Origin: Aureisphaera galaxeae
Lineage (GTDB): Bacteria; Bacteroidota; Bacteroidia; Flavobacteriales; Flavobacteriaceae
DNA: 64,000 bases
Reading direction: 5' to 3'
NCBI RefSeq assembly: GCF_028561275.1
Contig: NZ_JAQQTF010000004.1
Location: 682,001 to 746,000 of the forward strand
Each line of letters opens with the position of its first letter. The first letter of the stretch is position 1. Below are positions 1 through 64,000 of this stretch, one piece after another. Both the position numbers and the translations under genes were made by a program. The notes beneath the pieces were generated by a model. That model was not told where the DNA came from, made no database searches, and saw only the letters and a program-made list of their open reading frames with translations.

Positions 1-1860
1 TCGTTCCTAATCAACTTTGTGTCTTCCAACCTTAATATTACAGTAGAGGAGAAGCAGAAGCTTTTGGAGATCAATGATCTGAAAGACCGTGCTTTGGAGA
101 CACTTCGTTATATGAATTTGGAGCTACAGAAACTTTCGCTGAAAATGGATATCCAGTCCAAAGTGGAGACCGATATCAATAAACAGCAGCGTGAGTATTT
201 CTTACAGCAACAGATGAAGACCATTCAAGAGGAATTGGGCGGTACTTCTCATGAAGCTGAGATTGAGGAAATGCGTGCCAGGGCAAAGACCAAGAAATGG
301 AGCAAGGAGGTAGCAGAGCACTTCAATAAGGAGATTTCTAAAATGCAGCGCATGAATCCGCAGGTGGCAGAATTCAGCATCCAAAGGAACTATTTGGATT
401 TGCTTTTGGAGTTACCTTGGAATGAGTATAGCGACGATCAATTCGATTTAAAACGCGCTCGCAAGATATTAGATAGGGACCACTACGGATTGGAAGATGT
501 AAAGAAGCGAATCATAGAGTATTTGGCAGTATTGAAGCTAAGGAATGATATGAAATCGCCCATCTTGTGTCTTTTTGGCCCTCCTGGAGTAGGTAAGACC
601 TCGTTGGGGAAATCGGTAGCCGAAGCCTTGGGCAGAAAATATGTTCGCATGTCCCTAGGTGGGTTACGCGACGAAGCAGAAATTCGTGGACACCGCAAAA
701 CCTATATAGGAGCAATGCCTGGACGTATTGTTCAGAGTATTAAAAAGGCCGGGACGAGTAATCCAGTATTCGTGTTGGATGAGATCGACAAGCTTTCGGT
801 AGGGAGCCAAGGAGATCCTTCTTCGGCCATGCTAGAAGTATTGGATCCTGAGCAGAATAATGATTTTTACGACAACTTTTTGGAATTGGGGTATGACCTT
901 TCCAAAGTCATGTTCATTGCTACTTCCAATAGCTTGAGCACCATTCAGCCTGCTTTGAGAGACCGTATGGAGATTATCAATGTTTCAGGATATACGATTG
1001 AAGAAAAGGTTGAAATCGCCAAGCAGCATTTACTTCCGAAGCAATTGAAAGAACACGGTCTTACCGATAAGGACTTGAAAATTGGAAAGCGTCAGCTTGA
1101 AAAAATTGTAGAAGGTTATACACGTGAAAGTGGTGTAAGAACCCTAGAGAAGCAAATTGCAAAGATGGTACGCTATGCGGCCATGAAGATTGCAATGGAA
1201 GAGGAATACGAAAAGACGATCACTAACGAAGTGATTGTAGAAGTGTTGGGTGCTCCCAAAATGGAACGAGATAAGTATGAAAACAATGATGTGGCTGGTG
1301 TAGTTACCGGATTGGCTTGGACCCGTGTAGGAGGCGATATTCTCTTTATAGAATCTGCTTTGTCCAAAGGAAAAGGGCAGTTAACCATGACCGGAAACCT
1401 CGGGAAAGTAATGAAAGAGAGTGCTACCATTGCGCTGGAATACATTAAATCGAATGCCAAAAAACTAGGGATCGACCCGGAAGTATTCGATAAATACAAT
1501 GTACACATTCACGTACCCGAAGGAGCCACCCCTAAAGATGGACCTAGTGCTGGAATTACAATGCTGACCTCTTTGGTATCGCTCTTTACCCAGCGAAAGG
1601 TAAAGAAGAGCTTGGCAATGACAGGAGAAATTACGCTACGTGGAAAAGTACTACCTGTAGGTGGGATAAAAGAGAAGATATTGGCGGCGAAACGCGCCAG
1701 AATTAAGGACATTTTACTTTGTGAAGACAACAGAAGGGATGTGGAAGAGATTAAGCCAGAATACCTCAAAGGGCTTACCTTTCACTATGTTAAGGAAATG
1801 AGCGATGTGCTGGATTTGGCCATTACGAATCAAAAAGTGAAAAACGCCAAGAAATTATAG
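1..1860 (+). CDS. lon: ATP-dependent protease La (Lon), 5' end outside window
   Basis: The reading frame is open from base 1, so the gene begins upstream; the GTG at 19 is an internal valine and not a start. Lon unfolds and degrades damaged or regulatory proteins in the cytosol. Visible: the end of the N-terminal substrate domain and its coiled coil, Walker A GPPGVGKT (about 577-600), Walker [11 protein letters not shown], and the C-terminal peptidase domain with the catalytic serine in PKDGPSAG (codon 1546-1548) and lysine in [10 protein letters not shown]. About 620 of the usual 800 or so residues are present and the 3' end is intact. It is followed by porQ after a 135-base gap. Confidence 0.97.
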
Positions 1861-1995
1861 TCGCATTAACACGACAGAACCGAGGCCTGATGTCTGGAAT
1901 TTATCCCAAAACATTAGGCCTTAATCATTTTATAGCTGATAAAAATAAATTATCATTGTACTCGTTTAGAAATCAAGGAAGCGTTTTTCAGATTA

Positions 1996-3015
1996 ATGAA
2001 TAAAAACCTGATTCTCTTATTTGCCCTTTGTCTTGCCACCTCTACGTATGCTCAAGTAGGAGGGCGCTCTACGTATCAGTTTTTAAATCTTCTCAATTCT
2101 CCCCGACAAGCCGCTTTGGGAGGTAAAACGGTGACCAATTACGATTACGACCCTACCCAAGGGCTATTTAATCCAGCGAGTATTAACCCTGAGATGGACA
2201 ATCAGCTGTCCCTTAATTACAACAATTATATTGGAGATGTAAATTATGGCTCAGCAGCCTATGCCTATCTCTGGGACCGTCGTACACAGGTACTGCATGC
2301 TGGTATTACTTACGTGAATTACGGACAATTCGATGGATACGATGAACAAGGGAATGCCACCAGTAGTTTTAGTGGTGGGGAAGTGGCCGTATCTTTTGGT
2401 CATGCTCGAAATGTAGCCTTTACCAACTTTCATATTGGTGCCAATGTGAAGTTTATCTCTTCGAAATTAGAGCAGTATACTTCCTTTGGAGTAGCAGCAG
2501 ATATTGCCGTAATGTATGTCTATGAAGATTGGGATCTGCATTTTGCCTTGGTAGCCCGAAACGTGGGAACACAGTTAACTCCATACGATGTAACGATCGA
2601 AAAATTACCTTTTGAATTGGTTTTTGGAGCTTCGCAAACCTTGGAGAACATTCCTATTCGTTGGCATTTTACGTTGGAAAACATGCAGCGTTGGAATGTC
2701 GCCTTTGCCAATCCGAACCGAGAGCAAGGGGATTTGGAAGGGAATATTACCGAAGAGAAGATCAATTTTATCGATAATGCCTTTCGCCATATGATTTTTG
2801 GGATCGAATTGTTCCCGGAAAGTGGGTTCAATATACGTCTGGGATATAATGTTCGTAGAAGTGAAGAACTTCGTATCTTGGAACAGCGTTCCTTTGCTGG
2901 TTTAAGTGCTGGTTTTGGAATAAAACTGAATAAGTTACGGCTTAGTTATGCCTATTCTAAGTACAGTAGTGCAGCTGCGTCTAGCTTCTTTGGACTCAAT
3001 ATCGACCTTCAATAA
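1996..3015 (+). CDS. porQ: Type IX secretion system protein PorQ
   Basis: 339 residues with a signal peptide ending near TYAQ and a predicted outer-membrane beta-barrel of the PorV/PorQ kind (NSPRQAALGG near the mature N-terminus, then alternating aromatic beta strands). PorQ belongs to the attachment complex that anchors type IX cargo at the cell surface together with PorU, PorV and PorZ (family knowledge). Its stop overlaps the cmk start by one base (TAATG), so the two genes are translationally coupled. Its relevance here is that two proteins in this window, at 8900 and 53504, carry the C-terminal sorting domain exported by this system. Confidence 0.88.
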   Translation: MNKNLILLFALCLATSTYAQVGGRSTYQFLNLLNSPRQAALGGKTVTNYDYDPTQGLFNPASINPEMDNQLSLNYNNYIGDVNYGSAAYAYLWDRRTQVLHAGITYVNYGQFDGYDEQGNATSSFSGGEVAVSFGHARNVAFTNFHIGANVKFISSKLEQYTSFGVAADIAVMYVYEDWDLHFALVARNVGTQLTPYDVTIEKLPFELVFGASQTLENIPIRWHFTLENMQRWNVAFANPNREQGDLEGNITEEKINFIDNAFRHMIFGIELFPESGFNIRLGYNVRRSEELRILEQRSFAGLSAGFGIKLNKLRLSYAYSKYSSAAASSFFGLNIDLQ

Positions 3016-3710
3016 TGCGAAACATTACCATTGCCATCGATGGCCATTCTTCTACCGGAAAAAGTACTGTAGCCAAGCAACTCGCCGATTATATTGGGTA
3101 TATCTATGTGGATACGGGAGCCATGTATCGAGCAGTGACCCTGTTCGCATTGCAGCACGATTGCATAGCTGAAGAGCAGGTGAATGAAGCCAAGTTGGTG
3201 GCTCTATTGCCCGAAATCACCCTTCATTTTGAAAAGAACGAGGATGGCAAAGCAGAAGTTTTTCTAAATGGCAAGAATGTAGAAAAACAGATTCGCACCT
3301 TGGAAGTATCCGAATACGTAAGTCCTGTAGCCACTATTTCTGAAGTTCGTCGTAAACTCGTGGAGCAGCAGCGTGCCATGCGGGACGGCCAAGGCATCGT
3401 AATGGATGGCCGCGATATAGGGACTGTCGTATTCCCGAATGCAGAATTCAAGGTGTTTATGACTGCTTCTGCCGAAGTTCGTGCACAACGACGCTATGAG
3501 GAATTAATGGGTAGGGGACATACCGATATCACTTTTGAAGAGGTATTGGAAAACGTGACCGAACGTGACCATATCGATTCCACCCGCGAAGATTCTCCCC
3601 TGGTAAAAGCCGGGGATGCTATTGTAATCGACAATAGTGAAATGAATTTGGAGGATCAATTTCATATTCTATTGCAATTGGCCAAGGATCGTATTGCGGG
3701 AAGGATTTAA
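3015..3710 (+). CDS. cmk: (d)CMP kinase
   Basis: 231 residues. Cytidylate kinase transfers phosphate from ATP to CMP or dCMP in pyrimidine nucleotide recycling. P-loop GHSSTGKST lies at residues 10-18, followed by the family motifs YVDTGAMYRA and MDGRDIGTVVFPNA, and the C-terminal DSTREDSPL. The start is fixed by the TAATG overlap with porQ. The 3' end meets the HxlR gene tail to tail: the TTAA at 3707-3710 contains both stop codons. Confidence 0.96.
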   Translation: MRNITIAIDGHSSTGKSTVAKQLADYIGYIYVDTGAMYRAVTLFALQHDCIAEEQVNEAKLVALLPEITLHFEKNEDGKAEVFLNGKNVEKQIRTLEVSEYVSPVATISEVRRKLVEQQRAMRDGQGIVMDGRDIGTVVFPNAEFKVFMTASAEVRAQRRYEELMGRGHTDITFEEVLENVTERDHIDSTREDSPLVKAGDAIVIDNSEMNLEDQFHILLQLAKDRIAGRI

Positions 3711-4078
3711 CCCTTTTTCTTTTTCTTCAAGGATTCTTCTGTAATTCCTGCTTCTTCCATCAATTTTAGTCCGTAGTTACGAATTACCGTAATCACCTCA
3801 ATGGATTCCATTCCTTTTTCGGTAATGCTATATTCTGTCTTGGGAGGAACTACAGCGTATACTTTTCTATGAATAAGGCCGTATTTCTCTAATTCCCGGA
3901 GTTGGGTAGTGAGCATTTTGTCGGAAATATGAGGAATGTTTCTTCTCAGTTCACTGTAGCGGAGAATCTTGTCTTTCAATCGCCAAAGGATTGGGATTTT
4001 CCAGGTTCCGCCAATGCGGTCCATGGCAAATTCTACAGGATTGTAATAGTTCTTTCCGTCGTAAATAAAATCAGGCAT
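3707..4078 (-). CDS. HxlR-family winged-helix transcriptional regulator
   Basis: 123 residues, the usual size for HxlR. The core reads GGTWKIPILWRLKDKILRYS, then the recognition helix region HISDKMLTTQLRELEKYGL and a wing VPPKTEYSITEKG, followed by a short C-terminal helix. HxlR proteins are dimeric regulators that often respond to electrophiles or redox stress. It is transcribed away from a DJ-1/PfpI gene and a dehydrogenase, which are its likely targets (inference). The N-terminus carries a single cysteine-poor stretch, so thiol sensing as in some HxlR members is not evident. Confidence 0.9.
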   Translation of the reverse strand: MPDFIYDGKNYYNPVEFAMDRIGGTWKIPILWRLKDKILRYSELRRNIPHISDKMLTTQLRELEKYGLIHRKVYAVVPPKTEYSITEKGMESIEVITVIRNYGLKLMEEAGITEESLKKKKKG

Positions 4079-4082
4079 AGCG

Positions 4083-4124
4083 CTAAAGTACTGTAAACAC
4101 TAATACTTTCCAAAAAGTTAGTAC
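4083..4124. promoter_or_regulatory. Candidate HxlR operator in divergent promoter region
   Basis: The spacer between the HxlR gene and the DJ-1 gene holds AGTAC at both ends of a roughly 40-base stretch and an imperfect dyad at 4100-4121 (CTAA-T-ACTTT ... AAAGT-TAG). The position directly before the regulator start, in a divergent spacer, is where an HxlR dimer would autoregulate and control the neighbouring operon. This is inferred from placement and symmetry only. Confidence 0.4.
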
Positions 4125-4203
4125 CGCACAAAAAGGGATATAAGGAAATTTTAACAGGTGTATTTCGGAACTTTGAAATGTTCAATTTTTAAACTCTAAT
4201 ACA

Positions 4204-4911
4204 ATGAAAAAGAAAGTATTGATTGTCGTAGCCAATCCGTCTATACATCCCACACTAAACTATCCCGTAGGTTTTTGGGCTTCCGAATTGTTTCATCCCA
4301 TTACTGTATTTCAGAAAGAGGGGATCTCCTATGATATTGTAAGCCCTGAGGGAGGCAAAGTCATACTAGATCCGATGAGTGATCCCAATGACGAGAGTGG
4401 TTATTCGGCCTGGGACCAGGTGAGCAAACAGTTTATAGATGAAGGTTTCATGACTACACTCGAAAGTACTACGTCCATTTCGGACATTAATGAAGCGGAC
4501 TACGATGCCATTATGGTGGCAGGTGGGCAATCGCCCATGTTTACTTTTGAAGATGCAACGCAACTGCATAAAACTTTCGAGACTTTTTATAACCAAGGAA
4601 AAGTGGCTTCAGCCCTTTGTCATGGGGTAAGTGTACTTAATTATGTGAAGGACAGTGAGGGGAATGATCTAGCGACAGGAAAAACCGTGACGGGATTCAC
4701 CAATGAAGAGGAAGATGCTGCCAATGCGGCTGTGGGTACTGAGGTAATGCCTTGGCGCATTGAGGATGCCTTGTTGGCGAAAAATGCTAATTTTAAGAAA
4801 GCGGAAGCTTGGCATCCCTTTGCTGTGGCAGATGGAAACTTGGTTACGGGCCAGCAGAATATGAGTGGAGAGGTAACCGCTCAAAAAATCGTTGAACTTT
4901 TAAATGCTTAG
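4204..4911 (+). CDS. DJ-1/PfpI (class I glutamine amidotransferase-like) protein
   Basis: 235 residues of the Hsp31/DJ-1 type. The nucleophile elbow is ASALCHGVSV, with the cysteine followed by His-Gly, and the acidic partner is probably in SPEGGKV. The HPTLNYPVGFWASEL opening and the long insertions match the class I amidotransferase-like proteins with glyoxalase or chaperone activity rather than true amidotransferases. No signal peptide, so cytosolic. It lies 3 bases before the next dehydrogenase gene and opposite an HxlR regulator, which suggests an inducible carbonyl or electrophile response unit (inference). Confidence 0.85.
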   Translation: MKKKVLIVVANPSIHPTLNYPVGFWASELFHPITVFQKEGISYDIVSPEGGKVILDPMSDPNDESGYSAWDQVSKQFIDEGFMTTLESTTSISDINEADYDAIMVAGGQSPMFTFEDATQLHKTFETFYNQGKVASALCHGVSVLNYVKDSEGNDLATGKTVTGFTNEEEDAANAAVGTEVMPWRIEDALLAKNANFKKAEAWHPFAVADGNLVTGQQNMSGEVTAQKIVELLNA

Positions 4912-4914
4912 TGT

Positions 4915-5529
4915 ATGAATATTGCTGTGATAGGAACTGGTAATGTGGGAGGTGCCTTGGCCAAGCGACTGGTGCAAGGAAATAAGATTATTCTTGGGGT
5001 TCGTGACTTAGCTACCTTCAAAGGAAAAGAACTTACGGAACATGAAAATATCGCTGCGACATCTATAAAGGATGCTGTTAAAGCCTCCGAGGTTGTGATT
5101 CTTGCTACACCAGCCACGGCTGCTATAGAAGTTGCAAAATCATTGGGCGATACTACCGGGAAAGTAATCATTGATACGATGAACGTGGTTATGGGCAGGG
5201 GACCGGAGGGCTATACCAATACGGCAGATGCGATTTTGGCAAATACAGCGACCAATGAGGTGGTGAAGTGTTTTAATACCACGGGCTTTAATAATATGGA
5301 ATTGCCTGTTTATAATGGGGTGTTGATCGATAACTTCATGGCTGGAGATAGTACCAAGGCAAAGGAAATCGCTAAAAAGCTATCCGATGCCGTTGGGTTT
5401 GCCCATTGTTATGATGTAGGCGGCAATGACAAGTTCTTTTTAATGGAACAGTTTGCCAATTTCTGGATCAATTTGGCGATGTTCCAAGGGCAGGGGAGAG
5501 AGATTGCGTTTAAACTATTGAAACGATAA
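4915..5529 (+). CDS. NADPH-dependent F420 reductase-like oxidoreductase
   Basis: 204 residues. The N-terminal Rossmann motif MNIAVIGTGNVGGALAKRL is followed by VILATPATAAIEVAKSLGD and a KCFNTTGFNNM stretch, the pattern of the F420-dependent NADP reductase/ pyrroline-5-carboxylate-reductase-like family. Flavobacteria generally lack F420, so the real substrate is unknown. It forms a two-gene operon with the DJ-1 gene (3-base gap). Confidence 0.8.
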   Translation: MNIAVIGTGNVGGALAKRLVQGNKIILGVRDLATFKGKELTEHENIAATSIKDAVKASEVVILATPATAAIEVAKSLGDTTGKVIIDTMNVVMGRGPEGYTNTADAILANTATNEVVKCFNTTGFNNMELPVYNGVLIDNFMAGDSTKAKEIAKKLSDAVGFAHCYDVGGNDKFFLMEQFANFWINLAMFQGQGREIAFKLLKR

Positions 5530-5530
5530 A

Positions 5531-5555
5531 GAAAAAGCCGCCCTTTCGGACGGCT
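5531..5555 (-). terminator. Intrinsic terminator of the minus-strand mini unit
   Basis: Read on the minus strand, a stem AGCCG-t-CC / GG-g-CGGCT closes a GAAA loop and is followed directly by TTTTTC. The T-tract is on the minus-strand side, so this terminates transcription coming from the two small ORFs at 5589-5882. It can also act on the plus-strand operon, although that side has only a CTCTTCT tail. Confidence 0.7.
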
Positions 5556-5588
5556 CTTCTGGCTAACTCTAAATAAACACTGTGAAAA

Positions 5589-5723
5589 CTATATGATAAA
5601 AGGGTTGTTTATTTCGTGCCACTCCTCTGTTCGGTACCCACAGTCATTCGTCTTAAATAAGAAGAGGTCCCTGCGCTGTGCCTGTCGTTTCATTACTCTG
5701 TGAATGTTCTGTGTAAGGTTCAT
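5589..5723 (-). CDS. Small ORF B, 44-residue unrecognised protein
   Basis: An ATG-initiated frame of 44 codons ending in TAG. The product starts MNLTQNIHRVMKRQAQRRDL, is basic in its first half, has a central Cys-Gly-Tyr and ends with an aromatic, acidic stretch (EEWHEINNPFII). No transmembrane segment or signal peptide. It lies between a strong hairpin upstream (5741-5769) and a minus-strand intrinsic terminator 34 bases downstream, which supports expression on this strand. No family recognised; coding status is inferred from the surrounding signals. Confidence 0.5.
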   Translation of the reverse strand: MNLTQNIHRVMKRQAQRRDLFLFKTNDCGYRTEEWHEINNPFII

Positions 5724-5740
5724 GTTGTTCGTTTTTTAGG

Positions 5741-5769
5741 CCCTCCGATGCACCTAGTGCGAAGGAGGG
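5741..5769 (-). other. Stem-loop between the two small ORFs
   Basis: CCCTCC (5741-5746) pairs perfectly with GGAGGG (5764-5769), and inside it GCAC (5750-5753) pairs with GTGC (5757-5760) around a CTA loop. The hairpin sits in the 72-base spacer between the stop of small ORF A and the start of small ORF B. There is no T-tract on the minus strand, so it is more likely an RNA-processing or translation-control structure than a terminator. Confidence 0.55.
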
Positions 5770-5795
5770 GTGATTGATTAATTTCTACGTTTATA

Positions 5796-5882
5796 TTATC
5801 TATAACGTCTTTTGCTGTTCCACACAAAACCTAGTGATTCTTTAGGTTTCTCTGTCAATGTGTTGCTGTCTAATGTTCTCAT
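5796..5882 (-). CDS. Small ORF A, 28-residue unrecognised peptide
   Basis: An ATG frame of 28 codons ending in TAA. The peptide begins MRTLDSNTLTEKPKESLG and ends in a basic, aromatic tail WNSKRRYR. It is the first ORF after the minus-strand promoter-like region at 5961-6007. It could be a functional micropeptide or a leader peptide for small ORF B; nothing in it is recognisable. Support comes only from its place between a promoter-like site, a hairpin and a terminator. Confidence 0.4.
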   Translation of the reverse strand: MRTLDSNTLTEKPKESLGFVWNSKRRYR

Positions 5883-5960
5883 GATCTGTTCGTTAAGTGA
5901 TTGATGAATGACTTTTTGTTTTGATTGATTTACTAGATAGACGACAGGAAAAATAAAATG

Positions 5961-6007
5961 TTACAGTACTATGCATTACAAAGTACCTTTTTAACAAAGT
6001 TTAACAG
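5961..6007 (-). promoter_or_regulatory. Candidate promoter and operator of the mini unit
   Basis: On the minus strand CTG (6005-6007) is followed 19 bases later by TACTTTG (5979-5985), close to the Bacteroidota -33/-7 pattern. An inverted repeat GTACT-N11-AGTAC overlaps and follows the -7 element (within 5965-5986), in the position of an operator. The regulator that would bind it is not identified in the window. Confidence 0.4.
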
Positions 6008-6235
6008 TTTTGGTGAAATGTTGAGCCGTTTAGGTGTTGAATTGTTGTGTTGTTTCGGGGAGTAACGCCTAGTAATCCGAAGGGTAGCTTTCAAACCGTA
6101 GGATTATATCGAGGTGTCATTAGAGTTTATTCGTTGAGTCGTTGAGTTGTTGAATCGTGTAGTTGCTTTGGTTGTAGAGTGCAATAGGGAATTGGTTGTG
6201 TTGAATTGCTTTTAGTCCAAATCAAAGTACGCCGT

Positions 6236-6350
6236 CACTGCAAACTGCTACTGTAAACTGCTACTGTAAACTGCATACTGTAACTGCTACTGAATACTGT
6301 AACTGCGAACTGCTACTGCAAACTGAAACTGTAAACTGAAACTGCAAACC
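6236..6350. repeat. Degenerate ACTG-word direct repeat in the gap before rpsA
   Basis: About ten imperfect copies of a short unit of the form AAACTG followed by CTACTG, CAT, TAA or CGA run head to tail. The rest of 5883-6235 is AT-rich and shows no convincing gene; GTTGAGTC/GTTGAATC-like words recur at 6128-6160. Together with the small-ORF unit and the rpsA leader this accounts for the 1085-base gap. Confidence 0.75.
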
Positions 6351-6416
6351 GAAAAATGTAAAATTCAAAAAATCAAACCCAGAACCCGCAAACCCGCAAC
6401 AAAAACCATTATTGCT

Positions 6417-6446
6417 TTGAAAATCAAAATAGAAACACTAATTTTG
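6417..6446 (+). promoter_or_regulatory. rpsA promoter
   Basis: TTG at 6417-6419 is followed, after exactly 19 bases, by TAATTTTG at 6439-6446, an exact match to the Bacteroidota housekeeping promoter TTG-N19-TAnnTTTG. Transcription should begin near 6452, giving a leader of about 160 bases ahead of the S1 gene. Confidence 0.85.
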
Positions 6447-6478
6447 CAGCCCTTTTTGACGATATAATAGGAGAGCGG

Positions 6479-6600
6479 AAAGGAAACATATAAAAAACAA
6501 GAAACCCTTCTGTGGGATCATCGTAATCACTTTCCTTATTAACACAGAATACAAAAAACCTTTTTGGTTGCATCTTATTAACTAATAATCAACCAAAAAG
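6479..6600 (+). promoter_or_regulatory. Structured rpsA leader with perfect 11-bp stem-loop
   Basis: CTTTTTGGTTG at 6560-6570 is the exact reverse complement of CAACCAAAAAG at 6590-6600, with a 19-base AT-rich loop, ending 14 bases before the rpsA start codon. Further upstream AAGGAAA (6480-6486) can pair with TTTCCTT (6531-6537). The place of the proximal stem, covering where an initiating ribosome would sit, suggests autogenous translational control of S1 (inference). Confidence 0.6.
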
Positions 6601-6614
6601 CATTCAGAAGCATT

Positions 6615-8453
6615 ATGGCTGAAGAAACAAAAAAAGCAGAAGCTGCTGTAGAAGAAAAAGCAGTAGTGGAGCAACCCACCCAGGAAGTATCTTTAAAAGA
6701 AAGCAATCCTGAAAAATTCCTAGAAGAGTTTAACTGGCACAACTACGAAGAAGGGATCGACCCTGTAGCTGGCGAGCAATTGGAAGAGTTCGAAAAATTG
6801 GTAGCCGAGAATTTCGTAGACACTTTAGATGACGAAGTGGTAGAAGGAGAGGTAATCCACATTACCGATCGCGATGCTATTATCGACATCAACGCCAAGA
6901 GTGAAGGGGTAATCTCCTTGAACGAATTCCGTTACAACCCAGACCTTAAAGTAGGGGACAAGGTAGAAGTATTGATCGACGTTCGTGAGGACGCTACCGG
7001 TCAATTGATCCTTTCTCACCGTAAGGCACGTACCATCAAAGCTTGGGACCGCGTAAATGCAGCTCACGACGAAGGTACTGTGGTAAATGGATTTGTAAAG
7101 TGTCGTACCAAAGGAGGTATGATTGTAGACGTATTCGGAATCGAAGCGTTCTTGCCAGGATCTCAAATTGATGTGAAGCCTATCCGTGATTACGATATAT
7201 ATGTAGGTAAAACAATGGAATTCAAAGTGGTGAAGATTAACCACGAATTCAAGAATGTTGTAGTATCTCACAAAGCGTTGATCGAAGCAGATATCGAAGA
7301 GCAGAAGAAAGAGATTATCGGACAATTGGAAAAAGGTCAAGTATTGGAAGGTGTCGTGAAGAACATTACTTCTTACGGTGTATTCGTAGACCTTGGAGGT
7401 GTAGACGGATTGATCCACATTACAGACCTTTCTTGGTCTCGTATCAACCACCCGAATGAAATCGTTGAGTTGGATCAGAAGTTGAACGTTGTAATCCTTG
7501 ATTTCGATGAGGACAAGACAAGAATCCAATTAGGTCTTAAGCAATTGAACCCTCACCCATGGGAAGCTCTTGGAGATGAACTTAAAGTAGGTGACAAAGT
7601 AAAAGGTAAAGTTGTTGTAATTGCTGATTATGGTGCCTTTATCGAAGTAGCAGAAGGAGTAGAAGGACTAATCCACGTAAGTGAAATGTCTTGGTCTACA
7701 CACCTTAGAAGTGCTCAAGACTTTGTAAACGTTGGTGACGAGGTAGAAGCTCAAATCCTTACTTTAGATCGTGAAGAGCGTAAGATGAGCCTTGGTATCA
7801 AACAATTGACGCCAGACCCATGGACCGATATCACTAAGAAATACCCTGTAGGTTCTAAGCACGAAGGTATCGTTCGTAACTTCACCAACTTCGGTGTATT
7901 CGTAGAGTTGGAAGAAGGAATCGACGGTCTTATCTATATCAGCGATCTTTCTTGGACTAAGAAAGTGAAGCACCCAAGTGAGTTCACTAACATTAGCGAT
8001 ACGCTAGAGGTGATCGTATTGGAGTTGGATGTAGAAGGACGTAAACTAAGCCTTGGTCACAAACAAACTACCGAGAACCCTTGGGATAAGTACTCTGAAG
8101 AGTTCGCAGTAGGATCTAAGCACACAACTACTATCGATGAGATCGTAGACAAAGGTGCAGTGATCAACTTCAACGAGGACATTAGTGCATTTGTACCTAA
8201 GCGTCACTTGGAGAAAGAAGACGGAAGCGACCTTAAGAAAGGTGAAGAGGCAGAATTCCAGATCATTGAATTCAACAAAGAATTCAAGAAAGTGGTAGCG
8301 TCTCACATGACCATTCACAAGGAAGAAGAAGCGAAGATTGTGAAGCAAGCTGCCAAGCGTGCGAAACAACAAGCGGACGAAGCAAAACCAACTCTTGGTG
8401 ATGCCAACGCTAAGCTTCAAGAATTGAAAGACAAAATGGACGGGAAGAAATAA
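6615..8453 (+). CDS. rpsA: 30S ribosomal protein S1
   Basis: 612 residues. S1 binds mRNA at the ribosome and helps initiation, which matters in Bacteroidota because Shine-Dalgarno sites are weak. Six S1/OB repeats are visible in order: EGEVIHITDRDAIIDI, NGFVKCRTKGGMIVDV, EGVVKNITSYGVFVDL, KGKVVVIADYGAFIEV, EGIVRNFTNFGVFVEL, and a diverged sixth near TTIDEIVDKGAVINF. An acidic, alanine-rich N-terminal tail of about 60 residues and a charged C-terminal tail flank them. Codon use is strongly biased, as in highly expressed genes. Confidence 0.97.
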   Translation: MAEETKKAEAAVEEKAVVEQPTQEVSLKESNPEKFLEEFNWHNYEEGIDPVAGEQLEEFEKLVAENFVDTLDDEVVEGEVIHITDRDAIIDINAKSEGVISLNEFRYNPDLKVGDKVEVLIDVREDATGQLILSHRKARTIKAWDRVNAAHDEGTVVNGFVKCRTKGGMIVDVFGIEAFLPGSQIDVKPIRDYDIYVGKTMEFKVVKINHEFKNVVVSHKALIEADIEEQKKEIIGQLEKGQVLEGVVKNITSYGVFVDLGGVDGLIHITDLSWSRINHPNEIVELDQKLNVVILDFDEDKTRIQLGLKQLNPHPWEALGDELKVGDKVKGKVVVIADYGAFIEVAEGVEGLIHVSEMSWSTHLRSAQDFVNVGDEVEAQILTLDREERKMSLGIKQLTPDPWTDITKKYPVGSKHEGIVRNFTNFGVFVELEEGIDGLIYISDLSWTKKVKHPSEFTNISDTLEVIVLELDVEGRKLSLGHKQTTENPWDKYSEEFAVGSKHTTTIDEIVDKGAVINFNEDISAFVPKRHLEKEDGSDLKKGEEAEFQIIEFNKEFKKVVASHMTIHKEEEAKIVKQAAKRAKQQADEAKPTLGDANAKLQELKDKMDGKK

Positions 8454-8480
8454 GTAAGCCCTACATTTTAAAATACAGTA

Positions 8481-8510
8481 GCCCTTCCATTATGGAGGGG
8501 CTTCTTTTTT
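8481..8510 (+). terminator. rpsA intrinsic terminator
   Basis: Eight-base-pair stem GCCCTTCC (8481-8488) with GGAGGGGC (8494-8501), one G-T pair, loop ATTAT, then TTCTTTTTT. Confidence 0.85.
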
Positions 8511-8571
8511 CTCATTATTTACTAATAGTAAGTACCTTTTCTTAGGGATTGTTGCTACTTTCATCCTTGTT

Positions 8572-8895
8572 ATGAAAAAGGAAACCTTATTTACATGGAC
8601 GGTACTGCTACTCATTACCGTTGCGATTTCTTGCAAAAGCAAGGATGCCGCGCAGGACAGCGAGAAGAATACGGTCATTGTGCAATTGCACGATAGCGAG
8701 TCGGTAGTGCAATTGGAAGAAAGCCATACCGAATATAGCCTTAAGAAGGAAAAGGTATTGAGTAGACCCATGCACATTTTCCTTTTCAGATTCAATTCAG
8801 AAAAAATCCAAAATACTGAGCTTGTCGAATTGTTGAAAAAATCCGATTTGGTAAAAGAAGCACAGCTAAATAGAAATGTAACCCTAAGAAACTAA
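8572..8895 (+). CDS. Lipoprotein resembling a free-standing subtilase propeptide
   Basis: 107 residues with a lipoprotein signal peptide (hydrophobic LLLITVAIS then Cys21). The mature part, about 80 residues, parallels the N-terminal pro-region of the S8 protease encoded 4 bases downstream: here VLSRPMHIFLFRFNSEKI and there LVSRPMNIWRLQLNPSSM, followed in both by a helix and an AQxNxxVxxR-like end. Subtilase pro-regions act as folding chaperone and inhibitor; a separate lipid-anchored copy could inhibit or tether the protease at the envelope (inference). No other domain is present. Confidence 0.65.
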   Translation: MKKETLFTWTVLLLITVAISCKSKDAAQDSEKNTVIVQLHDSESVVQLEESHTEYSLKKEKVLSRPMHIFLFRFNSEKIQNTELVELLKKSDLVKEAQLNRNVTLRN

Positions 8896-8899
8896 TGCT

Positions 8900-10516
8900 A
8901 TGAAAAAGTTTTTATTCCTTATCCTGTTTTGTGCCGCTTTCAGCTTGCACGCACAAGAACCCAACTACCTACGCCATGAAGTATTGGTGAAGTTAAGCAA
9001 AGATGTAACGGCAGACATGCTCTCCAGCGAAATGTCTTCGATGCAAATTACGAATGCTACATTAGTATCACGACCCATGAACATTTGGCGACTGCAATTG
9101 AATCCTTCCTCTATGGATGAAGGGGAAGCTGTAAGAACCTTATACAGTAATTCGAACGTATTGATTGCCCAGAAAAATCATATTGTGAGAAGCCGTGCCA
9201 CTCCTGATGACCCTCTTTTTGGAAATCAATGGCAATATTTTCAAGATGATGATAAGGACATTGATGCCGATGAAGCTTGGGACATAACCACAGGAGGAAC
9301 GACCATGAATGGAAATGTAATTGTTGCAGCCGTATTGGACGATGGAATCGATTTAAACCACGAGGACTTCGAAGATAACCTTTGGACCAACGAAGCCGAA
9401 ATTCCAGACAATGATATAGACGATGACAATAACAACTACGTAGATGACTACCAAGGTTGGAGTATCGTTACCAATGATGACAATATAGCTGGTGGAGGTC
9501 ATGGAACACCCGTAGCAGGTATCGTAGGTGCCAAAGGAAATAATGGGATCGGCGTGACAGGTGTAAACTGGGATGTAAAGGTCATGGTGATAAAGAACGA
9601 CTTCAATACCAACGAAGCGGCAGTTATTGAAGCTTATAGCTATGCATTGGAAGCCAGAATGCTATACAACTCCACTTCTGGAGCCGAAGGGGCTTTTGTG
9701 GTATCTACTAATGCTTCTTGGGGAGTGGATTTTGGAAATCCGGATGATGCCCCATTGTGGTGTGCGCTGTATGATACCCTTGGGGAAAATGGAATTTTAA
9801 GCTGCGGGGCTACTATTAATGACAATCAGAATGTCGATATCATTGGAGATTTGCCAACCGCCTGTCCTAGTGAATACCTTATTAGTGTGACCAATACTGA
9901 TATTACAGATAACAAGGTGCTTTTTGCCGGTTACGGCGCTGAAACCATCGATCTTGGTGCTCCTGGTGCAGGAGCGTACAATACAGCCCTAGGGAATACC
10001 TATGGTGGTTTTGGGGGTACTTCCGGAGCTACGCCGCACGTAACAGGAACCATTGCCTTGTTGTATTCGGCGCCTTGTCAGAATTTTGCCAACCTTGTAG
10101 ATGCCGATCCCGCCGCCGCTGCGAGGTTTGTACGCGATTTTATTCTTCAGGGAGTAGATCCCAACGAATCCTTGGAAGGTATTACCACTACCGGCGGAAG
10201 ATTGAACGTAAACAATGCCGTCCAGTTGTTAATGGATAACTGCGATGCCTTGGCAGTAAATGATTTTGAAGCAGATGCTAGTCTTATAAAACTATATCCC
10301 AATCCATCGCACGGATTGGTCTCTATTTCCCATCCTAGAAATGCGGCTATAACTAAGGTGAAGCTTCATAGTATGGATGGTAAGTTAATTACCGAATATC
10401 AAGACTTACCGAATGAAACCCTAGATGTCACCTCGCTTTCTGCAGGGATGTATATCTTGAATATCGTGTTTGAAGGTGAGTCCACGGTATACAATAAAGT
10501 GCTCATCAAAGAGTAA
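8900..10516 (+). CDS. Secreted S8 (subtilisin-like) serine protease with type IX sorting domain
   Basis: 538 residues. Signal peptide to about residue 19, an I9-like pro-region (about 25-100), then the peptidase domain with Asp147 in VLDDGID, His201 in GGGHGTPVAG and Ser375 in GGTSGATPH. Residues from about 455 form a C-terminal type A sorting domain (IKLYPNPSHG ... LSAGMYILNIVF ... NKVLIKE), which marks it for export by the type IX system and surface attachment or release. It is coupled to the propeptide-like lipoprotein gene just upstream and ends at a strong terminator. Confidence 0.93.
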   Translation: MKKFLFLILFCAAFSLHAQEPNYLRHEVLVKLSKDVTADMLSSEMSSMQITNATLVSRPMNIWRLQLNPSSMDEGEAVRTLYSNSNVLIAQKNHIVRSRATPDDPLFGNQWQYFQDDDKDIDADEAWDITTGGTTMNGNVIVAAVLDDGIDLNHEDFEDNLWTNEAEIPDNDIDDDNNNYVDDYQGWSIVTNDDNIAGGGHGTPVAGIVGAKGNNGIGVTGVNWDVKVMVIKNDFNTNEAAVIEAYSYALEARMLYNSTSGAEGAFVVSTNASWGVDFGNPDDAPLWCALYDTLGENGILSCGATINDNQNVDIIGDLPTACPSEYLISVTNTDITDNKVLFAGYGAETIDLGAPGAGAYNTALGNTYGGFGGTSGATPHVTGTIALLYSAPCQNFANLVDADPAAAARFVRDFILQGVDPNESLEGITTTGGRLNVNNAVQLLMDNCDALAVNDFEADASLIKLYPNPSHGLVSISHPRNAAITKVKLHSMDGKLITEYQDLPNETLDVTSLSAGMYILNIVFEGESTVYNKVLIKE

Positions 10517-10550
10517 GTAGAAAGGCCTAATTCTACTTATGCGTTGTAGG

Positions 10551-10583
10551 GGTTGCCGAAACTTTCGGTAGCCTCTTTTTTTT
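10551..10583 (+). terminator. Terminator of the S8 protease unit
   Basis: GGTTGCCGAAA pairs with TTTCGGTAGCC (10551-10573, two G-T pairs) and is followed by TCTTTTTTTT. Confidence 0.85.
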
Positions 10584-10702
10584 GAAAAAATATAGATTTA
10601 ATGAGGCTTTTATAGCACTCGATTCATCACTTTATTGGAAGGCCGAATTGCCATTTTTCGCATATTCTATTAAAAAATTACCAATTTTAATAATTGATAC
10701 CC

Positions 10703-10710
10703 TAAATTTG
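10703..10710 (+). promoter_or_regulatory. -7 element of the pyrR-pyrB operon
   Basis: TAAATTTG matches TAnnTTTG 30 bases before the pyrR start. No TTG is found 19 bases upstream, so only the -7 part is supported. Confidence 0.45.
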
Positions 10711-10739
10711 CATTCTGAATCATTATTCAGACACCTTCT

Positions 10740-11279
10740 ATGAGCCAAAAAGTGTTACTCAACGCAACCGAAGTAAACATCGCACTTCACCGCTTGGCTT
10801 GTCAATTAATAGAAAATCACGATACGTTCGAAAATACCGTTCTTGTGGGCATTCAGCCACGCGGAATATTCTTGGCAGAGCGCCTAAAAAGTCTCTTGGA
10901 GACCGAATACAAGATCAAGAATATTCAAATGGGGTATTTGGATATCACTTTCTACAGGGATGATTTCAGAAGGGGAGAAAAGACTTTAGAAGCCAATACG
11001 ACGAAGATCGATTTCATTGTAGAGGATAAAAAGGTGGTGTTTGTAGATGATGTATTGTACACGGGAAGGAGCATTAGAGCTGCACTAACGGCCATTCAAT
11101 CCTTTGGTAGACCCTTAGAGATTGAATTGCTTACGCTCATCGATAGAAGGTTTAGCAGGCATTTGCCCATACAGCCCGATTACAGAGGGCGACAGGTAGA
11201 TGCTATTAACGAAGAAAAAGTAAAGGTATGCTGGGTAGAGAACGAAGGGGAAGACGCCGTATACCTTATAAATAAATAG
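10740..11279 (+). CDS. pyrR: PyrR: pyr operon regulator / uracil phosphoribosyltransferase
   Basis: 179 residues, normal for PyrR. The PRPP-binding loop is VVFVDDVLYTGRSIRAAL, preceded by GIQPRGIFLAERL and DITFYRDDF, and followed by LIDRRFSRHLPIQPDYRGR. PyrR converts uracil and PRPP to UMP and in many bacteria binds pyr mRNA. It sits directly before pyrB with an 8-base gap. No clear anti-terminator hairpin is seen in the short leader, so regulation by RNA binding is not shown here. Confidence 0.94.
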   Translation: MSQKVLLNATEVNIALHRLACQLIENHDTFENTVLVGIQPRGIFLAERLKSLLETEYKIKNIQMGYLDITFYRDDFRRGEKTLEANTTKIDFIVEDKKVVFVDDVLYTGRSIRAALTAIQSFGRPLEIELLTLIDRRFSRHLPIQPDYRGRQVDAINEEKVKVCWVENEGEDAVYLINK

Positions 11280-11287
11280 CATTGCGA

Positions 11288-12226
11288 ATGAAGGAACTAA
11301 GTGTAAATCACTTACTGGGCATTAAATACATCACCGAAGATGACATTCAGCTCATTTTCGAAACGGCAGATCATTTCAAAGAAGTAATCAACCGTCCCAT
11401 CAAAAAAGTACCTTCCCTTCGAGACATTACCATTGCCAATCTGTTTTTCGAAAACAGTACCCGTACGCGACTATCCTTCGAATTGGCAGAAAAAAGACTT
11501 TCGGCAGATGTAGTCAACTTTTCCGCCGCCTCTTCTTCCGTAAAGAAAGGAGAGACCCTCATCGATACGGTAAATAATATCCTTTCTATGAAGGTAGATA
11601 TGGTAGTGATGCGCCATCCCAATCCTGGAGCAGGGGTATTTCTATCAAAACATATAGACGCGAGCATTGTAAATGCGGGAGATGGAGCCCATGAGCATCC
11701 CACACAAGCCTTATTGGATTGTTATTCCATTCGTGAACGATTGGGCGATGTAGCAGGAAAGAAAGTGGTGATCGTGGGAGATATTCTACACTCGAGAGTG
11801 GCATTGAGTAATATTTTTGCCCTTCAGAAACTAGGGGCAGAGGTGAAGGTTTGTGGCCCTAAAACGCTGATTCCAAAATATATAGATAAATTGGGAGTGG
11901 GAGTAGAGACCAATCTTCGCAAGGCGTTGAATTGGTGTGATGTAGCGAATATGCTTCGGGTTCAGAATGAGCGTATGGACATTAGCTATTTCCCAAGTAC
12001 CCGGGAATACACACAGCAGTTCGGATTGAACATGGAAATCTTGGAATCTTTGGACAAAGAGATCGTGGTAATGCACCCTGGACCTATTAATAGAGGGGTA
12101 GAAATCACTACCGAAGTGGCGGATAGTGGCCAGGCGATTATTCTAGACCAAGTCCAGAATGGAGTAGCGGTACGAATGTCGGTATTATATTTGCTGGCTT
12201 CCAAAATAAAACGTGATGAAGACTGA
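11288..12226 (+). CDS. pyrB: Aspartate carbamoyltransferase catalytic subunit
   Basis: About 312 residues. PyrB joins carbamoyl phosphate and aspartate in the first committed step of pyrimidine synthesis. Carbamoyl-phosphate site FFENSTRTRLSFELAEKRL, then HPTQALLDCYSI and, near the end, VMHPGPINRGVEI. The ATG at 11288 is preferred over the TTG two codons earlier. No pyrI regulatory chain follows. Its last 11 bases overlap the next ORF. Confidence 0.96.
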   Translation: MKELSVNHLLGIKYITEDDIQLIFETADHFKEVINRPIKKVPSLRDITIANLFFENSTRTRLSFELAEKRLSADVVNFSAASSSVKKGETLIDTVNNILSMKVDMVVMRHPNPGAGVFLSKHIDASIVNAGDGAHEHPTQALLDCYSIRERLGDVAGKKVVIVGDILHSRVALSNIFALQKLGAEVKVCGPKTLIPKYIDKLGVGVETNLRKALNWCDVANMLRVQNERMDISYFPSTREYTQQFGLNMEILESLDKEIVVMHPGPINRGVEITTEVADSGQAIILDQVQNGVAVRMSVLYLLASKIKRDED

Positions 12227-12551
12227 AAAGACTGAGAAATATACCCTCTTGGCAGATGATAGAAATGATTTTGATGGGTTTGTGAAGCATTTGGAAAGTG
12301 TAGTACCTAAAAAATTTGCAGAAGATCATTTGGTGATCGACCTTTCCTCGAATGAAACTTTAGAACTATCCCAACTGTTGGCGTTTATTAAGCTTTCCAC
12401 CTACCATAGATCTACCAAGCATTCTTTCGTTATTGTGAATCAAGGAGTGGATATTGATGAAATTCCCGATGAATTGGTTGTAGTTCCTACCCTTCAGGAA
12501 GCCGCCGATATCATTGAAATGGAAGAAATAGAGCGAGATCTAGGCTTTTAG
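12216..12551 (+). CDS. Small STAS-like conserved protein between pyrB and rnz
   Basis: About 111 residues, cytosolic, acidic. The order HLVIDLSSNETLELSQLLAFIKLSTYHRSTKH then SFVIVNQG and VPTLQEAADIIEMEEIERDL resembles a STAS/anti-sigma-antagonist fold (beta strand, helix, beta strand, helix), but the phosphorylatable Ser/Thr motif is not convincing. ATG at 12216 is chosen over the GTG one codon earlier; it overlaps the pyrB end by 11 bases. The family is common beside rnz in flavobacteria as I recall; function unknown. Confidence 0.7.
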   Translation: MKTEKTEKYTLLADDRNDFDGFVKHLESVVPKKFAEDHLVIDLSSNETLELSQLLAFIKLSTYHRSTKHSFVIVNQGVDIDEIPDELVVVPTLQEAADIIEMEEIERDLGF

Positions 12552-12630
12552 CAATTGATGATTTACGATTGACAATTGTTGATTTATGATTCTCTATCGA
12601 CTATAAACTAATGGTTTTACTCGCGAAATT

Positions 12631-12698
12631 CACACTTAAAATTTAAAACTCAACACTTAAAATTTAAAACCTAACACCTAAAATTTAACACTTAACAC
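12631..12698 (+). repeat. Degenerate ACACTTAAAATTTAAAAC repeat
   Basis: Three to four imperfect copies of a unit near 20 bases (CACTTAAAATTTAAAACTCA, AACACTTAAAATTTAAAACC, AACACCTAAAATTTAACAC) fill the spacer up to rnz. A separate stretch at 12552-12605 repeats GATTTACGATTGACAATTGT-like words. Confidence 0.75.
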
Positions 12699-12707
12699 TA
12701 GTAATTA

Positions 12708-13613
12708 ATGAAGTTAACAATCCTTGGCTGCCATTCTGCAACACCCCGATGGGATGCAAACGCTACTGCACAAGTATTGGAAATGCGAGGACATTTATTC
12801 CTGATAGATTGTGGCGAGGGAACCCAAGTTCAGCTGAGGAGGTTTAAGGTTAAGTTTGCTCGGATCAAACACATTTTCATATCCCATCTGCATGGAGATC
12901 ATTTTTTCGGATTGGTAGGACTTATCTCGACATTTCGTCTGTTGGGACGTGAAGCCGAATTGCACGTATATGGCCCTAAAGGCATTAAAGAGGCAGTAAC
13001 GCTTCAATTAAAATTGGGAAAGAGCTGGACGAACTTCCCATTGTTGTTTCATGAACTGGAAAGTGATGCTCCTGAGCTCATTTTTGAAGATGAAAAACTT
13101 TCGGTTACTACCATTCCATTAAAACATAGGGTATATGCCAATGGTTTTCTGTTTCAGGAAAAGCCTGCAGAACGAGGGCTGAACGTAGAAAAAGCAAAGG
13201 AACTGAAGGTAGAGATGAGCTATTTCCGAAAAATAAAACAGGGAGCCGATGGTATTACCGAAGACGGTACCATCATTCCTAATGCTGAAATTACGTACGA
13301 TCCGCCACCTACAAAAGCCTACGCCTATTGTAGCGACACTTCTTATTTTCCAAGTATTGCTCCACAAATAAAAGGCGTTACGGCCCTATACCATGAATCT
13401 ACCTTCTTGGATAAGGAACAGCATTTAGCCGAAAAGACCGAGCACAGTACGGCTAAGGAAGCCGCCACCATCGCTAAAAGTGCTGAGGTTGGCACCTTGA
13501 TTTTGGGCCACTATAGCGGACGTTATGGAGAATTAGAACCTTTCCGGACCGAGGCTCAGGAAATCTTCGAATCGGTGGAATTGGCCGAAGATGGAAAGGT
13601 GTTTGAGTTTTAG
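12708..13613 (+). CDS. rnz: Ribonuclease Z
   Basis: 301 residues of the metallo-beta-lactamase fold. The zinc motif ISHLHGDHFFGL is canonical; further ligands lie in YCSDTSYF, in YHESTF and in LILGHYSGRYG near the C-terminus, the short-form RNase Z pattern. The enzyme cuts the 3' trailer of tRNA precursors. Start ATG at 12708 gives the family N-terminus (LTILGCHSATP). Confidence 0.94.
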   Translation: MKLTILGCHSATPRWDANATAQVLEMRGHLFLIDCGEGTQVQLRRFKVKFARIKHIFISHLHGDHFFGLVGLISTFRLLGREAELHVYGPKGIKEAVTLQLKLGKSWTNFPLLFHELESDAPELIFEDEKLSVTTIPLKHRVYANGFLFQEKPAERGLNVEKAKELKVEMSYFRKIKQGADGITEDGTIIPNAEITYDPPPTKAYAYCSDTSYFPSIAPQIKGVTALYHESTFLDKEQHLAEKTEHSTAKEAATIAKSAEVGTLILGHYSGRYGELEPFRTEAQEIFESVELAEDGKVFEF

Positions 13614-13696
13614 ATTTTCGGAAATTCCTATACATTTGGAATAGGATTTGTACGAATTTAGAACCGATACACACATTTCTATATTCTTAAAAGTTT

Positions 13697-14404
13697 TTAA
13701 TTCCCCTTCAGAACCTCAATAACCCCTTCCTTATAACTCGCCCCTATAGGCAATTCAGTTTCGTTAATTTCCACGTCAACCTTGGTAAAAGCGGTTACTT
13801 TGGCCGAATTCACGATAAAGGATCGGTGAATTCGCAAGAACCCGTTGGGTAGTTTACTTTCAAACTGGGAAAGGGATTCCTTGGTCATGATTCTCTGGTC
13901 GTCCGTATGTATGCGCACATAATCCTTCACGCTTTCTACATATAAAATATCATGGAAACGAATCTTTACGAATTTCTTGTTCGCATTTACATAGATATGA
14001 TCATTAACAGCCTGCGGTTCCTGCGAATGGTTGCTAGCACTCGATCCCATGAGGTGCTTGCACTTGTTCACCGCCTTGAAGAATCGGGTAAAGGAAATAG
14101 GTTTTAAAAGATAATCTACCACATCCAATTCGTAGCTTTCCAGGGCATAGTTTCGGTAGGCCGTGGTAAAGATCACCTTGGGAGGATTGTGTAAGGATTT
14201 CAGAAAATCGATCCCCGAAACCAAAGGCATTTCAATATCCAAAAAGATGAGGTCGATAGCATCTGTTTGCAGCACAGTAGTAGCTTCCACAGGGTTTGGA
14301 AAAGTTGTGATAAGTTCCAAATCGGGAATCTGATCCACATGCGATTGTATCACTTGCAGCGCCAGCGGCTCATCGTCTATTGCTATACATCTTAGCTTCG
14401 TCAT
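13697..14404 (-). CDS. LytTR-type response regulator
   Basis: 235 residues. N-terminal receiver domain (CIAIDDEPLALQVI, phosphoacceptor in LIFLDIEMPLVSG, conserved Thr in VIFTTAYRNYALES) and C-terminal LytTR DNA-binding domain (DILYVESVKDYVRIHTDD, then LPNGFLRIHRSFIVN). It is one base downstream of its histidine kinase, so the two are one operon. The likely targets are the divergently transcribed ankyrin/serine hydrolase genes (inference from position). Confidence 0.93.
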   Translation of the reverse strand: MTKLRCIAIDDEPLALQVIQSHVDQIPDLELITTFPNPVEATTVLQTDAIDLIFLDIEMPLVSGIDFLKSLHNPPKVIFTTAYRNYALESYELDVVDYLLKPISFTRFFKAVNKCKHLMGSSASNHSQEPQAVNDHIYVNANKKFVKIRFHDILYVESVKDYVRIHTDDQRIMTKESLSQFESKLPNGFLRIHRSFIVNSAKVTAFTKVDVEINETELPIGASYKEGVIEVLKGN

Positions 14405-14405
14405 C

Positions 14406-15488
14406 TTATTGTAAATCTATGGATAATTTCACCCAATAACTATCCTGGGCATCTTTGGCTTCCAATTCGTATTGATTGGGATAATTAAGTTCCAATTGTC
14501 GCCTCAAATTGGCGATCCCAATACCCGAATTACCATTGTTCATTTCAATTCCTTCCGGTTTACTGTTGAAAACGGAAAAGGAAAGCTTTTGACTTTGTAC
14601 CAACAAATGAATGTGAATCTTAGCATTTTCCGGACTCCCGCTAGATCCATGCTTAAATGCATTTTCAACCAAAGGAAGCAGTAGGAGTGGAGCAATGGGA
14701 GTAGAGGGTTCATCTACCGAATGTTCGAAAATCAAATCCAGATCATCCCCATAACGCAGGCTTTCCAAATCTAAGAACCCCTGTATGAGTTCAATTTCTT
14801 TTTCAACAGGGATGGTGGGCTCATCGCTTTGATACAAGATAAAATCCAACAGTTCCGATAGTTTTAATACTACCTGAGGTGCTAAATCGGATTTTGAAAG
14901 GGTCAGGGCGTAAAGATTATTCAGGGTATTGAACAGAAAGTGCGGCTGAATCTGTGCTTTCAGGAATTTCAATTCGTTTTTTGCCTTCTCCTTATATAGC
15001 ACTTCAATTTCGTGCTTTTCTTCAAACCGCTTTTTTATCGTTTTAATAATGAGCATGATCAAAGCATACATATACACCGCTGGAAAGTATACGGCAAAGA
15101 GGTAAGGAACATCCCAAAGGATCTCCCAAAGGGATTCTTGGGTAAAATCTTCCCTAAACAAGGGCTCTGCAATGTATACAACCGTACATCGTGCTATGAC
15201 GGCTAAAAGGTAAATGGACAGAAAAAGGGAAAGAGCAAAAGCCCCATATCTCTTTTTGAATAGCAACTTAGGTACTTGATAGTAATTGAGGAAGTAAGCT
15301 GCAGCTAGCTGTGCCGGAAGCATGGCTATATTGTTGTAAAAGTGGTTCAAAGTTCCAGTACTCAGGAAGGCCGATAAAGAGAATGTCCCCAAAAGAAACA
15401 CCCAAAACAGGATATGGGAAGGGACACGATACTGGAGAATACGATCTATGAGCCGAGGTTGGGATTTCATGAGGGCTAAGGTAACCAT
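14406..15488 (-). CDS. LytS-type sensor histidine kinase
   Basis: Up to 360 residues. Four membrane segments in the first 160 residues with short loops and no sensor domain, then the His_kinase domain (LKAQIQPHFLFNTLNNLYAL, His in the QPHFLFN box) and an HATPase region (LLLPLVENAFKHG, GIGIANLRRQL). This is the standard partner of LytTR regulators in Bacteroidota. A start six codons later (ATG at 15470) is equally likely. Confidence 0.92.
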   Translation of the reverse strand: MVTLALMKSQPRLIDRILQYRVPSHILFWVFLLGTFSLSAFLSTGTLNHFYNNIAMLPAQLAAAYFLNYYQVPKLLFKKRYGAFALSLFLSIYLLAVIARCTVVYIAEPLFREDFTQESLWEILWDVPYLFAVYFPAVYMYALIMLIIKTIKKRFEEKHEIEVLYKEKAKNELKFLKAQIQPHFLFNTLNNLYALTLSKSDLAPQVVLKLSELLDFILYQSDEPTIPVEKEIELIQGFLDLESLRYGDDLDLIFEHSVDEPSTPIAPLLLLPLVENAFKHGSSGSPENAKIHIHLLVQSQKLSFSVFNSKPEGIEMNNGNSGIGIANLRRQLELNYPNQYELEAKDAQDSYWVKLSIDLQ

Positions 15489-15645
15489 TAGACGGATTTC
15501 TTATTCCATATTTCTGTGCACGTGGGATAACGACCCATAGAAAGCGGTTTTTGAATGATAAACAGCGTTTTTTGTTAAAATCGGGTTTCTATGGGTAGAA
15601 AAAGGTTGTTGGTCTTCTTTTTTTAAAATGTATTAAACCGCGATA

Positions 15646-15653
15646 TACTTTTG
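15646..15653 (+). promoter_or_regulatory. -7 element before the ankyrin gene
   Basis: TACTTTTG matches TAnnTTTG. It implies a transcript start near 15660, which decides against an ATG at 15656 and for ATG 15704 as start of the ankyrin protein. Confidence 0.5.
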
Positions 15654-15703
15654 ACATGCATTCGAGTGACAATAAAAACATTCATCAATATAAATCGAAC
15701 TTT

Positions 15704-16669
15704 ATGAAAACCATAATCACAATCATTACCCTTCTCATAGCTGGTATAAGCATGAACTACGCCCAAAGCTGCGAGGATTTATTGTTGGCAGTTCAGGACA
15801 ACAATGTTGAAAAAGTAAAAACCCTTTTAAATACCCAGAACCCAAATTGTAAATTTAATAGTAGACTTCAGCCTCGTACGCCCCTGGGAATGGCAGCAAC
15901 GAATGGAAACGTACGCATTGCTAAACTATTGGTAGCTTCGGGAGCTAAGGTTTCTTATCGCCATTCCAACGATGCCAGTGCCCTCATGATCGCCGCCCAA
16001 GGCGGGCATTTTGAATTTGCCAAGTATTTGGTAGATCAAGGAGCGAACGTAAAGAAGAAGATTAGCGGTGATGGAACACCTTTGATTTCGGCGGTACGTG
16101 GTGGAAATATCGATATCGTCCGCTTATTTCTTGAGCGCGGTGCTAACCCCAATGTAGAGGTAGATGGCGACGGAAATGCCATGATCTGGGCGGGTGGTTG
16201 TGACGATCCAGCTATTTTGAAACTACTCATGAAGTATTCCGGCGATATCGATAAGGAAACCAAAGGCGACGGAACTGCTTTAATTCGTGCTGCTGGCGGG
16301 GGTAAACTAACAGTGGTAAAAGCCCTGGTAGAAATGGGGGCCGATGTAAACAAAGCCAGTGATGGGGATGGCAACCCTTTAATAGCTGCTTCTCGAGGAG
16401 GACATCTGGAGATCGTTAAGTTCTTGGTCGATGCTGGTGCTGAAGTTGACGCCCATGTTCGCGGAGATGAAACTCCATTGATAGGTGCTGCTTGGTCGGG
16501 ACATTTAGAAGTGGTTAAATATCTAGTTTCCCAAGGAGCCGATGTAAACAAAACGGTACGGGATAGTTTTTCATTGAATTCTGAACGTCGGAATCCATTA
16601 AAAATGGCACGTCGTGGCAATCATGATGAGGTGGTGAGGTACCTTTTAAGTAAAGGAGCAAAAGACTAA
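15704..16669 (+). CDS. Secreted ankyrin-repeat protein
   Basis: 321 residues with a Sec signal peptide (MKTIITIITLLIAGISMNYA). The mature protein is almost all ankyrin repeats, about eight units of 33 residues; clear ones are TPLGMAATNGNVRIAKLLVA, SALMIAAQGGHFEFAKYLVD and TPLIGAAWSGHLEVVKYLVS. Several units carry a GDGxPLI/GDGTALI turn. Secreted ankyrin proteins act as binding scaffolds; the partner is unknown. It heads a co-directional set with a serine hydrolase 10 bases downstream, divergent from the LytS/LytTR pair. Confidence 0.88.
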   Translation: MKTIITIITLLIAGISMNYAQSCEDLLLAVQDNNVEKVKTLLNTQNPNCKFNSRLQPRTPLGMAATNGNVRIAKLLVASGAKVSYRHSNDASALMIAAQGGHFEFAKYLVDQGANVKKKISGDGTPLISAVRGGNIDIVRLFLERGANPNVEVDGDGNAMIWAGGCDDPAILKLLMKYSGDIDKETKGDGTALIRAAGGGKLTVVKALVEMGADVNKASDGDGNPLIAASRGGHLEIVKFLVDAGAEVDAHVRGDETPLIGAAWSGHLEVVKYLVSQGADVNKTVRDSFSLNSERRNPLKMARRGNHDEVVRYLLSKGAKD

Positions 16670-16679
16670 TCCACCCTTT

Positions 16680-17804
16680 ATGAATCCGGTTAATATATCA
16701 AAAATCCTCTTTTTGGTAACGGCGCTTTGTATAATGTCTTCCTGTTATGCACAGACTTTACCAACCAAAAAGGGGATTGTATTGCATTTGGACAGTTTGG
16801 TGAAAAAGCAACAGGCCGAAAGGAACATTCCCAGTCTTGCTGTAGGCATTGTAAAAGATGGTAAAGTGGTTTTAGCAAAGGGCTACGGTTATGCCAATGT
16901 GGAAGAAAAAATCAAGGCCGACGGGCATACGGTATATCAATTGGGTTCAGTAACCAAAATGTTCACAGGTCATTTGCTAGCTTCTCTGATACTTCAGGAT
17001 AAAATGCAGCTTTCAGATACTTTGTCGAACTATTTTCCGACTTCCCTTGAATTTCCAGTTGGCCGCAAGGGACAGGTGGTGACGATTCGGGATATTGCAA
17101 CGCATTCTTCGGAGTTTCCCAGATATCCTGTTAATTTAAAACGAACCGATCCTTATCCTATAGATGGATACTCCAAAGAAGAACTATTGAAGGGAATTTC
17201 TAGAGTGAAGTTGCGTAAAGAAATCGGCAAAAAATATAAATATTCCAATTTTGGCTATGGAGTATTGGGAATAGCCATGGAAAACCGAATGGGGAAGGAG
17301 CTTTCAGGCCTTATGCATGACGAGATTTTTTCAAAATATGGAATGAATAATTCGTCTTTGATGCTAAATGAAGGGATACAGCAAAAACTAGCGACCCCTT
17401 ATCTAGAAGTTTCTCCCTTAACCCAAACCGAACCATGGAATATGGAAGCTCTAGCTGGTGCTGGTAATTTGTTCAGTTCCGTGACAGACCTTACTCAGTT
17501 CATGTTGGCCCTATTAAAGGAGGGTGCCATAAATAAGATACAACAGACTCCGTATTTACAGATAAATGATTCCTGGAGTTATGGTTTGGGCTGTTTTATT
17601 GTCGATTCCAAGAAACGAAACACGCCGGTCATCTATCATGGAGGCGATATAGATGGTTATGCGTCTTCTTTATCCCTATATCCCGAATATGGGTTGGGTT
17701 TTGTTATTCTTACCAATTGGGGCGAAGGACAAAGCATAGGACAGGCATTCGAAACCATTAGCAAGGAAATTGTAGACCACTATCTAGGAAAAATAGACGA
17801 TTAG
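16680..17804 (+). CDS. Serine hydrolase, class C beta-lactamase / PBP4* family
   Basis: 374 residues. N-terminal signal (LFLVTALCIMSSCYAQ) that could be cleaved at YAQ or lipidated at the cysteine. SxxK motif in QLGSVTKMFTG, YxN motif in KYSNFGYGVLG, and HGGDIDGYAS in the place of KTG, as in esterase/peptidase members of the family. The enzyme therefore probably hydrolyses esters or D-amino-acid peptides in the periplasm rather than drugs. It lies 10 bases after the ankyrin gene, likely co-transcribed. Confidence 0.9.
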   Translation: MNPVNISKILFLVTALCIMSSCYAQTLPTKKGIVLHLDSLVKKQQAERNIPSLAVGIVKDGKVVLAKGYGYANVEEKIKADGHTVYQLGSVTKMFTGHLLASLILQDKMQLSDTLSNYFPTSLEFPVGRKGQVVTIRDIATHSSEFPRYPVNLKRTDPYPIDGYSKEELLKGISRVKLRKEIGKKYKYSNFGYGVLGIAMENRMGKELSGLMHDEIFSKYGMNNSSLMLNEGIQQKLATPYLEVSPLTQTEPWNMEALAGAGNLFSSVTDLTQFMLALLKEGAINKIQQTPYLQINDSWSYGLGCFIVDSKKRNTPVIYHGGDIDGYASSLSLYPEYGLGFVILTNWGEGQSIGQAFETISKEIVDHYLGKIDD

Positions 17805-17878
17805 GGACATAGCGGTCTCCTATGCCCGAAAGAATCCCGTATTTTAGCTAAAAGGAATTTCATTTATAAATGTTCGCT

Positions 17879-18451
17879 ATGGCTAAAAAATTGATCGCGC
17901 TTTGTATCATGCTCGTATCCTTTACCTCCTTAGCCCAGGCCAAGTATGAAAAGGAAATCCGATTGAAGGAAACCCTAGTTCCCCAAGTAGCACTGGATTT
18001 TGTGCAGTCGCTTTCTTTTTCAAAAAAGATTAAATGGTACAAGGAAATCGGGATCAATACTTCTTCTGTCGAAGCCAAGACCAAACATTTGGGAAAACGG
18101 TATAGCGTTGAATTCAGTATGGATGGGACTTTGGAAGATGTAGAAATACAGATTAAGAAAGAGGAAATTCCAGAGAATGCTCGACTTCGTATTACAGAGT
18201 ATTTCACTTCAAAGTTTGGGAAATATCGAATCAATAAGATTCAAATACAATACAGTGGCGATCCAACGGTACTATTGCCATTTTTAAAAAGGGAGAAGGT
18301 TTCTACAGAGATTAACACCAATTATGAAATTGTTGTAAGTGCTAGGGTTAATAGGGCCTACAAGAAATTTGAGTTTTTATTTTCAGAGAAGGGGGACTAC
18401 TTAAAATCTGCGGAGATTGTCCTGAAGAATACCGATAACATTGAATATTGA
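17879..18451 (+). CDS. Secreted protein with possible PepSY-like fold
   Basis: About 190 residues, signal peptide ending near LAQA. The mature part reads as repeated beta-alpha-beta units with charged helices (VALDFVQSLSFSKKIKWYKE, RYSVEFSMDGTLEDVEIQIKK), reminiscent of PepSY/putative beta-lactamase-inhibitor-like domains, which is a weak fold-level impression. ATG 17879 is preferred to ATG 17870 because it puts MAKKL at the start of the signal peptide. Followed by the DUF2490 gene with one intervening base. Confidence 0.6.
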   Translation: MAKKLIALCIMLVSFTSLAQAKYEKEIRLKETLVPQVALDFVQSLSFSKKIKWYKEIGINTSSVEAKTKHLGKRYSVEFSMDGTLEDVEIQIKKEEIPENARLRITEYFTSKFGKYRINKIQIQYSGDPTVLLPFLKREKVSTEINTNYEIVVSARVNRAYKKFEFLFSEKGDYLKSAEIVLKNTDNIEY

Positions 18452-18452
18452 T

Positions 18453-19130
18453 ATGAAAGCATTCCTCGTTTGCATATCAATTCTCATTACTAGCTACGTT
18501 GTGGCGCAGAGCCGTTATCAATTTGGCCTATTGCCTTCGGTAAACATCAATAAAAAACTTCCGAACGACTGGAAACTGAATGCCAAGGTAGAATCTCGGC
18601 AAGAATTGAAAAGTGGGTTCTTTGGTGAATCCAATGACTTTCAATATGAGTATTTACAGACAGATATTTCAGGTATCGCGGCTAAGAAAATAGCGGTAGA
18701 TAAATCGTTAGCAGGAGGGTATCTTATCCGACTTCGTGAAAAGGAGGTGTTGCACAGGTTCATTCAACAATTTATTATCGTAAAGGGGTATCACGGTCTA
18801 CGATTGGCACATAGATTTGCGACCGATGAGACCTTTCAGAAAGACGGGGATACTGAAGTCCGATTGCGTTATCGGCTTTCCTCTTTAATTCCGTTGAGCG
18901 GACAATCGGTAGACCCCAAGGAATTTTATGTGAAGGTAAATCATGAATACCTGAATGCTTGGGAAGGGAAGGATCATGATTTGGAAGTTCGTTTGGTTCC
19001 CCACATTGGTTATAACATTTCAGAATCGAGTAAATTGGAGTTGGGATTAGATTACCGATTGGATTCTTTTATAGACTCGAGCCCTAGACATCGGTTTTGG
19101 ACAGCCATTAATTGGTACATGTCTATCTAA
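18453..19130 (+). CDS. DUF2490 family outer-membrane protein
   Basis: About 225 residues. Signal peptide MKAFLVCISILITSYVVAQ, then amphipathic beta strands with family features (KLPNDWKLNAKVESRQEL, RFIQQFIIVKGYHGLRLAHR, DTEVRLRYRLSS, LELGLDYRLD) and a C-terminal aromatic strand ending TAINWYMSI, as in small outer-membrane barrels. The ATG at 18453 is used; a TTG four codons upstream would overlap the preceding gene. Function of the family unknown. The tight spacing suggests that it and the preceding gene act together. Confidence 0.75.
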   Translation: MKAFLVCISILITSYVVAQSRYQFGLLPSVNINKKLPNDWKLNAKVESRQELKSGFFGESNDFQYEYLQTDISGIAAKKIAVDKSLAGGYLIRLREKEVLHRFIQQFIIVKGYHGLRLAHRFATDETFQKDGDTEVRLRYRLSSLIPLSGQSVDPKEFYVKVNHEYLNAWEGKDHDLEVRLVPHIGYNISESSKLELGLDYRLDSFIDSSPRHRFWTAINWYMSI

Positions 19131-19229
19131 GGATGTCGATAATTCATTCGTTTTGTTTTTCGCTATAGGTATGGAATCTAATGTGTACATTTACCCGGCC
19201 TTCTCATCTATTGAGATTCCATTGCTTCT

Positions 19230-20372
19230 ATGAAGAAAATCTATTTTCCCGGTTTAAACGGTGTCCGCTTTATTGCGGCTTTTTTGGTAATGGTAGATCA
19301 TACAGAGCTTTTTAAGTATAGATTCGGACATACCACGCTTTGGGCCAATTCGTATAGTTCTTTTCTAGGAGCATCTGGGGTGACCATCTTTTTTGTGCTT
19401 AGTGGCTTTCTTATCACATATTTACTTTTGACTGAGAAAGAGGCACAGCCCATTAATATCAAACATTTCTATATACGCAGGATATTAAGGATTTGGCCAC
19501 TATATTATTTTATCGTTGCGCTATGTTTTTTTGTAGTTCCGCATTTGGGTTTTTTTGAGGTTCCTGGGTATGTCACCGGAACCGATCAATTTGGAGAACG
19601 TTTATTTTTGTTTTCGGCCCTATTGGCTAATGTGGCCTTTGTGTATTATCCTGTTGTAGCCTTTGCTAACATTCTATGGTCAGTAGCAGTAGAAGAACAA
19701 TTTTACCTCTTTTGGCCTCATGTAATAAAGCGAACAAAACAACTTTTGCATGTTTTTTTAATCCTAATCTTGGTGTATCTGGTTATAAAATTGAGCGTAT
19801 ACTTTTGGGATTCAAATCATAAGTTAAACGCTGTAATTTTTCGGACAAGATTTTCTTCAATGATTATTGGAGCCATAGGAGCATATATGGTGTTTCGTAA
19901 GAGTTCGGTATTGCGCTGGGTGTACCATTGGAGTTTTCAACTCATCACAATAGGTGCTTTTGTGATTCTTATGGGAAGAATGATCCGAAATGAGTATTTC
20001 GATCTAGTGGGAAATGAGGTTTTTTCTTTGGTAGTATGTTTACTTATTGTGAATATAGCCACCAACAAAAAAACTGTATTGAAATTGGAAAACGCGGTGT
20101 TCAATTATCTTGGCAAGATATCATACGGCTTATATGTCTATCATTTGTTTGCGGTTACCCTAGTCGTAAAATTTATAGCCCCTGCATTAGGATTAAAGAA
20201 GTTGAGTAGTGTTGCCGAATACCCAATCGTTATTGGTTCTGTATTGATCATTACCGTAGCCATTAGTCATCTTTCCTACTTTTACTTTGAGAAACCCATT
20301 CTAAGAAAGAAGATAAAATTCTCCTCCATCTTAAGTGGAGATTTGGTAGAGAGATCATCCAGCAAGACCTAA
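19230..20372 (+). CDS. Acyltransferase 3 (OafA/YrhL-type) membrane protein
   Basis: 380 residues, about ten membrane helices. The opening FPGLNGVRFIAAFLVMVDHT carries the catalytic-type R-F-x-A and H of acyltransferase 3 family enzymes, followed by VTIFFVLSGFLITYLLL and YIRRILRIWPLYYF and SVAVEEQFYLFWP. Such enzymes O-acylate surface polysaccharide or lipopolysaccharide from the inner membrane. It has no SGNH domain. Confidence 0.92.
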   Translation: MKKIYFPGLNGVRFIAAFLVMVDHTELFKYRFGHTTLWANSYSSFLGASGVTIFFVLSGFLITYLLLTEKEAQPINIKHFYIRRILRIWPLYYFIVALCFFVVPHLGFFEVPGYVTGTDQFGERLFLFSALLANVAFVYYPVVAFANILWSVAVEEQFYLFWPHVIKRTKQLLHVFLILILVYLVIKLSVYFWDSNHKLNAVIFRTRFSSMIIGAIGAYMVFRKSSVLRWVYHWSFQLITIGAFVILMGRMIRNEYFDLVGNEVFSLVVCLLIVNIATNKKTVLKLENAVFNYLGKISYGLYVYHLFAVTLVVKFIAPALGLKKLSSVAEYPIVIGSVLIITVAISHLSYFYFEKPILRKKIKFSSILSGDLVERSSSKT

Positions 20373-20542
20373 AAGTCTGTTTTCTGAATCATTTACAGGG
20401 TTTTGCATACGTATTTTCCTCATCTATACATGCGTGAAAACACCCCATTTTCAGTTTTATATTTTATTTAGCGAATCCCTAACAGTAGGCAACCTTCAGA
20501 AAACGTATTTTTAGATGTAAGAACAAACCTACATTTTTAATT

Positions 20543-21748
20543 ATGAAGACCATCCACCTGCTGCTTGCAATCACGACTTTATTGTATATCCCCGGTTCTC
20601 ATGCCCAAACAAAGGAAGGCGACGAAGCTATTACCATTGGGAAAAAGATCAAGTTCTATTCCTCCATCCTTGGAGAGGAGAAAGAACTCTATATATCCCT
20701 TCCGCATAAATATGAAGAGCGCGTTCATAGCTATCCTGTGATTTATGCTTTGGAGGCCGAATTCCTGTTCGAGCCCGTGCACACTGTGGCCAAGGTTATG
20801 GCGGCTCGTAGTAAAATGCCTCAATCCATAGTTGTAGGACTAGCAAACGTGGACTACCAAAAGCGTTATGAAATGAACTATGAACGCTGGGGAGGCAAAC
20901 CGGATCTGTACTTAGAGTTTTTCAGTAAGGAATTAATTCCCTTTGTTGAAGAGAACTACAGGGCTAATTCGCACCGCACGATCATCGGTTTATCTCCGAC
21001 TAATGGATTGCTATACCATACATTTTTGAATCAGCCCGAAGTATTCAATGGTTACATTGCCTTGGCAGCCCAATTGGAATGGGAGCGGGTAGAGGGAGTA
21101 GACCTCATGGGAGAGCTCATGGAAAAATATGAGGATCTAACCTTCCCGAAAACCACCCTTTACTTAGGCCGGGCCGATGGGGATATGAAAGGTGATATCG
21201 ATGCGGCTCGTGCGTTCGATGCGGCCTCGCAAAAGCTGGCGCTTGGTAAACGAAGAAATGTCACTTGTAAGATTGACGTGCTTCAGAACGATGAACACTA
21301 TTTAATGTGTTTGCAGGGAGTGAAAAACGGTTTGGCCACCATTTACCCCAATTATTTATGGAAAAGCCCCAGTTGGAAAGGATGGGATAAGAGTACGAAT
21401 TATGCAGAAGAATACTATAAGGGCTATTATGAAGATCTATCCGAACGCTATGGTTTCGATATCTTTCCGGTAGAAGATGGACATGCTTACGCCTACCATC
21501 TTACTGGGCGCATACAGAACGCAAAGCAATGGGGTACGAACCAGCAGGTGATCGACCTTGCGGAATTGGCACTGACGTATTATCCTAATTCGGCCCAGCT
21601 TAGAATGACCTTGGCAGAAGCCTATAAAGCCAATGGAAACATCGATTTGGCCCTGAAAACTGGGGAGAAGGCCATGGAGATGGCAGGCATGTACCATAGT
21701 GGTGATCTGGAAATGTATTCCCAAAGAATGGACGCCTTAAAACAATGA
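20543..21748 (+). CDS. Exported putative esterase (PF00756-like) with TPR-like tail
   Basis: 401 residues, signal peptide ending at SHAQ. The alpha/beta-hydrolase core resembles enterochelin-esterase-like proteins (ELYISLPHKYEERVHSYPVI, VGLANVDYQKR, ELIPFVEENYRAN). The nucleophile elbow is IIGLSPTNGLL, where the usual second glycine after Ser is Thr. A histidine is found in NDEHYLMCLQG. Residues 325-400 form two TPR-like helix pairs. Substrate unknown; likely periplasmic. Confidence 0.8.
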   Translation: MKTIHLLLAITTLLYIPGSHAQTKEGDEAITIGKKIKFYSSILGEEKELYISLPHKYEERVHSYPVIYALEAEFLFEPVHTVAKVMAARSKMPQSIVVGLANVDYQKRYEMNYERWGGKPDLYLEFFSKELIPFVEENYRANSHRTIIGLSPTNGLLYHTFLNQPEVFNGYIALAAQLEWERVEGVDLMGELMEKYEDLTFPKTTLYLGRADGDMKGDIDAARAFDAASQKLALGKRRNVTCKIDVLQNDEHYLMCLQGVKNGLATIYPNYLWKSPSWKGWDKSTNYAEEYYKGYYEDLSERYGFDIFPVEDGHAYAYHLTGRIQNAKQWGTNQQVIDLAELALTYYPNSAQLRMTLAEAYKANGNIDLALKTGEKAMEMAGMYHSGDLEMYSQRMDALKQ

Positions 21749-21754
21749 TCTCCA

Positions 21755-21835
21755 GCCATCTAATAATCCAACAATCCAAGAATCTAATATTCTAATGGTC
21801 CAACCATCCAAATATCTAAACACCCAACCAACAGA
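21755..21835 (+). repeat. Degenerate CCATCTAA/ATCCAA-word repeat
   Basis: About eight imperfect 9-10-base words (CCATCTAATA, ATCCAACA, ATCCAAGA, ATCTAATAT, and so on) follow the esterase stop. Nothing coding is visible in 21749-22026. Confidence 0.65.
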
Positions 21836-21847
21836 TAATCAAATCGC

Positions 21848-21876
21848 TACGGTAAAACCATAGTGTTTTAACGCTA
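21848..21876 (+). promoter_or_regulatory. CGGnAAAACCnTA element upstream of the hybrid kinase
   Basis: TACGGTAAAACCATAGTG followed by TTTTAACGCTAA resembles the block at 24507-24537 ahead of the oxidoreductase operon (CGGGAAAACCGTAACTCAAG then TTAAACCGTAAT). Two similar sites at two neighbouring promoters suggest a shared regulator; which one is not known. Confidence 0.35.
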
Positions 21877-22026
21877 AATAGCTAGTTTTGAATCCTTTGA
21901 AAAATTAAATGACTGATAGTCAGTTAATTATAAATTTATATTTTTCCTTTTTTTAGTTAAAAAAATGTATATTTAAACATCCCCATGTAAGTTTTTTCCC
22001 TCAAGAATAGTCAAAGCAATTTTTCT

Positions 22027-24249
22027 ATGGTTCAGGACACTATGTCGAAAGCGGAAATACTTCAATTACTCAATGACGCTTACAAGAAGCGCGGAGAGGA
22101 ATTGAATACCAGTATTAAACTCACTAAAAAGGCACTAGAAGCTAGCAGAAAGCTTCAGGATTCTAGCCTCATTGGTAAGAGTTTAACGAAGCTGGCGTTG
22201 TATGCCATGGTAAAGGGGGAGCATGAGAAATCGATTAAACTTTCCACAGAAGCAATCAATTGTTTTAAGTCGGTAGATGATGAGTTGGGCGCAGCAGACG
22301 CCAACTACAGTATTGCCGGGGTGTATTACAAGTCCAACAACTATCATTTGGGCATGTTTCACCTCATTGATTGTCTATCCATTTATAGAAAACACGGAGA
22401 TCATCATAACGAATCCAGAACCCTTAAATCGTTGGGTACGGTATACGAGGTCTTAGGGGATTACGCCAGCGCAAAATCGGTGTATGAAGGTGCGATAGAA
22501 GCTGCTCAGGCCGTGGGGGATAAGAATTTGGAATCGAACGCCTATAACCCCTTATCAGGTATCTTGCTGCGGTATGGTAAAACCCAGGAAGCGATGGATC
22601 TCATTCAGCGTTCTGTGGCGATGAAGCAAGAAACCGGAGATACCCGTGGTTATGCCTTTGCGGTATACGGAAGGGGGAAGGTATATCTGAAAATGCAGCG
22701 TTACGAAGAAGCCGAACGCGATTTTCTCGAAGCAGTAGGAATTCATAAATCAGTTGGGGATAGTTTTGGTATAGGCATGGCCTATACCAAAATGGGCCAT
22801 TTGTATGTTGCCACTGGCAAAATAAAGAAGGCCAAGAAGTATCTTAAAATAGTAGTAAAACAGAGCGAAGAGCGAAATCAGTCCTTGCTTAAATACAAGA
22901 GCAATCACTTCTTGTACGAAATTTACAAGGGCGAAGGAAAGAAAAGAAAAGCCCTAAAGTACTTGGAGAAGTATTTGGATGAGAAGGACGCGACGGTGAA
23001 TTCTCAAATTCTGAAAGTAATCCACAATTACGAACGTATTTCCCGCATGCGTTCTTTGGAAAAAGAAGCCAGTCTGGCCCGTGAAAAAGCACTGTTTAAA
23101 CGAAAGCAAGAACAGATGGAAGAGGCCACGAAGATGAAACAAGAGTTCCTTTCCAGTATTAGTCATGAAATTAGGACCCCGCTTAATGCCGTGACCAGTA
23201 TTATTTCATTGCTCGAGGAACGCTCTGGTGAAAAAGACAAGAAGCTACTTACGTCCCTTCGGTTTTCGTCCAAAAACTTGCTGCGAATCATCAATGACAT
23301 ACTGGATTTTTCCAAATTGGATTCCAACAAGATGAAGTTGGAAACCCGCTCTGTTCGATTTAAAGACTTCATACACAACATTCACAGTACCTATCATGGA
23401 TTGGCCATGGAGAAAGGACTGCTTTTTCGGGTAAATATAGCCCCGGAAGTTTCCAAGTACTATGAGATCGACGAAACCAAAATGTTTCAGATCTTAGGTA
23501 ATTTAGTGAGCAATGCCATTAAGTATACTGAGAAGGGCAGTGTCGAAATGTCCATAGATTTGGTAGAAGCCCAAGGAAAAACCGATGTAATTCACTTTTC
23601 GGTAACCGATACCGGTATAGGTATTCCTTCTAAGGAAAAAGAACGACTGTTCGAAAGCTTTTATATGCCTCCATCCGTCACTACGCGTAAGGAAGGTGGA
23701 ACCGGATTAGGTTTGGCCATCGTTAAAAAGTTAGTACAATTGCATGACAGCTGTATTGGCTGTGAAAGTACCCCTGGTATAGGTTCCCGTTTCAATTTCT
23801 CCCTCAATTTAAAACGTAGTAAGCCGCCATTACAGACTGACAAAACCCTGTTTAAGCAATTAAAAGGCCGTGTAGCTATTGTGGCTGAAGACAATGAGAT
23901 CAATGCCATGGTAATGCGCGAATTACTGAAGAAGTGGGGCGTAACCCTAAAACGCGTTAATAACGGTAAACAAGCCGTTGATATGGCCAAGGAAGAAAAG
24001 GTGGACTTTATCCTGATGGATATCCACATGCCCGTGATGAATGGCTATGACGCCACCCAAATGATTAGAAACACAGACAATCCCAATCGGACCACGCCCA
24101 TTTTCGCTCTTACTGCAGACAGCACCGTTTTGAATGAAGAAACCGGTTCGGGTTATTTTAGTGGTGTTTTACTGAAACCCATTGAAATAGATCGCCTATT
24201 CGAAGCTTTGGTCTATGCACAACGCATAAAACCAGAGGTGCTTTCATAG
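22027..24249 (+). CDS. Soluble TPR-containing hybrid sensor histidine kinase
   Basis: 740 residues without signal peptide or membrane segment. Residues 1-320 are six to seven tetratricopeptide repeats (for example GAADANYSIAGVYYKSNNYH), 330-375 a coiled coil, then HisKA with His380 in FLSSISHEIRTPLNAV, HATPase (LVSNAIKYTEKG, DTGIGIPSKEKERLFE, GGTGLGLAIVKKL) and a C-terminal receiver with the phosphoacceptor in FILMDIHMPVMNGYDAT. No DNA-binding domain, so an external partner is needed. TPR input suggests cytosolic protein-protein sensing. It precedes the oxidoreductase operon after a 328-base spacer. Confidence 0.92.
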   Translation: MVQDTMSKAEILQLLNDAYKKRGEELNTSIKLTKKALEASRKLQDSSLIGKSLTKLALYAMVKGEHEKSIKLSTEAINCFKSVDDELGAADANYSIAGVYYKSNNYHLGMFHLIDCLSIYRKHGDHHNESRTLKSLGTVYEVLGDYASAKSVYEGAIEAAQAVGDKNLESNAYNPLSGILLRYGKTQEAMDLIQRSVAMKQETGDTRGYAFAVYGRGKVYLKMQRYEEAERDFLEAVGIHKSVGDSFGIGMAYTKMGHLYVATGKIKKAKKYLKIVVKQSEERNQSLLKYKSNHFLYEIYKGEGKKRKALKYLEKYLDEKDATVNSQILKVIHNYERISRMRSLEKEASLAREKALFKRKQEQMEEATKMKQEFLSSISHEIRTPLNAVTSIISLLEERSGEKDKKLLTSLRFSSKNLLRIINDILDFSKLDSNKMKLETRSVRFKDFIHNIHSTYHGLAMEKGLLFRVNIAPEVSKYYEIDETKMFQILGNLVSNAIKYTEKGSVEMSIDLVEAQGKTDVIHFSVTDTGIGIPSKEKERLFESFYMPPSVTTRKEGGTGLGLAIVKKLVQLHDSCIGCESTPGIGSRFNFSLNLKRSKPPLQTDKTLFKQLKGRVAIVAEDNEINAMVMRELLKKWGVTLKRVNNGKQAVDMAKEEKVDFILMDIHMPVMNGYDATQMIRNTDNPNRTTPIFALTADSTVLNEETGSGYFSGVLLKPIEIDRLFEALVYAQRIKPEVLS

Positions 24250-24330
24250 TCGCTCCTTCTTTCCATGTCAATTATTTTTACAAAACCCTCCATTTGGTAA
24301 TATTTTTGTCATTGTATTAGTCTATGGACT

Positions 24331-24365
24331 TTAGTCGTTAGTCGTTAGTCGTTAGTCGATGGTCG
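24331..24365 (+). repeat. TTAGTCG tandem repeat
   Basis: Four exact TTAGTCG units (24331-24358) and one variant ATGGTCG. Confidence 0.85.
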
Positions 24366-24372
24366 ATAGCCT

Positions 24373-24470
24373 ATCATCAATCTACAATCATCAATCTACA
24401 ATCATCAATCTACAATCATCAATCTACAATCATCAATCTACAATCATCAATCTACAATCATCAATCTACA
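24373..24470 (+). repeat. Seven perfect 14-bp tandem repeats
   Basis: ATCATCAATCTACA is repeated seven times without a mismatch, 98 bases in all. Together with the TTAGTCG repeat and the element at 24507 it fills the 328-base gap between the hybrid kinase and the oxidoreductase operon; no gene is seen there. Perfect identity suggests recent expansion by slippage. Confidence 0.95.
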
Positions 24471-24506
24471 ATAGTCCAACTATCCAAAAGTCAAACACTC
24501 CAAATT

Positions 24507-24537
24507 GCGGGAAAACCGTAACTCAAGTTAAACCGTA
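24507..24537 (+). promoter_or_regulatory. CGGnAAAACCnTA element upstream of the oxidoreductase operon
   Basis: GCGGGAAAACCGTAA is followed by a second half GTTAAACCGTAAT; both halves contain AAACCGTAA as direct repeats 16 bases apart. It lies 40 bases before the first operon gene and resembles the block at 21848. Confidence 0.4.
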
Positions 24538-24577
24538 ATAGGTAAATTAGTAGAAACTAACTAATACTTTAGATTTC

Positions 24578-25042
24578 ATGAACGACTCCCAAGAAATTGA
24601 CTATTTCTACGGGTTATCTGTACTCCTTACTGGTTATGATGAAGTCGTCCTTTACGCTAGTGGGCAAGGGGAGACCTATTTTAAAACCGTACGCCGCATA
24701 TTGGGCAAACAACTTATGACCCAATTGCTTTCTGAGTTTCAGGTGATCCTAGAACAGTCCAAAGGAAATTCCAAGAAACTTCATACCCTTCTTAAAAAGG
24801 AAATGTTGAAGGACGCCAAATGGGGCCCTGTATGCCGAAATATCATTCAGTTGTGGTATATGGGCAATTGGTACGAAATGCCCACCGAATGGCAGGAGAA
24901 TTATGTAAGCAGCACCGAAGACACCACCCATGTGGTTTCCGCCAGTAGCTATATAGAAGGATTGGTATGGAAGGCCATGGGCCAACATCCAAAATCTGCA
25001 AAACAACCCGGTTACCATACCTGGGCCGTTCCACCCAATTAA
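24578..25042 (+). CDS. Small subunit of a sugar-dehydrogenase-type flavoenzyme (FAD-SLDH-like)
   Basis: 154 residues. The pattern DYFYGLSVLLTGYDEVVLYA, then a helical middle, IIQLWYMGNWYEMP, YIEGLVWKAMG and a C-terminal PGYHTWAVPPN matches the small chain of membrane-bound fructose/sorbitol dehydrogenases (compare LSAFATG, IIRAWYSG, NYW endings in FdhS-type proteins). Unlike those it has no Tat signal, so the complex is probably cytosolic. The GMC flavoprotein follows after 9 bases. Assignment is by remembered family pattern. Confidence 0.75.
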   Translation: MNDSQEIDYFYGLSVLLTGYDEVVLYASGQGETYFKTVRRILGKQLMTQLLSEFQVILEQSKGNSKKLHTLLKKEMLKDAKWGPVCRNIIQLWYMGNWYEMPTEWQENYVSSTEDTTHVVSASSYIEGLVWKAMGQHPKSAKQPGYHTWAVPPN

Positions 25043-25051
25043 ATTACAATC

Positions 25052-26911
25052 ATGAAAGAAGGAAAAGAATTCGATGTAGTCATCGTAGGTGCCGGTATTA
25101 CAGGTGCCATCATCGCCAAGGAATTGAGTGCCCGGTGTAAAGGTCTGGATATCCTCATTCTGGAAGCAGGAACGGGAAAAAGTTCCGATTTCGATGATTA
25201 CGAAAAATACAACGATCAATATTACAATGCACTGGCCAAAACGCCTAACTCACCCTATACAGATTCACCCTACGCACCCTCCCCCAGTGTATTAGACATC
25301 ACCCAAATAAAGGACAATGAGCCCGATACCAACGGATACTTTGTGCAATACGGTCCCTTTCCGTTTTTAAGTAATTATAATCGGAATGTAGGGGGAACGA
25401 CTTTGCACTGGTTGGGAACCACTTTACGTATGTGCCCGAATGACTTTAAAATGAAAACCCTTTACGGGCATGGGGTTGATTGGCCCATTGGTTATGATGA
25501 CCTAAAGCCCTATTACCGCCGGGCCGAATATGAAATTGGCGTTTCCGCGGAGGTAAATGAGCAGGAAATTTTGGGGATTACCTTCGATAAAGGATATGTA
25601 TTCCCCATGCATAAAATCCCGCAGAGTTATTTGGATATGTACATGACTAAAAACATGAAAGGACTCACTTTTAAGGATGATGGCGTTACCTATCCCGTAA
25701 AGGTGATTAGTACACCCCAGGGAAGAAACGGTATGCCCAATCCCAAATACAAAAACTTTGATACTAGAGAGAAGGGCTTTATGCCCGTTGGAGCCGTAGG
25801 CAATCCCGATTTAGGACAACGCTGTGAAGGAAACTCCAACTGCGTGCCTATCTGTCCGGTACAAGCTAAGTACAATGCCTTGAAGACCTTGCACGATGCC
25901 TTGCAAAACACCAAGTCCAAGGTGACCTTGATCAATCAGTCGCCTGTGTCTACCATAGAAATAGACCCAAAGACCAAGAAGGTAAGCAAGTTGCATTATA
26001 AGACCTTTAAAACGTCCAAGAACGGCGTTCGTACCGTGATTAATAACCATACCGTTCGCGGAAAGATCGTGGTATTGGCCGCCAATGCGGTTGAAAATGC
26101 CAAGATATTACTGGCTTCTGATGCGTGCACACGAAGTAATCAAGTAGGGAAGAACCTCATGGACCATTTAGTGATGTTGACTTGGGGGTATATGCCGGAT
26201 GATATAGGGGCCTATCGCGGACCTGGTTCTACTTCCGGAATGCCATTGATGCGCGATGGAAGCTTTAGAAAGAACAGATCTGCCTTCCGGGTCGAAATTG
26301 GAAATTGGGGCTGGAACTGGCCTGCCAATACGCCTGAAAGTACCTTGCAGGATGCTGTGGCCGATGGACTTTACGGAAAGGACCTGATCGATAGAATTAA
26401 AAAAGAAACCAGCCGACAGTTCCGAATCGGTTGGGAAATGGAGCAGGTACCTTCCGATAAAAATTACGTCACCATTGATGAAAAATACAAGGATGAGTTG
26501 GGGAACTACCGTCCCGTGATTCATTATACCATGAACGATTATGAAAAACGTGGTGCTTTAGTAGCTTCCAAGTTATCTGAAAAAGTATTCGAAAAGCTGA
26601 AGGTAACCCCGGCCACCGATTGGCAGGACACGGCTCCCGGTTATTTTGAATACGAATACGAAGAAGACGGAAAGAAAAAGACCTTTAAATCGGTCGTAAA
26701 TGGAGCAGGTCATGTGGTAGGTTGCCACCGAATGGGCGATGATCCCAACACTTCTGTGGTGGATAGCAACCAAAGGGCGCACGATCACAAGAACTTATTT
26801 GTCGCGGGTTGTGGAAGCTTTCCGACCTTAGCGACTTCGAATCCAACCTTGACCATGGCGGCCTTGGCGTATCGCACGGCCGATGAAATTGTAAAGGAAT
26901 TTACCTCTTAA
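25052..26911 (+). CDS. GMC-family FAD-dependent oxidoreductase, large subunit
   Basis: 619 residues. FAD-binding motif VVIVGAGITGAIIAKEL at the N-terminus, NVGGTTLHWLGTTLRM, the cysteine group CEGNSNCVPIC near residue 260 found in flavoprotein subunits of gluconate and fructose dehydrogenases, and the C-terminal GAGHVVGCHRMGDDP with LFVAGCGSFPTLATSNPTLT. The His in the C-terminal block is the usual catalytic base. No signal peptide. Substrate unknown: probably an alcohol or sugar hydroxyl. It forms an operon with the small subunit and the ferritin-like gene (13-base gap). Confidence 0.92.
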   Translation: MKEGKEFDVVIVGAGITGAIIAKELSARCKGLDILILEAGTGKSSDFDDYEKYNDQYYNALAKTPNSPYTDSPYAPSPSVLDITQIKDNEPDTNGYFVQYGPFPFLSNYNRNVGGTTLHWLGTTLRMCPNDFKMKTLYGHGVDWPIGYDDLKPYYRRAEYEIGVSAEVNEQEILGITFDKGYVFPMHKIPQSYLDMYMTKNMKGLTFKDDGVTYPVKVISTPQGRNGMPNPKYKNFDTREKGFMPVGAVGNPDLGQRCEGNSNCVPICPVQAKYNALKTLHDALQNTKSKVTLINQSPVSTIEIDPKTKKVSKLHYKTFKTSKNGVRTVINNHTVRGKIVVLAANAVENAKILLASDACTRSNQVGKNLMDHLVMLTWGYMPDDIGAYRGPGSTSGMPLMRDGSFRKNRSAFRVEIGNWGWNWPANTPESTLQDAVADGLYGKDLIDRIKKETSRQFRIGWEMEQVPSDKNYVTIDEKYKDELGNYRPVIHYTMNDYEKRGALVASKLSEKVFEKLKVTPATDWQDTAPGYFEYEYEEDGKKKTFKSVVNGAGHVVGCHRMGDDPNTSVVDSNQRAHDHKNLFVAGCGSFPTLATSNPTLTMAALAYRTADEIVKEFTS

Positions 26912-26924
26912 ATCACACCCAATT

Positions 26925-28094
26925 ATGTTAGATCAAAAAAACCTTCCATACCACGAACGTTTTGTTCAGCCCACGGCCAAGGAACAAAAAGTAGAGGCCA
27001 CTTTGGAGAAGAACAAAATGCTTCGCTCCCTTATGTCGGTTTCCTTGCAACAGGATACCCTGGCCGATTTACACGAACACCTTCGGGTAGCGATGATGTT
27101 GGAGCTTTCCACCATTCCTCCCTATCTATGTGCTTTGTATTCCATTATGAAGGGTGACATGACCGATCCTAACTACAAAGAAGAATACGGCGACAATGCG
27201 GAAGCCGCTGCCTTAATCCGTTCCGTCATGATGGAAGAGATGCTACATTTCACTTTGGCGGGCAATATTTTAAATGCCGTAGGAGGAGAGATGAAGATCA
27301 ATCACAAGGAGTACGTACCCGAGTATCCTACGGTACTGCCCGATAGTGCTGGGAAGTTTCAAGTACACCTTAGTAAGTTCGATAAAGCGGCCATTCGTAC
27401 ATTTTTACGGATTGAACAGCCCACCCCTCCCGAAACGAAGCCCAAATTAGAAGGCTATACCACCATTGGACAGTTTTATCATGCGATAGAGGAGTTGATG
27501 AAGAAGTTGGAAAAGGAAGCCAAGAAGAAAAAGAAGACCATTTTTACAGGTGACCGTAAGTTACAGATCGATGATACCTATTACTACGGCGGTGGTGGTA
27601 AGATATTGGAAGTGCGAAACCTAACCACCGCTTTAGATGCCATTGAAGAGATTTTGGAGCAGGGAGAAGGTTCGGAAACCACGATTTACGACAATGACGA
27701 TGAGTTTGGGCAGATCCGTGAATTGGCGCATTATTTTAAGTTTAATGAGATTTATGAAGCACAGCGCTATGCGCATTGTCAGACCGATCCCAAGGATCCA
27801 CCAGAAGGCACCAAGATGGACATTCGGTATGACAAGGTCTACAATATGGGGATCGATCCTAAAACCGAAGACTTCGTTACGGACGAGCTAAAGGCCTTAT
27901 CGCATGAGTTCAATCTCGAGTACCGTAAGCTGTTGGATCTATTGCAGAGTGCCTTTCAGGGCCAACAGGAAGATTTTCTAGAAGCCGTAGGTGTTATGTA
28001 CAAGCTTCGCTATAAAGCCGTTGCCCTTATGCGTAATCCCATCCCTGGAAAACGAATAAATGCGGGGCCTACGTTTGAGTTTGTTGAAAAATGA
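26925..28094 (+). CDS. Ferritin-like protein of the VioB/RebD iminophenyl-pyruvate dimer synthase type
   Basis: 389 residues. The first half matches the ferritin-like domain of VioB and RebD: DLHEHLRVAMMLELSTIPPY followed by LCALYSI, and VMMEEMLHFTLAGNILNAVGG, giving an E...ExxH style helix bundle, with further candidate ligands at HKEYVPEYP. The rest carries a lysine-rich insert and NEIYEAQRYAHCQ. In violacein and rebeccamycin synthesis such proteins couple imines made by a flavin amino-acid oxidase; here the partner is a GMC enzyme. It stands where a cytochrome c subunit is found in related dehydrogenases. Confidence 0.8.
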   Translation: MLDQKNLPYHERFVQPTAKEQKVEATLEKNKMLRSLMSVSLQQDTLADLHEHLRVAMMLELSTIPPYLCALYSIMKGDMTDPNYKEEYGDNAEAAALIRSVMMEEMLHFTLAGNILNAVGGEMKINHKEYVPEYPTVLPDSAGKFQVHLSKFDKAAIRTFLRIEQPTPPETKPKLEGYTTIGQFYHAIEELMKKLEKEAKKKKKTIFTGDRKLQIDDTYYYGGGGKILEVRNLTTALDAIEEILEQGEGSETTIYDNDDEFGQIRELAHYFKFNEIYEAQRYAHCQTDPKDPPEGTKMDIRYDKVYNMGIDPKTEDFVTDELKALSHEFNLEYRKLLDLLQSAFQGQQEDFLEAVGVMYKLRYKAVALMRNPIPGKRINAGPTFEFVEK

Positions 28095-28136
28095 AGTTCA
28101 TAGGCTGGTTAGAAGTCAATTTAAATAAAAAAATAA

Positions 28137-29018
28137 ATGAAATTAATATCGACATCAGCATTAGCGAAAGAAAGAGGAATTGATTCTAAGCAATTGTTTC
28201 AGGATTTAAAATCTCGCGGATGGATATACAAAAAAGATGATCAGTGGAATTTGACTAAAGAAGGAAAAATGGCTGGAGGAGAAATGAAGTACAATCCTAA
28301 ATATGGTGAATATGTGGTATGGCCCAACAACATGGACTTAAATAAAGAAATTCGTTCCAACGAAACACTCAGCTCTACAAAAATTGGACAGGAATTTGGA
28401 ATATCCGCCCAAAGAACAAACGTAATATTGGCTGAACTTGGCTGGATTGAAAAGTCAAACATTGGAGGTTGGGAACTGACAAAATATGGAAAGAGAAATG
28501 GTGGATTTGAGATGGAAGCTCAAAACGGGTCCCCTTACGTAATTTGGGATAAACGAATTTTGCAGAATAAAAGCGTGTTAAATTCTATTGACGCCGCAAC
28601 AGGGAAAAGTTATGATGATTCAGCAATGAATAGTGCAAAACCTGTCTATGAAACCGATGAATTTAGGAAAAAGCATGAGGCAAAATATAGAACACAGGAT
28701 GGCCATAGAGTTAGAAGTCGTGCTGAAGCAATGATTGATGACTACTTGTATAGCAATGGTGTGGCTCATGCTTATGAAAGACGACTTCCGGGAATAGATG
28801 AAGAAGTAATATCAGATTTTTATATTCCAGCGGGTAAAGTTTTTATTGAGTTCTGGGGAATGGAAGACAATGAAAAGTATAAAGAACGAAAAAAGAGGAA
28901 GCTTGAAATCTACGCTGATAATAACTTCAATTTGATCGAAATGAATGACAAGGACATTGAGGCGATTGACGACGTGTTGCCTCGAAAACTGAAAAAGTTC
29001 GGTGTAAATATTATTTAG
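28137..29018 (+). CDS. Two winged-helix repeats fused to a PD-(D/E)XK nuclease-like domain
   Basis: 293 residues, AT-rich codons. Residues 1-60 and 75-140 are two similar DNA-binding-type modules (ALAKERGIDSKQLFQDLKSR with W..KKDDQWNLTKEGK, and KIGQEFGISAQRTNVILAEL with WELTKYGKRNGG), like phage antirepressor C-terminal domains. Residues 170-293 look like a restriction-endonuclease fold: RVRSRAEAMIDDYLYSNGVA, EEVISDFYIPAGKVFIEFWG, then YADNNFNLIEM; candidate metal residues are the Glu of RSRAE, Asp of SDF and Glu of IEFWG. Role unknown, possibly defence or repair. First gene of the accessory stretch. Confidence 0.7.
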   Translation: MKLISTSALAKERGIDSKQLFQDLKSRGWIYKKDDQWNLTKEGKMAGGEMKYNPKYGEYVVWPNNMDLNKEIRSNETLSSTKIGQEFGISAQRTNVILAELGWIEKSNIGGWELTKYGKRNGGFEMEAQNGSPYVIWDKRILQNKSVLNSIDAATGKSYDDSAMNSAKPVYETDEFRKKHEAKYRTQDGHRVRSRAEAMIDDYLYSNGVAHAYERRLPGIDEEVISDFYIPAGKVFIEFWGMEDNEKYKERKKRKLEIYADNNFNLIEMNDKDIEAIDDVLPRKLKKFGVNII

Positions 29019-29070
29019 AATATCCAATTGGCTACCAGAGACTAACTTTATATCGTAACTCTCTTTTTTC

Positions 29071-29090
29071 TACTTTTATAAACAAAATCT
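29071..29090 (+). promoter_or_regulatory. TACTTTTATA..AACAAAA leader element, copy 1
   Basis: TACTTTTATAAACAAAATCT, a -7-like element plus initial transcript, is almost repeated at 29648-29668 before the next gene. Confidence 0.4.
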
Positions 29091-29102
29091 TTCAATCAGA
29101 GC

Positions 29103-29585
29103 TTGAAAAAAGTCATAGTCATTGGAATTCTGTTTATGGGCTTGGTTAGTATGGCCCAAGAGAGTGATTCTGAATCTAGAGCAAAAAACGTCTATTTGGA
29201 GCTACTAAGCCATACTCCAAAGAGCTTTAAAATAGATCGAGAGAATAAACCTTTAAGCCAACTTCTTGAGGCTGATCTTAATTCCATATGGAAATTGAAG
29301 ACAGCTTATGAATTGAAAGATAGATTAAACGATCATGAAATTAATTGGCTGGAAAAGGAAATTAATCAAATGGCCGTTTCGTTTTTTTTGGAAGGAAAAC
29401 CTATCATTCTCCAGAGTGTTGGAGGGTATTCAGGTTGTCCGGAAGAACTATTACATACTGAAATCAGGAACGAAGTGAACGTTACGATTATAAGCTTGTG
29501 CCAAGGCGGTTGTATCGTTAATAGCGATATGGAAGATTTTATTAAGATATTCAATAATCGGACGGATAAATTAATATCCAATTGA
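29103..29585 (+). CDS. Small secreted protein, unrecognised
   Basis: 160 residues beginning at TTG with a clear signal peptide (KKVIVIGILFMGLVSMAQ). The mature protein is helical and charged, then has two cysteine-containing segments, GGYSGCPEELLHT and IISLCQGGCIVNSDMED. No family recognised. TTG is used because no ATG precedes the signal peptide in frame. Confidence 0.6.
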   Translation: MKKVIVIGILFMGLVSMAQESDSESRAKNVYLELLSHTPKSFKIDRENKPLSQLLEADLNSIWKLKTAYELKDRLNDHEINWLEKEINQMAVSFFLEGKPIILQSVGGYSGCPEELLHTEIRNEVNVTIISLCQGGCIVNSDMEDFIKIFNNRTDKLISN

Positions 29586-29647
29586 AAAACGTGACGTCTT
29601 CCATTCCCCCGCTAAGGCAGGACTCCGTCGGGTGACCTCCTTTTCAC

Positions 29648-29668
29648 TACTTTTATATAAACAAAACT
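29648..29668 (+). promoter_or_regulatory. TACTTTTATA..AACAAAA leader element, copy 2
   Basis: TACTTTTATATAAACAAAAC, nearly identical to 29071-29090. Between the two genes, 29605-29636 is GC-rich with CCCCCG/CGGG arms that could fold as a hairpin. Confidence 0.4.
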
Positions 29669-29681
29669 ATGGGTAATGTAA

Positions 29682-30227
29682 ATGGAGTCCGAAGACATCG
29701 ACATAAATGCAAAGCATTTCATCGCTTCCGTTAGGTATAATAAAAGTCAACCCGAAGATTTTGGATTAACAAAAGTGAAGGGGAAAGAACATTATATCGA
29801 CACGGAAGGGAATTTATGGCAGAACGAATATCTATGGGATTCTGGATGGGGAAATGAATATGGATTTATAAAATTACCCGAGCCTAATTTCGAACAGCTA
29901 TGGACGTTATTGACTAAGTCTAAGATAAAGGAGAATGTACTGGGAGCGGCCGAACTACTCAATGGATATCCCAAAGAGCTTAAGGATAAACTTCAGGAGC
30001 TCTTCAAAAATCATAAGAGTATTGACCGTGATCTTACCAAGAGACTTGCGCATTTGGAACTATTAAACCATGTTACAAATCATTCAGAAACCCACGGGAA
30101 AAAATACGAAGAGGTGAACGAAGATTTTCAAGTATGGAAAAAACTGAAAGACGATTTTGATAGATTGAAAACCGATAGTTTTATTCAGCAATTTAAGAAG
30201 ACCATTACTAGCAAAAGAGAATCATAA
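29682..30227 (+). CDS. Hypothetical cytosolic protein
   Basis: 181 residues, no signal peptide. An N-terminal beta-rich part (KGKEHYIDTEGNLWQNEYLW) and a helical C-terminal half with DRDLTKRLAHLELLNHV. Not recognised. Low-GC codon use like its neighbours. Confidence 0.55.
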   Translation: MESEDIDINAKHFIASVRYNKSQPEDFGLTKVKGKEHYIDTEGNLWQNEYLWDSGWGNEYGFIKLPEPNFEQLWTLLTKSKIKENVLGAAELLNGYPKELKDKLQELFKNHKSIDRDLTKRLAHLELLNHVTNHSETHGKKYEEVNEDFQVWKKLKDDFDRLKTDSFIQQFKKTITSKRES

Positions 30228-30276
30228 GGCAAGGGCCTAGTATTGAATGGTATTATCAATGAAATAGTGAAATAAG

Positions 30277-30876
30277 GTGAACTTTGATTTAGAAGACAAA
30301 CTATCAGAATATGTAAAGAAAGGCGACTTGGATACCGCCATTGAAATAGCAGAATCTGAATTAAAAAAAGTTTCAAAGACAGACTTTCATGCACTAATTG
30401 GCAAGGATTTACTCCATCTAGCGCCCGAATTAAGCACGTTCATTTCAAACTTTTACTCCGCGGTTAAACTTAGATATGCAATTAAGTTTTCAAAAAAACT
30501 AAAAGCATTGTACTGTGAAATGAATGGATTCACAATAAACTATGACAGATGGTTTGTAGATATCTTCGCATATAGTGATATAGATGAGAACGACTATGAT
30601 TGGCTGGCAGATTATGACTTCTTGTCGAAACGGGATATGACTATTAAAGGGTTTGAGAGCTTTCAAAAAGTCTATGAAGACGTTCATAAATACCAGAAGT
30701 TCGATATCCCAGAAATTGAGCAAGCTTACGACATTGCCGAATTGATTATCATTTTGAGGCTTCAGGAATTATTTCGGAAAACTTATAAAAAGGCCGAAAG
30801 GAAGGGATTGAAATGGAGCTCTATTCCTATGTTTGTCACAGCACACGACTATGAAATGATGTATCGTATCAATTAA
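30277..30876 (+). CDS. Hypothetical cytosolic helical protein
   Basis: 199 residues from a GTG start. Begins with a TPR-like helix pair (SEYVKKGDLDTAIEIAESEL) and continues helical with many aromatics (DYDWLADYDFLSKRDMTIKG). No family recognised. The start is the only one that gives the whole first helix. Confidence 0.55.
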   Translation: MNFDLEDKLSEYVKKGDLDTAIEIAESELKKVSKTDFHALIGKDLLHLAPELSTFISNFYSAVKLRYAIKFSKKLKALYCEMNGFTINYDRWFVDIFAYSDIDENDYDWLADYDFLSKRDMTIKGFESFQKVYEDVHKYQKFDIPEIEQAYDIAELIIILRLQELFRKTYKKAERKGLKWSSIPMFVTAHDYEMMYRIN

Positions 30877-31020
30877 AATGATTCGCTCTGCTATATTCCC
30901 AATGGGTGACGTTCATTATATCATTTAATTCATGAAACAAGACTTCTTTTAATAAACTTGATTCGCTTCATCTTACTAAAAGAGGGATTAATTGCTATCT
31001 TAAGAAGCAAAATATACGCT

Positions 31021-31833
31021 ATGAGAAAAATTGTTTATGGTTTACTTCTATCTGTTACGATATTAAGTTGTACATCCGATGACGGGGCTAACGATTCTGA
31101 AGACAACTACGCTTCTTTTTTATCTGACACCTCCATAGAAACCGATATCGATTTCATGCCCGAGGAAACATACGAGGTGTTTGATGGGACTCCACAAGTT
31201 CCGTCCCTAAAATTGAAACTGGTTACTACAGAAATTTACCCCTGTGTGAATTATACGCTAGCCACAACCACTTTTGTTAGGGACACCGAGTTGATTGTTC
31301 GGTTCGATGAGGTGATAGAGCCCGTTTTTTGTTTAACGGCAATAGGTCCCGCAGGCGTCTATCTCGATCTACCCGAAGATATAGAGCGCATTACGCTCAT
31401 AAATGGGGAAAGCATAGATAAGTATACCATAGAAACAAATATGGATAAGGTTGAGATACGCCTCATAGAAAGGAATTTTACCAACCTGCTTTTTGAAAAC
31501 ACCTTTCGCCTTCCCGAGAATTCATTCGCCTACGTGTGTGGTACTAATATAGATAATACCCAATTGTATGATGATTTCAAGAATATTTTACTCAGCAATG
31601 CCGCATTGACAGAAATCACCTTTAATGGTGAGGGGAGGATTCCTTATCCCGAGAGTTCTTCGGGGCATGGGGTAGATCATCCTTCCGTGTTTTTTCAATA
31701 TACCGACGAATCGATTTTCGATGAACTGGGAGAAGTGCTTGACGATTTTGCATCACAATATCTTGAAGGGGAAATTGGGGTAACCATGCGTCTCGATAGC
31801 TGGAAAAACAAAAGACATGCAAGTTGGGATTAA
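31021..31833 (+). CDS. Hypothetical lipoprotein
   Basis: About 270 residues. The ATG at 31021 places MRKIVYGLLLSVTILSC at the N-terminus, a good lipoprotein signal; an upstream TTG frame would bury it. The mature part is acidic and beta-rich with a few cysteines (EIYPCVNYTLATTTFVRD, AYVCGTNIDN). Not recognised. Confidence 0.65.
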   Translation: MRKIVYGLLLSVTILSCTSDDGANDSEDNYASFLSDTSIETDIDFMPEETYEVFDGTPQVPSLKLKLVTTEIYPCVNYTLATTTFVRDTELIVRFDEVIEPVFCLTAIGPAGVYLDLPEDIERITLINGESIDKYTIETNMDKVEIRLIERNFTNLLFENTFRLPENSFAYVCGTNIDNTQLYDDFKNILLSNAALTEITFNGEGRIPYPESSSGHGVDHPSVFFQYTDESIFDELGEVLDDFASQYLEGEIGVTMRLDSWKNKRHASWD

Positions 31834-31881
31834 AAAAGAATTTTTCGCCTACCTTACTTTTCCTAAACTCGAAATTCCTTA

Positions 31882-32703
31882 ATGATAACGATTCACCTTA
31901 AACCTTCATTTCATAAGTTCTCAACGATAGTACTACGTGATAACGAGATCGTATGTGAAATTCGCCAAAGGTTTCAAGACCTAACTGAGTTTGAGAAAAA
32001 AGAGGTTCTTACGGCTTCTCAAGATTTGAAATTGAAGGAGCTGAAGGAGTTCAATCAAAAAGCTAAAAAAGAACATTGGTTAGAGAAGAGCGAAATTCCC
32101 AAAGAGGTTTCCGAACAGAAGGCTAGAATCAATGAATTGATCAAAAACATCATCGACAAGCCCATTAAGGACGACAGAATTATTCTCGATGGTATTCAGG
32201 TAGAATGTGTATTACATGAACCCGAGATGCCTCCTCAATTAATCGAGTTTCACTCCCCAGAAGATGGGACAAGGGAAATTGAGATCATTAAAAGCTTGTT
32301 TGTGATGCTGAATCAGAGTTTTACATCGGAACCCGTGGTGAATTATTTGGAATTGGTTCAAGGCTATTTTGGTATGGGCCAACAATGGAGAATCACAAAT
32401 GAAGATCCGCTAACCATGCGATTGTTTGGGAGTTTAAGCATATATGAAAAGGAAGGGATCATAGAATTGTTCAACTCTTTAGAATCGAACAAAGTGCTTA
32501 TTCTAGACCTGCGTAATTTGGATGGAATGGGGACCACTTTCCATGAATGCTTTCAAGAACTGATGGGTAGAATGGAAGCGGTGTATTGGCTGGTTTCGGA
32601 GAATGAACTGCTATTAAGGCACTTAGATGAAATAGGAGTATCGAATACATATGTCTTTAAGGATATGGATGTAATCCTTGAAAAAATGAAGAACAGAAAT
32701 TGA
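31882..32703 (+). CDS. Hypothetical protein with STAS-like C-terminus
   Basis: 273 residues, cytosolic. N-terminal unknown region with a long charged helix (residues 40-95). The last 75 residues (GIIELFNSLESNKVLILDLR, then NLDGMGTTFHECFQELMGRM and NTYVFKDMDVILEKM) follow the beta-alpha pattern of a STAS domain with a Gly-Thr-Thr turn where the phosphorylatable residue would be. This is a fold-level impression. Followed after 3 bases by a cysteine-rich ORF. Confidence 0.55.
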   Translation: MITIHLKPSFHKFSTIVLRDNEIVCEIRQRFQDLTEFEKKEVLTASQDLKLKELKEFNQKAKKEHWLEKSEIPKEVSEQKARINELIKNIIDKPIKDDRIILDGIQVECVLHEPEMPPQLIEFHSPEDGTREIEIIKSLFVMLNQSFTSEPVVNYLELVQGYFGMGQQWRITNEDPLTMRLFGSLSIYEKEGIIELFNSLESNKVLILDLRNLDGMGTTFHECFQELMGRMEAVYWLVSENELLLRHLDEIGVSNTYVFKDMDVILEKMKNRN

Positions 32704-32706
32704 GAA

Positions 32707-33018
32707 ATGGGGGCAATTAACTGCAAAAAACATGGTAGACAATTGATTATAGAAGTTTGCGAACATGCATACGAAGCGCTTCATTCCAGACAAAAGTTAG
32801 ATTTACTTAAAATTCCAATTCTTAATTTAAGAGTTTGTACGAGTTGTTATGATCAATTTCGTTTTCAGGCAGTACCAGATATAACAATAGAAGACCTTCT
32901 TGAGTTGGATGATGAAGAGGCTGATCGTATTGGTGACTTTGTTCATGGAAAATATGATCAGGTAAATAGAAAGGTCATGTGCGTGGCCTGTTATAATGAA
33001 CTAAAAGAAAAGCATTAA
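32707..33018 (+). CDS. Small cysteine-rich protein, possible zinc ribbon
   Basis: 103 residues with Cys/His clusters in order: CKKHGRQ, VCEHAYE, LRVCTSCYDQF and MCVACYNELKEKH. Two CxxC knuckles about 47 residues apart suggest one zinc site. Stop overlaps the next start (TAATG). Confidence 0.55.
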   Translation: MGAINCKKHGRQLIIEVCEHAYEALHSRQKLDLLKIPILNLRVCTSCYDQFRFQAVPDITIEDLLELDDEEADRIGDFVHGKYDQVNRKVMCVACYNELKEKH

Positions 33019-33785
33019 TGATTCCAGACTTTTTAAAGAAATTTGAATCGGAGTTAAAGAAATACGAAAGAGCCTTTATTCGTATCAACGCAAAACCTAG
33101 AAAGGAAAGCCCTCTAGAGGATAATCTGGATATAATAGACAACAAGTTTTTGGGAAAGCCCTTCTTTCCAAAAGATAAGGAGTATCCTAAGGATGAAAAG
33201 GGCAACCCAATGGTGATGGTGGCTCAATTAAATTTTGAACAAATTCCAGAACTTGAATTCTTTCCGATGGATGGGATTCTTCAACTCTTTTTATCTCCAA
33301 CCGACTGGTATATGAAAGATTCCGCGATCGTGTATCACTCCAAAGAGCAATTAGAGAAGGAACCCATGAATGATTTTTCATTCCTAACCGAAGCTGCCTA
33401 TGAAGAAATGCCCGTATATAAAATCCATCAATTGAGTTTTGAAAAAGCTATCGATAGAGGAGGTTCAGAGGATTCACAATTCGACTTTCTTTTTGATGGC
33501 ATCGATTATTGGGAATACACAGAACGATTGACAGAAGAGCAGGAAAAGGAGTTTAATGCTTATTTCCGTGCCATGGGACATAAGATCGGAGGTTATGCCG
33601 AATTCACACAATCGGATCCTAGAGGCAACAGTAAGGAACAAATGGATGATATTCAGGTGTTACAAATAGATGTGGACGAGCATATCATGTTTGGAGATAG
33701 TGGATTAGGGCATATATTTATAAGCAAGGAAGACCTTATGAATAAAGACTTCTCCAAAGCCTATTTTTACTGGGATTGCTGTTAG
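33018..33785 (+). CDS. DUF1963 / YwqG family protein
   Basis: 255 residues. Recognised by the KFLGKPFFPKDKEYPKDEKG then MVMVAQLNFEQIPELEFFP pattern, the GILQLFLSPTDW strand, GGYAEFTQSDPRG and a C-terminal DSGLGHIFISKEDL. Family members are cytosolic, of unknown function, and often occur in immunity-protein arrays. Translationally coupled to the zinc-ribbon-like ORF. Confidence 0.85.
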   Translation: MIPDFLKKFESELKKYERAFIRINAKPRKESPLEDNLDIIDNKFLGKPFFPKDKEYPKDEKGNPMVMVAQLNFEQIPELEFFPMDGILQLFLSPTDWYMKDSAIVYHSKEQLEKEPMNDFSFLTEAAYEEMPVYKIHQLSFEKAIDRGGSEDSQFDFLFDGIDYWEYTERLTEEQEKEFNAYFRAMGHKIGGYAEFTQSDPRGNSKEQMDDIQVLQIDVDEHIMFGDSGLGHIFISKEDLMNKDFSKAYFYWDCC

Positions 33786-33838
33786 CTATTTTTAGACGAA
33801 TCATTGAAAAAGCACCAATGAAGCAGGTCGGAATCATT

Positions 33839-34357
33839 ATGAAAAAAGTATTATGTCTTTTTGGAATTGTATTTCTTCTGGGCAGTTGCGAAGAAGAATT
33901 AGGCAATTACTATTTTGAGTTCGATACAGTAGATTGGTATACAATTGATATAGACGAAGGGGATGTCTTTGCTTTGGAGGATCAGCTTAACACATTGGAG
34001 AATGAGAGGCTAAAGTTAGATTTGTTGATTAATGATATCCCCAATTCAGTAACGGATACAACGTTCATAGCGAAGTTAGAGACTGTCGGATTTACAAAGA
34101 CGACCATCAATGATTCCCAAAAAATAAATACTCTACGAGAAATCTTTAGAGAAAAACCGCATGAAGATGTACTGGCGGCAGCGTGTATTGCCGTGTACCG
34201 GGATATTTTAATTTTTAGGAAACAGGGCAAGATAATCGGAACTTCGAAAGTATGTTTCGATTGCAATCAAAGTCAAATTCACGGAACAGAAGTCAATACA
34301 TCGTATTTTGGACAGTCTGGGGACTATGGAAAACTGGCTAGACTCTTACATGAATAA
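33839..34357 (+). CDS. Hypothetical lipoprotein
   Basis: 172 residues from ATG 33839, giving MKKVLCLFGIVFLLGSC as lipoprotein signal. The C-terminal part VCFDCNQSQIHGTEVN has a CxxC and a short helical end. Not recognised. Confidence 0.65.
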   Translation: MKKVLCLFGIVFLLGSCEEELGNYYFEFDTVDWYTIDIDEGDVFALEDQLNTLENERLKLDLLINDIPNSVTDTTFIAKLETVGFTKTTINDSQKINTLREIFREKPHEDVLAAACIAVYRDILIFRKQGKIIGTSKVCFDCNQSQIHGTEVNTSYFGQSGDYGKLARLLHE

Positions 34358-34400
34358 CTCAATTTGAACGAATTAAACTTTTTTAAATTCATTATTGAAT

Positions 34401-35264
34401 ATGAAATATATAAAGCACATAATAATCGCACTAGTCTTTTTAAGTAATTCGGCGATTTCTCAAAGCAGACTTGTTTCTTGGAGTCAATCAAATATTGAGA
34501 ATTATACAAAAGAAATGTATGATAAGGCTCAAAAGCTAACCACAGATGAATTATTGGAAAAAAATCTAAATGATATATACTGGAGTGAAGTTTTTCTTAC
34601 GCTAAATGCTTCAGTCAATAACTATGCAAATAATACCGAGTATCAAAAACAACTTGCGAAACAAATAACTAATCAGAAAGAAACAAAATTAGAAGGAACA
34701 AGTAGACTAATTATCTGGGATAGAATCATCAGTGGAGATATTATTTTCGAGGGAAAAGGGATAGTGATTGATAATGATTTATACAAGGTTTGTGGAAGAG
34801 CAAATCAACTTCTTCAAAATTTGACAGGCAAAAATTTTGGCAATGTAAATATTAACTCTACTTCTTCAGAACTTGAAAGCCTTAAGAAAAAATGGTTAGA
34901 TTATCTAACAGGAAAAGAAATAACAGAATACAAAAAAACTGAACACAAAAATTCTAAAATTGAGGAGATAAGTAGCTTGGAAGCCTTCGAGGCCATAATA
35001 ATTTCCGTTCAGCCGAGAGATGAAAAGGACAGGATAACAGCCCAGTGTTTGAAAAACATTTACGGATTAGATGAGATGCCTGACAATCCAGGATCTGAAG
35101 CATATTGTAACCCGGATAGTTACAGTTTTGCCTATTTAGCAATGTTGGTAGGAGACGAACCCTTGGACAAAACCAAGGACAGTGAATATTGGAAGGAGTT
35201 TTGGAACAAAAACAAGAACGCACTTACTTGGGATGATGAAAAAGGATACTTCGTTATCAATTGA
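34401..35264 (+). CDS. Hypothetical secreted protein
   Basis: 287 residues. Signal peptide YIKHIIIALVFLSNSAISQ after the ATG at 34401 (a TTG two codons earlier is disfavoured). Very AT-rich. Mature part is mixed helical, with EAYCNPDSYSFAYLAMLV near the end. No family recognised. Confidence 0.6.
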   Translation: MKYIKHIIIALVFLSNSAISQSRLVSWSQSNIENYTKEMYDKAQKLTTDELLEKNLNDIYWSEVFLTLNASVNNYANNTEYQKQLAKQITNQKETKLEGTSRLIIWDRIISGDIIFEGKGIVIDNDLYKVCGRANQLLQNLTGKNFGNVNINSTSSELESLKKKWLDYLTGKEITEYKKTEHKNSKIEEISSLEAFEAIIISVQPRDEKDRITAQCLKNIYGLDEMPDNPGSEAYCNPDSYSFAYLAMLVGDEPLDKTKDSEYWKEFWNKNKNALTWDDEKGYFVIN

Positions 35265-35377
35265 AGTATTCTATGGTTTGCTATCCCTCATTCTCATCGT
35301 TTTACTACTGGAATAAGGATTTTAATGTAACTTCCTAAGGGAATTGTTGTCTTTTCACTAACTAAGCTTCACAACGC

Positions 35378-35911
35378 ATGAACTTTTTTACCACCTTGTT
35401 GTCATTATTTCTTCTAACGGGTGTCAGTTCCTGCCAGAAAAAGAGTTTGGAAGGCACCTGGAATAGATGCAATCGGGATGGAAGTTATGTTGAATATATT
35501 ATTACGAACGAATATTTCGTCATGTTGCTCAGTAAATCGGACAATATTGGTTTCTTCAAAAAACAAGATATAGAGAAGGGAATGATCATTTCGGATCATA
35601 CAAAATTGACTGAGGTGGCTTTGATCGGTAATCCCGATACCTTATGGGTATATAGTTATTCCAAAAACCAAGTGATCTTACGAAGTCGCATCAATGGCGA
35701 AATTGAACTGAATAAAGCTTCTTTCACATATGCTACCATCGACACGTTGGATTTTGCAGTTTGGAAAAGTAAAATCATTTCTGAGTTTCAAAAAAGAACA
35801 CTTTTTATGAATTGCCAGGATATCCGAACGGAAAGCGAAAAAGAAGTTGAGGTGTTGGATGTAACTGATGATAAGGAAGAGGAACTTTTATTAAAAGGTG
35901 TCAGAGATTAG
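35378..35911 (+). CDS. Hypothetical lipoprotein
   Basis: 177 residues with a lipoprotein signal (SLFLLTGVSSC). The mature part starts LEGTWNRCNRDGSYVEYIIT, the opening of a lipocalin-like small beta-barrel, and ends in an acidic helix. Function unknown. Confidence 0.65.
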   Translation: MNFFTTLLSLFLLTGVSSCQKKSLEGTWNRCNRDGSYVEYIITNEYFVMLLSKSDNIGFFKKQDIEKGMIISDHTKLTEVALIGNPDTLWVYSYSKNQVILRSRINGEIELNKASFTYATIDTLDFAVWKSKIISEFQKRTLFMNCQDIRTESEKEVEVLDVTDDKEEELLLKGVRD

Positions 35912-35963
35912 AGAATAGAATCGCTTGATTGCAACAAAATTAGCATAATACAATCATAGAGGT

Positions 35964-37193
35964 ATGAATCGAAAACTTTTAATCGTACTGTTTGCGGTAT
36001 TTTGGGTAGCATTGGCCCAAGGTCAGATCAATAAGGTACTTCCCCAAAAAGGTATAGAAGGAATGCCTGTGAAAATTGATACTACTAGCATTAGTGAGGT
36101 TATAGGGATATATGGGGAAGATTTCAGGATTAATGAAAATCCAACGTATACACGCTACTTCTACAAGGACCTGGGCATTACTTTTCAATTTGAAACCTAT
36201 GACAAGAATCAGATCGTCCGTTCCATCTATTTAGAATCTCCCTTTGAAGCGGAACTTGAAAATGGCATTCGACTTAATGAGAGTACCATGGAAGATGTTT
36301 GGTTAGCGTATAACAATAAAGGATGTTTTACAAGTGCCAAAGAAGCTCGGCGTCCCGAAGAAGGGATCACTTTTTACATACATAAAAAGCCCAAACAACG
36401 TGGGTACAACGCTAAGAACAAAATATTCAAGTTCGAAATCCATAACAAAGGGGAATTTGGCATACCATCAAGGGTGAATTATGAATTTGATGATGACCCG
36501 TTCGATCGCAAAATGGATGAATTGATTTCCATACTGGAAAAAGACACTATCAACTTTAATGAGCTGGATACCTTTTTGAAAAAGGAAAATGAGGAAAAGG
36601 GAAAGAACAGTAAGCTTTATTCCTTGGAGTCCCGTTTAGTTTTCGAACGACAATTGGAAAGTGGCATAACCCAACAGAAATTTGAACTCGACCCTTGGTC
36701 CAAAACCTATGGTCTAAACATTCTGAAGAAAGGAAGTTCCCTGATCTATCTTAGATTGGAGCGTCGAGGAAGAGATGCAGAAGTGATCTTTGAAAGGGAT
36801 AGGACTGCAAATTTCGAGGAGCTGAAAGGTAGGTATAAGGAGTATAGTGTATTCATCTTTGGTAGTGCTTGTGGATTTGCGGGAACAGCTCCAGCTGGGT
36901 GCAGCAGAATGTACAATTGGGCGAATGAAGGAAATTATACTGAGTTGGCGAAATGGCTACATTCCATAAATCCCGAATTAGCTGCCTATGGATATATTGG
37001 CCTGTATATTATGAAGAAAGAAGGTAACACCATACAAACCAAGGAATTGGAACGAATGAAACAATTGAAAGATTCAGAGGTAAAGTTACGAATCTGCTTA
37101 GGCTGTTTGTATGGAGGAACTGAAACAACCAAGGAAGCGCTGTCTAAAAAACGTCTAAAAGATTTTTATTATTCTTTTCGAGCTCGATATTAG
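35964..37193 (+). CDS. Hypothetical secreted protein
   Basis: 409 residues with a signal peptide ending ALAQGQ. Beta-rich N-terminal half (IGIYGEDFRINENPTYTRYF) and a C-terminal part with four or so cysteines (GSACGFAGTAPAGC, LRICLGCLYGG) and helical hairpins. Not recognised. Thirteen bases before the membrane protein gene, so probably co-transcribed. Confidence 0.6.
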   Translation: MNRKLLIVLFAVFWVALAQGQINKVLPQKGIEGMPVKIDTTSISEVIGIYGEDFRINENPTYTRYFYKDLGITFQFETYDKNQIVRSIYLESPFEAELENGIRLNESTMEDVWLAYNNKGCFTSAKEARRPEEGITFYIHKKPKQRGYNAKNKIFKFEIHNKGEFGIPSRVNYEFDDDPFDRKMDELISILEKDTINFNELDTFLKKENEEKGKNSKLYSLESRLVFERQLESGITQQKFELDPWSKTYGLNILKKGSSLIYLRLERRGRDAEVIFERDRTANFEELKGRYKEYSVFIFGSACGFAGTAPAGCSRMYNWANEGNYTELAKWLHSINPELAAYGYIGLYIMKKEGNTIQTKELERMKQLKDSEVKLRICLGCLYGGTETTKEALSKKRLKDFYYSFRARY

Positions 37194-37206
37194 CTGATAC
37201 ATTAAG

Positions 37207-37773
37207 GTGGGAGAAATACTAGATGTTATAACAAAGTTTATTCATCTGGACCTTTTTATAGGGTTCGGGCTTTATTCCATCCTTTATTTTGTGGTTCGCA
37301 TATTCAAGCGCTATGAAAAAATCGTAGCATTCGATTACGATGCCTGTAAGCTTACCGTGTACTTAGGAGTGATTTTCTTTATCATTTCTTTGGGACTTAT
37401 TTTGGTATATCAATGGGATCGTGCGGTTGGACCTTATTGGTTTGGCGTCTTTTTACAGCCTATCCTATGGCTCATTGTAACCCAATTACTCCGGTTTGAA
37501 GTCATCCGAAAGTATTTCATTTTCCGATTCCTAATTTTCATATCGTTTATAATCACCTTCGAACGATTCGTGATCATCGTAACTTCCCTGCATAGGGACT
37601 ATTTGCCTAGTAGTTTGGGTGACCTTAGTTGGAAGAGCCCTAGTTGGAATGTCGGATTGGGTGTATTTGAGATCATCGGCGGGATTCTATTTAAGATTGC
37701 CCTGTTTACAGTTGTGGTACTATTATATCGTTTTGTAATGCGCCAATTGGGATTCCGTGCTATAGAAAAGTAA
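37207..37773 (+). CDS. Hypothetical integral membrane protein
   Basis: 188 residues from a GTG start, about five membrane helices (LFIGFGLYSILYFVV, TVYLGVIFFIISLGLILV, PILWLIVTQLL, FLIFISFIITFERF, IALFTVVVLLY). No catalytic motif seen. Last gene of the accessory stretch. Confidence 0.6.
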   Translation: MGEILDVITKFIHLDLFIGFGLYSILYFVVRIFKRYEKIVAFDYDACKLTVYLGVIFFIISLGLILVYQWDRAVGPYWFGVFLQPILWLIVTQLLRFEVIRKYFIFRFLIFISFIITFERFVIIVTSLHRDYLPSSLGDLSWKSPSWNVGLGVFEIIGGILFKIALFTVVVLLYRFVMRQLGFRAIEK

Positions 37774-37868
37774 TTTAACCCAAATTTAAAACCAGCGTTT
37801 TTCCGTAAATACGGGTAATGGCGTATCTTCGTAGGAAGATTGATTGTTAAAGTATGGGTTTATAGGAA

Positions 37869-37940
37869 CATTCATTAGTTCATTCAATCATTTACTCATT
37901 CAATCATTAATTCATTATGTCATTAACTCATTAAACCATT
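37869..37940 (+). repeat. Degenerate TTCATT/AATCATT-word repeat
   Basis: About ten imperfect 8-base words (CATTCATT, AGTTCATT, CAATCATT, TACTCATT and so on) end three bases before the pdxH ATG. Confidence 0.75.
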
Positions 37941-37943
37941 GGC

Positions 37944-38588
37944 ATGCGCGATAACCTGCACGATTACCGAAAAAGCTACGAAAAGGGAGTATTGGACACC
38001 TCCACGGTAGATAGCAATCCGTTGCAGCAATTTCGTACTTGGTTCTATCAGGTACAAGATGCCGGTGGGGTAGATGAGGCCAATGCCATGACCCTTACCA
38101 CGATTGGATTGGACGGATTTCCTAAAGGACGTGTGGTGTTGTTGAAGAAATACGATGAAAACGGGTTCTATTTTTATACCAACTATACGAGTGAAAAGGG
38201 GGAAGCCATTTTAGCCAATCCCAATGTTTCCTTGTCCTTTTTCTGGCCCAATTTAGAGCGACAAGTACTTATTAAGGGAATAGCTCAAAAAACCAGTGAA
38301 GTAGATTCCTCCAATTATTTTGCCTCCCGGCCGAAAGGAAGTCAGTTGGGAGCCATGGTATCTAATCAGAGCAGTGTTGTAGAGAGTAGGGAAGCTTTGG
38401 AAGAAGAATTGAAAGCCTTGGAAGAAACCTACGACGGAAAGGAAGTACCCAAACCCGATGATTGGGGAGGATTTGTAGTTCAGCCGGTAGAATTTGAATT
38501 TTGGCAAGGACGCCCGAACCGTTTGCACGACCGAATACGATATCGATTGGACCAACTCGATTGGGTGATTGAGCGGCTAGCGCCGTAA
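37944..38588 (+). CDS. pdxH: Pyridoxamine 5'-phosphate oxidase
   Basis: 214 residues, standard length. FMN enzyme that makes pyridoxal phosphate. Motifs TLTTIGLDGFPKGRVVLLKK, FYTNYTSEKGEAILANP, SQLGAMVSNQSSVV and the C-terminal QGRPNRLHDRIRY with substrate-binding Arg/His, then DWVIERLAP. The start is fixed by the family N-terminus (LHDYRKSYEKG). Confidence 0.97.
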   Translation: MRDNLHDYRKSYEKGVLDTSTVDSNPLQQFRTWFYQVQDAGGVDEANAMTLTTIGLDGFPKGRVVLLKKYDENGFYFYTNYTSEKGEAILANPNVSLSFFWPNLERQVLIKGIAQKTSEVDSSNYFASRPKGSQLGAMVSNQSSVVESREALEEELKALEETYDGKEVPKPDDWGGFVVQPVEFEFWQGRPNRLHDRIRYRLDQLDWVIERLAP

Positions 38589-38590
38589 TA

Positions 38591-38642
38591 GAAGTGAGAG
38601 GTGAAAAGTGAAATGTGAAAGGTGAGAAGTGAGAAGTGAAAA
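38591..38642 (+). repeat. GTGAGAA/GTGAAA-word repeat after pdxH
   Basis: About six units of GTGARAA with one- or two-base changes. Downstream, CCGACT (38664-38669) can pair with AGTCGG (38691-38696). Confidence 0.65.
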
Positions 38643-38721
38643 AGAAGAGGGACTCCGAGTGGGCCGACTGAAAGAAGGGTTGTATCGAGGAGTCGGTTTG
38701 GAAAAGAGAGTAGAGAGATTA

Positions 38722-38780
38722 TATACTATCGACTATAGACTAAAGACCATAGACTAAAGACCATAGACCATAGACTAAAT
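38722..38780 (+). repeat. Degenerate AGACCATAGACTAA repeat
   Basis: Four to five imperfect copies of ATAGACTAAAGACC ahead of the SixA-like gene. Confidence 0.75.
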
Positions 38781-38823
38781 AAACACATCAACGAATAAGA
38801 CAGCTAAACAGTTAAACAACAAA

Positions 38824-39312
38824 ATGAAAACACTTTACATGGTCCGTCACGCAAAATCGTCCTGGAAACACGACGTTATCGATCATAAGCGACCCCTAAA
38901 GGGTAGGGGAAGAAGAGACGGCGTATTGGTTTCAGAATATCTGAGCGAGAAAATAACTCCGCCCCAGCGTATTATCTCCAGTGGCGCGACGAGAGCATTG
39001 TCTACTGCTCAATACATGAAAGAGGCATTCCAAACCCCTGATTCGGATTTTGAAGTAAACAACGACCTCTATGATTTCAGTGGCCACAAGGTGATGGATA
39101 TTATCAAAGGACTGGACAATTCCTATGATCGTATTATGATTGTGGGCCATAACCATGCCTTTACGTCCATTGCGAATATGCTTGGAAACAGCTATATTGA
39201 TAATGTTCCAACCTGTGGGTTCGTAGAATTACAGTTCGACACTAACAAATGGAGTGAAATCACCACTGGAAAAACAGTACAAACCGTATTCCCAAGAGAC
39301 TTAAAAGAATGA
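38824..39312 (+). CDS. SixA-type phosphohistidine phosphatase
   Basis: 162 residues, histidine phosphatase superfamily. Catalytic His9 in LYMVRHAKSSW, then the conserved Arg in HKRPLKGRGRRDG and the second His in IMIVGHNHAFTSIANML. SixA-type proteins remove phosphate from histidine phosphotransfer domains or small substrates. It overlaps ppk1 by 4 bases (ATGA), tying it to polyphosphate metabolism (inference). Confidence 0.88.
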   Translation: MKTLYMVRHAKSSWKHDVIDHKRPLKGRGRRDGVLVSEYLSEKITPPQRIISSGATRALSTAQYMKEAFQTPDSDFEVNNDLYDFSGHKVMDIIKGLDNSYDRIMIVGHNHAFTSIANMLGNSYIDNVPTCGFVELQFDTNKWSEITTGKTVQTVFPRDLKE

Positions 39313-41420
39313 CAGTAAGCACCGTAGCAAAGAAAGTAGAGAATAGGTACCTAAATCGTGAACTCAGTTGGCTGCAGTTCAACGCACGGGTATTACAGGA
39401 AGGCGAAGACCCCACCGTTCCTCTCATTGAACGTCTTCGGTTCCTTGGGATTTTCTCCAATAACTTGGACGAATTCTTCAAAGTACGTTATGCCACTATT
39501 AAGCGCATTGTCGAGGCCGGAAAAGGCGGTAGAAGTGAGCTTGGAGGGATTTCTGCTACGGAATTATTAGAAGAAATTACACAAACTGTAATTAAACAAC
39601 AGGCGCATAGTCTGCGCATTCTGGGCGATATTCAGAAAGAATTGGAAAAAGAGAATATTTTCATCATCGATGAGACCCAGATTTCAGATACACAATGCAC
39701 GTTTATTTCGGACTATTTCATTCGTAAGGTAAGTCCAGCGCTTATGACCATTATGATTTCCGAACTGGAAGAATTCCCCGAATTAAAGGACAGTGCTGCC
39801 TATTTGGCCGTTCGGATGAAAATGAGGGAAAATGGCGATAATGGAAACGGCAATGGAAATGGGGTAAACTATGCCCTGATCGAAATTCCTCGAATTATTG
39901 AACGTTTCGTGGTATTGCCCGAGGAAGATGGAAAACAGTACATCATTCTACTGGATGACCTTATCCGTTCGCAGATGGGGAACATCTTCAATATTTTTGA
40001 TTATGAGTCCATTTCGGCCCATATGATCAAGATTACCCGAGATGCCGAATTGGATATCGATAGTGATCTTTCCCGAAGTTTTCTCGAAAAAATCTCGAAA
40101 AGTGTGGCCATGCGAAGTCATGGGGACCCCGTTCGTTTTGTATACGATAAAAGCATAGATCAAGAGACCTTACAGTTTATCATGGATAAGATGGGGATCG
40201 AAACCACAGATAGTGTTATTCCTGGCGGTCGTTACCACAACCGTAGGGATTATATGAAATTCCCTAGTCTTGGCCGTAAAGACCTTATGTACAGTTCCGT
40301 TGAACCACTCCCTGTACCCGGATTGTCGTTGCAAGGACGTTTGCTTAGGAAAATTGCCCAGCGTGACTATTTGTTGTATGCTCCTTACCAAACCTTCGCC
40401 TATGTAGTGAAGTTCTTAAGGGAAGTTGCTTTAGATCCAAAGGTGCAATCCATTAAGATTACTATTTACCGTCTTGCCGAAGTATCCCACATAGCGAGTT
40501 CTCTGATCAATGCAGCGAAAAATGGTAAAGAAGTAACCGTGCAGATTGAGTTACAAGCCCGTTTCGATGAAGCTGCCAACATACGCTATGCTGAACTTAT
40601 GCAGGAGGAAGGAGTGAAGCTTATCTTTGGTGTCACCGGTCTTAAGGTGCATTGTAAGGCCTGTGTAGTGGAACGATTGGAAGGGCAAAAAATTCGTCGC
40701 TACTCCTTTGTGAGCACAGGGAACTTCAACGAATCTACTGCTCGAATATACACGGACTATACATTATTTACCTCCAATAATAAGATTGGAAAAGAAATCA
40801 CTAAAGTGTTCGATTTTTTCGAAGTAAACTACCGCATAAAAAAATACAACCATCTTTTGGTGTCTCCGCATTATACTCGAAATGCGCTCTATCAACTTAT
40901 TGATGCCGAAATAGAAAACCACAAACAAGGACTTCCTAGTGGTATCAAATTCAAAATGAATAGTCTATCCGACTTTAAAATGATAGATAAATTGTACGAT
41001 GCTAGTAGAGCAGGTGTGAAGGTGCAATTAATCGTGCGCGGAATCTGCTGCCTTATTCCTGGCGTGGAAGGCATGAGCGAAAATATTGAGGTGATCAGTG
41101 TGGTTGATAAATTTTTGGAGCATCCACGTTTGTACATTTTTGAAAATGCAGGCACTCCAAAATACTATATCTCTTCTGCCGATCTTATGGGAAGGAATTT
41201 GGATAACCGGGTAGAAATTTCCTGTCCTATTTACAATGAAGAGATACAACAAGAATTATTAGATACCTTTGCGATTAGCTGGAACGATAATGTGAAGGCC
41301 CGAGTCATTTCAGAAAAGCAGGACAATGTCTATAGGAGAAATGATTTGGAATCCACACGTTCGCAGTTTAAATTGTACGAGTATTACAAAGAAAAGTTGA
41401 AAAATTTTGTTGAACATTGA
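39309..41420 (+). CDS. ppk1: Polyphosphate kinase 1
   Basis: 703 residues. Makes polyphosphate from ATP. N-terminal LNRELSWLQFNARVLQE, central KFPSLGRKDLMYSS, SIKITIYRLAE with an active-site region around VHCKACVVER (autophosphorylated His) and a second HKD-like site near HPRLYIFENAGTPKYYISSAD. An N/G-rich insert (about residues 177-186, GDNGNGNGNG) is unusual. Start overlaps the SixA gene, and its end overlaps ppx. Confidence 0.97.
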   Translation: MTVSTVAKKVENRYLNRELSWLQFNARVLQEGEDPTVPLIERLRFLGIFSNNLDEFFKVRYATIKRIVEAGKGGRSELGGISATELLEEITQTVIKQQAHSLRILGDIQKELEKENIFIIDETQISDTQCTFISDYFIRKVSPALMTIMISELEEFPELKDSAAYLAVRMKMRENGDNGNGNGNGVNYALIEIPRIIERFVVLPEEDGKQYIILLDDLIRSQMGNIFNIFDYESISAHMIKITRDAELDIDSDLSRSFLEKISKSVAMRSHGDPVRFVYDKSIDQETLQFIMDKMGIETTDSVIPGGRYHNRRDYMKFPSLGRKDLMYSSVEPLPVPGLSLQGRLLRKIAQRDYLLYAPYQTFAYVVKFLREVALDPKVQSIKITIYRLAEVSHIASSLINAAKNGKEVTVQIELQARFDEAANIRYAELMQEEGVKLIFGVTGLKVHCKACVVERLEGQKIRRYSFVSTGNFNESTARIYTDYTLFTSNNKIGKEITKVFDFFEVNYRIKKYNHLLVSPHYTRNALYQLIDAEIENHKQGLPSGIKFKMNSLSDFKMIDKLYDASRAGVKVQLIVRGICCLIPGVEGMSENIEVISVVDKFLEHPRLYIFENAGTPKYYISSADLMGRNLDNRVEISCPIYNEEIQQELLDTFAISWNDNVKARVISEKQDNVYRRNDLESTRSQFKLYEYYKEKLKNFVEH

Positions 41421-42321
41421 GAAATACGGAGCCATAGATATTGGTTCCAATGCCATACGCCTACTTATAGCCACAATTATTGAAAAGGACAACCAACAGC
41501 CCCAATTCAAAAAAACCTCGCTAGTTCGTGTGCCTATTCGTTTGGGAGCCGATGTATTTTTAGAAGGCAAAGTTTCTGATGAAAACTATAAGCGCATGGT
41601 AGATGCCATGAATGCCTATAGTCTGCTTATGAAAACTCATGGTGTCGTTAAGTACCGTGCGTGTGCCACTTCGGCAATGCGGGAAGCTGCCAATGGAAAT
41701 GAAATAGCCGATAAGATTCGGGAAGAAACAGGGATCAATATCCAGATCATCGATGGACAGGACGAAGCTGCCATCATCGCTTCTACCGATTTACAAGACC
41801 TTATAGATACCGATAAGACCTTCCTCTATGTTGACGTAGGAGGGGGAAGTACCGAGTTCACTGTATTTGCTAACGGAAGAACCGTAGCTTCAAAATCCTT
41901 TAAATTAGGAACGGTTCGTGTCTTAAATGATATGGTCCGCGAATCTGTTTGGGAAGAGGTGAAAAAATGGATTAAGAAAAGCACCAAGAAATACGACAAA
42001 ATAAGCTTGATCGGTTCGGGGGGGAATATAAACAGCATCTACAAATCCAGCGGCCGGAAACTGGGCAAACCCTTGAGTTACTTTTACCTGGCCAACTATT
42101 ACGAGCGCTTAAAATCCTATACCTATCACGACCGTATTTTCGAATTGCAAATGAATCCGGATCGAGCGGACGTAATTGTCCCCGCTACGCGTATTTACCT
42201 TTCTGCCATGAAATGGAGCAAGGCCAAGAATATCTATGTGCCTAAGATTGGACTTTCGGACGGAATCATTAAAAGTCTTTACAACGAGAAACGCGCCAAG
42301 GAAATGGAGGTAGAGATTTAG
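41407..42321 (+). CDS. ppx: Exopolyphosphatase / GppA family
   Basis: 304 residues. ASKHA-fold phosphatase: YGAIDIGSNAIRLLIA at the N-terminus, ATSAMREAANG, VDVGGGSTEFTVF and SLIGSGGNIN. Short form lacking the C-terminal HD domain. It degrades polyphosphate or pppGpp. Starts at TTG (41407 or 41410) within the ppk1 end, so synthesis and breakdown enzymes are coupled. The final TTAG is shared with the opposite gene. Confidence 0.92.
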   Translation: MLNIEKYGAIDIGSNAIRLLIATIIEKDNQQPQFKKTSLVRVPIRLGADVFLEGKVSDENYKRMVDAMNAYSLLMKTHGVVKYRACATSAMREAANGNEIADKIREETGINIQIIDGQDEAAIIASTDLQDLIDTDKTFLYVDVGGGSTEFTVFANGRTVASKSFKLGTVRVLNDMVRESVWEEVKKWIKKSTKKYDKISLIGSGGNINSIYKSSGRKLGKPLSYFYLANYYERLKSYTYHDRIFELQMNPDRADVIVPATRIYLSAMKWSKAKNIYVPKIGLSDGIIKSLYNEKRAKEMEVEI

Positions 42322-42833
42322 AGCAGTAGCTCGGCAATTTCCTTCCAATTGTTTACCCGTTCATGACCGCGATCATCATTTATGTTATGTGGTTGGGTAA
42401 ATAGTAAACTTCTATTTTTAAAAGGATCCAAGTTTTTATAATGATCATCGATTAAAATATCTCCCTGGACAGGAACCTTCGAACCACAAAGGATAATATT
42501 ACGCCAGGAAATGAAAGGAAAATGCTCTTCCAACCAATAGTATTTTTCTTCCAAACTATTCGGGAACTCCATAGCGGCAGAGACAATGAAAATATCGTAT
42601 GAATCGTAGAGTGCTTTTACAACTTCCTGCGCATCGGGTATGACGGGTGCTTCCCTAAAAAAGCCTTTCTCTCGAACATGCCGCTTGGCATTGGGAAAAG
42701 CGACGATTTCATCCTTCCCGTTGACCTCCTCCAGTTGAATAAGGCGTCCGCTTTCTGCAAATTCAAAATTAATGGCTTGTTGATAGATGTCTGCCATGAC
42801 ACCATCCATATCGATGAGCAACCGTTGTTTCAT
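42318..42833 (-). CDS. 5'(3')-deoxyribonucleotidase-like HAD phosphatase (NT5C)
   Basis: 171 residues. HAD motif I LLIDMDGVMADIYQ, motif II IFIVSAAMEFPNS, and motif III/IV VPVQGDILIDDHYKNLD. Fits the 5' nucleotidase, deoxy (pyrimidine) cytosolic type C family, which dephosphorylates dNMPs. Tail-to-tail with ppx, sharing 4 bases. Confidence 0.87.
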   Translation of the reverse strand: MKQRLLIDMDGVMADIYQQAINFEFAESGRLIQLEEVNGKDEIVAFPNAKRHVREKGFFREAPVIPDAQEVVKALYDSYDIFIVSAAMEFPNSLEEKYYWLEEHFPFISWRNIILCGSKVPVQGDILIDDHYKNLDPFKNRSLLFTQPHNINDDRGHERVNNWKEIAELLL

Positions 42834-42895
42834 AGATTTTCCTTTTTTGGATTTCTAATTAGATTGCCTTTTGGGATTGGGTTGCGTGGTGAGTA

Positions 42896-43255
42896 TTAAT
42901 TTTCGGGGTATAAGTCCTCTGGAACGTTTTGCTCAACCCAATCATGAACCTCTTGCTTACCGACTACCCATTTTACACATAACTCAAGATTGTTGATTAG
43001 GCCAATAACAATAACTTTAAATGCTTCGTTCTCTTTGTCTTTCTCTTTGCAAAATGCATAGAAACTCTTTCTAGGGTCTATCATTGTTTCTTTTGGATTG
43101 AGCGAAGAAGCAACTGTAATAAATCTTTGGGCCTCTGTGGTGTTGTTAGGAAGGAAAGTTCCGTCTAGATATCCCATGTCCATGGAAGAATTATGAAAAA
43201 CACCAATTTCGATGCCCTTCCAAATAATCATGTATTCTATTATGTGGCTATCCAT
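42896..43255 (-). CDS. Hypothetical protein
   Basis: 119 residues, cytosolic. Has SSLNPKETMIDPRKSFYAFC and a C-terminal VGKQEVHDWVEQNVPEDLYP. Not recognised. Its first 8 bases overlap the miaE end, suggesting co-transcription. Confidence 0.5.
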   Translation of the reverse strand: MDSHIIEYMIIWKGIEIGVFHNSSMDMGYLDGTFLPNNTTEAQRFITVASSLNPKETMIDPRKSFYAFCKEKDKENEAFKVIVIGLINNLELCVKWVVGKQEVHDWVEQNVPEDLYPEN

Positions 43256-43859
43256 GAATCCGTTCAGAAGTACTTAAATCCTTCATAACACCCGCTTCAA
43301 AATCCAGCAGATCCTGCCATTTTTTATCCACTTCTTCACGATTTCCAAACTTACGGGCAAATCCAAGGAACATAGTGTAATGCCCAGCTTCACTAATCAT
43401 GAGTTTACGGTAAAATTGAGCCAATTTCTTATCCTCCAATTGCTCACTTAACAATCGGAAGCGCTCACAACTGCGGGCTTCGATAAGCGCTGCGTACAGC
43501 AATCTATGGATGAGCTGGGTATTGCGATCACCTCCTTTGGGGAAGAATTTCATGATGATGTTTACGTACTCATCCTTGCGTTCACGACCTAAGGTCAATC
43601 CTCGTTCTAAAATGAGGTCGTGCACCATTTTAAAATGACTCATTTCTTCCTGCGCTAAAAGCGTCATTTCATCCACTAAATCGGAGTATTCGGGATAGCC
43701 AATGATAAGGGAAATAGCCGTTGATGCGGCTTTTTGCTCGCAATAGGCATGATCTATAAGGATTTCTTCGATGTTCTTCTCAACAATATTCACCCATCGG
43801 GGATCGGTGGGCAGCTTAAGCCCCAGCATTTTTATCTCATCGTTTTCTAACTCGCTCAT
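43248..43859 (-). CDS. miaE: tRNA-(ms2io6A37)-hydroxylase
   Basis: 203 residues, ferritin-like diiron enzyme that hydroxylates the isopentenyl group of ms2i6A37 in tRNA. Ligand motifs ILIDHAYCEQKAASTA, LAQEEMSHFKMVHDL, ALIEARSCERFRLL and ISEAGHYTMFLG give the E, ExxH, E, ExxH set. Ten bases from dnaX on the same strand. Confidence 0.93.
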   Translation of the reverse strand: MSELENDEIKMLGLKLPTDPRWVNIVEKNIEEILIDHAYCEQKAASTAISLIIGYPEYSDLVDEMTLLAQEEMSHFKMVHDLILERGLTLGRERKDEYVNIIMKFFPKGGDRNTQLIHRLLYAALIEARSCERFRLLSEQLEDKKLAQFYRKLMISEAGHYTMFLGFARKFGNREEVDKKWQDLLDFEAGVMKDLSTSERIHG

Positions 43860-43868
43860 CTTCGTGCA

Positions 43869-45671
43869 TTATATATCGAGATCGAATTCCTTTCGGAGGG
43901 TATCGATCAGCGGATTCTTTTCCTTTAATTTTTCGAACTTCTCCCGTGGCGTATACGCATATCGCTTTACTTCTTCTTCATTTACCTCTATAGAAAGGTC
44001 TATGTCGTAGTTTCTCAGTTGTTCCCGTAAATAGCCCAGTAATTCGTATTTAGCGCGTTCTACCTCCACCTTAATGGTGCTATTGGGAAAAACCAAATGA
44101 ATTAGGTTACCCTCCAATTTAGGAGTGCCCATGGTTAAGTGGGAGAGCAGGTTAAATTTTCCATCCTTCTCTACCTTTTTGGTGTAGGAAGTCCAAACGG
44201 ATTGCATTTCCTCTTCGGTAAAGGATTCCTTGGGAAGATTCTTTTCGTCTGGCTGATTGGCCACTAATTCTTTCTGAAGTTCCTGCTTCTTCCGAATGCT
44301 TTTCAATGAAAGGGCCGACACCTTTTTGGCATTCCGTTCTGCCAAGATTTGTGGTCGGTCGATGACGCGTTCTTGCTTGGGAGCAACCTCGGTCTTTTCT
44401 TCAGCGGCCACGGTTTCTTGTACGGGTACGGGTTCCTTAACTACGGGTTCGACAGCCGAAGGCTCTTGAACGGTCGTTTCAATTACCTCTGTAGGCATTG
44501 ATTCTGTAACCACCTCTTCCTTAGCAGGTTGTTTTTCAGTAACAGGGTTTCTTTGTGTTTTAAAGTAGGAGGGAGGGATTACGAAATGCTTCCCATTAGT
44601 ATTTTTTTTTTCTCCCTCGAAAGTGAGAGAGGCCAATTGCAATAAGCAAAGCTCTACCAATAACCGTTGGTTACGGCTGCTTTTGTACTTGAGGTCGCAG
44701 GTATTTGCCAAGTCGATGGCGTCAAGCAGGAATCCTTGGGATGTTTTTCCAGATTGTTCCAAGTACATTTGCTTTACTTGTTCTCCTACTTCCAACAAGG
44801 CAATGGTGGATGGGTTTTTACACACCAGTAAATCCCTAAAATGCGATGCCAATCCAGCTATAAAGTGATGACCATCGAATCCTTTGGAAAGGATCTCGTT
44901 GTATTTAATAAGTGCCTCTGGGATTTTATTTTCCAGTAACAAATCGGTGAGTTCGAAATAGTAGGTATAATCCAATACGTTCAGGTTCTCGGTAACGGCC
45001 TGACGCGTTAAATTCTTACCCGAAAAACTTACCACCCGATCAAAAATGGATAAGGCATCGCGCATGGCGCCATCTGCCTTCTGGGCAATGATATGCAAAG
45101 CGTCGTCTTCCGCATCAATCTGTTCGGCTTTGGCAACTTCGGCCAATTGCATTTTTATATCCTGAACGGTAATTCTCCTAAAATCGAATATCTGACAGCG
45201 GGAAAGGATGGTAGGGATGATTTTGTGCTTCTCCGTCGTAGCCAAAATGAAAATGGCGTGTTTGGGAGGTTCTTCCAACGTTTTCAAAAAAGCATTGAAT
45301 GCGGCAGAAGACAGCATGTGCACCTCGTCTATGATATACACTTTGTATTTTCCAACTTGCGGAGGGATCCTGACCTGATCGATGAGGTTTCGGATATCAT
45401 CCACAGAGTTATTGGAGGCGGCATCCAATTCAAAGATGTTGAAAGCAAAATCTTCATCTTCATGATGGCTACCATCGTCATTTATTTTCTTAGCTAGAAT
45501 ACGCGCACAAGTTGTTTTTCCTACTCCTCTGGGCCCTGTAAATAGAAGGGCTTGTGCTAAGTGATTGTTCTCTATGGCATTCTCCAGCGTATTGGTAATG
45601 GCCTGTTGCCCTACAACATCCTTAAAGGTAGTGGGGCGATACTTTCGGGCCGATACAATGAAGTGTTCCAT
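43869..45671 (-). CDS. dnaX: DNA polymerase III subunit gamma/tau
   Basis: 600 residues. Clamp-loader ATPase with ARKYRPTTFKDVVGQ, Walker A FTGPRGVGKTTCARILA (about 44-60), YIIDEVHMLSSAAFNAFLKT, sensor LATTEKHKIIPTILSRCQIF. The zinc-binding module normally found between Walker A and IFELDAAS is replaced by a short acidic HHEDEDF stretch without cysteines. A proline/valine/glutamate-rich linker follows residue 380, then a C-terminal domain (about 490-600) for polymerase binding. Confidence 0.95.
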   Translation of the reverse strand: MEHFIVSARKYRPTTFKDVVGQQAITNTLENAIENNHLAQALLFTGPRGVGKTTCARILAKKINDDGSHHEDEDFAFNIFELDAASNNSVDDIRNLIDQVRIPPQVGKYKVYIIDEVHMLSSAAFNAFLKTLEEPPKHAIFILATTEKHKIIPTILSRCQIFDFRRITVQDIKMQLAEVAKAEQIDAEDDALHIIAQKADGAMRDALSIFDRVVSFSGKNLTRQAVTENLNVLDYTYYFELTDLLLENKIPEALIKYNEILSKGFDGHHFIAGLASHFRDLLVCKNPSTIALLEVGEQVKQMYLEQSGKTSQGFLLDAIDLANTCDLKYKSSRNQRLLVELCLLQLASLTFEGEKKNTNGKHFVIPPSYFKTQRNPVTEKQPAKEEVVTESMPTEVIETTVQEPSAVEPVVKEPVPVQETVAAEEKTEVAPKQERVIDRPQILAERNAKKVSALSLKSIRKKQELQKELVANQPDEKNLPKESFTEEEMQSVWTSYTKKVEKDGKFNLLSHLTMGTPKLEGNLIHLVFPNSTIKVEVERAKYELLGYLREQLRNYDIDLSIEVNEEEVKRYAYTPREKFEKLKEKNPLIDTLRKEFDLDI

Positions 45672-45754
45672 AGACTAAAACAAATATAGTAAGGTAGTGG
45701 AAGTAATGAAACTTAAGGCCTTTGTATTTTGTATGAGTTATTAACATTTTAGTG

Positions 45755-45762
45755 TACTTTTG
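45755..45762 (+). promoter_or_regulatory. rnpB -7 element
   Basis: TACTTTTG, an exact TAnnTTTG, ends 5 bases before the mature 5' end of RNase P RNA. The -33 half is not clear. Confidence 0.6.
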
Positions 45763-45767
45763 CACCC

Positions 45768-46094
45768 GCAGGCCGCCTTATCGCTGTGAAGGAGTGCAAG
45801 CTCCCTTCACGGAGGAAAGTCCGGACACCATAGGGAAGCATAGCGGCTAACAGCCGTCGCCCTGTAGCACCCGCTACGGGGTAGGACAAGTGCAGCAGAA
45901 AGGATGTACAGGTAATGCTGTAGTGAAATCAGGTAAACTCTATGCGGTGAAATGCCATGTAAACCTAGGCTTGAGGGTACCCGCCCGATCTAGGAGGGTA
46001 GGCAGATTGAGTATTTTGGCAACAAAATATCTAGATAAATGATAAGGGCCTTGTAGTTTTGCTGCAGGGTACAGAATCCGGCTTATAGGCCTGC
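45768..46094 (+). ncRNA. rnpB: RNase P RNA (class A)
   Basis: Catalytic RNA that trims tRNA 5' leaders. Stem P1 is GCAGGCC (45768-45774) with GGCCTGC (46088-46094). The universal GGAGGAAAGTCCGGAC-type block is present near 45812-45827 (after ACGGAGGAAAGTCC) and the matching 3' block GGGTACAGAATCCGGC lies just before the 3' end. Length about 327 bases, normal. P1's 3' strand overlaps the last codons of the minus-strand gene at 46083. This accounts for the gap between dnaX and that gene. Confidence 0.95.
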
Positions 46095-46490
46095 ATTTTT
46101 ACTTTTGTGCACTTCCAATAGATGTTGCGCCCATGCTTTACAATCATCCATAGAAGAGAAGAGCTCTAACGTCCCTTTATAAAAGTTCTTTTCGAAGCTT
46201 GCTGTCTGCATGGCAGACTCGGTATAGCAAACCACTCCAATTCCCAAAAGGTTAGAGAATAGGTCCGATCGCATTAAACAGGTCGGATTTATGGTATAGT
46301 CGTATTTCCTATTGGCAATAGATATGAAAGGTGTATCGGGGTAATGCTCATGGAAAATCTGAGTCATTTTTTCAAGGTGGGGATAATCGAAAGCTACGCC
46401 TTCGTGTATGGTAGAAATGACATATTCCCTGTGCAATTCAAAAGTGGCAAAATCCAGCTCAATTACTTTCTTCTCATTTGGGGACGGCAT
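46083..46490 (-). CDS. Tandem paralogue 3, unrecognised
   Basis: About 135 residues. Aligns with the next two genes along its length: IELDFATFELHREYVISTIH, DYTINPTCLMRSDLFSNLLG, CYTESAMQTASFEKNFYKGT. The ATG at 46490 (MPSPNEKKVIELDF) is chosen by alignment; a TTG ten codons upstream belongs to a TACTTTG promoter-like site. The stop codon lies inside the P1 stem of rnpB on the other strand. Confidence 0.65.
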   Translation of the reverse strand: MPSPNEKKVIELDFATFELHREYVISTIHEGVAFDYPHLEKMTQIFHEHYPDTPFISIANRKYDYTINPTCLMRSDLFSNLLGIGVVCYTESAMQTASFEKNFYKGTLELFSSMDDCKAWAQHLLEVHKSKNAGL

Positions 46491-46550
46491 GGTACGTGAT
46501 TCTGAAAATTGAAGCTGCAAAGTACTGAATTTTAGATGTAATAGACAAAG

Positions 46551-46940
46551 TTATTGTCCAGATTCTTGAATATTTTTAAGGGTCCAAGCCTCGCATTCTT
46601 CCATGGAATAAAAAACACCAAAAGGACGTTTGTAAAAGGCCTTTTCAAACTGTGCCGTATTATAGGAAGATTCGGTATGGCAAAGGACAGCAATGCTCAT
46701 TAATCTCGGGTGATTGGAGACTTCCAAATAGCATGTGGGATTTACGGAAAAATCAAATTTTCGGTCCGAAATATATCCAAAAGGCTTATCTGGATAATAT
46801 TGTTCAAATACTTCGAAGAGTGATCCGAGTTTCGGAAGGTCGAAAACAATTCCTTCTTGTATGGTGAGCAATGCGTATTGATCATATATTTCTACCTGAA
46901 CAAAGTCCAGGTCGATGGTAGTAGGGGGGAGAGGAGTCAT
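46551..46940 (-). CDS. Tandem paralogue 2, unrecognised
   Basis: 129 residues. Shares with its neighbours the pattern IDLDFVQVEIYDQYALLTIQ, FGYISDRKFDFSVNPTCYLE, LCHTESSYNTAQFEKAFYKR and a C-terminal SMEECEAW. The alternation of strands and helices resembles a small STAS/SpoIIAA-like fold, but that is only an impression. No signal peptide. Confidence 0.7.
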   Translation of the reverse strand: MTPLPPTTIDLDFVQVEIYDQYALLTIQEGIVFDLPKLGSLFEVFEQYYPDKPFGYISDRKFDFSVNPTCYLEVSNHPRLMSIAVLCHTESSYNTAQFEKAFYKRPFGVFYSMEECEAWTLKNIQESGQ

Positions 46941-46949
46941 GTAGTCTTG

Positions 46950-47351
46950 TTAGATTTGTTTTTCTTGTTGTTTGGTTATTTTTTTTAGTTCTTTTTCAAT
47001 CCATTCTTCACCCTCTTGCATATCGTAAAACACCTTGAAAGGCCGCTTATAGAATTGCTTTTCGAACTGGGCCATTTGGTATGACTCTTCCGATTGACAA
47101 ACAATAGCGATTGCAGCAAGATTAGGATGGGATGAAGATGTTAGATAGGAGGTGGGGTTTACGGTATAATCGTTCCTTCTATCTGAAATATATCCAAATA
47201 GTTTATTGGGGTAATAGGTGTTGAATATGTTGTAGAACTCTTTCAATTCTGCTTGATCAAAAACTACCCCTTCATTGACAGAGGCAATCATTAAATTTGG
47301 ATACAATGTAACCTTAGCAAAATCGAGCGATATGGTCTTGGGGAACTTCAA
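46950..47351 (-). CDS. Tandem paralogue 1, unrecognised
   Basis: About 133 residues if started at TTG 47351, which aligns best with paralogue 2 (KFPKTISLDFAKVTLYPNLM) and leaves rsmD intact; a GTG at 47393 would overlap rsmD. Same blocks as the others: FGYISDRRNDYTVNPTSYLT, CQSEESYQMAQFEKQFYKRP. Lysine-rich C-terminus. The start is uncertain, because the TTG is also the end of a TACTTTG site. Confidence 0.6.
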   Translation of the reverse strand: MKFPKTISLDFAKVTLYPNLMIASVNEGVVFDQAELKEFYNIFNTYYPNKLFGYISDRRNDYTVNPTSYLTSSSHPNLAAIAIVCQSEESYQMAQFEKQFYKRPFKVFYDMQEGEEWIEKELKKITKQQEKQI

Positions 47352-47355
47352 AGTA

Positions 47356-47898
47356 CTAGATTTCTTTATTAAAAAAACTAAATACGGATCCACCGTATTT
47401 TCTAAACTCTTGAAAACCAGAAAGCTCTGTTAAGTCGGTCTGTTTTGGGTGCTCAATGATAAAAATTCCCTCTGGTTCCAACAAATTATTCTGAAAGATT
47501 TTTCTTACCATATCATCGATTTTCTCTATTTCAATGGCATAAGGTGGGTCTGCAAAGATCAGGTCGAAGGACTGTTGTGACTTTTCCAGAAACTTAAATA
47601 CATCGGATTTAAAAGGGGATATGGGAAGGGAAAGTTCGGTAGCCGTTTTATCAATGAATTTTACACAAGCATAATGGCTATCTACTGCCGTAATTTGCGA
47701 CACTCCTCGAGAAGCAAATTCATAGCTCATGTTCCCCGTTCCTGAAAACAGGTCGAGTACTCGGATTTCGTTAAAATCCAAACGGTTCCTTAGAATATTA
47801 AAGAGACCTTCCTTCGCAAAATCCGTTGTAGGGCGAACGGGAAGATTCTTGGGGGCCACAATTTTTTTTCCTTTATGCGTCCCTGAAATTATACGCAT
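47356..47898 (-). CDS. rsmD: 16S rRNA (guanine966-N2)-methyltransferase
   Basis: 180 residues. Begins MRIISGTHKGKKIVAPKNLP, then SAM site VLDLFSGTGNMSYEFASRG and catalytic DPPY in LIFADPPYAIEIE. Methylates G966 of 16S rRNA. Overlaps the DUF3822 gene upstream by 26 bases, so the pair is coupled. Confidence 0.95.
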   Translation of the reverse strand: MRIISGTHKGKKIVAPKNLPVRPTTDFAKEGLFNILRNRLDFNEIRVLDLFSGTGNMSYEFASRGVSQITAVDSHYACVKFIDKTATELSLPISPFKSDVFKFLEKSQQSFDLIFADPPYAIEIEKIDDMVRKIFQNNLLEPEGIFIIEHPKQTDLTELSGFQEFRKYGGSVFSFFNKEI

Positions 47899-48709
47899 TT
47901 GAGTTGGTTTTTAAAACATACTTCTCATGACCTTCCTCCTCCCCGAATGGAGGAAATTCACGCGTAACAAACGAAATATTTCTAATATAAGTATATAAGA
48001 ACTCAAATTTTTCATCCGATTTAACGATACTGCCACACAATGAGGTGTTTACATTGTCTGGATTTAGCTTTAATTGCTCCAAACAGAACAGTACATAGTA
48101 GATGAAATCTTCGGGAGTTTGGTATGAATAGGTATTGCAAAGTTGTAACTCTCCCTGTCGGATGACGATGCAATCGAATTCATTGCTTTTTACGTGCAGA
48201 TATACCTTTTCTTCGCTATTGTGCTTCTCTGTATTTAAAAAGTCGCTAAGAAGCACTGATATGGAGTGGTAGTATTCAAAACCTCCGTAACGTTCAAAAA
48301 TGTAGTTGTTAATGTTCATAAAGGGAACATATACAACGACAATGCCCTGGCTTTTAAGGGTATCATGGGCAATGTAATCGTTGCTCAATATCTTGGTATT
48401 GAATTTTAAGTACTCACTGGCCTTATTTTCATCGAAAAGCGTCTGGGGAACGGTACAGTAGGTGGGTGTGCTATAAATAAGCTGAACAACCTCAAATGCT
48501 CCGGCCAATTCGGGTGTACCTCTTAGCGTGGTATCCATTTCTAAAAGCAACTCTTCTGGAGTGTACGACCTTTCCAGTTCTTTTTCGTGATAAAAGACGA
48601 TATCCCCTTGTTGGGATGACACCAAAAAAGAAAGTCCGGTCAAAGAAATTTGAACGGACAATCTACAAGTTTGGTTGGTTTTATTATTGTCTATCAGTGG
48701 CTTTGTCAT
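47873..48709 (-). CDS. DUF3822 family protein
   Basis: About 278 residues. The CRLSVQISLTGLSFLV opening, EVVQLIYSTPTYCTVPQTLF, then KVYLHVKSNEFDCIVIRQGELQ and a C-terminal LCGSIVKSDEKFEFLYTYI follow the actin-like (ASKHA, type IV pilus PilM-like) layout of DUF3822, a family regularly found next to rsmD in Bacteroidota. Function unknown. ATG 48709 (MTKPLIDNN) is preferred to 48742 because it reduces the overlap with the next gene to 26 bases. Confidence 0.8.
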   Translation of the reverse strand: MTKPLIDNNKTNQTCRLSVQISLTGLSFLVSSQQGDIVFYHEKELERSYTPEELLLEMDTTLRGTPELAGAFEVVQLIYSTPTYCTVPQTLFDENKASEYLKFNTKILSNDYIAHDTLKSQGIVVVYVPFMNINNYIFERYGGFEYYHSISVLLSDFLNTEKHNSEEKVYLHVKSNEFDCIVIRQGELQLCNTYSYQTPEDFIYYVLFCLEQLKLNPDNVNTSLCGSIVKSDEKFEFLYTYIRNISFVTREFPPFGEEEGHEKYVLKTNSNAYNFRDA

Positions 48710-49430
48710 ATAATTTTGGCCAGTTTCCACTGGTGTCGACATCGTCCATAGATCCTACCTTGATAAATTCCCCATTTACTCCGTCTACCGCATTGGTTTG
48801 CTTTTCCTGAGCAATTAGGTTCCTGTCTTGACCCGCTAACACTACTTCCTTAGCAACCTTGGCTTCGAATACAGAATACATAGTTCCGCCTTTCTCAAGC
48901 TTTCCAGCCTTCATTTCAAATTTTGAATCCGATTCAGGAACATCCATCATAGTCTTGTAGCGGTCTGTACCTTGGAATAAAGAATCTCTTACAGGCTTAA
49001 ATCCAAGGGTGTCTATAATAATAAGGTCGATAAAGTAACCTCCTTCTTCAGGATCTAGACCATAAGCGATATTCTTTTCTGTATCTGCCTTACTACTGTC
49101 ACGTCTCTGCGTAATAGCGTATTGTGCTGTATCGATAAATCGAACCAAGCTATCAAAGCTTCCCGTAAAGTTTCCGGTAATTTCCTGGTGCGCCAACTGT
49201 GATGCCTGAATGTCTTTCAACTTGGCAATCACCATCTCATATTTTTGTTCCTTCAACTTATTGAATCGAGTTGTACTTGTAATCGAATTGTACAATTGCC
49301 AACCTAGATAAACTGAGATCAGTAACAATACAATGGAAATGATCGGCGCGAATTTAACAGGTACATATTTTGTGACAACTCTGGCTATTATAATGATTGC
49401 CACTATTCCAAGTACAATGTATAGAATCAT
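48684..49430 (-). CDS. Hypothetical membrane-anchored protein
   Basis: 248 residues. Two N-terminal membrane helices (LYIVLGIVAIIIIARVV, IISIVLLLISVYLGWQLY) followed by a periplasmic coiled-coil (RFNKLKEQKYEMVIAKLKDI) and a globular domain. The family is commonly found upstream of DUF3822-rsmD in flavobacteria as I recall; function unknown. First gene of this operon. Confidence 0.65.
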   Translation of the reverse strand: MILYIVLGIVAIIIIARVVTKYVPVKFAPIISIVLLLISVYLGWQLYNSITSTTRFNKLKEQKYEMVIAKLKDIQASQLAHQEITGNFTGSFDSLVRFIDTAQYAITQRRDSSKADTEKNIAYGLDPEEGGYFIDLIIIDTLGFKPVRDSLFQGTDRYKTMMDVPESDSKFEMKAGKLEKGGTMYSVFEAKVAKEVVLAGQDRNLIAQEKQTNAVDGVNGEFIKVGSMDDVDTSGNWPKLYDKATDRQ

Positions 49431-49551
49431 AATGAATATTTGAAGATTATTTTATTTTAAGGTCTATCGCAAATCTACAATTTTTTTTTATTCGTAAAAG
49501 GATATTACGAAAAAAACCTACCTATCTTTAGCCCTTAGTTTTTCTGGCTTT

Positions 49552-50982
49552 ATGGATGTTTCGCATTTCTATGGTTTACTTAAGAGTGATTTCCCACATA
49601 GGGTCACAAATAAGCAAGATATTGCCCTTAAGTTATTGGCCCAATTCATCTTATCGGAAACCAAGAATGAAACTTTTTTGTTAAAAGGATACGCTGGTAC
49701 GGGAAAAACGACGCTTATAGGGACCTTGGTAAAAAATCTTTGGAAAGCCCAAAAGTCATTCGTGCTGCTAGCACCCACGGGCCGCGCCGCTAAAGTCATT
49801 TCCAATTATAGTGGAAAACAAGCCCTTACCATTCACAAGAAGATCTATATGCCTAAAAGCGAGGGTGTTGGTAAAGTAGTGTTTAGTCTTCAGAAGAATA
49901 AAGCACGGAATGTGATCTTCATTGTGGACGAAGCCTCCATGATTCCAGACATCAATCAAGATTCCCGTCTTTTCGAAAACGGCTCTTTGCTAGACGACCT
50001 CATGCAATACGTATATAGTGGGCATGGTTGTAAGCTATTGCTCATTGGGGATACGGCGCAGTTACCTCCCGTAAAACTGGATATGAGCCCTGCTTTGGAG
50101 GAGAAAACCTTAGAGAACTATTACAATAAGGAAGTCGTTTCATTAGAGTTGAATGAAGTAGTACGCCAGCAACAAGAAAGTGGGATACTATATAATGCCA
50201 CCCAAATTAGGGATGCATTAGACTCGGGCTTCTACGAGAGTTTTAAAATAACCGAAGCTCCCTTTCCCGAAGTGGTGCGCCCTCAGGATGGGCAAGAGGT
50301 TATGGATGCCATACAGGATAGCTACGATCAGCATGGCAATGAGGACACAGTAATTATTGTAAGATCCAATAAAAGGGCGAACCTATACAATCAGAATATA
50401 AGGCAACGCATCCTGTTTCGGGAAGAAGAACTTTCGGCAGGGGACTACCTCATGGTGGTAAAGAATAATTACTTCTGGGTAAAACCCCATTCGGAAGCTG
50501 GTTTTGTGGCCAATGGAGACATTATCGAAGTATTAGAGATATTCGGCATTAAGGAATTGTACGGATTTCGTTTTGCCGAAGTGAAAGTACGCATGGTCGA
50601 TTACCCCAATATGAAACCTTTGGAAACCGTGCTCTTATTAGAAACCCTAACTTCGGAAACCCCGTCACTTTCTTATGAAGATTCCAATAAATTATACGAA
50701 GAGGTAAAAAAAGATTACGCCGATGTAAAATCGAATTACAAACGCTTCCTTTCCATTAAAAACAACAAGTACTTTAATTCCCTGCAAGTAAAGTTTTCCT
50801 ATGCCATAACCTGCCATAAGTCCCAAGGGGGTCAATGGAATACGGTTTTTATTGAGCAGCCTTATTTGCCCAACGGAGTGGACAAAGATTATTTACGTTG
50901 GTTGTACACTGCCATGACCCGAGCAAAAGAACGATTGTATCTACTGGGGTTCAAGAGGGAATTTTTCGAAGATTCTCAGTAA
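49552..50982 (+). CDS. Dda/RecD2-like ATP-dependent DNA helicase
   Basis: 476 residues, superfamily 1. Walker A LLKGYAGTGKTTLIGTL (Lys52), motif Ia LLAPTGRAAKVI, motif II VDEASMI, motif III LLIGDTAQLPPV, and a C-terminal UvrD_C_2-type motif YAITCHKSQGGQWNTVFIEQ with YTAMTRAKERLYLLG. Lacks the N-terminal region of RecD. A single-subunit 5'-3' helicase for replication or repair. Confidence 0.9.
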   Translation: MDVSHFYGLLKSDFPHRVTNKQDIALKLLAQFILSETKNETFLLKGYAGTGKTTLIGTLVKNLWKAQKSFVLLAPTGRAAKVISNYSGKQALTIHKKIYMPKSEGVGKVVFSLQKNKARNVIFIVDEASMIPDINQDSRLFENGSLLDDLMQYVYSGHGCKLLLIGDTAQLPPVKLDMSPALEEKTLENYYNKEVVSLELNEVVRQQQESGILYNATQIRDALDSGFYESFKITEAPFPEVVRPQDGQEVMDAIQDSYDQHGNEDTVIIVRSNKRANLYNQNIRQRILFREEELSAGDYLMVVKNNYFWVKPHSEAGFVANGDIIEVLEIFGIKELYGFRFAEVKVRMVDYPNMKPLETVLLLETLTSETPSLSYEDSNKLYEEVKKDYADVKSNYKRFLSIKNNKYFNSLQVKFSYAITCHKSQGGQWNTVFIEQPYLPNGVDKDYLRWLYTAMTRAKERLYLLGFKREFFEDSQ

Positions 50983-51049
50983 ACCTTTTCCATTTTTGAA
51001 CATCTATAAAATAATCTGGTTAATTTCTTTTCAGAATTAACAAAGATGC

Positions 51050-51057
51050 TATTTTTG
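51050..51057 (+). promoter_or_regulatory. -7 element before the kdsB-kdnB gene
   Basis: TATTTTTG, an exact TAnnTTTG, 24 bases before the TTG start. It leaves a leader of about 17 bases and supports that start. Confidence 0.55.
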
Positions 51058-51080
51058 AAAATTGATAAAAACCCTATCAT

Positions 51081-52910
51081 TTGAAGATAATTGCTATGAT
51101 CCCCGCACGCTATGGTGCGTCGCGTTTTCCCGGAAAATTAATGCAGGACCTTGGGGGGAAACCTGTAATCGTCCGTACTTATGAAGCTACCCAAGAAACA
51201 GAGCTATTCGATGAAGTATATGTTGTAACCGACAGTGAGGTGATCTTTAAAGAGATCGAACTGCACGGTGGTAAGGCTATTATGAGCAAGAAGGAACATG
51301 ACTGTGGTACTGATCGAATTGCAGAAGCCGTCGAGGACATGGATGTGGATATTGTAGTAAATGTACAAGGGGACGAACCTTTTACCAGTAAATCGGGCCT
51401 TCAACAAGTGTTGGGAGTATTTAATGGTCCCGATGCCGATAAGATCGATCTGGCTTCCCTCATGACCGAAATTTATGACTGGAAGGAAATCAGTGACCCC
51501 AATGCGGTGAAAGTTATTGTAGACAGGGACAATTTTGCGCTTTACTTTTCACGTTCACCCATTCCATACCCAAGGGACAAGAACGCAGCCGTACAATATT
51601 ACAAGCATAAAGGGATATATGCATTTCGAAAAGAAGCATTGTTAGATTTCTATCGTTTGCCCATGCGAACCTTAGAAGCGGCAGAAAAAATAGAATGTAT
51701 TCGTTTTTTGGAATACGGAAAGAATATAAAAATGGCTATATCCAATACACAAGGGATCGAGATCGATACCCCCGAAGACCTCGTGCGAGCCAATAAAGTG
51801 CTGAAGGAAGACAAAGGGATTCGTGTAAACAACAAGTACCGCAACTTCCCCATGGTGCCCAAGGTGGTATTCGGAAGGGGATGTTTCGATCAGTTACCCT
51901 CCATCTTAGCGCCTCAACGAAAGGACAAGGCTCCTTTCATTTATTTGGTAGACGACGTATTTAAAGAGAATGAAGAATTGATAAACCGAATGAATCTTCG
52001 GTTTAATGATAAACTCATCTTTGTTTCAGCTGAAGAAGAACCGAAGACCGAACAGGTAGATACCATAGTAAAGAACATAAAATCTGAATTTACCTACCGT
52101 CCTTCCGGAATTATTGGAGTAGGAGGTGGAAGTATTCTAGACCTTTCCAAAGCGGTGTCCATTATGCTTACCAATAAAGGAAGTGCTTCCGACTATCAAG
52201 GTTGGGATTTGGTGAAGAACAAAGCGGTTTATCATGTTGGTGTACCTACCATATCTGGAACCGGAGCCGAAGTTTCCAGAACCACTGTGCTTACAGGGCC
52301 TGAGAAGAAGTTGGGGATTAATAGTGACTTTACACCTTTTGATCAAGTGGTGCTGGATCCGGACCTTACCGTTGGAGTTCCGAAGAATCAGTGGTTTTAT
52401 ACGGGAATGGACTGTTTTATTCACTGTGTGGAGTCTTTAAATGGTACGTTCCTAAATGAATTCAGTAAGAGTTATGGAGAGAAGGCTTATGATCTTTGTA
52501 AGGAGATCTTCATGAACGGAAATCTTACCGAGGTAGAATCCCGAGGCAAATTAATGATGGCTTCTTGGCATGGCGGAATGAGCATTGCTTATTCCCAGGT
52601 AGGAGTTGCTCACGCTATGAGTTATGGACTTTCCTACGTATTGGGAACTAAACATGGAGTCGGAAACTGTATTGTATTCGATCATTTGGAGGAATACTAT
52701 CCAGAAGGAGTACGTCTTTTCAAGGAAATGAAGGAATATCACAATATTGATATTCCACAAGGTATTTGTGGCAATCTTACCGATTATCAGATGGAAACGA
52801 TGATCGATATTGCACTGAGTCTTGTTCCCCTTTGGGAAAATGCGCTTGGCGAAGATTGGGAGCAGAAAATGACTCGTGACAAGCTGAAGGAATTATACCT
52901 TAAGATGTAA
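51081..52910 (+). CDS. kdsB: Fused CMP-Kdo synthetase (KdsB) and Kdo 8-oxidase (KdnB)
   Basis: 609 residues from a TTG start; the later ATG at 51096 would cut the first beta strand. Residues 1 to about 243 are Kds[68 protein letters not shown]. From about 250, an iron-type alcohol dehydrogenase matching Kdn[47 protein letters not shown], with metal ligands Asp and His in [12 protein letters not shown] and His in [10 protein letters not shown] and LGTKHGVGN. KdnB oxidises Kdo at C8 for 8-amino-Kdo synthesis; KdnA aminotransferase is not in the window. Whether the fused KdsB prefers 8-amino-Kdo is inference. Confidence 0.9.
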
Positions 52911-52927
52911 AGGCGTATTTTCGCGCT

Positions 52928-53464
52928 ATGGGTTTCACCAAATTTATATTTCACAAACTTTTAGGATGGAAGATCAAAGGATCCTTTCTTCCTGAAGTGA
53001 AAAAAGCGGTCATCATCGTGGTTCCCCATACGAGCTGGCATGACTTCTATGTTGGTGCACTGACACGGAGAATATCTAAAACCGAAATCCATTGGGTAGG
53101 AAAGAAGGAGCTTTTTAAATGGCCCATGGGTGCCTATTTTCGATGGATGGGTGGTTCTCCATTAGATAGGACTTCTGGACAGAACAAAGTACAGGCTATT
53201 GCCCAACTTTTTAAGGAAAAGGACGAATTTAGACTCACCTTAGCTCCGGAAGGCACTCGGAAGAAGGTGGATACTTGGAAGACGGGATATTACTACATTG
53301 CTTTAGAATCTGAAGTGCCCATTATTCCTGTTTCTTTCGATTATAAAACCAAAACTGTTACCATAAATGAGCCTTTTCAACCCAGTGGCGATATTGAAAA
53401 AGACACCCCACTTCTTAGGGCATACTACGATGGCGTAGTGGGTAAGCGTCCTGAATACACATAG
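52928..53464 (+). CDS. PlsC-like 1-acylglycerol-3-phosphate acyltransferase family protein
   Basis: 178 residues, shorter than classic PlsC. Catalytic HX4D is His34-Asp39 in VVPHTSWHDFYVG, block III-like LTLAPEGTRKKVDTWKTGYY, and VPIIPVSFDYKTK. Seventeen bases after the KdsB-KdnB gene, consistent with an envelope-lipid operon. Confidence 0.86.
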   Translation: MGFTKFIFHKLLGWKIKGSFLPEVKKAVIIVVPHTSWHDFYVGALTRRISKTEIHWVGKKELFKWPMGAYFRWMGGSPLDRTSGQNKVQAIAQLFKEKDEFRLTLAPEGTRKKVDTWKTGYYYIALESEVPIIPVSFDYKTKTVTINEPFQPSGDIEKDTPLLRAYYDGVVGKRPEYT

Positions 53465-53503
53465 TTCCGTTTTTATTTGTAGCTTTAGAACAAATAAAAA
53501 ACT

Positions 53504-54922
53504 ATGAAATCCCTCCTTTATACCTCAGCTTTATTTATTTCAATTTCTTTATGTGCCCAAACCCCTTGCGAAAGCGGAATGGCCGATATCTTCCCTTGTG
53601 AAAATTATGATCTGGTTTCCCAAATTCCATTATCGACCATGAACTCGGTAAAGGCGAATGATTCCTGGGGATGGACCGATCCTATGGATGGAAAAGAATA
53701 CGCTATTATTTGTTTGAACGAGGCCACTGCCTTTATTGATATTTCAGATCCTTTAAATCCTATTTATTTAGGCCAGATGCCTGGAGAAAGTACCCAGCAT
53801 ACGACATGGAGGGATGCCAAAACCTACGAAAATCACGTGTATGTGGTGAGTGAAGACTCCGGACATGGTATGCAGGTGTTCGATTTAACACGTTTGCGCA
53901 ATGTGGCAAGTCCACCAGAAATTTTTACGCCAGATAATGTATACACTGATTTTGGTAGCGCACATAATATTGCCATTAATGAAGACACGGGGTATGCCTA
54001 CGCGCTAGGCACCTCTACTTTTAGCGGAGGAGCCCATTTTATAGATCTTTCCGATCCAGCGAATCCTGTAGCTGATGGCGGCCACAATGCAGATGGATAC
54101 ACACATGATGCGCATATAGTTACCTATAATGGTCCCGATAGCGACTATACGGGGCAGGAAATCATGATTGCCAGCAATGAAACAGAGGTAGATATTGTAG
54201 ATGTAACCGACAAAGCCAACCCAGTTACCATTGGCACCATTGCCTATAACAATGTGAATTATACCCATCAAGGTTGGCTTACTGAAGATCACAGATACTT
54301 CATTTTGGGAGACGAAACCGATGAACTGAATACCGGAATCAACTCCAGAACCATTTTCTTCGACTTTGAAGATTTAGATAATCCTCAGTTCCATTTCGAA
54401 TACGAAGGCCCGACAGGAGCGACCGATCATAATGGATATGTGAAAGGAGATAAATTCTATCTGGCCAACAATGCAGCAGGGTTGCGTGTGGTAGACATTA
54501 GCGATATTGCTAATGCGAATGCCACGCAGGAAGGATATTTTGATAGCTATCCTACCAACGACAACTCTGGGTTTAATGGTTCTTGGAATGTATATCCGTT
54601 TTTTGAAAGTGGCCATATCGTGATTAGCGACCGCGCACAAGGATTCCTTTTGGTACGTCCTTCTGATGTATTGGGAACCGAAGATGCTGAACTAGAAGCA
54701 TCCATTGCCATTTATCCAAACCCAGTAATTAATGAGGTTGCCGTCGCTTCCCCTCAATTTGCTATAGAAAGTATCAAAGTGACCGACCTTTCTGGAAAAC
54801 AAGTCTACGTAAGTGGTGAAATTGCGCAAGGAACGCATACGCTTGATCTTTCAAGGCTAAGTGCAGGTATCTATTTCATTACATTGAATGATCAAGTGAC
54901 GAAGAAGATTATTAAGCAATAG
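53504..54922 (+). CDS. Choice-of-anchor B (LVIVD-repeat) protein with type IX sorting domain
   Basis: 472 residues. Signal peptide ending near LCAQ, then beta-propeller-like repeats with FIDISDPLNPIYLG, FIDLSDPANPVADGG, IVDVTDKANPVTIG, RVVDISDIANANATQ, and the H-N-I/H-D-A histidines (TDFGSAHNIAINED, DGYTHDAHIVT). C-terminal type A sorting domain (IAIYPNPVINEV ... LSRLSAGIYFITL ... KIIKQ). Surface-exposed or released through the same system as PorQ. Function unknown. Confidence 0.9.
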   Translation: MKSLLYTSALFISISLCAQTPCESGMADIFPCENYDLVSQIPLSTMNSVKANDSWGWTDPMDGKEYAIICLNEATAFIDISDPLNPIYLGQMPGESTQHTTWRDAKTYENHVYVVSEDSGHGMQVFDLTRLRNVASPPEIFTPDNVYTDFGSAHNIAINEDTGYAYALGTSTFSGGAHFIDLSDPANPVADGGHNADGYTHDAHIVTYNGPDSDYTGQEIMIASNETEVDIVDVTDKANPVTIGTIAYNNVNYTHQGWLTEDHRYFILGDETDELNTGINSRTIFFDFEDLDNPQFHFEYEGPTGATDHNGYVKGDKFYLANNAAGLRVVDISDIANANATQEGYFDSYPTNDNSGFNGSWNVYPFFESGHIVISDRAQGFLLVRPSDVLGTEDAELEASIAIYPNPVINEVAVASPQFAIESIKVTDLSGKQVYVSGEIAQGTHTLDLSRLSAGIYFITLNDQVTKKIIKQ

Positions 54923-54944
54923 AGAAATAACAATTGCACATAAA

Positions 54945-54980
54945 AAACCCTCCGAGGCCTTGGCGAAGGAGGGTTTCTTA
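54945..54980. terminator. Bidirectional terminator between the LVIVD gene and yebC
   Basis: AAACCCTCC (54945-54953) pairs with GGAGGGTTT (54968-54976), with an inner GAGGCC/TGGC pairing region; A-run before and TTTCTTAATTT after. Serves both converging genes. Confidence 0.8.
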
Positions 54981-54996
54981 ATTTATGTGTGTTGGT

Positions 54997-55722
54997 TTAC
55001 TCTTCAGAGGAGCTTTCATCCATGGTGTGATAAACGTTCTGTACGTCATCATCTTCTTCAATCTTTTCCAATAGTTTTTCTACGTCAGCGGCTTGTTCAG
55101 CATCCAATTTCTTGGTCACTTGTGGGATGCGCTCAAAACCGGACGATAGGATTTCAATATTGTTTTCTTCCAGATACGATTGAATGGCTCCATAACTTTC
55201 AAAAGGAGCGTAGATCAATACCCCATCTTCATCTTCAAAAATCTCTTCTACACCAAAATCGATCAATTCTAGCTCCAGTTCCTCCATATCCATATCACCC
55301 ACATTCACGCGGAAATTACAAACGTGATCGAACATAAAGGATACAGATCCGGAAGTTCCTAAGTTTCCATTGCACTTGTTGAAGTAAGATCGAACATTGG
55401 CAACGGTACGTGTATTGTTATCGGTGGCAGTTTCTACAAGAATAGCGACTCCATGAGGTGCATACCCTTCAAATAATACTTCTTTAAAATCACCCTGATT
55501 CTTATCGGAAGCTCTCTTTATAGCGCGTTCAATATTGTCCTTCGGCATATTTACCGCCTTTGCGTTTTGAATCACCGCACGCAATCGGGCATTGGAATCG
55601 GGATCGGGGCCACCTTCCTTTACAGCCATAACGATATCCTTTCCAATACGTGTAAAGGCTTTGGACATGGCCGCCCAACGTTTCATTTTTCTCGCTTTTC
55701 TAAATTCGAACGCTCTTCCCAT
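54997..55722 (-). CDS. YebC/TACO1 family protein
   Basis: 241 residues. MGRAFEFRKARKMKRWAAM, KAFTRIGKDIVMAVKEGGPD, NARLRAVIQNAKAVNMPKDN and later EVLFEGYAPHGVAILVET, with an acidic C-terminal tail. YebC proteins act as transcriptional regulators or help translation of proline stretches. Highly conserved; length typical. Confidence 0.95.
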   Translation of the reverse strand: MGRAFEFRKARKMKRWAAMSKAFTRIGKDIVMAVKEGGPDPDSNARLRAVIQNAKAVNMPKDNIERAIKRASDKNQGDFKEVLFEGYAPHGVAILVETATDNNTRTVANVRSYFNKCNGNLGTSGSVSFMFDHVCNFRVNVGDMDMEELELELIDFGVEEIFEDEDGVLIYAPFESYGAIQSYLEENNIEILSSGFERIPQVTKKLDAEQAADVEKLLEKIEEDDDVQNVYHTMDESSSEE

Positions 55723-55927
55723 AAAGATTTTATATTTCGTACAAATTTAAAAAAATGCAGCCCTTTTCAAAGGGAATTGGAGGCTATAGGGAACTCAAAT
55801 AATACCTCCACACGAAATTCATGAATTAAGACTTATACAAATAACTGATAAACAGTTAGATATATAGCACTCAGTTTTGCCTATAGAAAATAGTTCTATA
55901 TTTAATTCTAAACTACAACCAACGATC

Positions 55928-58900
55928 ATGCAAAGCCTTTATTCCAGTGGCCCAACCAATGTGCCACCGCAACTTACCAAGCCTACCGCTTCTTTTACAA
56001 AACATGTATGGCTATCTGTTACGGGACTTCTTTTATTTGCCGTACTCTACATCGTACTCATGGTATGGTTCGGGCGCCTTGCCTATTATACTTGGATGTC
56101 CGGCGGGAGTTTATGGAATTATATACTCGCAGGAGGGTATTCCTTTTTGTGTCTTTTTATGCTAAAGTCGCTGTTCTTTCTTTCCAAAAGGGAAGAAAAC
56201 CCTATGCGCCATTATGTGACCCAAAAGGAAGAACCTGTACTTTTCGATTTTTTGTATAAACTGGCAGATGAGGCCGGAGCACCCAGACCTCATAAGGTAT
56301 TTCTAACCGATCGGGTAAATGCCAGTGTTTCTTATGACCTTTCGCTGTTAAACCTCATTTTCCCTTCAAAAAAGAACTTGGAGATTGGGCTCGGTCTTGT
56401 CAATGTGCTCAGTCTTGGAGAGTTTAAAGCAGTATTGGCTCATGAATTTGGGCACTTCGCTCAACGTTCCATGTTATTGGGAAGGTACGTATACGTTGCG
56501 CAACAAATCGCGGCACGAATCATAGGAAAACGGGATATCTTCGATAGCTTTCTAAACCTTATCTCCAGTATCGATATCCGTATTTCCTGGATTGGCTGGA
56601 TATTATCCATTTTGGTTTGGGCGGTACGAGCACTTATTGAAACCTGTTTTAGTGTGGTGCGTGTGGCCGAAAGGGCCTTGTCTAGGGAAATGGAGTTTCA
56701 GGCAGATCTTGTGGCCGTTTCACTTACAGGGAGCGATGCCCTTATCCATGCCTTGCACAGATTACAAGTAGCAGACGAAGCCTATGCCAATGCGGTAGAT
56801 GTTGTAAATATGAAGTTGGGAGATAAGAAGGCAGTGAAAAATTTATATAAACTACAATCCAATTACATTGAGAAAATGGCTTGGGTGTTGAATCAACCCG
56901 ATTTCGGGCAATCTCCTAAGATTCATGAAGAAAACCCAGAATCCCACCGAATATTCTCATCCCGAGCCTACAATCCACCGCAAATGTGGGCTACACACCC
57001 TGCCGACAAGGATCGTGAGGAGAATGCCAAACGGCAATACATTGCTGCCGAGATTGATGAACGCCCGGCAGATTCTCTATTATCCGATCCAGAAGCTTTC
57101 GAAGAATCCATGACGGCCGCATTAATTAAAACGGCCAAAGTAGAAACGGAGATAATGCCGACAGAGGAAGCCATTACATATCAGAATAAGGAATACTTTA
57201 ATTGGTCGTTCTTGGATCCTAAATACAACTCGGCCTTCTTGAATCGCTTTGCCTATACGAACTTCGATACAGTCGAAGAAGTATTGAATCATGAAATAGC
57301 CAATACTTCGGACTTTGCTCCAGAGTTTGACCGATTGTATGGGGAACTCATGGCTCAAAAGCTGGAGGAAATGAAAGAGATAAAAGAAGAAATCGAAGCC
57401 TTGGAGGTAGCCAGAAACGAAGTGGTTACTATGGAGAAGAGGACTATTTGGCATCGTGGTGACAGAATTAAAAGAAAGGATATTCCCGAACTGGTGAAGG
57501 GATTGCAAATAGAAGAAAAGGAAATTCGAGATCGTCTAAAAAACCATGACAGTAGGGCGCGTACGCTTCATTGGAAAGCCGCCAGTATCATGAATCCCGG
57601 ATGGGGTAATTATCTAAAGAGCCTTAACCATCTTATCCATTATGCGGAACACGCCATTGCCGATATAGCGGATTGTGGAAGAAAATTCCATAATGTGCTG
57701 GCTGTTGCCTTGGCAGATGGTAATGTGTCTTCTTCAGAGATGAACGAAATCCTCATGGTAAGCAATGATTACTACAAAACAGTGAAGGCGCCTTATGTGC
57801 AAAGTAAGAAGATTCATTTGGATGCCGAATTACTGAAAAAGCTTGGAAAGCCCACATACGCGGATACGTTTGAAGAGTTTACCTTGGGATGGCCCGAGAA
57901 AGACAACATAGATCGTTGGGTAAATGTTATAGATGGTTGGGCAGGGGTTGCACGTAGTTCCTTAATGGCGGTACGAAATATCGCATTAGAAAAGCTTTTA
58001 GAAATAGAAGCACAGGTAAAAGAAAGTTATCTTACCAATAAGTCCATGGCAACATCTGCCCCAGGTAGCATATCTATTGTTCCTGAATATAATTTAAGAA
58101 CCCCTGGAACCGAGCGGAAGATACAGCGGAAATTAAAATTATGGGATCGGTTTATTATTGGAGAAGGATTGTTTGGATCGGCCGCGAAGTTCGGCGTTTC
58201 GGCCTTGCTTGTATTCGGTGCTTTAGGACTGGGAAGTTTTACCACCGGGACGGAGATGTATCTCTACAACGGACTTTCCATTCCCGTGATAGTAACTATC
58301 GATGGTGATAAGGAACTGGAATTACCACCCAATGATCATACGAAAATAGCAGTCGACAATGGTGAAACCTACCGATTTGTGGCTACCACAGAAGATGGGA
58401 CGGTCATTGAGGAGTTCGAGGGAGACGTTTCCAATCCCAAATACAAATACATTTACAATGTAGCACAAGCAGGTGCATTTTTGGAGTATAAGGTTTTTTA
58501 TGGATATGACGGAACGTCCAATGACCGAAAGTTAGGAACCAAAAGCTGGTTAGAGGTAAAGGCAGACTATATTTTGGAGGAGCCTCCAACGACCATACGA
58601 TTATCTTCGAGTAGTAGTGGTACGAGTAAGAAGGTGGTCGCCGCCTATAGCGGTATAGATCCGTACGACCTAGTCACTATTTTAGATGATGATGGCGATA
58701 TCTCCAATATCATTAAAACCCATGTAGAATGGGACGATCCTTCTAGCGAGAATATCATGAACTGGCTTAATATTGTTTCCCGATCTGAAGCACCTTTAGA
58801 ATCCCTGTCCAAGCGATTGGAGCATTACGATCAGGATGTGGCTACGTTACGGGCCATCATGAACGAATCGGATTCCATTCAGCGGATTGACTTCTGTAAA

Positions 58901-59761
58901 GACATGAAACAAAAATCCGAAGCAGCACCCAACAATCCGAATTATTATTACTTGAGTGCACGATGTTTGGAATCGGATCCAGAGAAAAACACATTATTTG
59001 TTTCCGGTTATGAGAAGTGGGAGGACCACCCTTGGTTGGCGTATGCCTCAGGATATATTTATGCACAGGATGAAGAATGGGAAAAGTCGTATGATGCATT
59101 TACCAATGCTGCCAACGGAAATGAGGGACTTATGGAAGTTTTTGCGGTTGATGCCGAACGAGTGAGAAGAATGCTAGAAAAAACTACCGACGACGCGGAA
59201 AAAGCTACATTTAGAAACATTGTAAGCGATGATCTGCAATACAAGCTAAGTATTGATAGGGGAAATATAGATAGCCCTTCGTACAATCCAGATAATACCT
59301 ATATCCTTTTAAAGCAAGGGAAACTGGAAGAAGCATATAGTTTTGTAGAGCAATATGAAAATTATAAACCCTATATATATCGCGTTTTGGCCGTTTCCGA
59401 CGGAGCTACGAATGAAATGAGAGAAGCAGCTCTGGCCTTGGATCCTATGGCGGGAATTGATACCGCAACCATTTGGTATACCTTGGCCTTAAACATTCAG
59501 GAGAATAGAACCAATGAGGATTTGCTTACTACCTTTGGATTGATGGGATTAGAGGAAGATGCTATTTCGGCTTTTGAAAGGGTGTTGAAAGAGAAGAATG
59601 TCGTTGGAATCGAAAATTTGATCAGAGCCCAAGAAATCTATTTCAAAGGCTATATGTATGCGGCAGCATGTATCGTGTTGAAGGATAAGGCACCGGGCTC
59701 TTGGAGAACTATGGCAAATACAATGTTGCTAGGAGGTGAGTCCCCTTATTTTGCTGAATAG
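55928..59761 (+). CDS. Very large membrane M48-type metallopeptidase
   Basis: 1277 residues from ATG 55928 (MQSLYSSGPTNVPP); an upstream TTG frame is less likely. Two or three N-terminal membrane helices (WLSVTGLLLFAVLYIVL, LAGGYSFLCLFMLKSLFFL), then VLAHEFGHFAQRSM (HExxH near residue 172) and SREMEFQADLVAVSL (third zinc ligand). A long charged helical region of 450 residues follows, a further membrane helix (SALLVFGALGLGSF, about residue 760), a beta-rich part and a TPR-like C-terminal 350 residues (NNPNYYYLSARCLESDPEKN, KQGKLEEAYSFVEQYEN). Normal M48 proteins are 300-400 residues. Confidence 0.87.
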   Translation: MQSLYSSGPTNVPPQLTKPTASFTKHVWLSVTGLLLFAVLYIVLMVWFGRLAYYTWMSGGSLWNYILAGGYSFLCLFMLKSLFFLSKREENPMRHYVTQKEEPVLFDFLYKLADEAGAPRPHKVFLTDRVNASVSYDLSLLNLIFPSKKNLEIGLGLVNVLSLGEFKAVLAHEFGHFAQRSMLLGRYVYVAQQIAARIIGKRDIFDSFLNLISSIDIRISWIGWILSILVWAVRALIETCFSVVRVAERALSREMEFQADLVAVSLTGSDALIHALHRLQVADEAYANAVDVVNMKLGDKKAVKNLYKLQSNYIEKMAWVLNQPDFGQSPKIHEENPESHRIFSSRAYNPPQMWATHPADKDREENAKRQYIAAEIDERPADSLLSDPEAFEESMTAALIKTAKVETEIMPTEEAITYQNKEYFNWSFLDPKYNSAFLNRFAYTNFDTVEEVLNHEIANTSDFAPEFDRLYGELMAQKLEEMKEIKEEIEALEVARNEVVTMEKRTIWHRGDRIKRKDIPELVKGLQIEEKEIRDRLKNHDSRARTLHWKAASIMNPGWGNYLKSLNHLIHYAEHAIADIADCGRKFHNVLAVALADGNVSSSEMNEILMVSNDYYKTVKAPYVQSKKIHLDAELLKKLGKPTYADTFEEFTLGWPEKDNIDRWVNVIDGWAGVARSSLMAVRNIALEKLLEIEAQVKESYLTNKSMATSAPGSISIVPEYNLRTPGTERKIQRKLKLWDRFIIGEGLFGSAAKFGVSALLVFGALGLGSFTTGTEMYLYNGLSIPVIVTIDGDKELELPPNDHTKIAVDNGETYRFVATTEDGTVIEEFEGDVSNPKYKYIYNVAQAGAFLEYKVFYGYDGTSNDRKLGTKSWLEVKADYILEEPPTTIRLSSSSSGTSKKVVAAYSGIDPYDLVTILDDDGDISNIIKTHVEWDDPSSENIMNWLNIVSRSEAPLESLSKRLEHYDQDVATLRAIMNESDSIQRIDFCKDMKQKSEAAPNNPNYYYLSARCLESDPEKNTLFVSGYEKWEDHPWLAYASGYIYAQDEEWEKSYDAFTNAANGNEGLMEVFAVDAERVRRMLEKTTDDAEKATFRNIVSDDLQYKLSIDRGNIDSPSYNPDNTYILLKQGKLEEAYSFVEQYENYKPYIYRVLAVSDGATNEMREAALALDPMAGIDTATIWYTLALNIQENRTNEDLLTTFGLMGLEEDAISAFERVLKEKNVVGIENLIRAQEIYFKGYMYAAACIVLKDKAPGSWRTMANTMLLGGESPYFAE

Positions 59762-59763
59762 GG

Positions 59764-60045
59764 TTACCCCACTAAATCGTTGATGATCTGGGCCAATTCA
59801 AAATCATTATCCGTAACACCTCCAGCATCATGGGTAGATAAGGATATTTGAAGTTTGTTGTACACATTCGACCAATCGGGATGATGATTCAATCGCTCAG
59901 CTTCAAAAGCGATGCGGGTCATGGCAGAGAATGCCTCTTTAAAATTATCGAATTCGAAAGTAGTATGTAGGGCATTGTCTTCGTATAACCATCCCTCTAT
60001 TTCCTGAAGCTTGGAACGGATCTGTAATTCTGTCAAAAGTTTCAT
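59764..60045 (-). CDS. 4a-hydroxytetrahydrobiopterin dehydratase
   Basis: 93 residues, the usual size of the PCD/DCoH family. FEFDNFKEAFSAMTRIAFEA, NHHPDWSNVYNKLQISLSTH with the catalytic His pair, and GGVTDNDFELAQIIND. Regenerates pterin cofactor. Ends 3 bases from the M48 stop; overlaps the next upstream gene by 4 bases. Confidence 0.93.
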   Translation of the reverse strand: MKLLTELQIRSKLQEIEGWLYEDNALHTTFEFDNFKEAFSAMTRIAFEAERLNHHPDWSNVYNKLQISLSTHDAGGVTDNDFELAQIINDLVG

Positions 60046-60911
60046 AAGCTAGCTTTAAAGGTGTCTATTTCGTCACGTAGTGTGCTATCTTCAATGACTT
60101 CACTTATCTGAATCTGATAGTTCTTCGGAAGCTTATTTTTCTTCGGAAGTAAAGCCAGGTAGCGTTCGTCATTGCTCTGAAAAACACTCTTAAAGATAGG
60201 TTTTTTATCGCTTATCTTTTCAGCAATCTCTTGGAAGAGGTCATCATGGTGAATAACATCGTTGCTGGTTAAATGAAAAATTCCGTATAAACCTTTATTG
60301 ATGATATAATGCACCTGTTGGGCTACCTTGTCCGCTGTGATTGCGCTTACAATGAGGTTGGGGTATACTTCAAAACTGGCCGAATGCTTTATGGCTTGCT
60401 TCAATTGAAAAATCCTCGGTGCATTTACACCCAGTACAATGGGCAGTCGCAAGATGCTGTATTGTTCTTCGGGTAATTCTTGCACAATTTTTTCTAAAGC
60501 AATTTTAAAGAGCCCGTACTTACTTTCGGCTCTTGGCTTGTCATTTTCGTAGGAAGGGAATTTCCCCAAACCATCGAACACATTTACCGAAGAGAGCAAC
60601 AATAATTTGGCATGTGTCCCAAAGCAATAGGAGACCAATAGACGATGAGCCTCCAATTGTGCTTCAAAATCCCCACGTAGTGCAGAAATAATGATATTGG
60701 GCTGCAGGGTAGCGAGAATGGCGTCCAATCCGCCATCTTCTACCGAATAGTGATAGAATACCTGATTGTCCTTAAAATTACCCTCCTGACTGGCATACGT
60801 ACCATAAACGTCATAGTAGGAGAGGAGTTCTTTGTAAAGGACGTTCCCAATAAAACCGCTTGCTCCCAACAGTAATATTCTATTGCTTTTTTGTGTAGGG
60901 TTTATGCTCAT
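60042..60911 (-). CDS. RmlD-like NAD(P)-dependent sugar-nucleotide reductase family
   Basis: 289 residues. Rossmann motif ILLLGASGFIGNVLYKEL, LLLLSSVNVFDGLGKFPSYEN with catalytic Ser, Y in ESKYGLFKIALEKI (YxxxK), and ILRLPIVLG. dTDP-4-dehydrorhamnose reductase or related; the substrate cannot be told. 4-base overlap with the pterin dehydratase gene, and 8 bases after the glutaminase gene. Confidence 0.85.
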   Translation of the reverse strand: MSINPTQKSNRILLLGASGFIGNVLYKELLSYYDVYGTYASQEGNFKDNQVFYHYSVEDGGLDAILATLQPNIIISALRGDFEAQLEAHRLLVSYCFGTHAKLLLLSSVNVFDGLGKFPSYENDKPRAESKYGLFKIALEKIVQELPEEQYSILRLPIVLGVNAPRIFQLKQAIKHSASFEVYPNLIVSAITADKVAQQVHYIINKGLYGIFHLTSNDVIHHDDLFQEIAEKISDKKPIFKSVFQSNDERYLALLPKKNKLPKNYQIQISEVIEDSTLRDEIDTFKASL

Positions 60912-60919
60912 AGGTAGGT

Positions 60920-61834
60920 TTAAAAAATAGATAATTGGGTTGCTGTTGTAAACTTTTCCAATGCCTGCATGCCCAAGTGGGAATTGCCTTTTTCATTCAG
61001 TCCGGGAGACCAGGTAGCAATGGTAAATTGATTAGGTAGCAAAGCAATGATTCCACCGCCAACACCACTTTTTCCGGGTAGACCCACCTCGAAAGCAAAC
61101 TCACCAGCTTCATCATAAAAGCCACAGGTTAACATGAGTGCATTTATACGCTTTACCTGACTTTCGTTTAAAAAAGCATGATCACGCATACACTTCCCGC
61201 GATTCGCCAAAAAGTAAAAGGCATTAGAAAGCTGTTCACAATTCATTTCCAAAGAACACTGATGAAAATAAAAGTCTAAAACCGTTTCTACATCATTGTT
61301 GAGATTGCCAAAGGATTTCAGCAAATTGGCGGCTGCATAATTTCTAAAACCCGTACTCTTTTCAGACAGTGCTACTTTCGTGTTGAACTGAATAGAGAAA
61401 TCGTTAGTGAGATTTCTCACGTAGTCTAAAAAGTCTTCCTTGGGGTTATCTAATTGTGAAACCAAGATATCTGCTATGACCAACGCCCCTGCATTGATCA
61501 ATGGATTTCTTGGAATTCCGTTTTCTAGTTCCAACAGGGATAAATGATTGAAAGGATTGCCAGAAGGCTCCACATCAACACGTTTCCATATAGAATCACC
61601 CACAAGGGAAAAGGCTTGCGCAAGTGATAGTACTTTAGAAATACTCTGTATGGAAAAAGGTTTATTCCAAGCTCCAATCTTGTGCGATTCACCGGAAATG
61701 CAATTCAAGTAAATCCCAAAATTCTTTTCATCAACTCCTGCCAGTTCTGGTATGTAAGTCGCAACGCTTCCTCGGTCGGCGCTTGCATCCAATTGAGAAT
61801 GGATTGTACTTATGATGGAGTTGAAATCGGGCAT
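60920..61834 (-). CDS. glsA: Glutaminase
   Basis: 304 residues, penicillin-binding-protein-like glutaminase that converts glutamine to glutamate. Catalytic SxxK in FSIQSISKVLSLAQAFS, GNPFNHLSLLELENGIPRNP, GALVIADIL, and the C-terminal GLPGKSGVGGGIIALLPNQF. Length normal. One base separates it from gcvT. Confidence 0.95.
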   Translation of the reverse strand: MPDFNSIISTIHSQLDASADRGSVATYIPELAGVDEKNFGIYLNCISGESHKIGAWNKPFSIQSISKVLSLAQAFSLVGDSIWKRVDVEPSGNPFNHLSLLELENGIPRNPLINAGALVIADILVSQLDNPKEDFLDYVRNLTNDFSIQFNTKVALSEKSTGFRNYAAANLLKSFGNLNNDVETVLDFYFHQCSLEMNCEQLSNAFYFLANRGKCMRDHAFLNESQVKRINALMLTCGFYDEAGEFAFEVGLPGKSGVGGGIIALLPNQFTIATWSPGLNEKGNSHLGMQALEKFTTATQLSIF

Positions 61835-61835
61835 G

Positions 61836-62918
61836 CTATCCCTTATAAAATGGGAGTTTTACAATCGTTGCAGGGACGGCATTTTTACGAATCTGAATGT
61901 GGATTTGCGTTCCTACATCCTTCATAATCGTTGGCACATAACCCAAACCAATACCTTTTCCTAAAGAAGGTGCCATGGTTCCACTGGTTACGTTACCAAT
62001 TACTTTTCCTTGTCCGTCCACAATATCATACCCTTGTCTAGGGATTCCGCGATCGTTCAGTTCAAAGGCGATCAATCGTCTTTCGGGGCCGCGTTCTTTT
62101 TCTTTTTGAAGGTTTTCTGAATTGACAAATTCCTTAGTGAATTTGGTAATCCATCCCAATCCAGCTTCAATTGGAGAAGTGGTGTCGTCTATGTCATTTC
62201 CGTAGAGGCAGTACCCCATTTCCAATCGCAATGTGTCCCTCGCTGCCAATCCAATAGGCTTAATACCCCAATCGGCTCCTGCTTCCAACACTTTATTCCA
62301 GATCTGCTCTACTTCACTGTTCTTACAGTAGATTTCGAAACCACCGCTTCCAGTATATCCCGTAGCACTGATGATAACATGTTCAATTCCAGCGAAATCG
62401 GCTACCTTGAAAGTGTAAAACTTAATGGCGCTCAAATCCACACTGGTAAGGGATTGCATGGCTTCAGCTGCCTTCGGACCTTGGATGGCCAAAAGCGAAT
62501 AATCTTCGGATAGGTTACGCATTTCTGCACCCATAGTGTTATGGGAACTAATCCAATTCCAATCTTTATCAATATTGGAAGCATTTACAACCAATAACCA
62601 CTTTTCTTCCTCCAAACGATACACGATAAGATCGTCTACAATTCCGTTGTTTTCATTGGGAAGGCAACTGTACTGTGCTTGCCCGTCAACCAACTTCGAA
62701 GCATCATTGCTAGTCACTTTCTGAATAAGAGCCAAGGCATTAGGTCCCGTAATTAGGAATTCACCCATATGGGATACATCGAAGACACCCACGCCTTTAC
62801 GAACGGTTTCGTGTTCTACGTTTACCCCTTCATAAGAAACGGGCATGTTATAACCGGCAAAAGGGACCATCTTGGCACCCAAAGCCTCATGAACGGCAGA
62901 TAAAGCAGTATTTTTCAT
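61836..62918 (-). CDS. gcvT: Glycine cleavage system T protein (aminomethyltransferase)
   Basis: About 360 residues. Folate-dependent T protein: [72 protein letters not shown] and C-terminal [23 protein letters not shown] 62918 ([11 protein letters not shown]) is used; ATG 62945 lies upstream of the transcript start expected from the -7 element at 62943-62950. gcvH and gcvP are not in the window. Confidence 0.95.
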
Positions 62919-62942
62919 AGGTCTGTAGTTGTAATTGGATTG

Positions 62943-62950
62943 CAAATTTA
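62943..62950 (-). promoter_or_regulatory. -7 element of gcvT
   Basis: On the minus strand TAAATTTG matches TAnnTTTG, 25 bases before the gcvT ATG at 62918. No -33 TTG at the expected distance. Confidence 0.5.
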
Positions 62951-62981
62951 GAGATTCTCACAAAGCTACCGTAGGATTTGT

Positions 62982-63010
62982 TTGATTGTTTTCAACAAGT
63001 TGGTAACTTG
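62982..63010 (+). promoter_or_regulatory. Promoter of nnr
   Basis: TTG at 62982-62984 and TAACTTG at 63004-63010, separated by 19 bases; a one-base-short variant of the -7 consensus, 17 bases before the ATG. Confidence 0.4.
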
Positions 63011-63026
63011 CGCAAAATCCTTTTTC

Positions 63027-64000
63027 ATGAACGTTTTTTCCGCAGAGCAATTGTACGAAGCCGATAAAGTCACTACCGAACGACAAGGTATTACTTCTAC
63101 CGACTTAATGGAACGTGCTGCTACACAGATTTTTAATTGGCTACACACCCGTATGCAAGGGGCTCAGGTACCCATTCATATATTTTGTGGAATTGGAAAC
63201 AATGGAGGGGATGGACTTGCCTTGGGACGATTGCTTATTCAAAGCGGATACAATGTCAACGTATACATCGCCAATTTTACCGATAAGCGATCCAAGTGCT
63301 TTTTAATCAACTACGGAAGGATTAAAGATGTAACTAAGAAATGGCCCATACTTATGAAAGGAGAAGAAGATTTCCCGGAAATACATCCCGATGATATCAT
63401 CGTAGATGCCCTTTTCGGAATCGGATTGAACCGTGCTCCCGAAGGTTGGGTGAAATCCCTCATACAATATCTAAATGCTGAAAAAGCGTTTAAACTGGCC
63501 ATAGATATCCCAAGCGGATTAAGTGCCAATGGACCTGTATTGGATCCTGATGCTGTCCTTAACGCCAATCATACCCTTACTTTTCAAACCCCTAAGTTGG
63601 CTTTCTTTTTACCGGATACCGGGAAGTATGTGCCTTATTTTGAAGCTTTGGATATTGGTTTGGATCAAGAATACCAGATGATGACCCGGCCATTGGCCCG
63701 TGTCGTGGTAAAACCCATAGCACAGACCTTTTACAAACAACGTCCTAAGTATGCCCATAAGGGTGACTTTGGACATTCTTTTTTGGTAGGAGGTTCACGT
63801 GGAAAAATAGGAGCAATGGCATTGGCGACAAAGGCTTCTTTGCGATCGGGGAGTGGTTTGGCCACGACTTTTGTGCCTGCCTGCGGACATGATATTTTAA
63901 TTGGCCTTGTTCCTGAAGCCATGGTTGTATGCGATGAGAATGAAACTACCATCACCCAAACCGAATGGGATACATCTAATTATACGATAGGAGTCGGACC
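63027..64000 (+). CDS. nnr: Bifunctional NAD(P)H-hydrate epimerase/dehydratase, 3' end outside window
   Basis: Open from ATG 63027 to the window end (324 codons). N-terminal epimerase domain: MNVFSAEQLYEADKVTTER, HIFCGIGNNGGDGLALGRLL, DALFGIGLNRAPEGW, AIDIPSGLSANGPVLD. From about residue 235 the dehydratase (ribokinase-like) domain begins: PKYAHKGDFGHSFLVGGSRG, KIGAMALATKASLRSGSGLA. Repairs damaged NAD(P)H hydrates. Divergent from gcvT, sharing the 108-base promoter region. Confidence 0.93.
   Translation, partial: MNVFSAEQLYEADKVTTERQGITSTDLMERAATQIFNWLHTRMQGAQVPIHIFCGIGNNGGDGLALGRLLIQSGYNVNVYIANFTDKRSKCFLINYGRIKDVTKKWPILMKGEEDFPEIHPDDIIVDALFGIGLNRAPEGWVKSLIQYLNAEKAFKLAIDIPSGLSANGPVLDPDAVLNANHTLTFQTPKLAFFLPDTGKYVPYFEALDIGLDQEYQMMTRPLARVVVKPIAQTFYKQRPKYAHKGDFGHSFLVGGSRGKIGAMALATKASLRSGSGLATTFVPACGHDILIGLVPEAMVVCDENETTITQTEWDTSNYTIGVG

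Follow-up and report, generated by a model that had tools for sequence, protein, structure and literature searches.

Three adjacent genes of Aureisphaera galaxeae encode a small protein, a GMC flavoprotein and a PF12902 ferritin-like protein, and their arrangement as a trio is not due to chance. We propose, with evenly divided confidence, that the three proteins form one cytoplasmic complex, in which an FAD/[3Fe-4S] dehydrogenase would pass electrons to a diiron PF12902 subunit and from there to O2. The genes fill positions 24578-28094 of the window, which is the whole 64,000-nucleotide stretch of DNA that was analysed. All three are on the + strand, with intergenic gaps of 9 bases (small/GMC) and 13 bases (GMC/ferritin-like) (Table 1). 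The open reading frames, gaps and strand confirm the three-gene GMC operon described in an earlier note on this DNA. None of the PADLOC models was matched by any of the three proteins at E<=0.01.

Table 1. Genes and predicted functional residues of the trio, in window coordinates
Feature	Position	Strand	Remark
Small subunit, 154 aa	24578..25042	+	Remote FDH small subunit homologue by sequence and predicted fold, PF12318-like
GMC flavoprotein, 619 aa	25052..26911	+	Catalytic subunit, GDH/FDH type
PF12902 ferritin-like protein, 389 aa	26925..28094	+	Proposed third subunit, where FDH and GDH have cytochrome c
H119 codon	25406..25408	+	Aligned with BcGDH His105 (FAD-linked His); predicted covalent FAD
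C258-x5-C264-x3-C268 codons	25823..25855	+	Predicted [3Fe-4S] ligands, aligned with BcGDH Cys212/218/222
H554 to N597 codons	26711..26842	+	Predicted GMC catalytic His/Asn pair; kept 53/53
Putative dimetal ligands E60, E105, H108, E164, E248, H269	27102..27731	+	Kept 76/76

The GMC protein matches both GMC_oxred_C (7.8e-23) and GMC_oxred_N (5.1e-8) in Pfam. Among solved structures, FAD glucose dehydrogenase (1.5e-67) and the large subunit of fructose dehydrogenase (FDH; 5.7e-57) come closest to it. C258, C264 and C268 are invariant in all 53 aligned GMC proteins, which, together with the two domains, agrees with the GMC flavoprotein carrying a CxxxxxCxxxC group that had been read from the sequence. 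H554 and N597, the predicted catalytic pair of the GMC family, are likewise both kept. So is H119, at the position of the FAD-linked histidine (53/53 in alignment A7, from which locus L096, with its GMC gene in pieces, was left out). For the glucose dehydrogenase (GDH) of Burkholderia cepacia, BcGDH, the available part of PMC6719666 gives Cys212, Cys218 and Cys222 as the [3Fe-4S] ligands and describes density linking His105 to FAD. The [3Fe-4S] ligands are common to the cytochrome-linked relatives, and alone they are no proof of a new acceptor.

By sequence and predicted fold, the small protein is distantly homologous to the FDH small subunit and lacks a recognisable signal. The earlier assignment to this type holds through the PF12318 matches of its relatives and through the predicted fold, but not through the window protein itself, whose PF12318 match is weak (E=0.043; 14.5 bits against a cut-off of 24.2). 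PF12318 is matched at E<=0.1 by 27 of the 53 small proteins, window included, at best with 4.7e-7. A profile of the small family finds the FDH small subunit 7w2j_B at E=0.01, in an alignment that begins at query residue 4 and chain residue 48. Foldseek matched the AF2 model (pLDDT 87.0) best to three FDH small subunits, 8jej_B, 8k6j_B and 9jqa_B, with probabilities of 1.00, 0.99 and 0.93 and E values of only 0.05-0.15. The Tat pattern is found in 0 of 53 small proteins, and no other signal was found on that of the window. Matches to TAL effectors were discarded as a repeat-scoring artefact, since their scores add up numerous repeats worth about 0-4 bits apiece.

The third protein belongs to PF12902, as suggested before, and passes the curated cut-off with 210.6 bits against 22.3 (3.5e-62). 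Its HSCB_C, TrmD and ribosomal-type matches are all under cut-off and were rejected. The best Foldseek match of its AF2 model (pLDDT 90.7, pTM 0.90) is 3hl1 (TM 0.73 by target length, identity 23%); ordinary ferritins reach no better than E about 1. Four Glu and two His are invariant in 76 of 76 ferritin-like proteins (alignment A6, without L086, L087, L125 and L128) and in 12 of 12 in alignment A1. Alignments place the same six residues in 3hl1 and two VioB proteins. This conserved set is a putative dimetal site. Counting against it, E248 and H269 fall outside ExxH, the classic pattern of ferritin-like helix 4. A Glu at position 266 would complete the pattern; this position is not invariant (Glu in 65/76). 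Two CDGSH motifs are present in the same chain in 8 of the 22 PF12902 proteins that have no GMC neighbour (among the best 80 of at least 502 relatives). Where such CDGSH-bearing proteins were scanned with Pfam, zf-CDGSH was found in 5/5 and Fer4_19 over its cut-off in 4/5. PF12902 is therefore joined to Fe-S carriers in other settings too.

All three genes stand together in 53 of 80 loci, the best of at least 502 confirmed ferritin-like relatives, and for this reason the trio is not regarded as a chance arrangement. The fraction describes close relatives and not PF12902 overall. The 53 loci spread over seven phyla and the trio occurs in two gene orders, so the co-occurrence of the three families seen earlier in one genome extends beyond it. 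The GMC and ferritin-like genes were found without a small gene at 5 of the same best 80 loci; four are truncated by the start of the contig and one, L058, has a shortened GMC. The 24 stretches taken with wide flanks out of unselected genome samples, the two sub-cut-off places L016 and L017 left aside, comprised 5 trios, 3 GMC-PF12902 pairs lacking a small gene and 16 stretches where nothing related to the window GMC appeared at E<=1e-3. Most PF12902 genes of these samples lie outside a trio. Because PF12902 is often found without GMC (22 of the best 80 of at least 502 relatives; 16/24 wide stretches), it has other roles as well.

The trio is also inherited together. Among 395 genomes of the phylum (own included), each scored on three candidates, GMC matches above 290 bits occur in four, and all four carry the trio; the next best match is 114 bits. 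Between the three proteins, distance matrices give correlations of r=0.84-0.90 for 56 loci, where permutations reached at most 0.15; shared ancestry is not removed, and L096, L127 and L035 were dropped. The apparently duplicate loci L033/L124 and L048/L081 are inside this set and inside the set of 59 loci described below. In Jiella flava (L127, left out of alignments A5 and A6), a single ORF encodes both the ferritin-like and the small protein, with no start codon across the 32 junction codons.

The earlier note had remarked on the absence of a cytochrome and a Tat signal, and both points were borne out. At the 59 loci themselves, some of which are short, and in window positions 19001-33500, no ORF was found to have the three or more CxxCH motifs expected of a tri-heme cytochrome. 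Since a PF12902 protein replaces the cytochrome and the Tat signal is absent, electrons must exit by another route. In the complex that we propose, the GMC subunit would be held and stabilised by the small subunit, as its counterparts are in fructose and glucose dehydrogenase, and would use FAD to oxidise an alcohol group on a molecule resembling a sugar or cyclitol. Electrons would leave FAD one at a time through a surface [3Fe-4S] cluster. The next carrier would be the PF12902 protein, where known complexes use a membrane cytochrome c instead. Its 4-Glu/2-His set would bind two irons, or Fe and Mn, and this site would pass electrons to O2, giving water or activated oxygen. O2 is probably the electron destination after the diiron subunit. 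The activated oxygen would further oxidise the same substrate. We put forward only tentatively the full form of this proposal, a soluble sugar or cyclitol GMC dehydrogenase wired by its [3Fe-4S] cluster to an O2-activating diiron subunit, in which oxidation of the substrate funds a second oxidation.

Neighbouring families were counted by tblastn, with one query per family and one of each duplicate pair dropped (19 and 38 loci). In the lineage with the order GMC-ferritin-small, 18 of the 19 loci have an IolE-like gene close by; in the window's lineage, 0 of the 38 do. The IolE-like protein of locus L104 passes the IolE cut-off. Two rhizobial plasmid clusters with the trio have an annotated iolE; the trio genes are annotated there as GMC oxidoreductase, ferritin-like protein and hypothetical protein only. 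No iolG is annotated beside the trio in these two clusters, whose gene tables are incomplete, and the GMC dehydrogenase may take its place. Given the IolE-like gene in nearly every locus, the evidence points to a cyclitol or sugar substrate in that lineage; the window belongs to the other. There, part of the loci adjoin other small-molecule genes: relatives of an ABM-type protein in 11/38 and of an ADC-like protein in 6/38 (the ADC match itself, at 27.4 bits, is under its cut-off of 29.8).

The ABM-type and ADC-like neighbours favor two sequential enzymes, an explanation that we consider unlikely but worth weighing. The GMC and small proteins would use another acceptor, and the PF12902 protein would be a separate dimetal oxidase or oxygenase acting on the released product. 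A flavin oxidase likewise supplies the substrate of VioB and RebD, and the two VioB proteins share the PF12902 domain and the six ligands. Fungal PF12902 genes near lodA/lodB-type genes, reported in the available part of PMC4417212, are consistent with this. However, the Jiella flava fusion ties PF12902 to the small subunit and not to a catalytic domain, and the [3Fe-4S] ligands, kept in 53/53, would be needless for a plain flavin oxidase.

The same conserved ligands point to a dehydrogenase that works with an electron carrier, and so argue against a role of PF12902 in peroxide clean-up. In that case, a GMC oxidase would release H2O2 and the PF12902 protein would be a dimetal catalase or peroxidase. 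Dimetal ferritin-like enzymes of both kinds exist, and pyranose oxidases are among the weaker PDB relatives of the window GMC, with the C-terminal ~65 residues matching. However, no Mn-catalase or rubrerythrin family is among the three Pfam matches listed up to E=1, and we regard this explanation as improbable. More improbable still is that PF12902 supplies iron for the [3Fe-4S] cluster or guards it, outside the redox chain. The ferritin-like fold would fit this, and the PF12902-CDGSH-Fer4_19 fusions may likewise point to the handling of iron or Fe-S, but ordinary ferritins are matched poorly by fold. In addition, the known GDH and FDH complexes have the same cluster, three subunits and no described PF12902 protein; for GDH this is set out in the available part of PMC6719666. 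That the genes are chance neighbours with no functional link is contradicted by their conservation across phyla, by the trio in all four strong-GMC genomes of the phylum and by the correlated distance matrices, and can be dismissed.

If the GMC protein does feed a soluble diiron subunit, no NAD(P)H, ferredoxin or cytochrome would be needed, and the trio would be a new, cytoplasmic way of coupling sugar oxidation to an iron site. PF12902, which is known mainly via VioB and RebD, would then serve generally as a module for handling O2. Fe-S clusters would feed it, in some cases those of a GMC partner and in others those of CDGSH/ferredoxin-like domains within its own chain. Part of PF12902 would thereby gain a function, and a recurring trio, annotated only in general terms in the two rhizobial plasmid clusters, would be explained.

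Two literature leads were set aside. The GMC and ferritin-like genes CC_1278 and CC_1732 of the CauloKO biofilm screen are not neighbours (available part of PMC13001252), and PMC6515984, in the part available, has 'ferritin-like' in a reference title only. A complex of GMC, PF12902 and small-subunit proteins was not found described among the matches listed for open-access papers. Among known systems, inositol catabolism runs through iolG-iolE-iolD; it has the IolE-like gene in common with one trio lineage, but not with the window's. Pyranose oxidases and glycoside 3-oxidases are also GMC flavoproteins acting on sugars, and are not known to have a [3Fe-4S] partner system. They are flavo-oxidases that turn O2 into H2O2 (available part of PMC10646112).

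VioB (TIGR04492) shares with the window protein the PF12902 domain and the six putative metal ligands. Only its residues 598-840 of about 1,010 align, and the window protein scores 24.5 bits against the TIGR04492 cut-off of 1250. The VioB-type identity given in the earlier note is thereby reduced to kinship at the level of the domain. Because the similarity is limited to PF12902, VioB chemistry is not transferable. RebD is another PF12902-type protein. CC_0557 of Caulobacter (3hl1), a solved PF12902 protein, has the same fold and six ligands at the low identity given above.

The closest comparison is with FDH of Gluconobacter (7w2j/8jej) and GDH of B. cepacia (6a2u/8grj). Both likewise have a GMC chain with C-x5-C-x3-C and an FAD-linked His, of 544-545 aa compared to 619 aa in the window, and the FDH small subunit resembles that of the trio. 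The third subunit of the FDH complex is a cytochrome, and the complex is used in direct-electron-transfer biosensors. The same is described for GDH in the available part of PMC6719666. The FDH and GDH complexes carry a Tat signal and a tri-heme cytochrome c, whereas the trio, in which neither was found, has the PF12902 protein in the third place.

The genes for the small protein, the GMC flavoprotein and the PF12902 ferritin-like protein form a recurring module. Genome contigs were scanned with five ferritin-like proteins as queries, which gave at least 502 relatives, and the best 80 were kept. At 53 of these best 80 the three genes lie together on one strand. These loci belong to Bacteroidota (28), Pseudomonadota (17), Cyanobacteriota, Acidobacteriota and Actinomycetota (2 each), and Planctomycetota and Gemmatimonadota (1 each); several are metagenome bins. 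The earlier note was right about the three-gene arrangement, which is wider than it had foreseen and spans seven phyla. Only the GMC and ferritin-like genes are found at five loci, four of which end at the contig start and one of which has a shortened GMC gene, and 22 have the ferritin-like gene only. One trio locus, L096 from Crocinitomicaceae, has a GMC gene broken into pieces; a second GMC-PF12902 pair adjoins it.

With the window and five further loci the set comprises 59 loci, two apparently counted twice. The gene order is small-GMC-ferritin in 40, including the window, and GMC-ferritin-small in 19. In the one draft genome of Jiella flava, the ferritin-like and small proteins are a single ORF, with no ATG, GTG or TTG among 32 in-frame codons at the junction, reaching into the small domain. 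Between-locus distances of the three proteins correlate (r=0.84-0.90, 56 loci; maximum 0.15 in 2,000 permutations), with shared ancestry still included in these values.

Coordinates of the trio, adjoining features and related clusters
Feature	Location	Strand	Details
Trio, three ORFs	window 24578-28094	+	small 154 aa, GMC 619 aa, ferritin-like 389 aa; gaps 9 and 13 bases
Short tandem array upstream of trio	window 24375-24470		unit about aatctacaatc (by eye)
Gene directly downstream of trio	window 28137-29018	+	293 aa
Second GMC-PF12902 pair	L096:8623-11946
Eight-gene rhizobial plasmid cluster	L164:5527-15396
Eight-gene rhizobial plasmid cluster	L165:5553-15715

PF12902 occurs once in the 4.59 Mb assembly of the window genome. 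It was matched in three of 60 genomes searched, the window genome among them, and in none of the eight other genomes of the same genus in that search (completeness 76-99%). The trio is the G+C maximum of the window (44.9-45.9% per gene vs 41.0 ± 1.9% for 3.5-kb windows). Its closest relative found comes from a cyanobacterium, Xenococcus sp. PCC 7305, whose trio shares identities of 60% (small), 73% (GMC) and 67% (ferritin-like) with it, and the two GMC proteins are sisters in the tree with support of 100/100. The cyanobacterial nearest relative and the patchy distribution suggest that the module has moved as a unit from one phylum to another. The tandem array sits in the gap behind a TPR/histidine-kinase-like gene. 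The downstream gene matches the PADLOC candidate defence protein PDC-S69 (9.1e-107) and, more weakly, the PDC-S68 and HEAT_CxxC_PD-DEXK models.

A profile of the cassette GMC was run on 395 Bacteroidota genomes, with three candidates scored per genome. Some GMC match was present in 319, and scores above 290 bits were found in four only (the window genome, G376, G266 and G447), the next being 114 bits. All four carry the trio, so this GMC subfamily is confined to the trio in the sample. PF12902 is not, since it was matched in 15 of the 395, 13 above the cut-off, window genome counted.

The best solved relatives of the window GMC are the FAD glucose dehydrogenase 6a2u (1.5e-67) and the fructose dehydrogenase (FDH) large subunit 7w2j (5.7e-57). 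Its C258-x5-C264-x3-C268 group aligns with Cys212, Cys218 and Cys222 of Burkholderia cepacia glucose dehydrogenase (GDH), and H119 with His105. Passages of the structural report describe these cysteines as ligands of a [3Fe-4S] cluster and density joining His105 to FAD (PMC6719666). All four positions are kept in 53 of 53 aligned cassette proteins (the window and 52 loci). H554 and N597, which we take to be the likely catalytic pair, are likewise kept in 53 of 53.

The window small protein matches PF12318 below the cut-off (E=0.043); 27 of 53 family members match at E≤0.1, the best at 4.7e-7. The family profile finds the FDH small subunit (E=0.01). The alignment begins at chain residue 48, so the N-terminal stretch of that subunit has no counterpart in the trio protein. 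The top three PDB matches of the AF2 model (pLDDT 87.0) are FDH small subunits, with probabilities of 1.00, 0.99 and 0.93, though E-values are just 0.05-0.15.

The ferritin-like protein matches PF12902 at 3.5e-62. The sole good fold match of its AF2 model (pLDDT 90.7, pTM 0.90) is 3hl1 of Caulobacter (E 2.3e-9), and ordinary ferritins appear at E of about 1. Diiron carboxylate sites are made up of four Glu and two His. The putative metal ligands E60, E105, H108, E164, E248 and H269 are the same in all 76 relatives and throughout a mixed set of 12, and 65 of the 76 have E at position 266. The six are also kept, in alignments, in 3hl1 and two Pseudoalteromonas VioB proteins. The chief rival explanation, a VioB-like second step in which the PF12902 protein acts on the product, draws on this likeness. 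The analogy, proposed earlier, holds for one domain and fails beyond it, and we consider such a step unlikely.

Other contexts of PF12902 bear on its role. In a second lineage (L031, L046, L047) it is paired with a different GDH/FDH-like GMC, nearest in L046 to 6a2u (1e-45), and the small gene was not found at these loci. This two-gene pairing, in the window's family, has the cysteine group C-x5-C-x2-C. Eight of the 22 ferritin-only loci (L067, L078, L080, L085, L086, L087, L097, L118) encode chains of 570-610 aa that carry the CDGSH motif twice; the other 14 have no such motif. Pfam found zf-CDGSH in all five chains scanned and Fer4_19 above the cut-off in four, below it in one, which would make these ferritin-like proteins carriers of several clusters. 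A passage in PMC4417212 places fungal PF12902 genes near lodA/lodB-type genes. These repeated ties to flavoproteins or Fe-S carriers favour a redox role for the domain. With the parts, the conserved ligand residues and the linkage observed, the trio is best read as a cytoplasmic enzyme in which electrons would pass from FAD to the [3Fe-4S] cluster, then to a diiron site on the PF12902 protein, and finally to O2. We infer complex formation, the metal, the electron direction and O2 as acceptor.

A tblastn recount of the neighbours (E≤1e-5, a single query for each family) covered 57 trio loci after removal of two repeats, and the neighbour families cleanly separate the two gene orders. In the DNA covered, 18 of 19 GMC-ferritin-small loci encode a protein related to the IolE of L104, mostly directly after the trio and at some a few kilobases off; that of L105 is a 70-residue piece only, at the locus end. 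Relatives of a second TIM barrel (15), GH15 (13), an MBL-type protein (12) and a TPP enzyme (12) are also found there, and none of the five families was matched at the 38 small-GMC-ferritin loci. An HMM check, covering L104 members only, identified GH15 (4.3e-78), AP_endonuc_2, TPP enzyme domains and myo-inosose-2 dehydratase (IolE; 345.7 bits vs a cut-off of 290); the MBL-type protein had no Pfam match and takes its name from plasmid annotation. The same cluster of eight genes, GH15-GMC-ferritin-like-small-iolE-TIM barrel-MBL-TPP enzyme, is annotated on Rhizobium bangladeshense and Sinorhizobium meliloti plasmids, and looks like a sugar or cyclitol pathway. A GMC dehydrogenase producing inosose or a keto-sugar for IolE would fit. 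In a third record, whose gene table is incomplete, the ferritin-like gene has a GMC feature of 432 bases next to it, and an IS3 transposase lies upstream. Ferritin-like relatives occur in 166 of 72,556 plasmid records, 114 of them Rhizobium. The 38 small-GMC-ferritin loci have relatives of a protein of 300 aa that matches no Pfam family (16), an ABM protein (11), a BBE-type FAD enzyme (8), a Dabb protein (8) and an ADC-like protein (6; ADC match 27.4 bits, cut-off 29.8). Window stretch 15001-40000 matched none of the ten neighbour queries.

A Tat signal and a cytochrome in the cluster are defining features of the FDH/GDH complexes. The Tat pattern was absent from the first 50 residues of all 53 small proteins. 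It occurred there in one of 53 GMC proteins (L072, inside the Rossmann fold) and in one of 76 ferritin-like proteins (L131, outside the set flagged for a hydrophobic N-terminus). No ORF with more than two CxxCH was found in the DNA around the 59 trio loci; 11 have an ORF of at least 80 aa with any CxxCH, and two of these fall to zero under a stricter pattern. Since neither feature was found, the trio falls outside these complexes in their current definition, but it may work like them.
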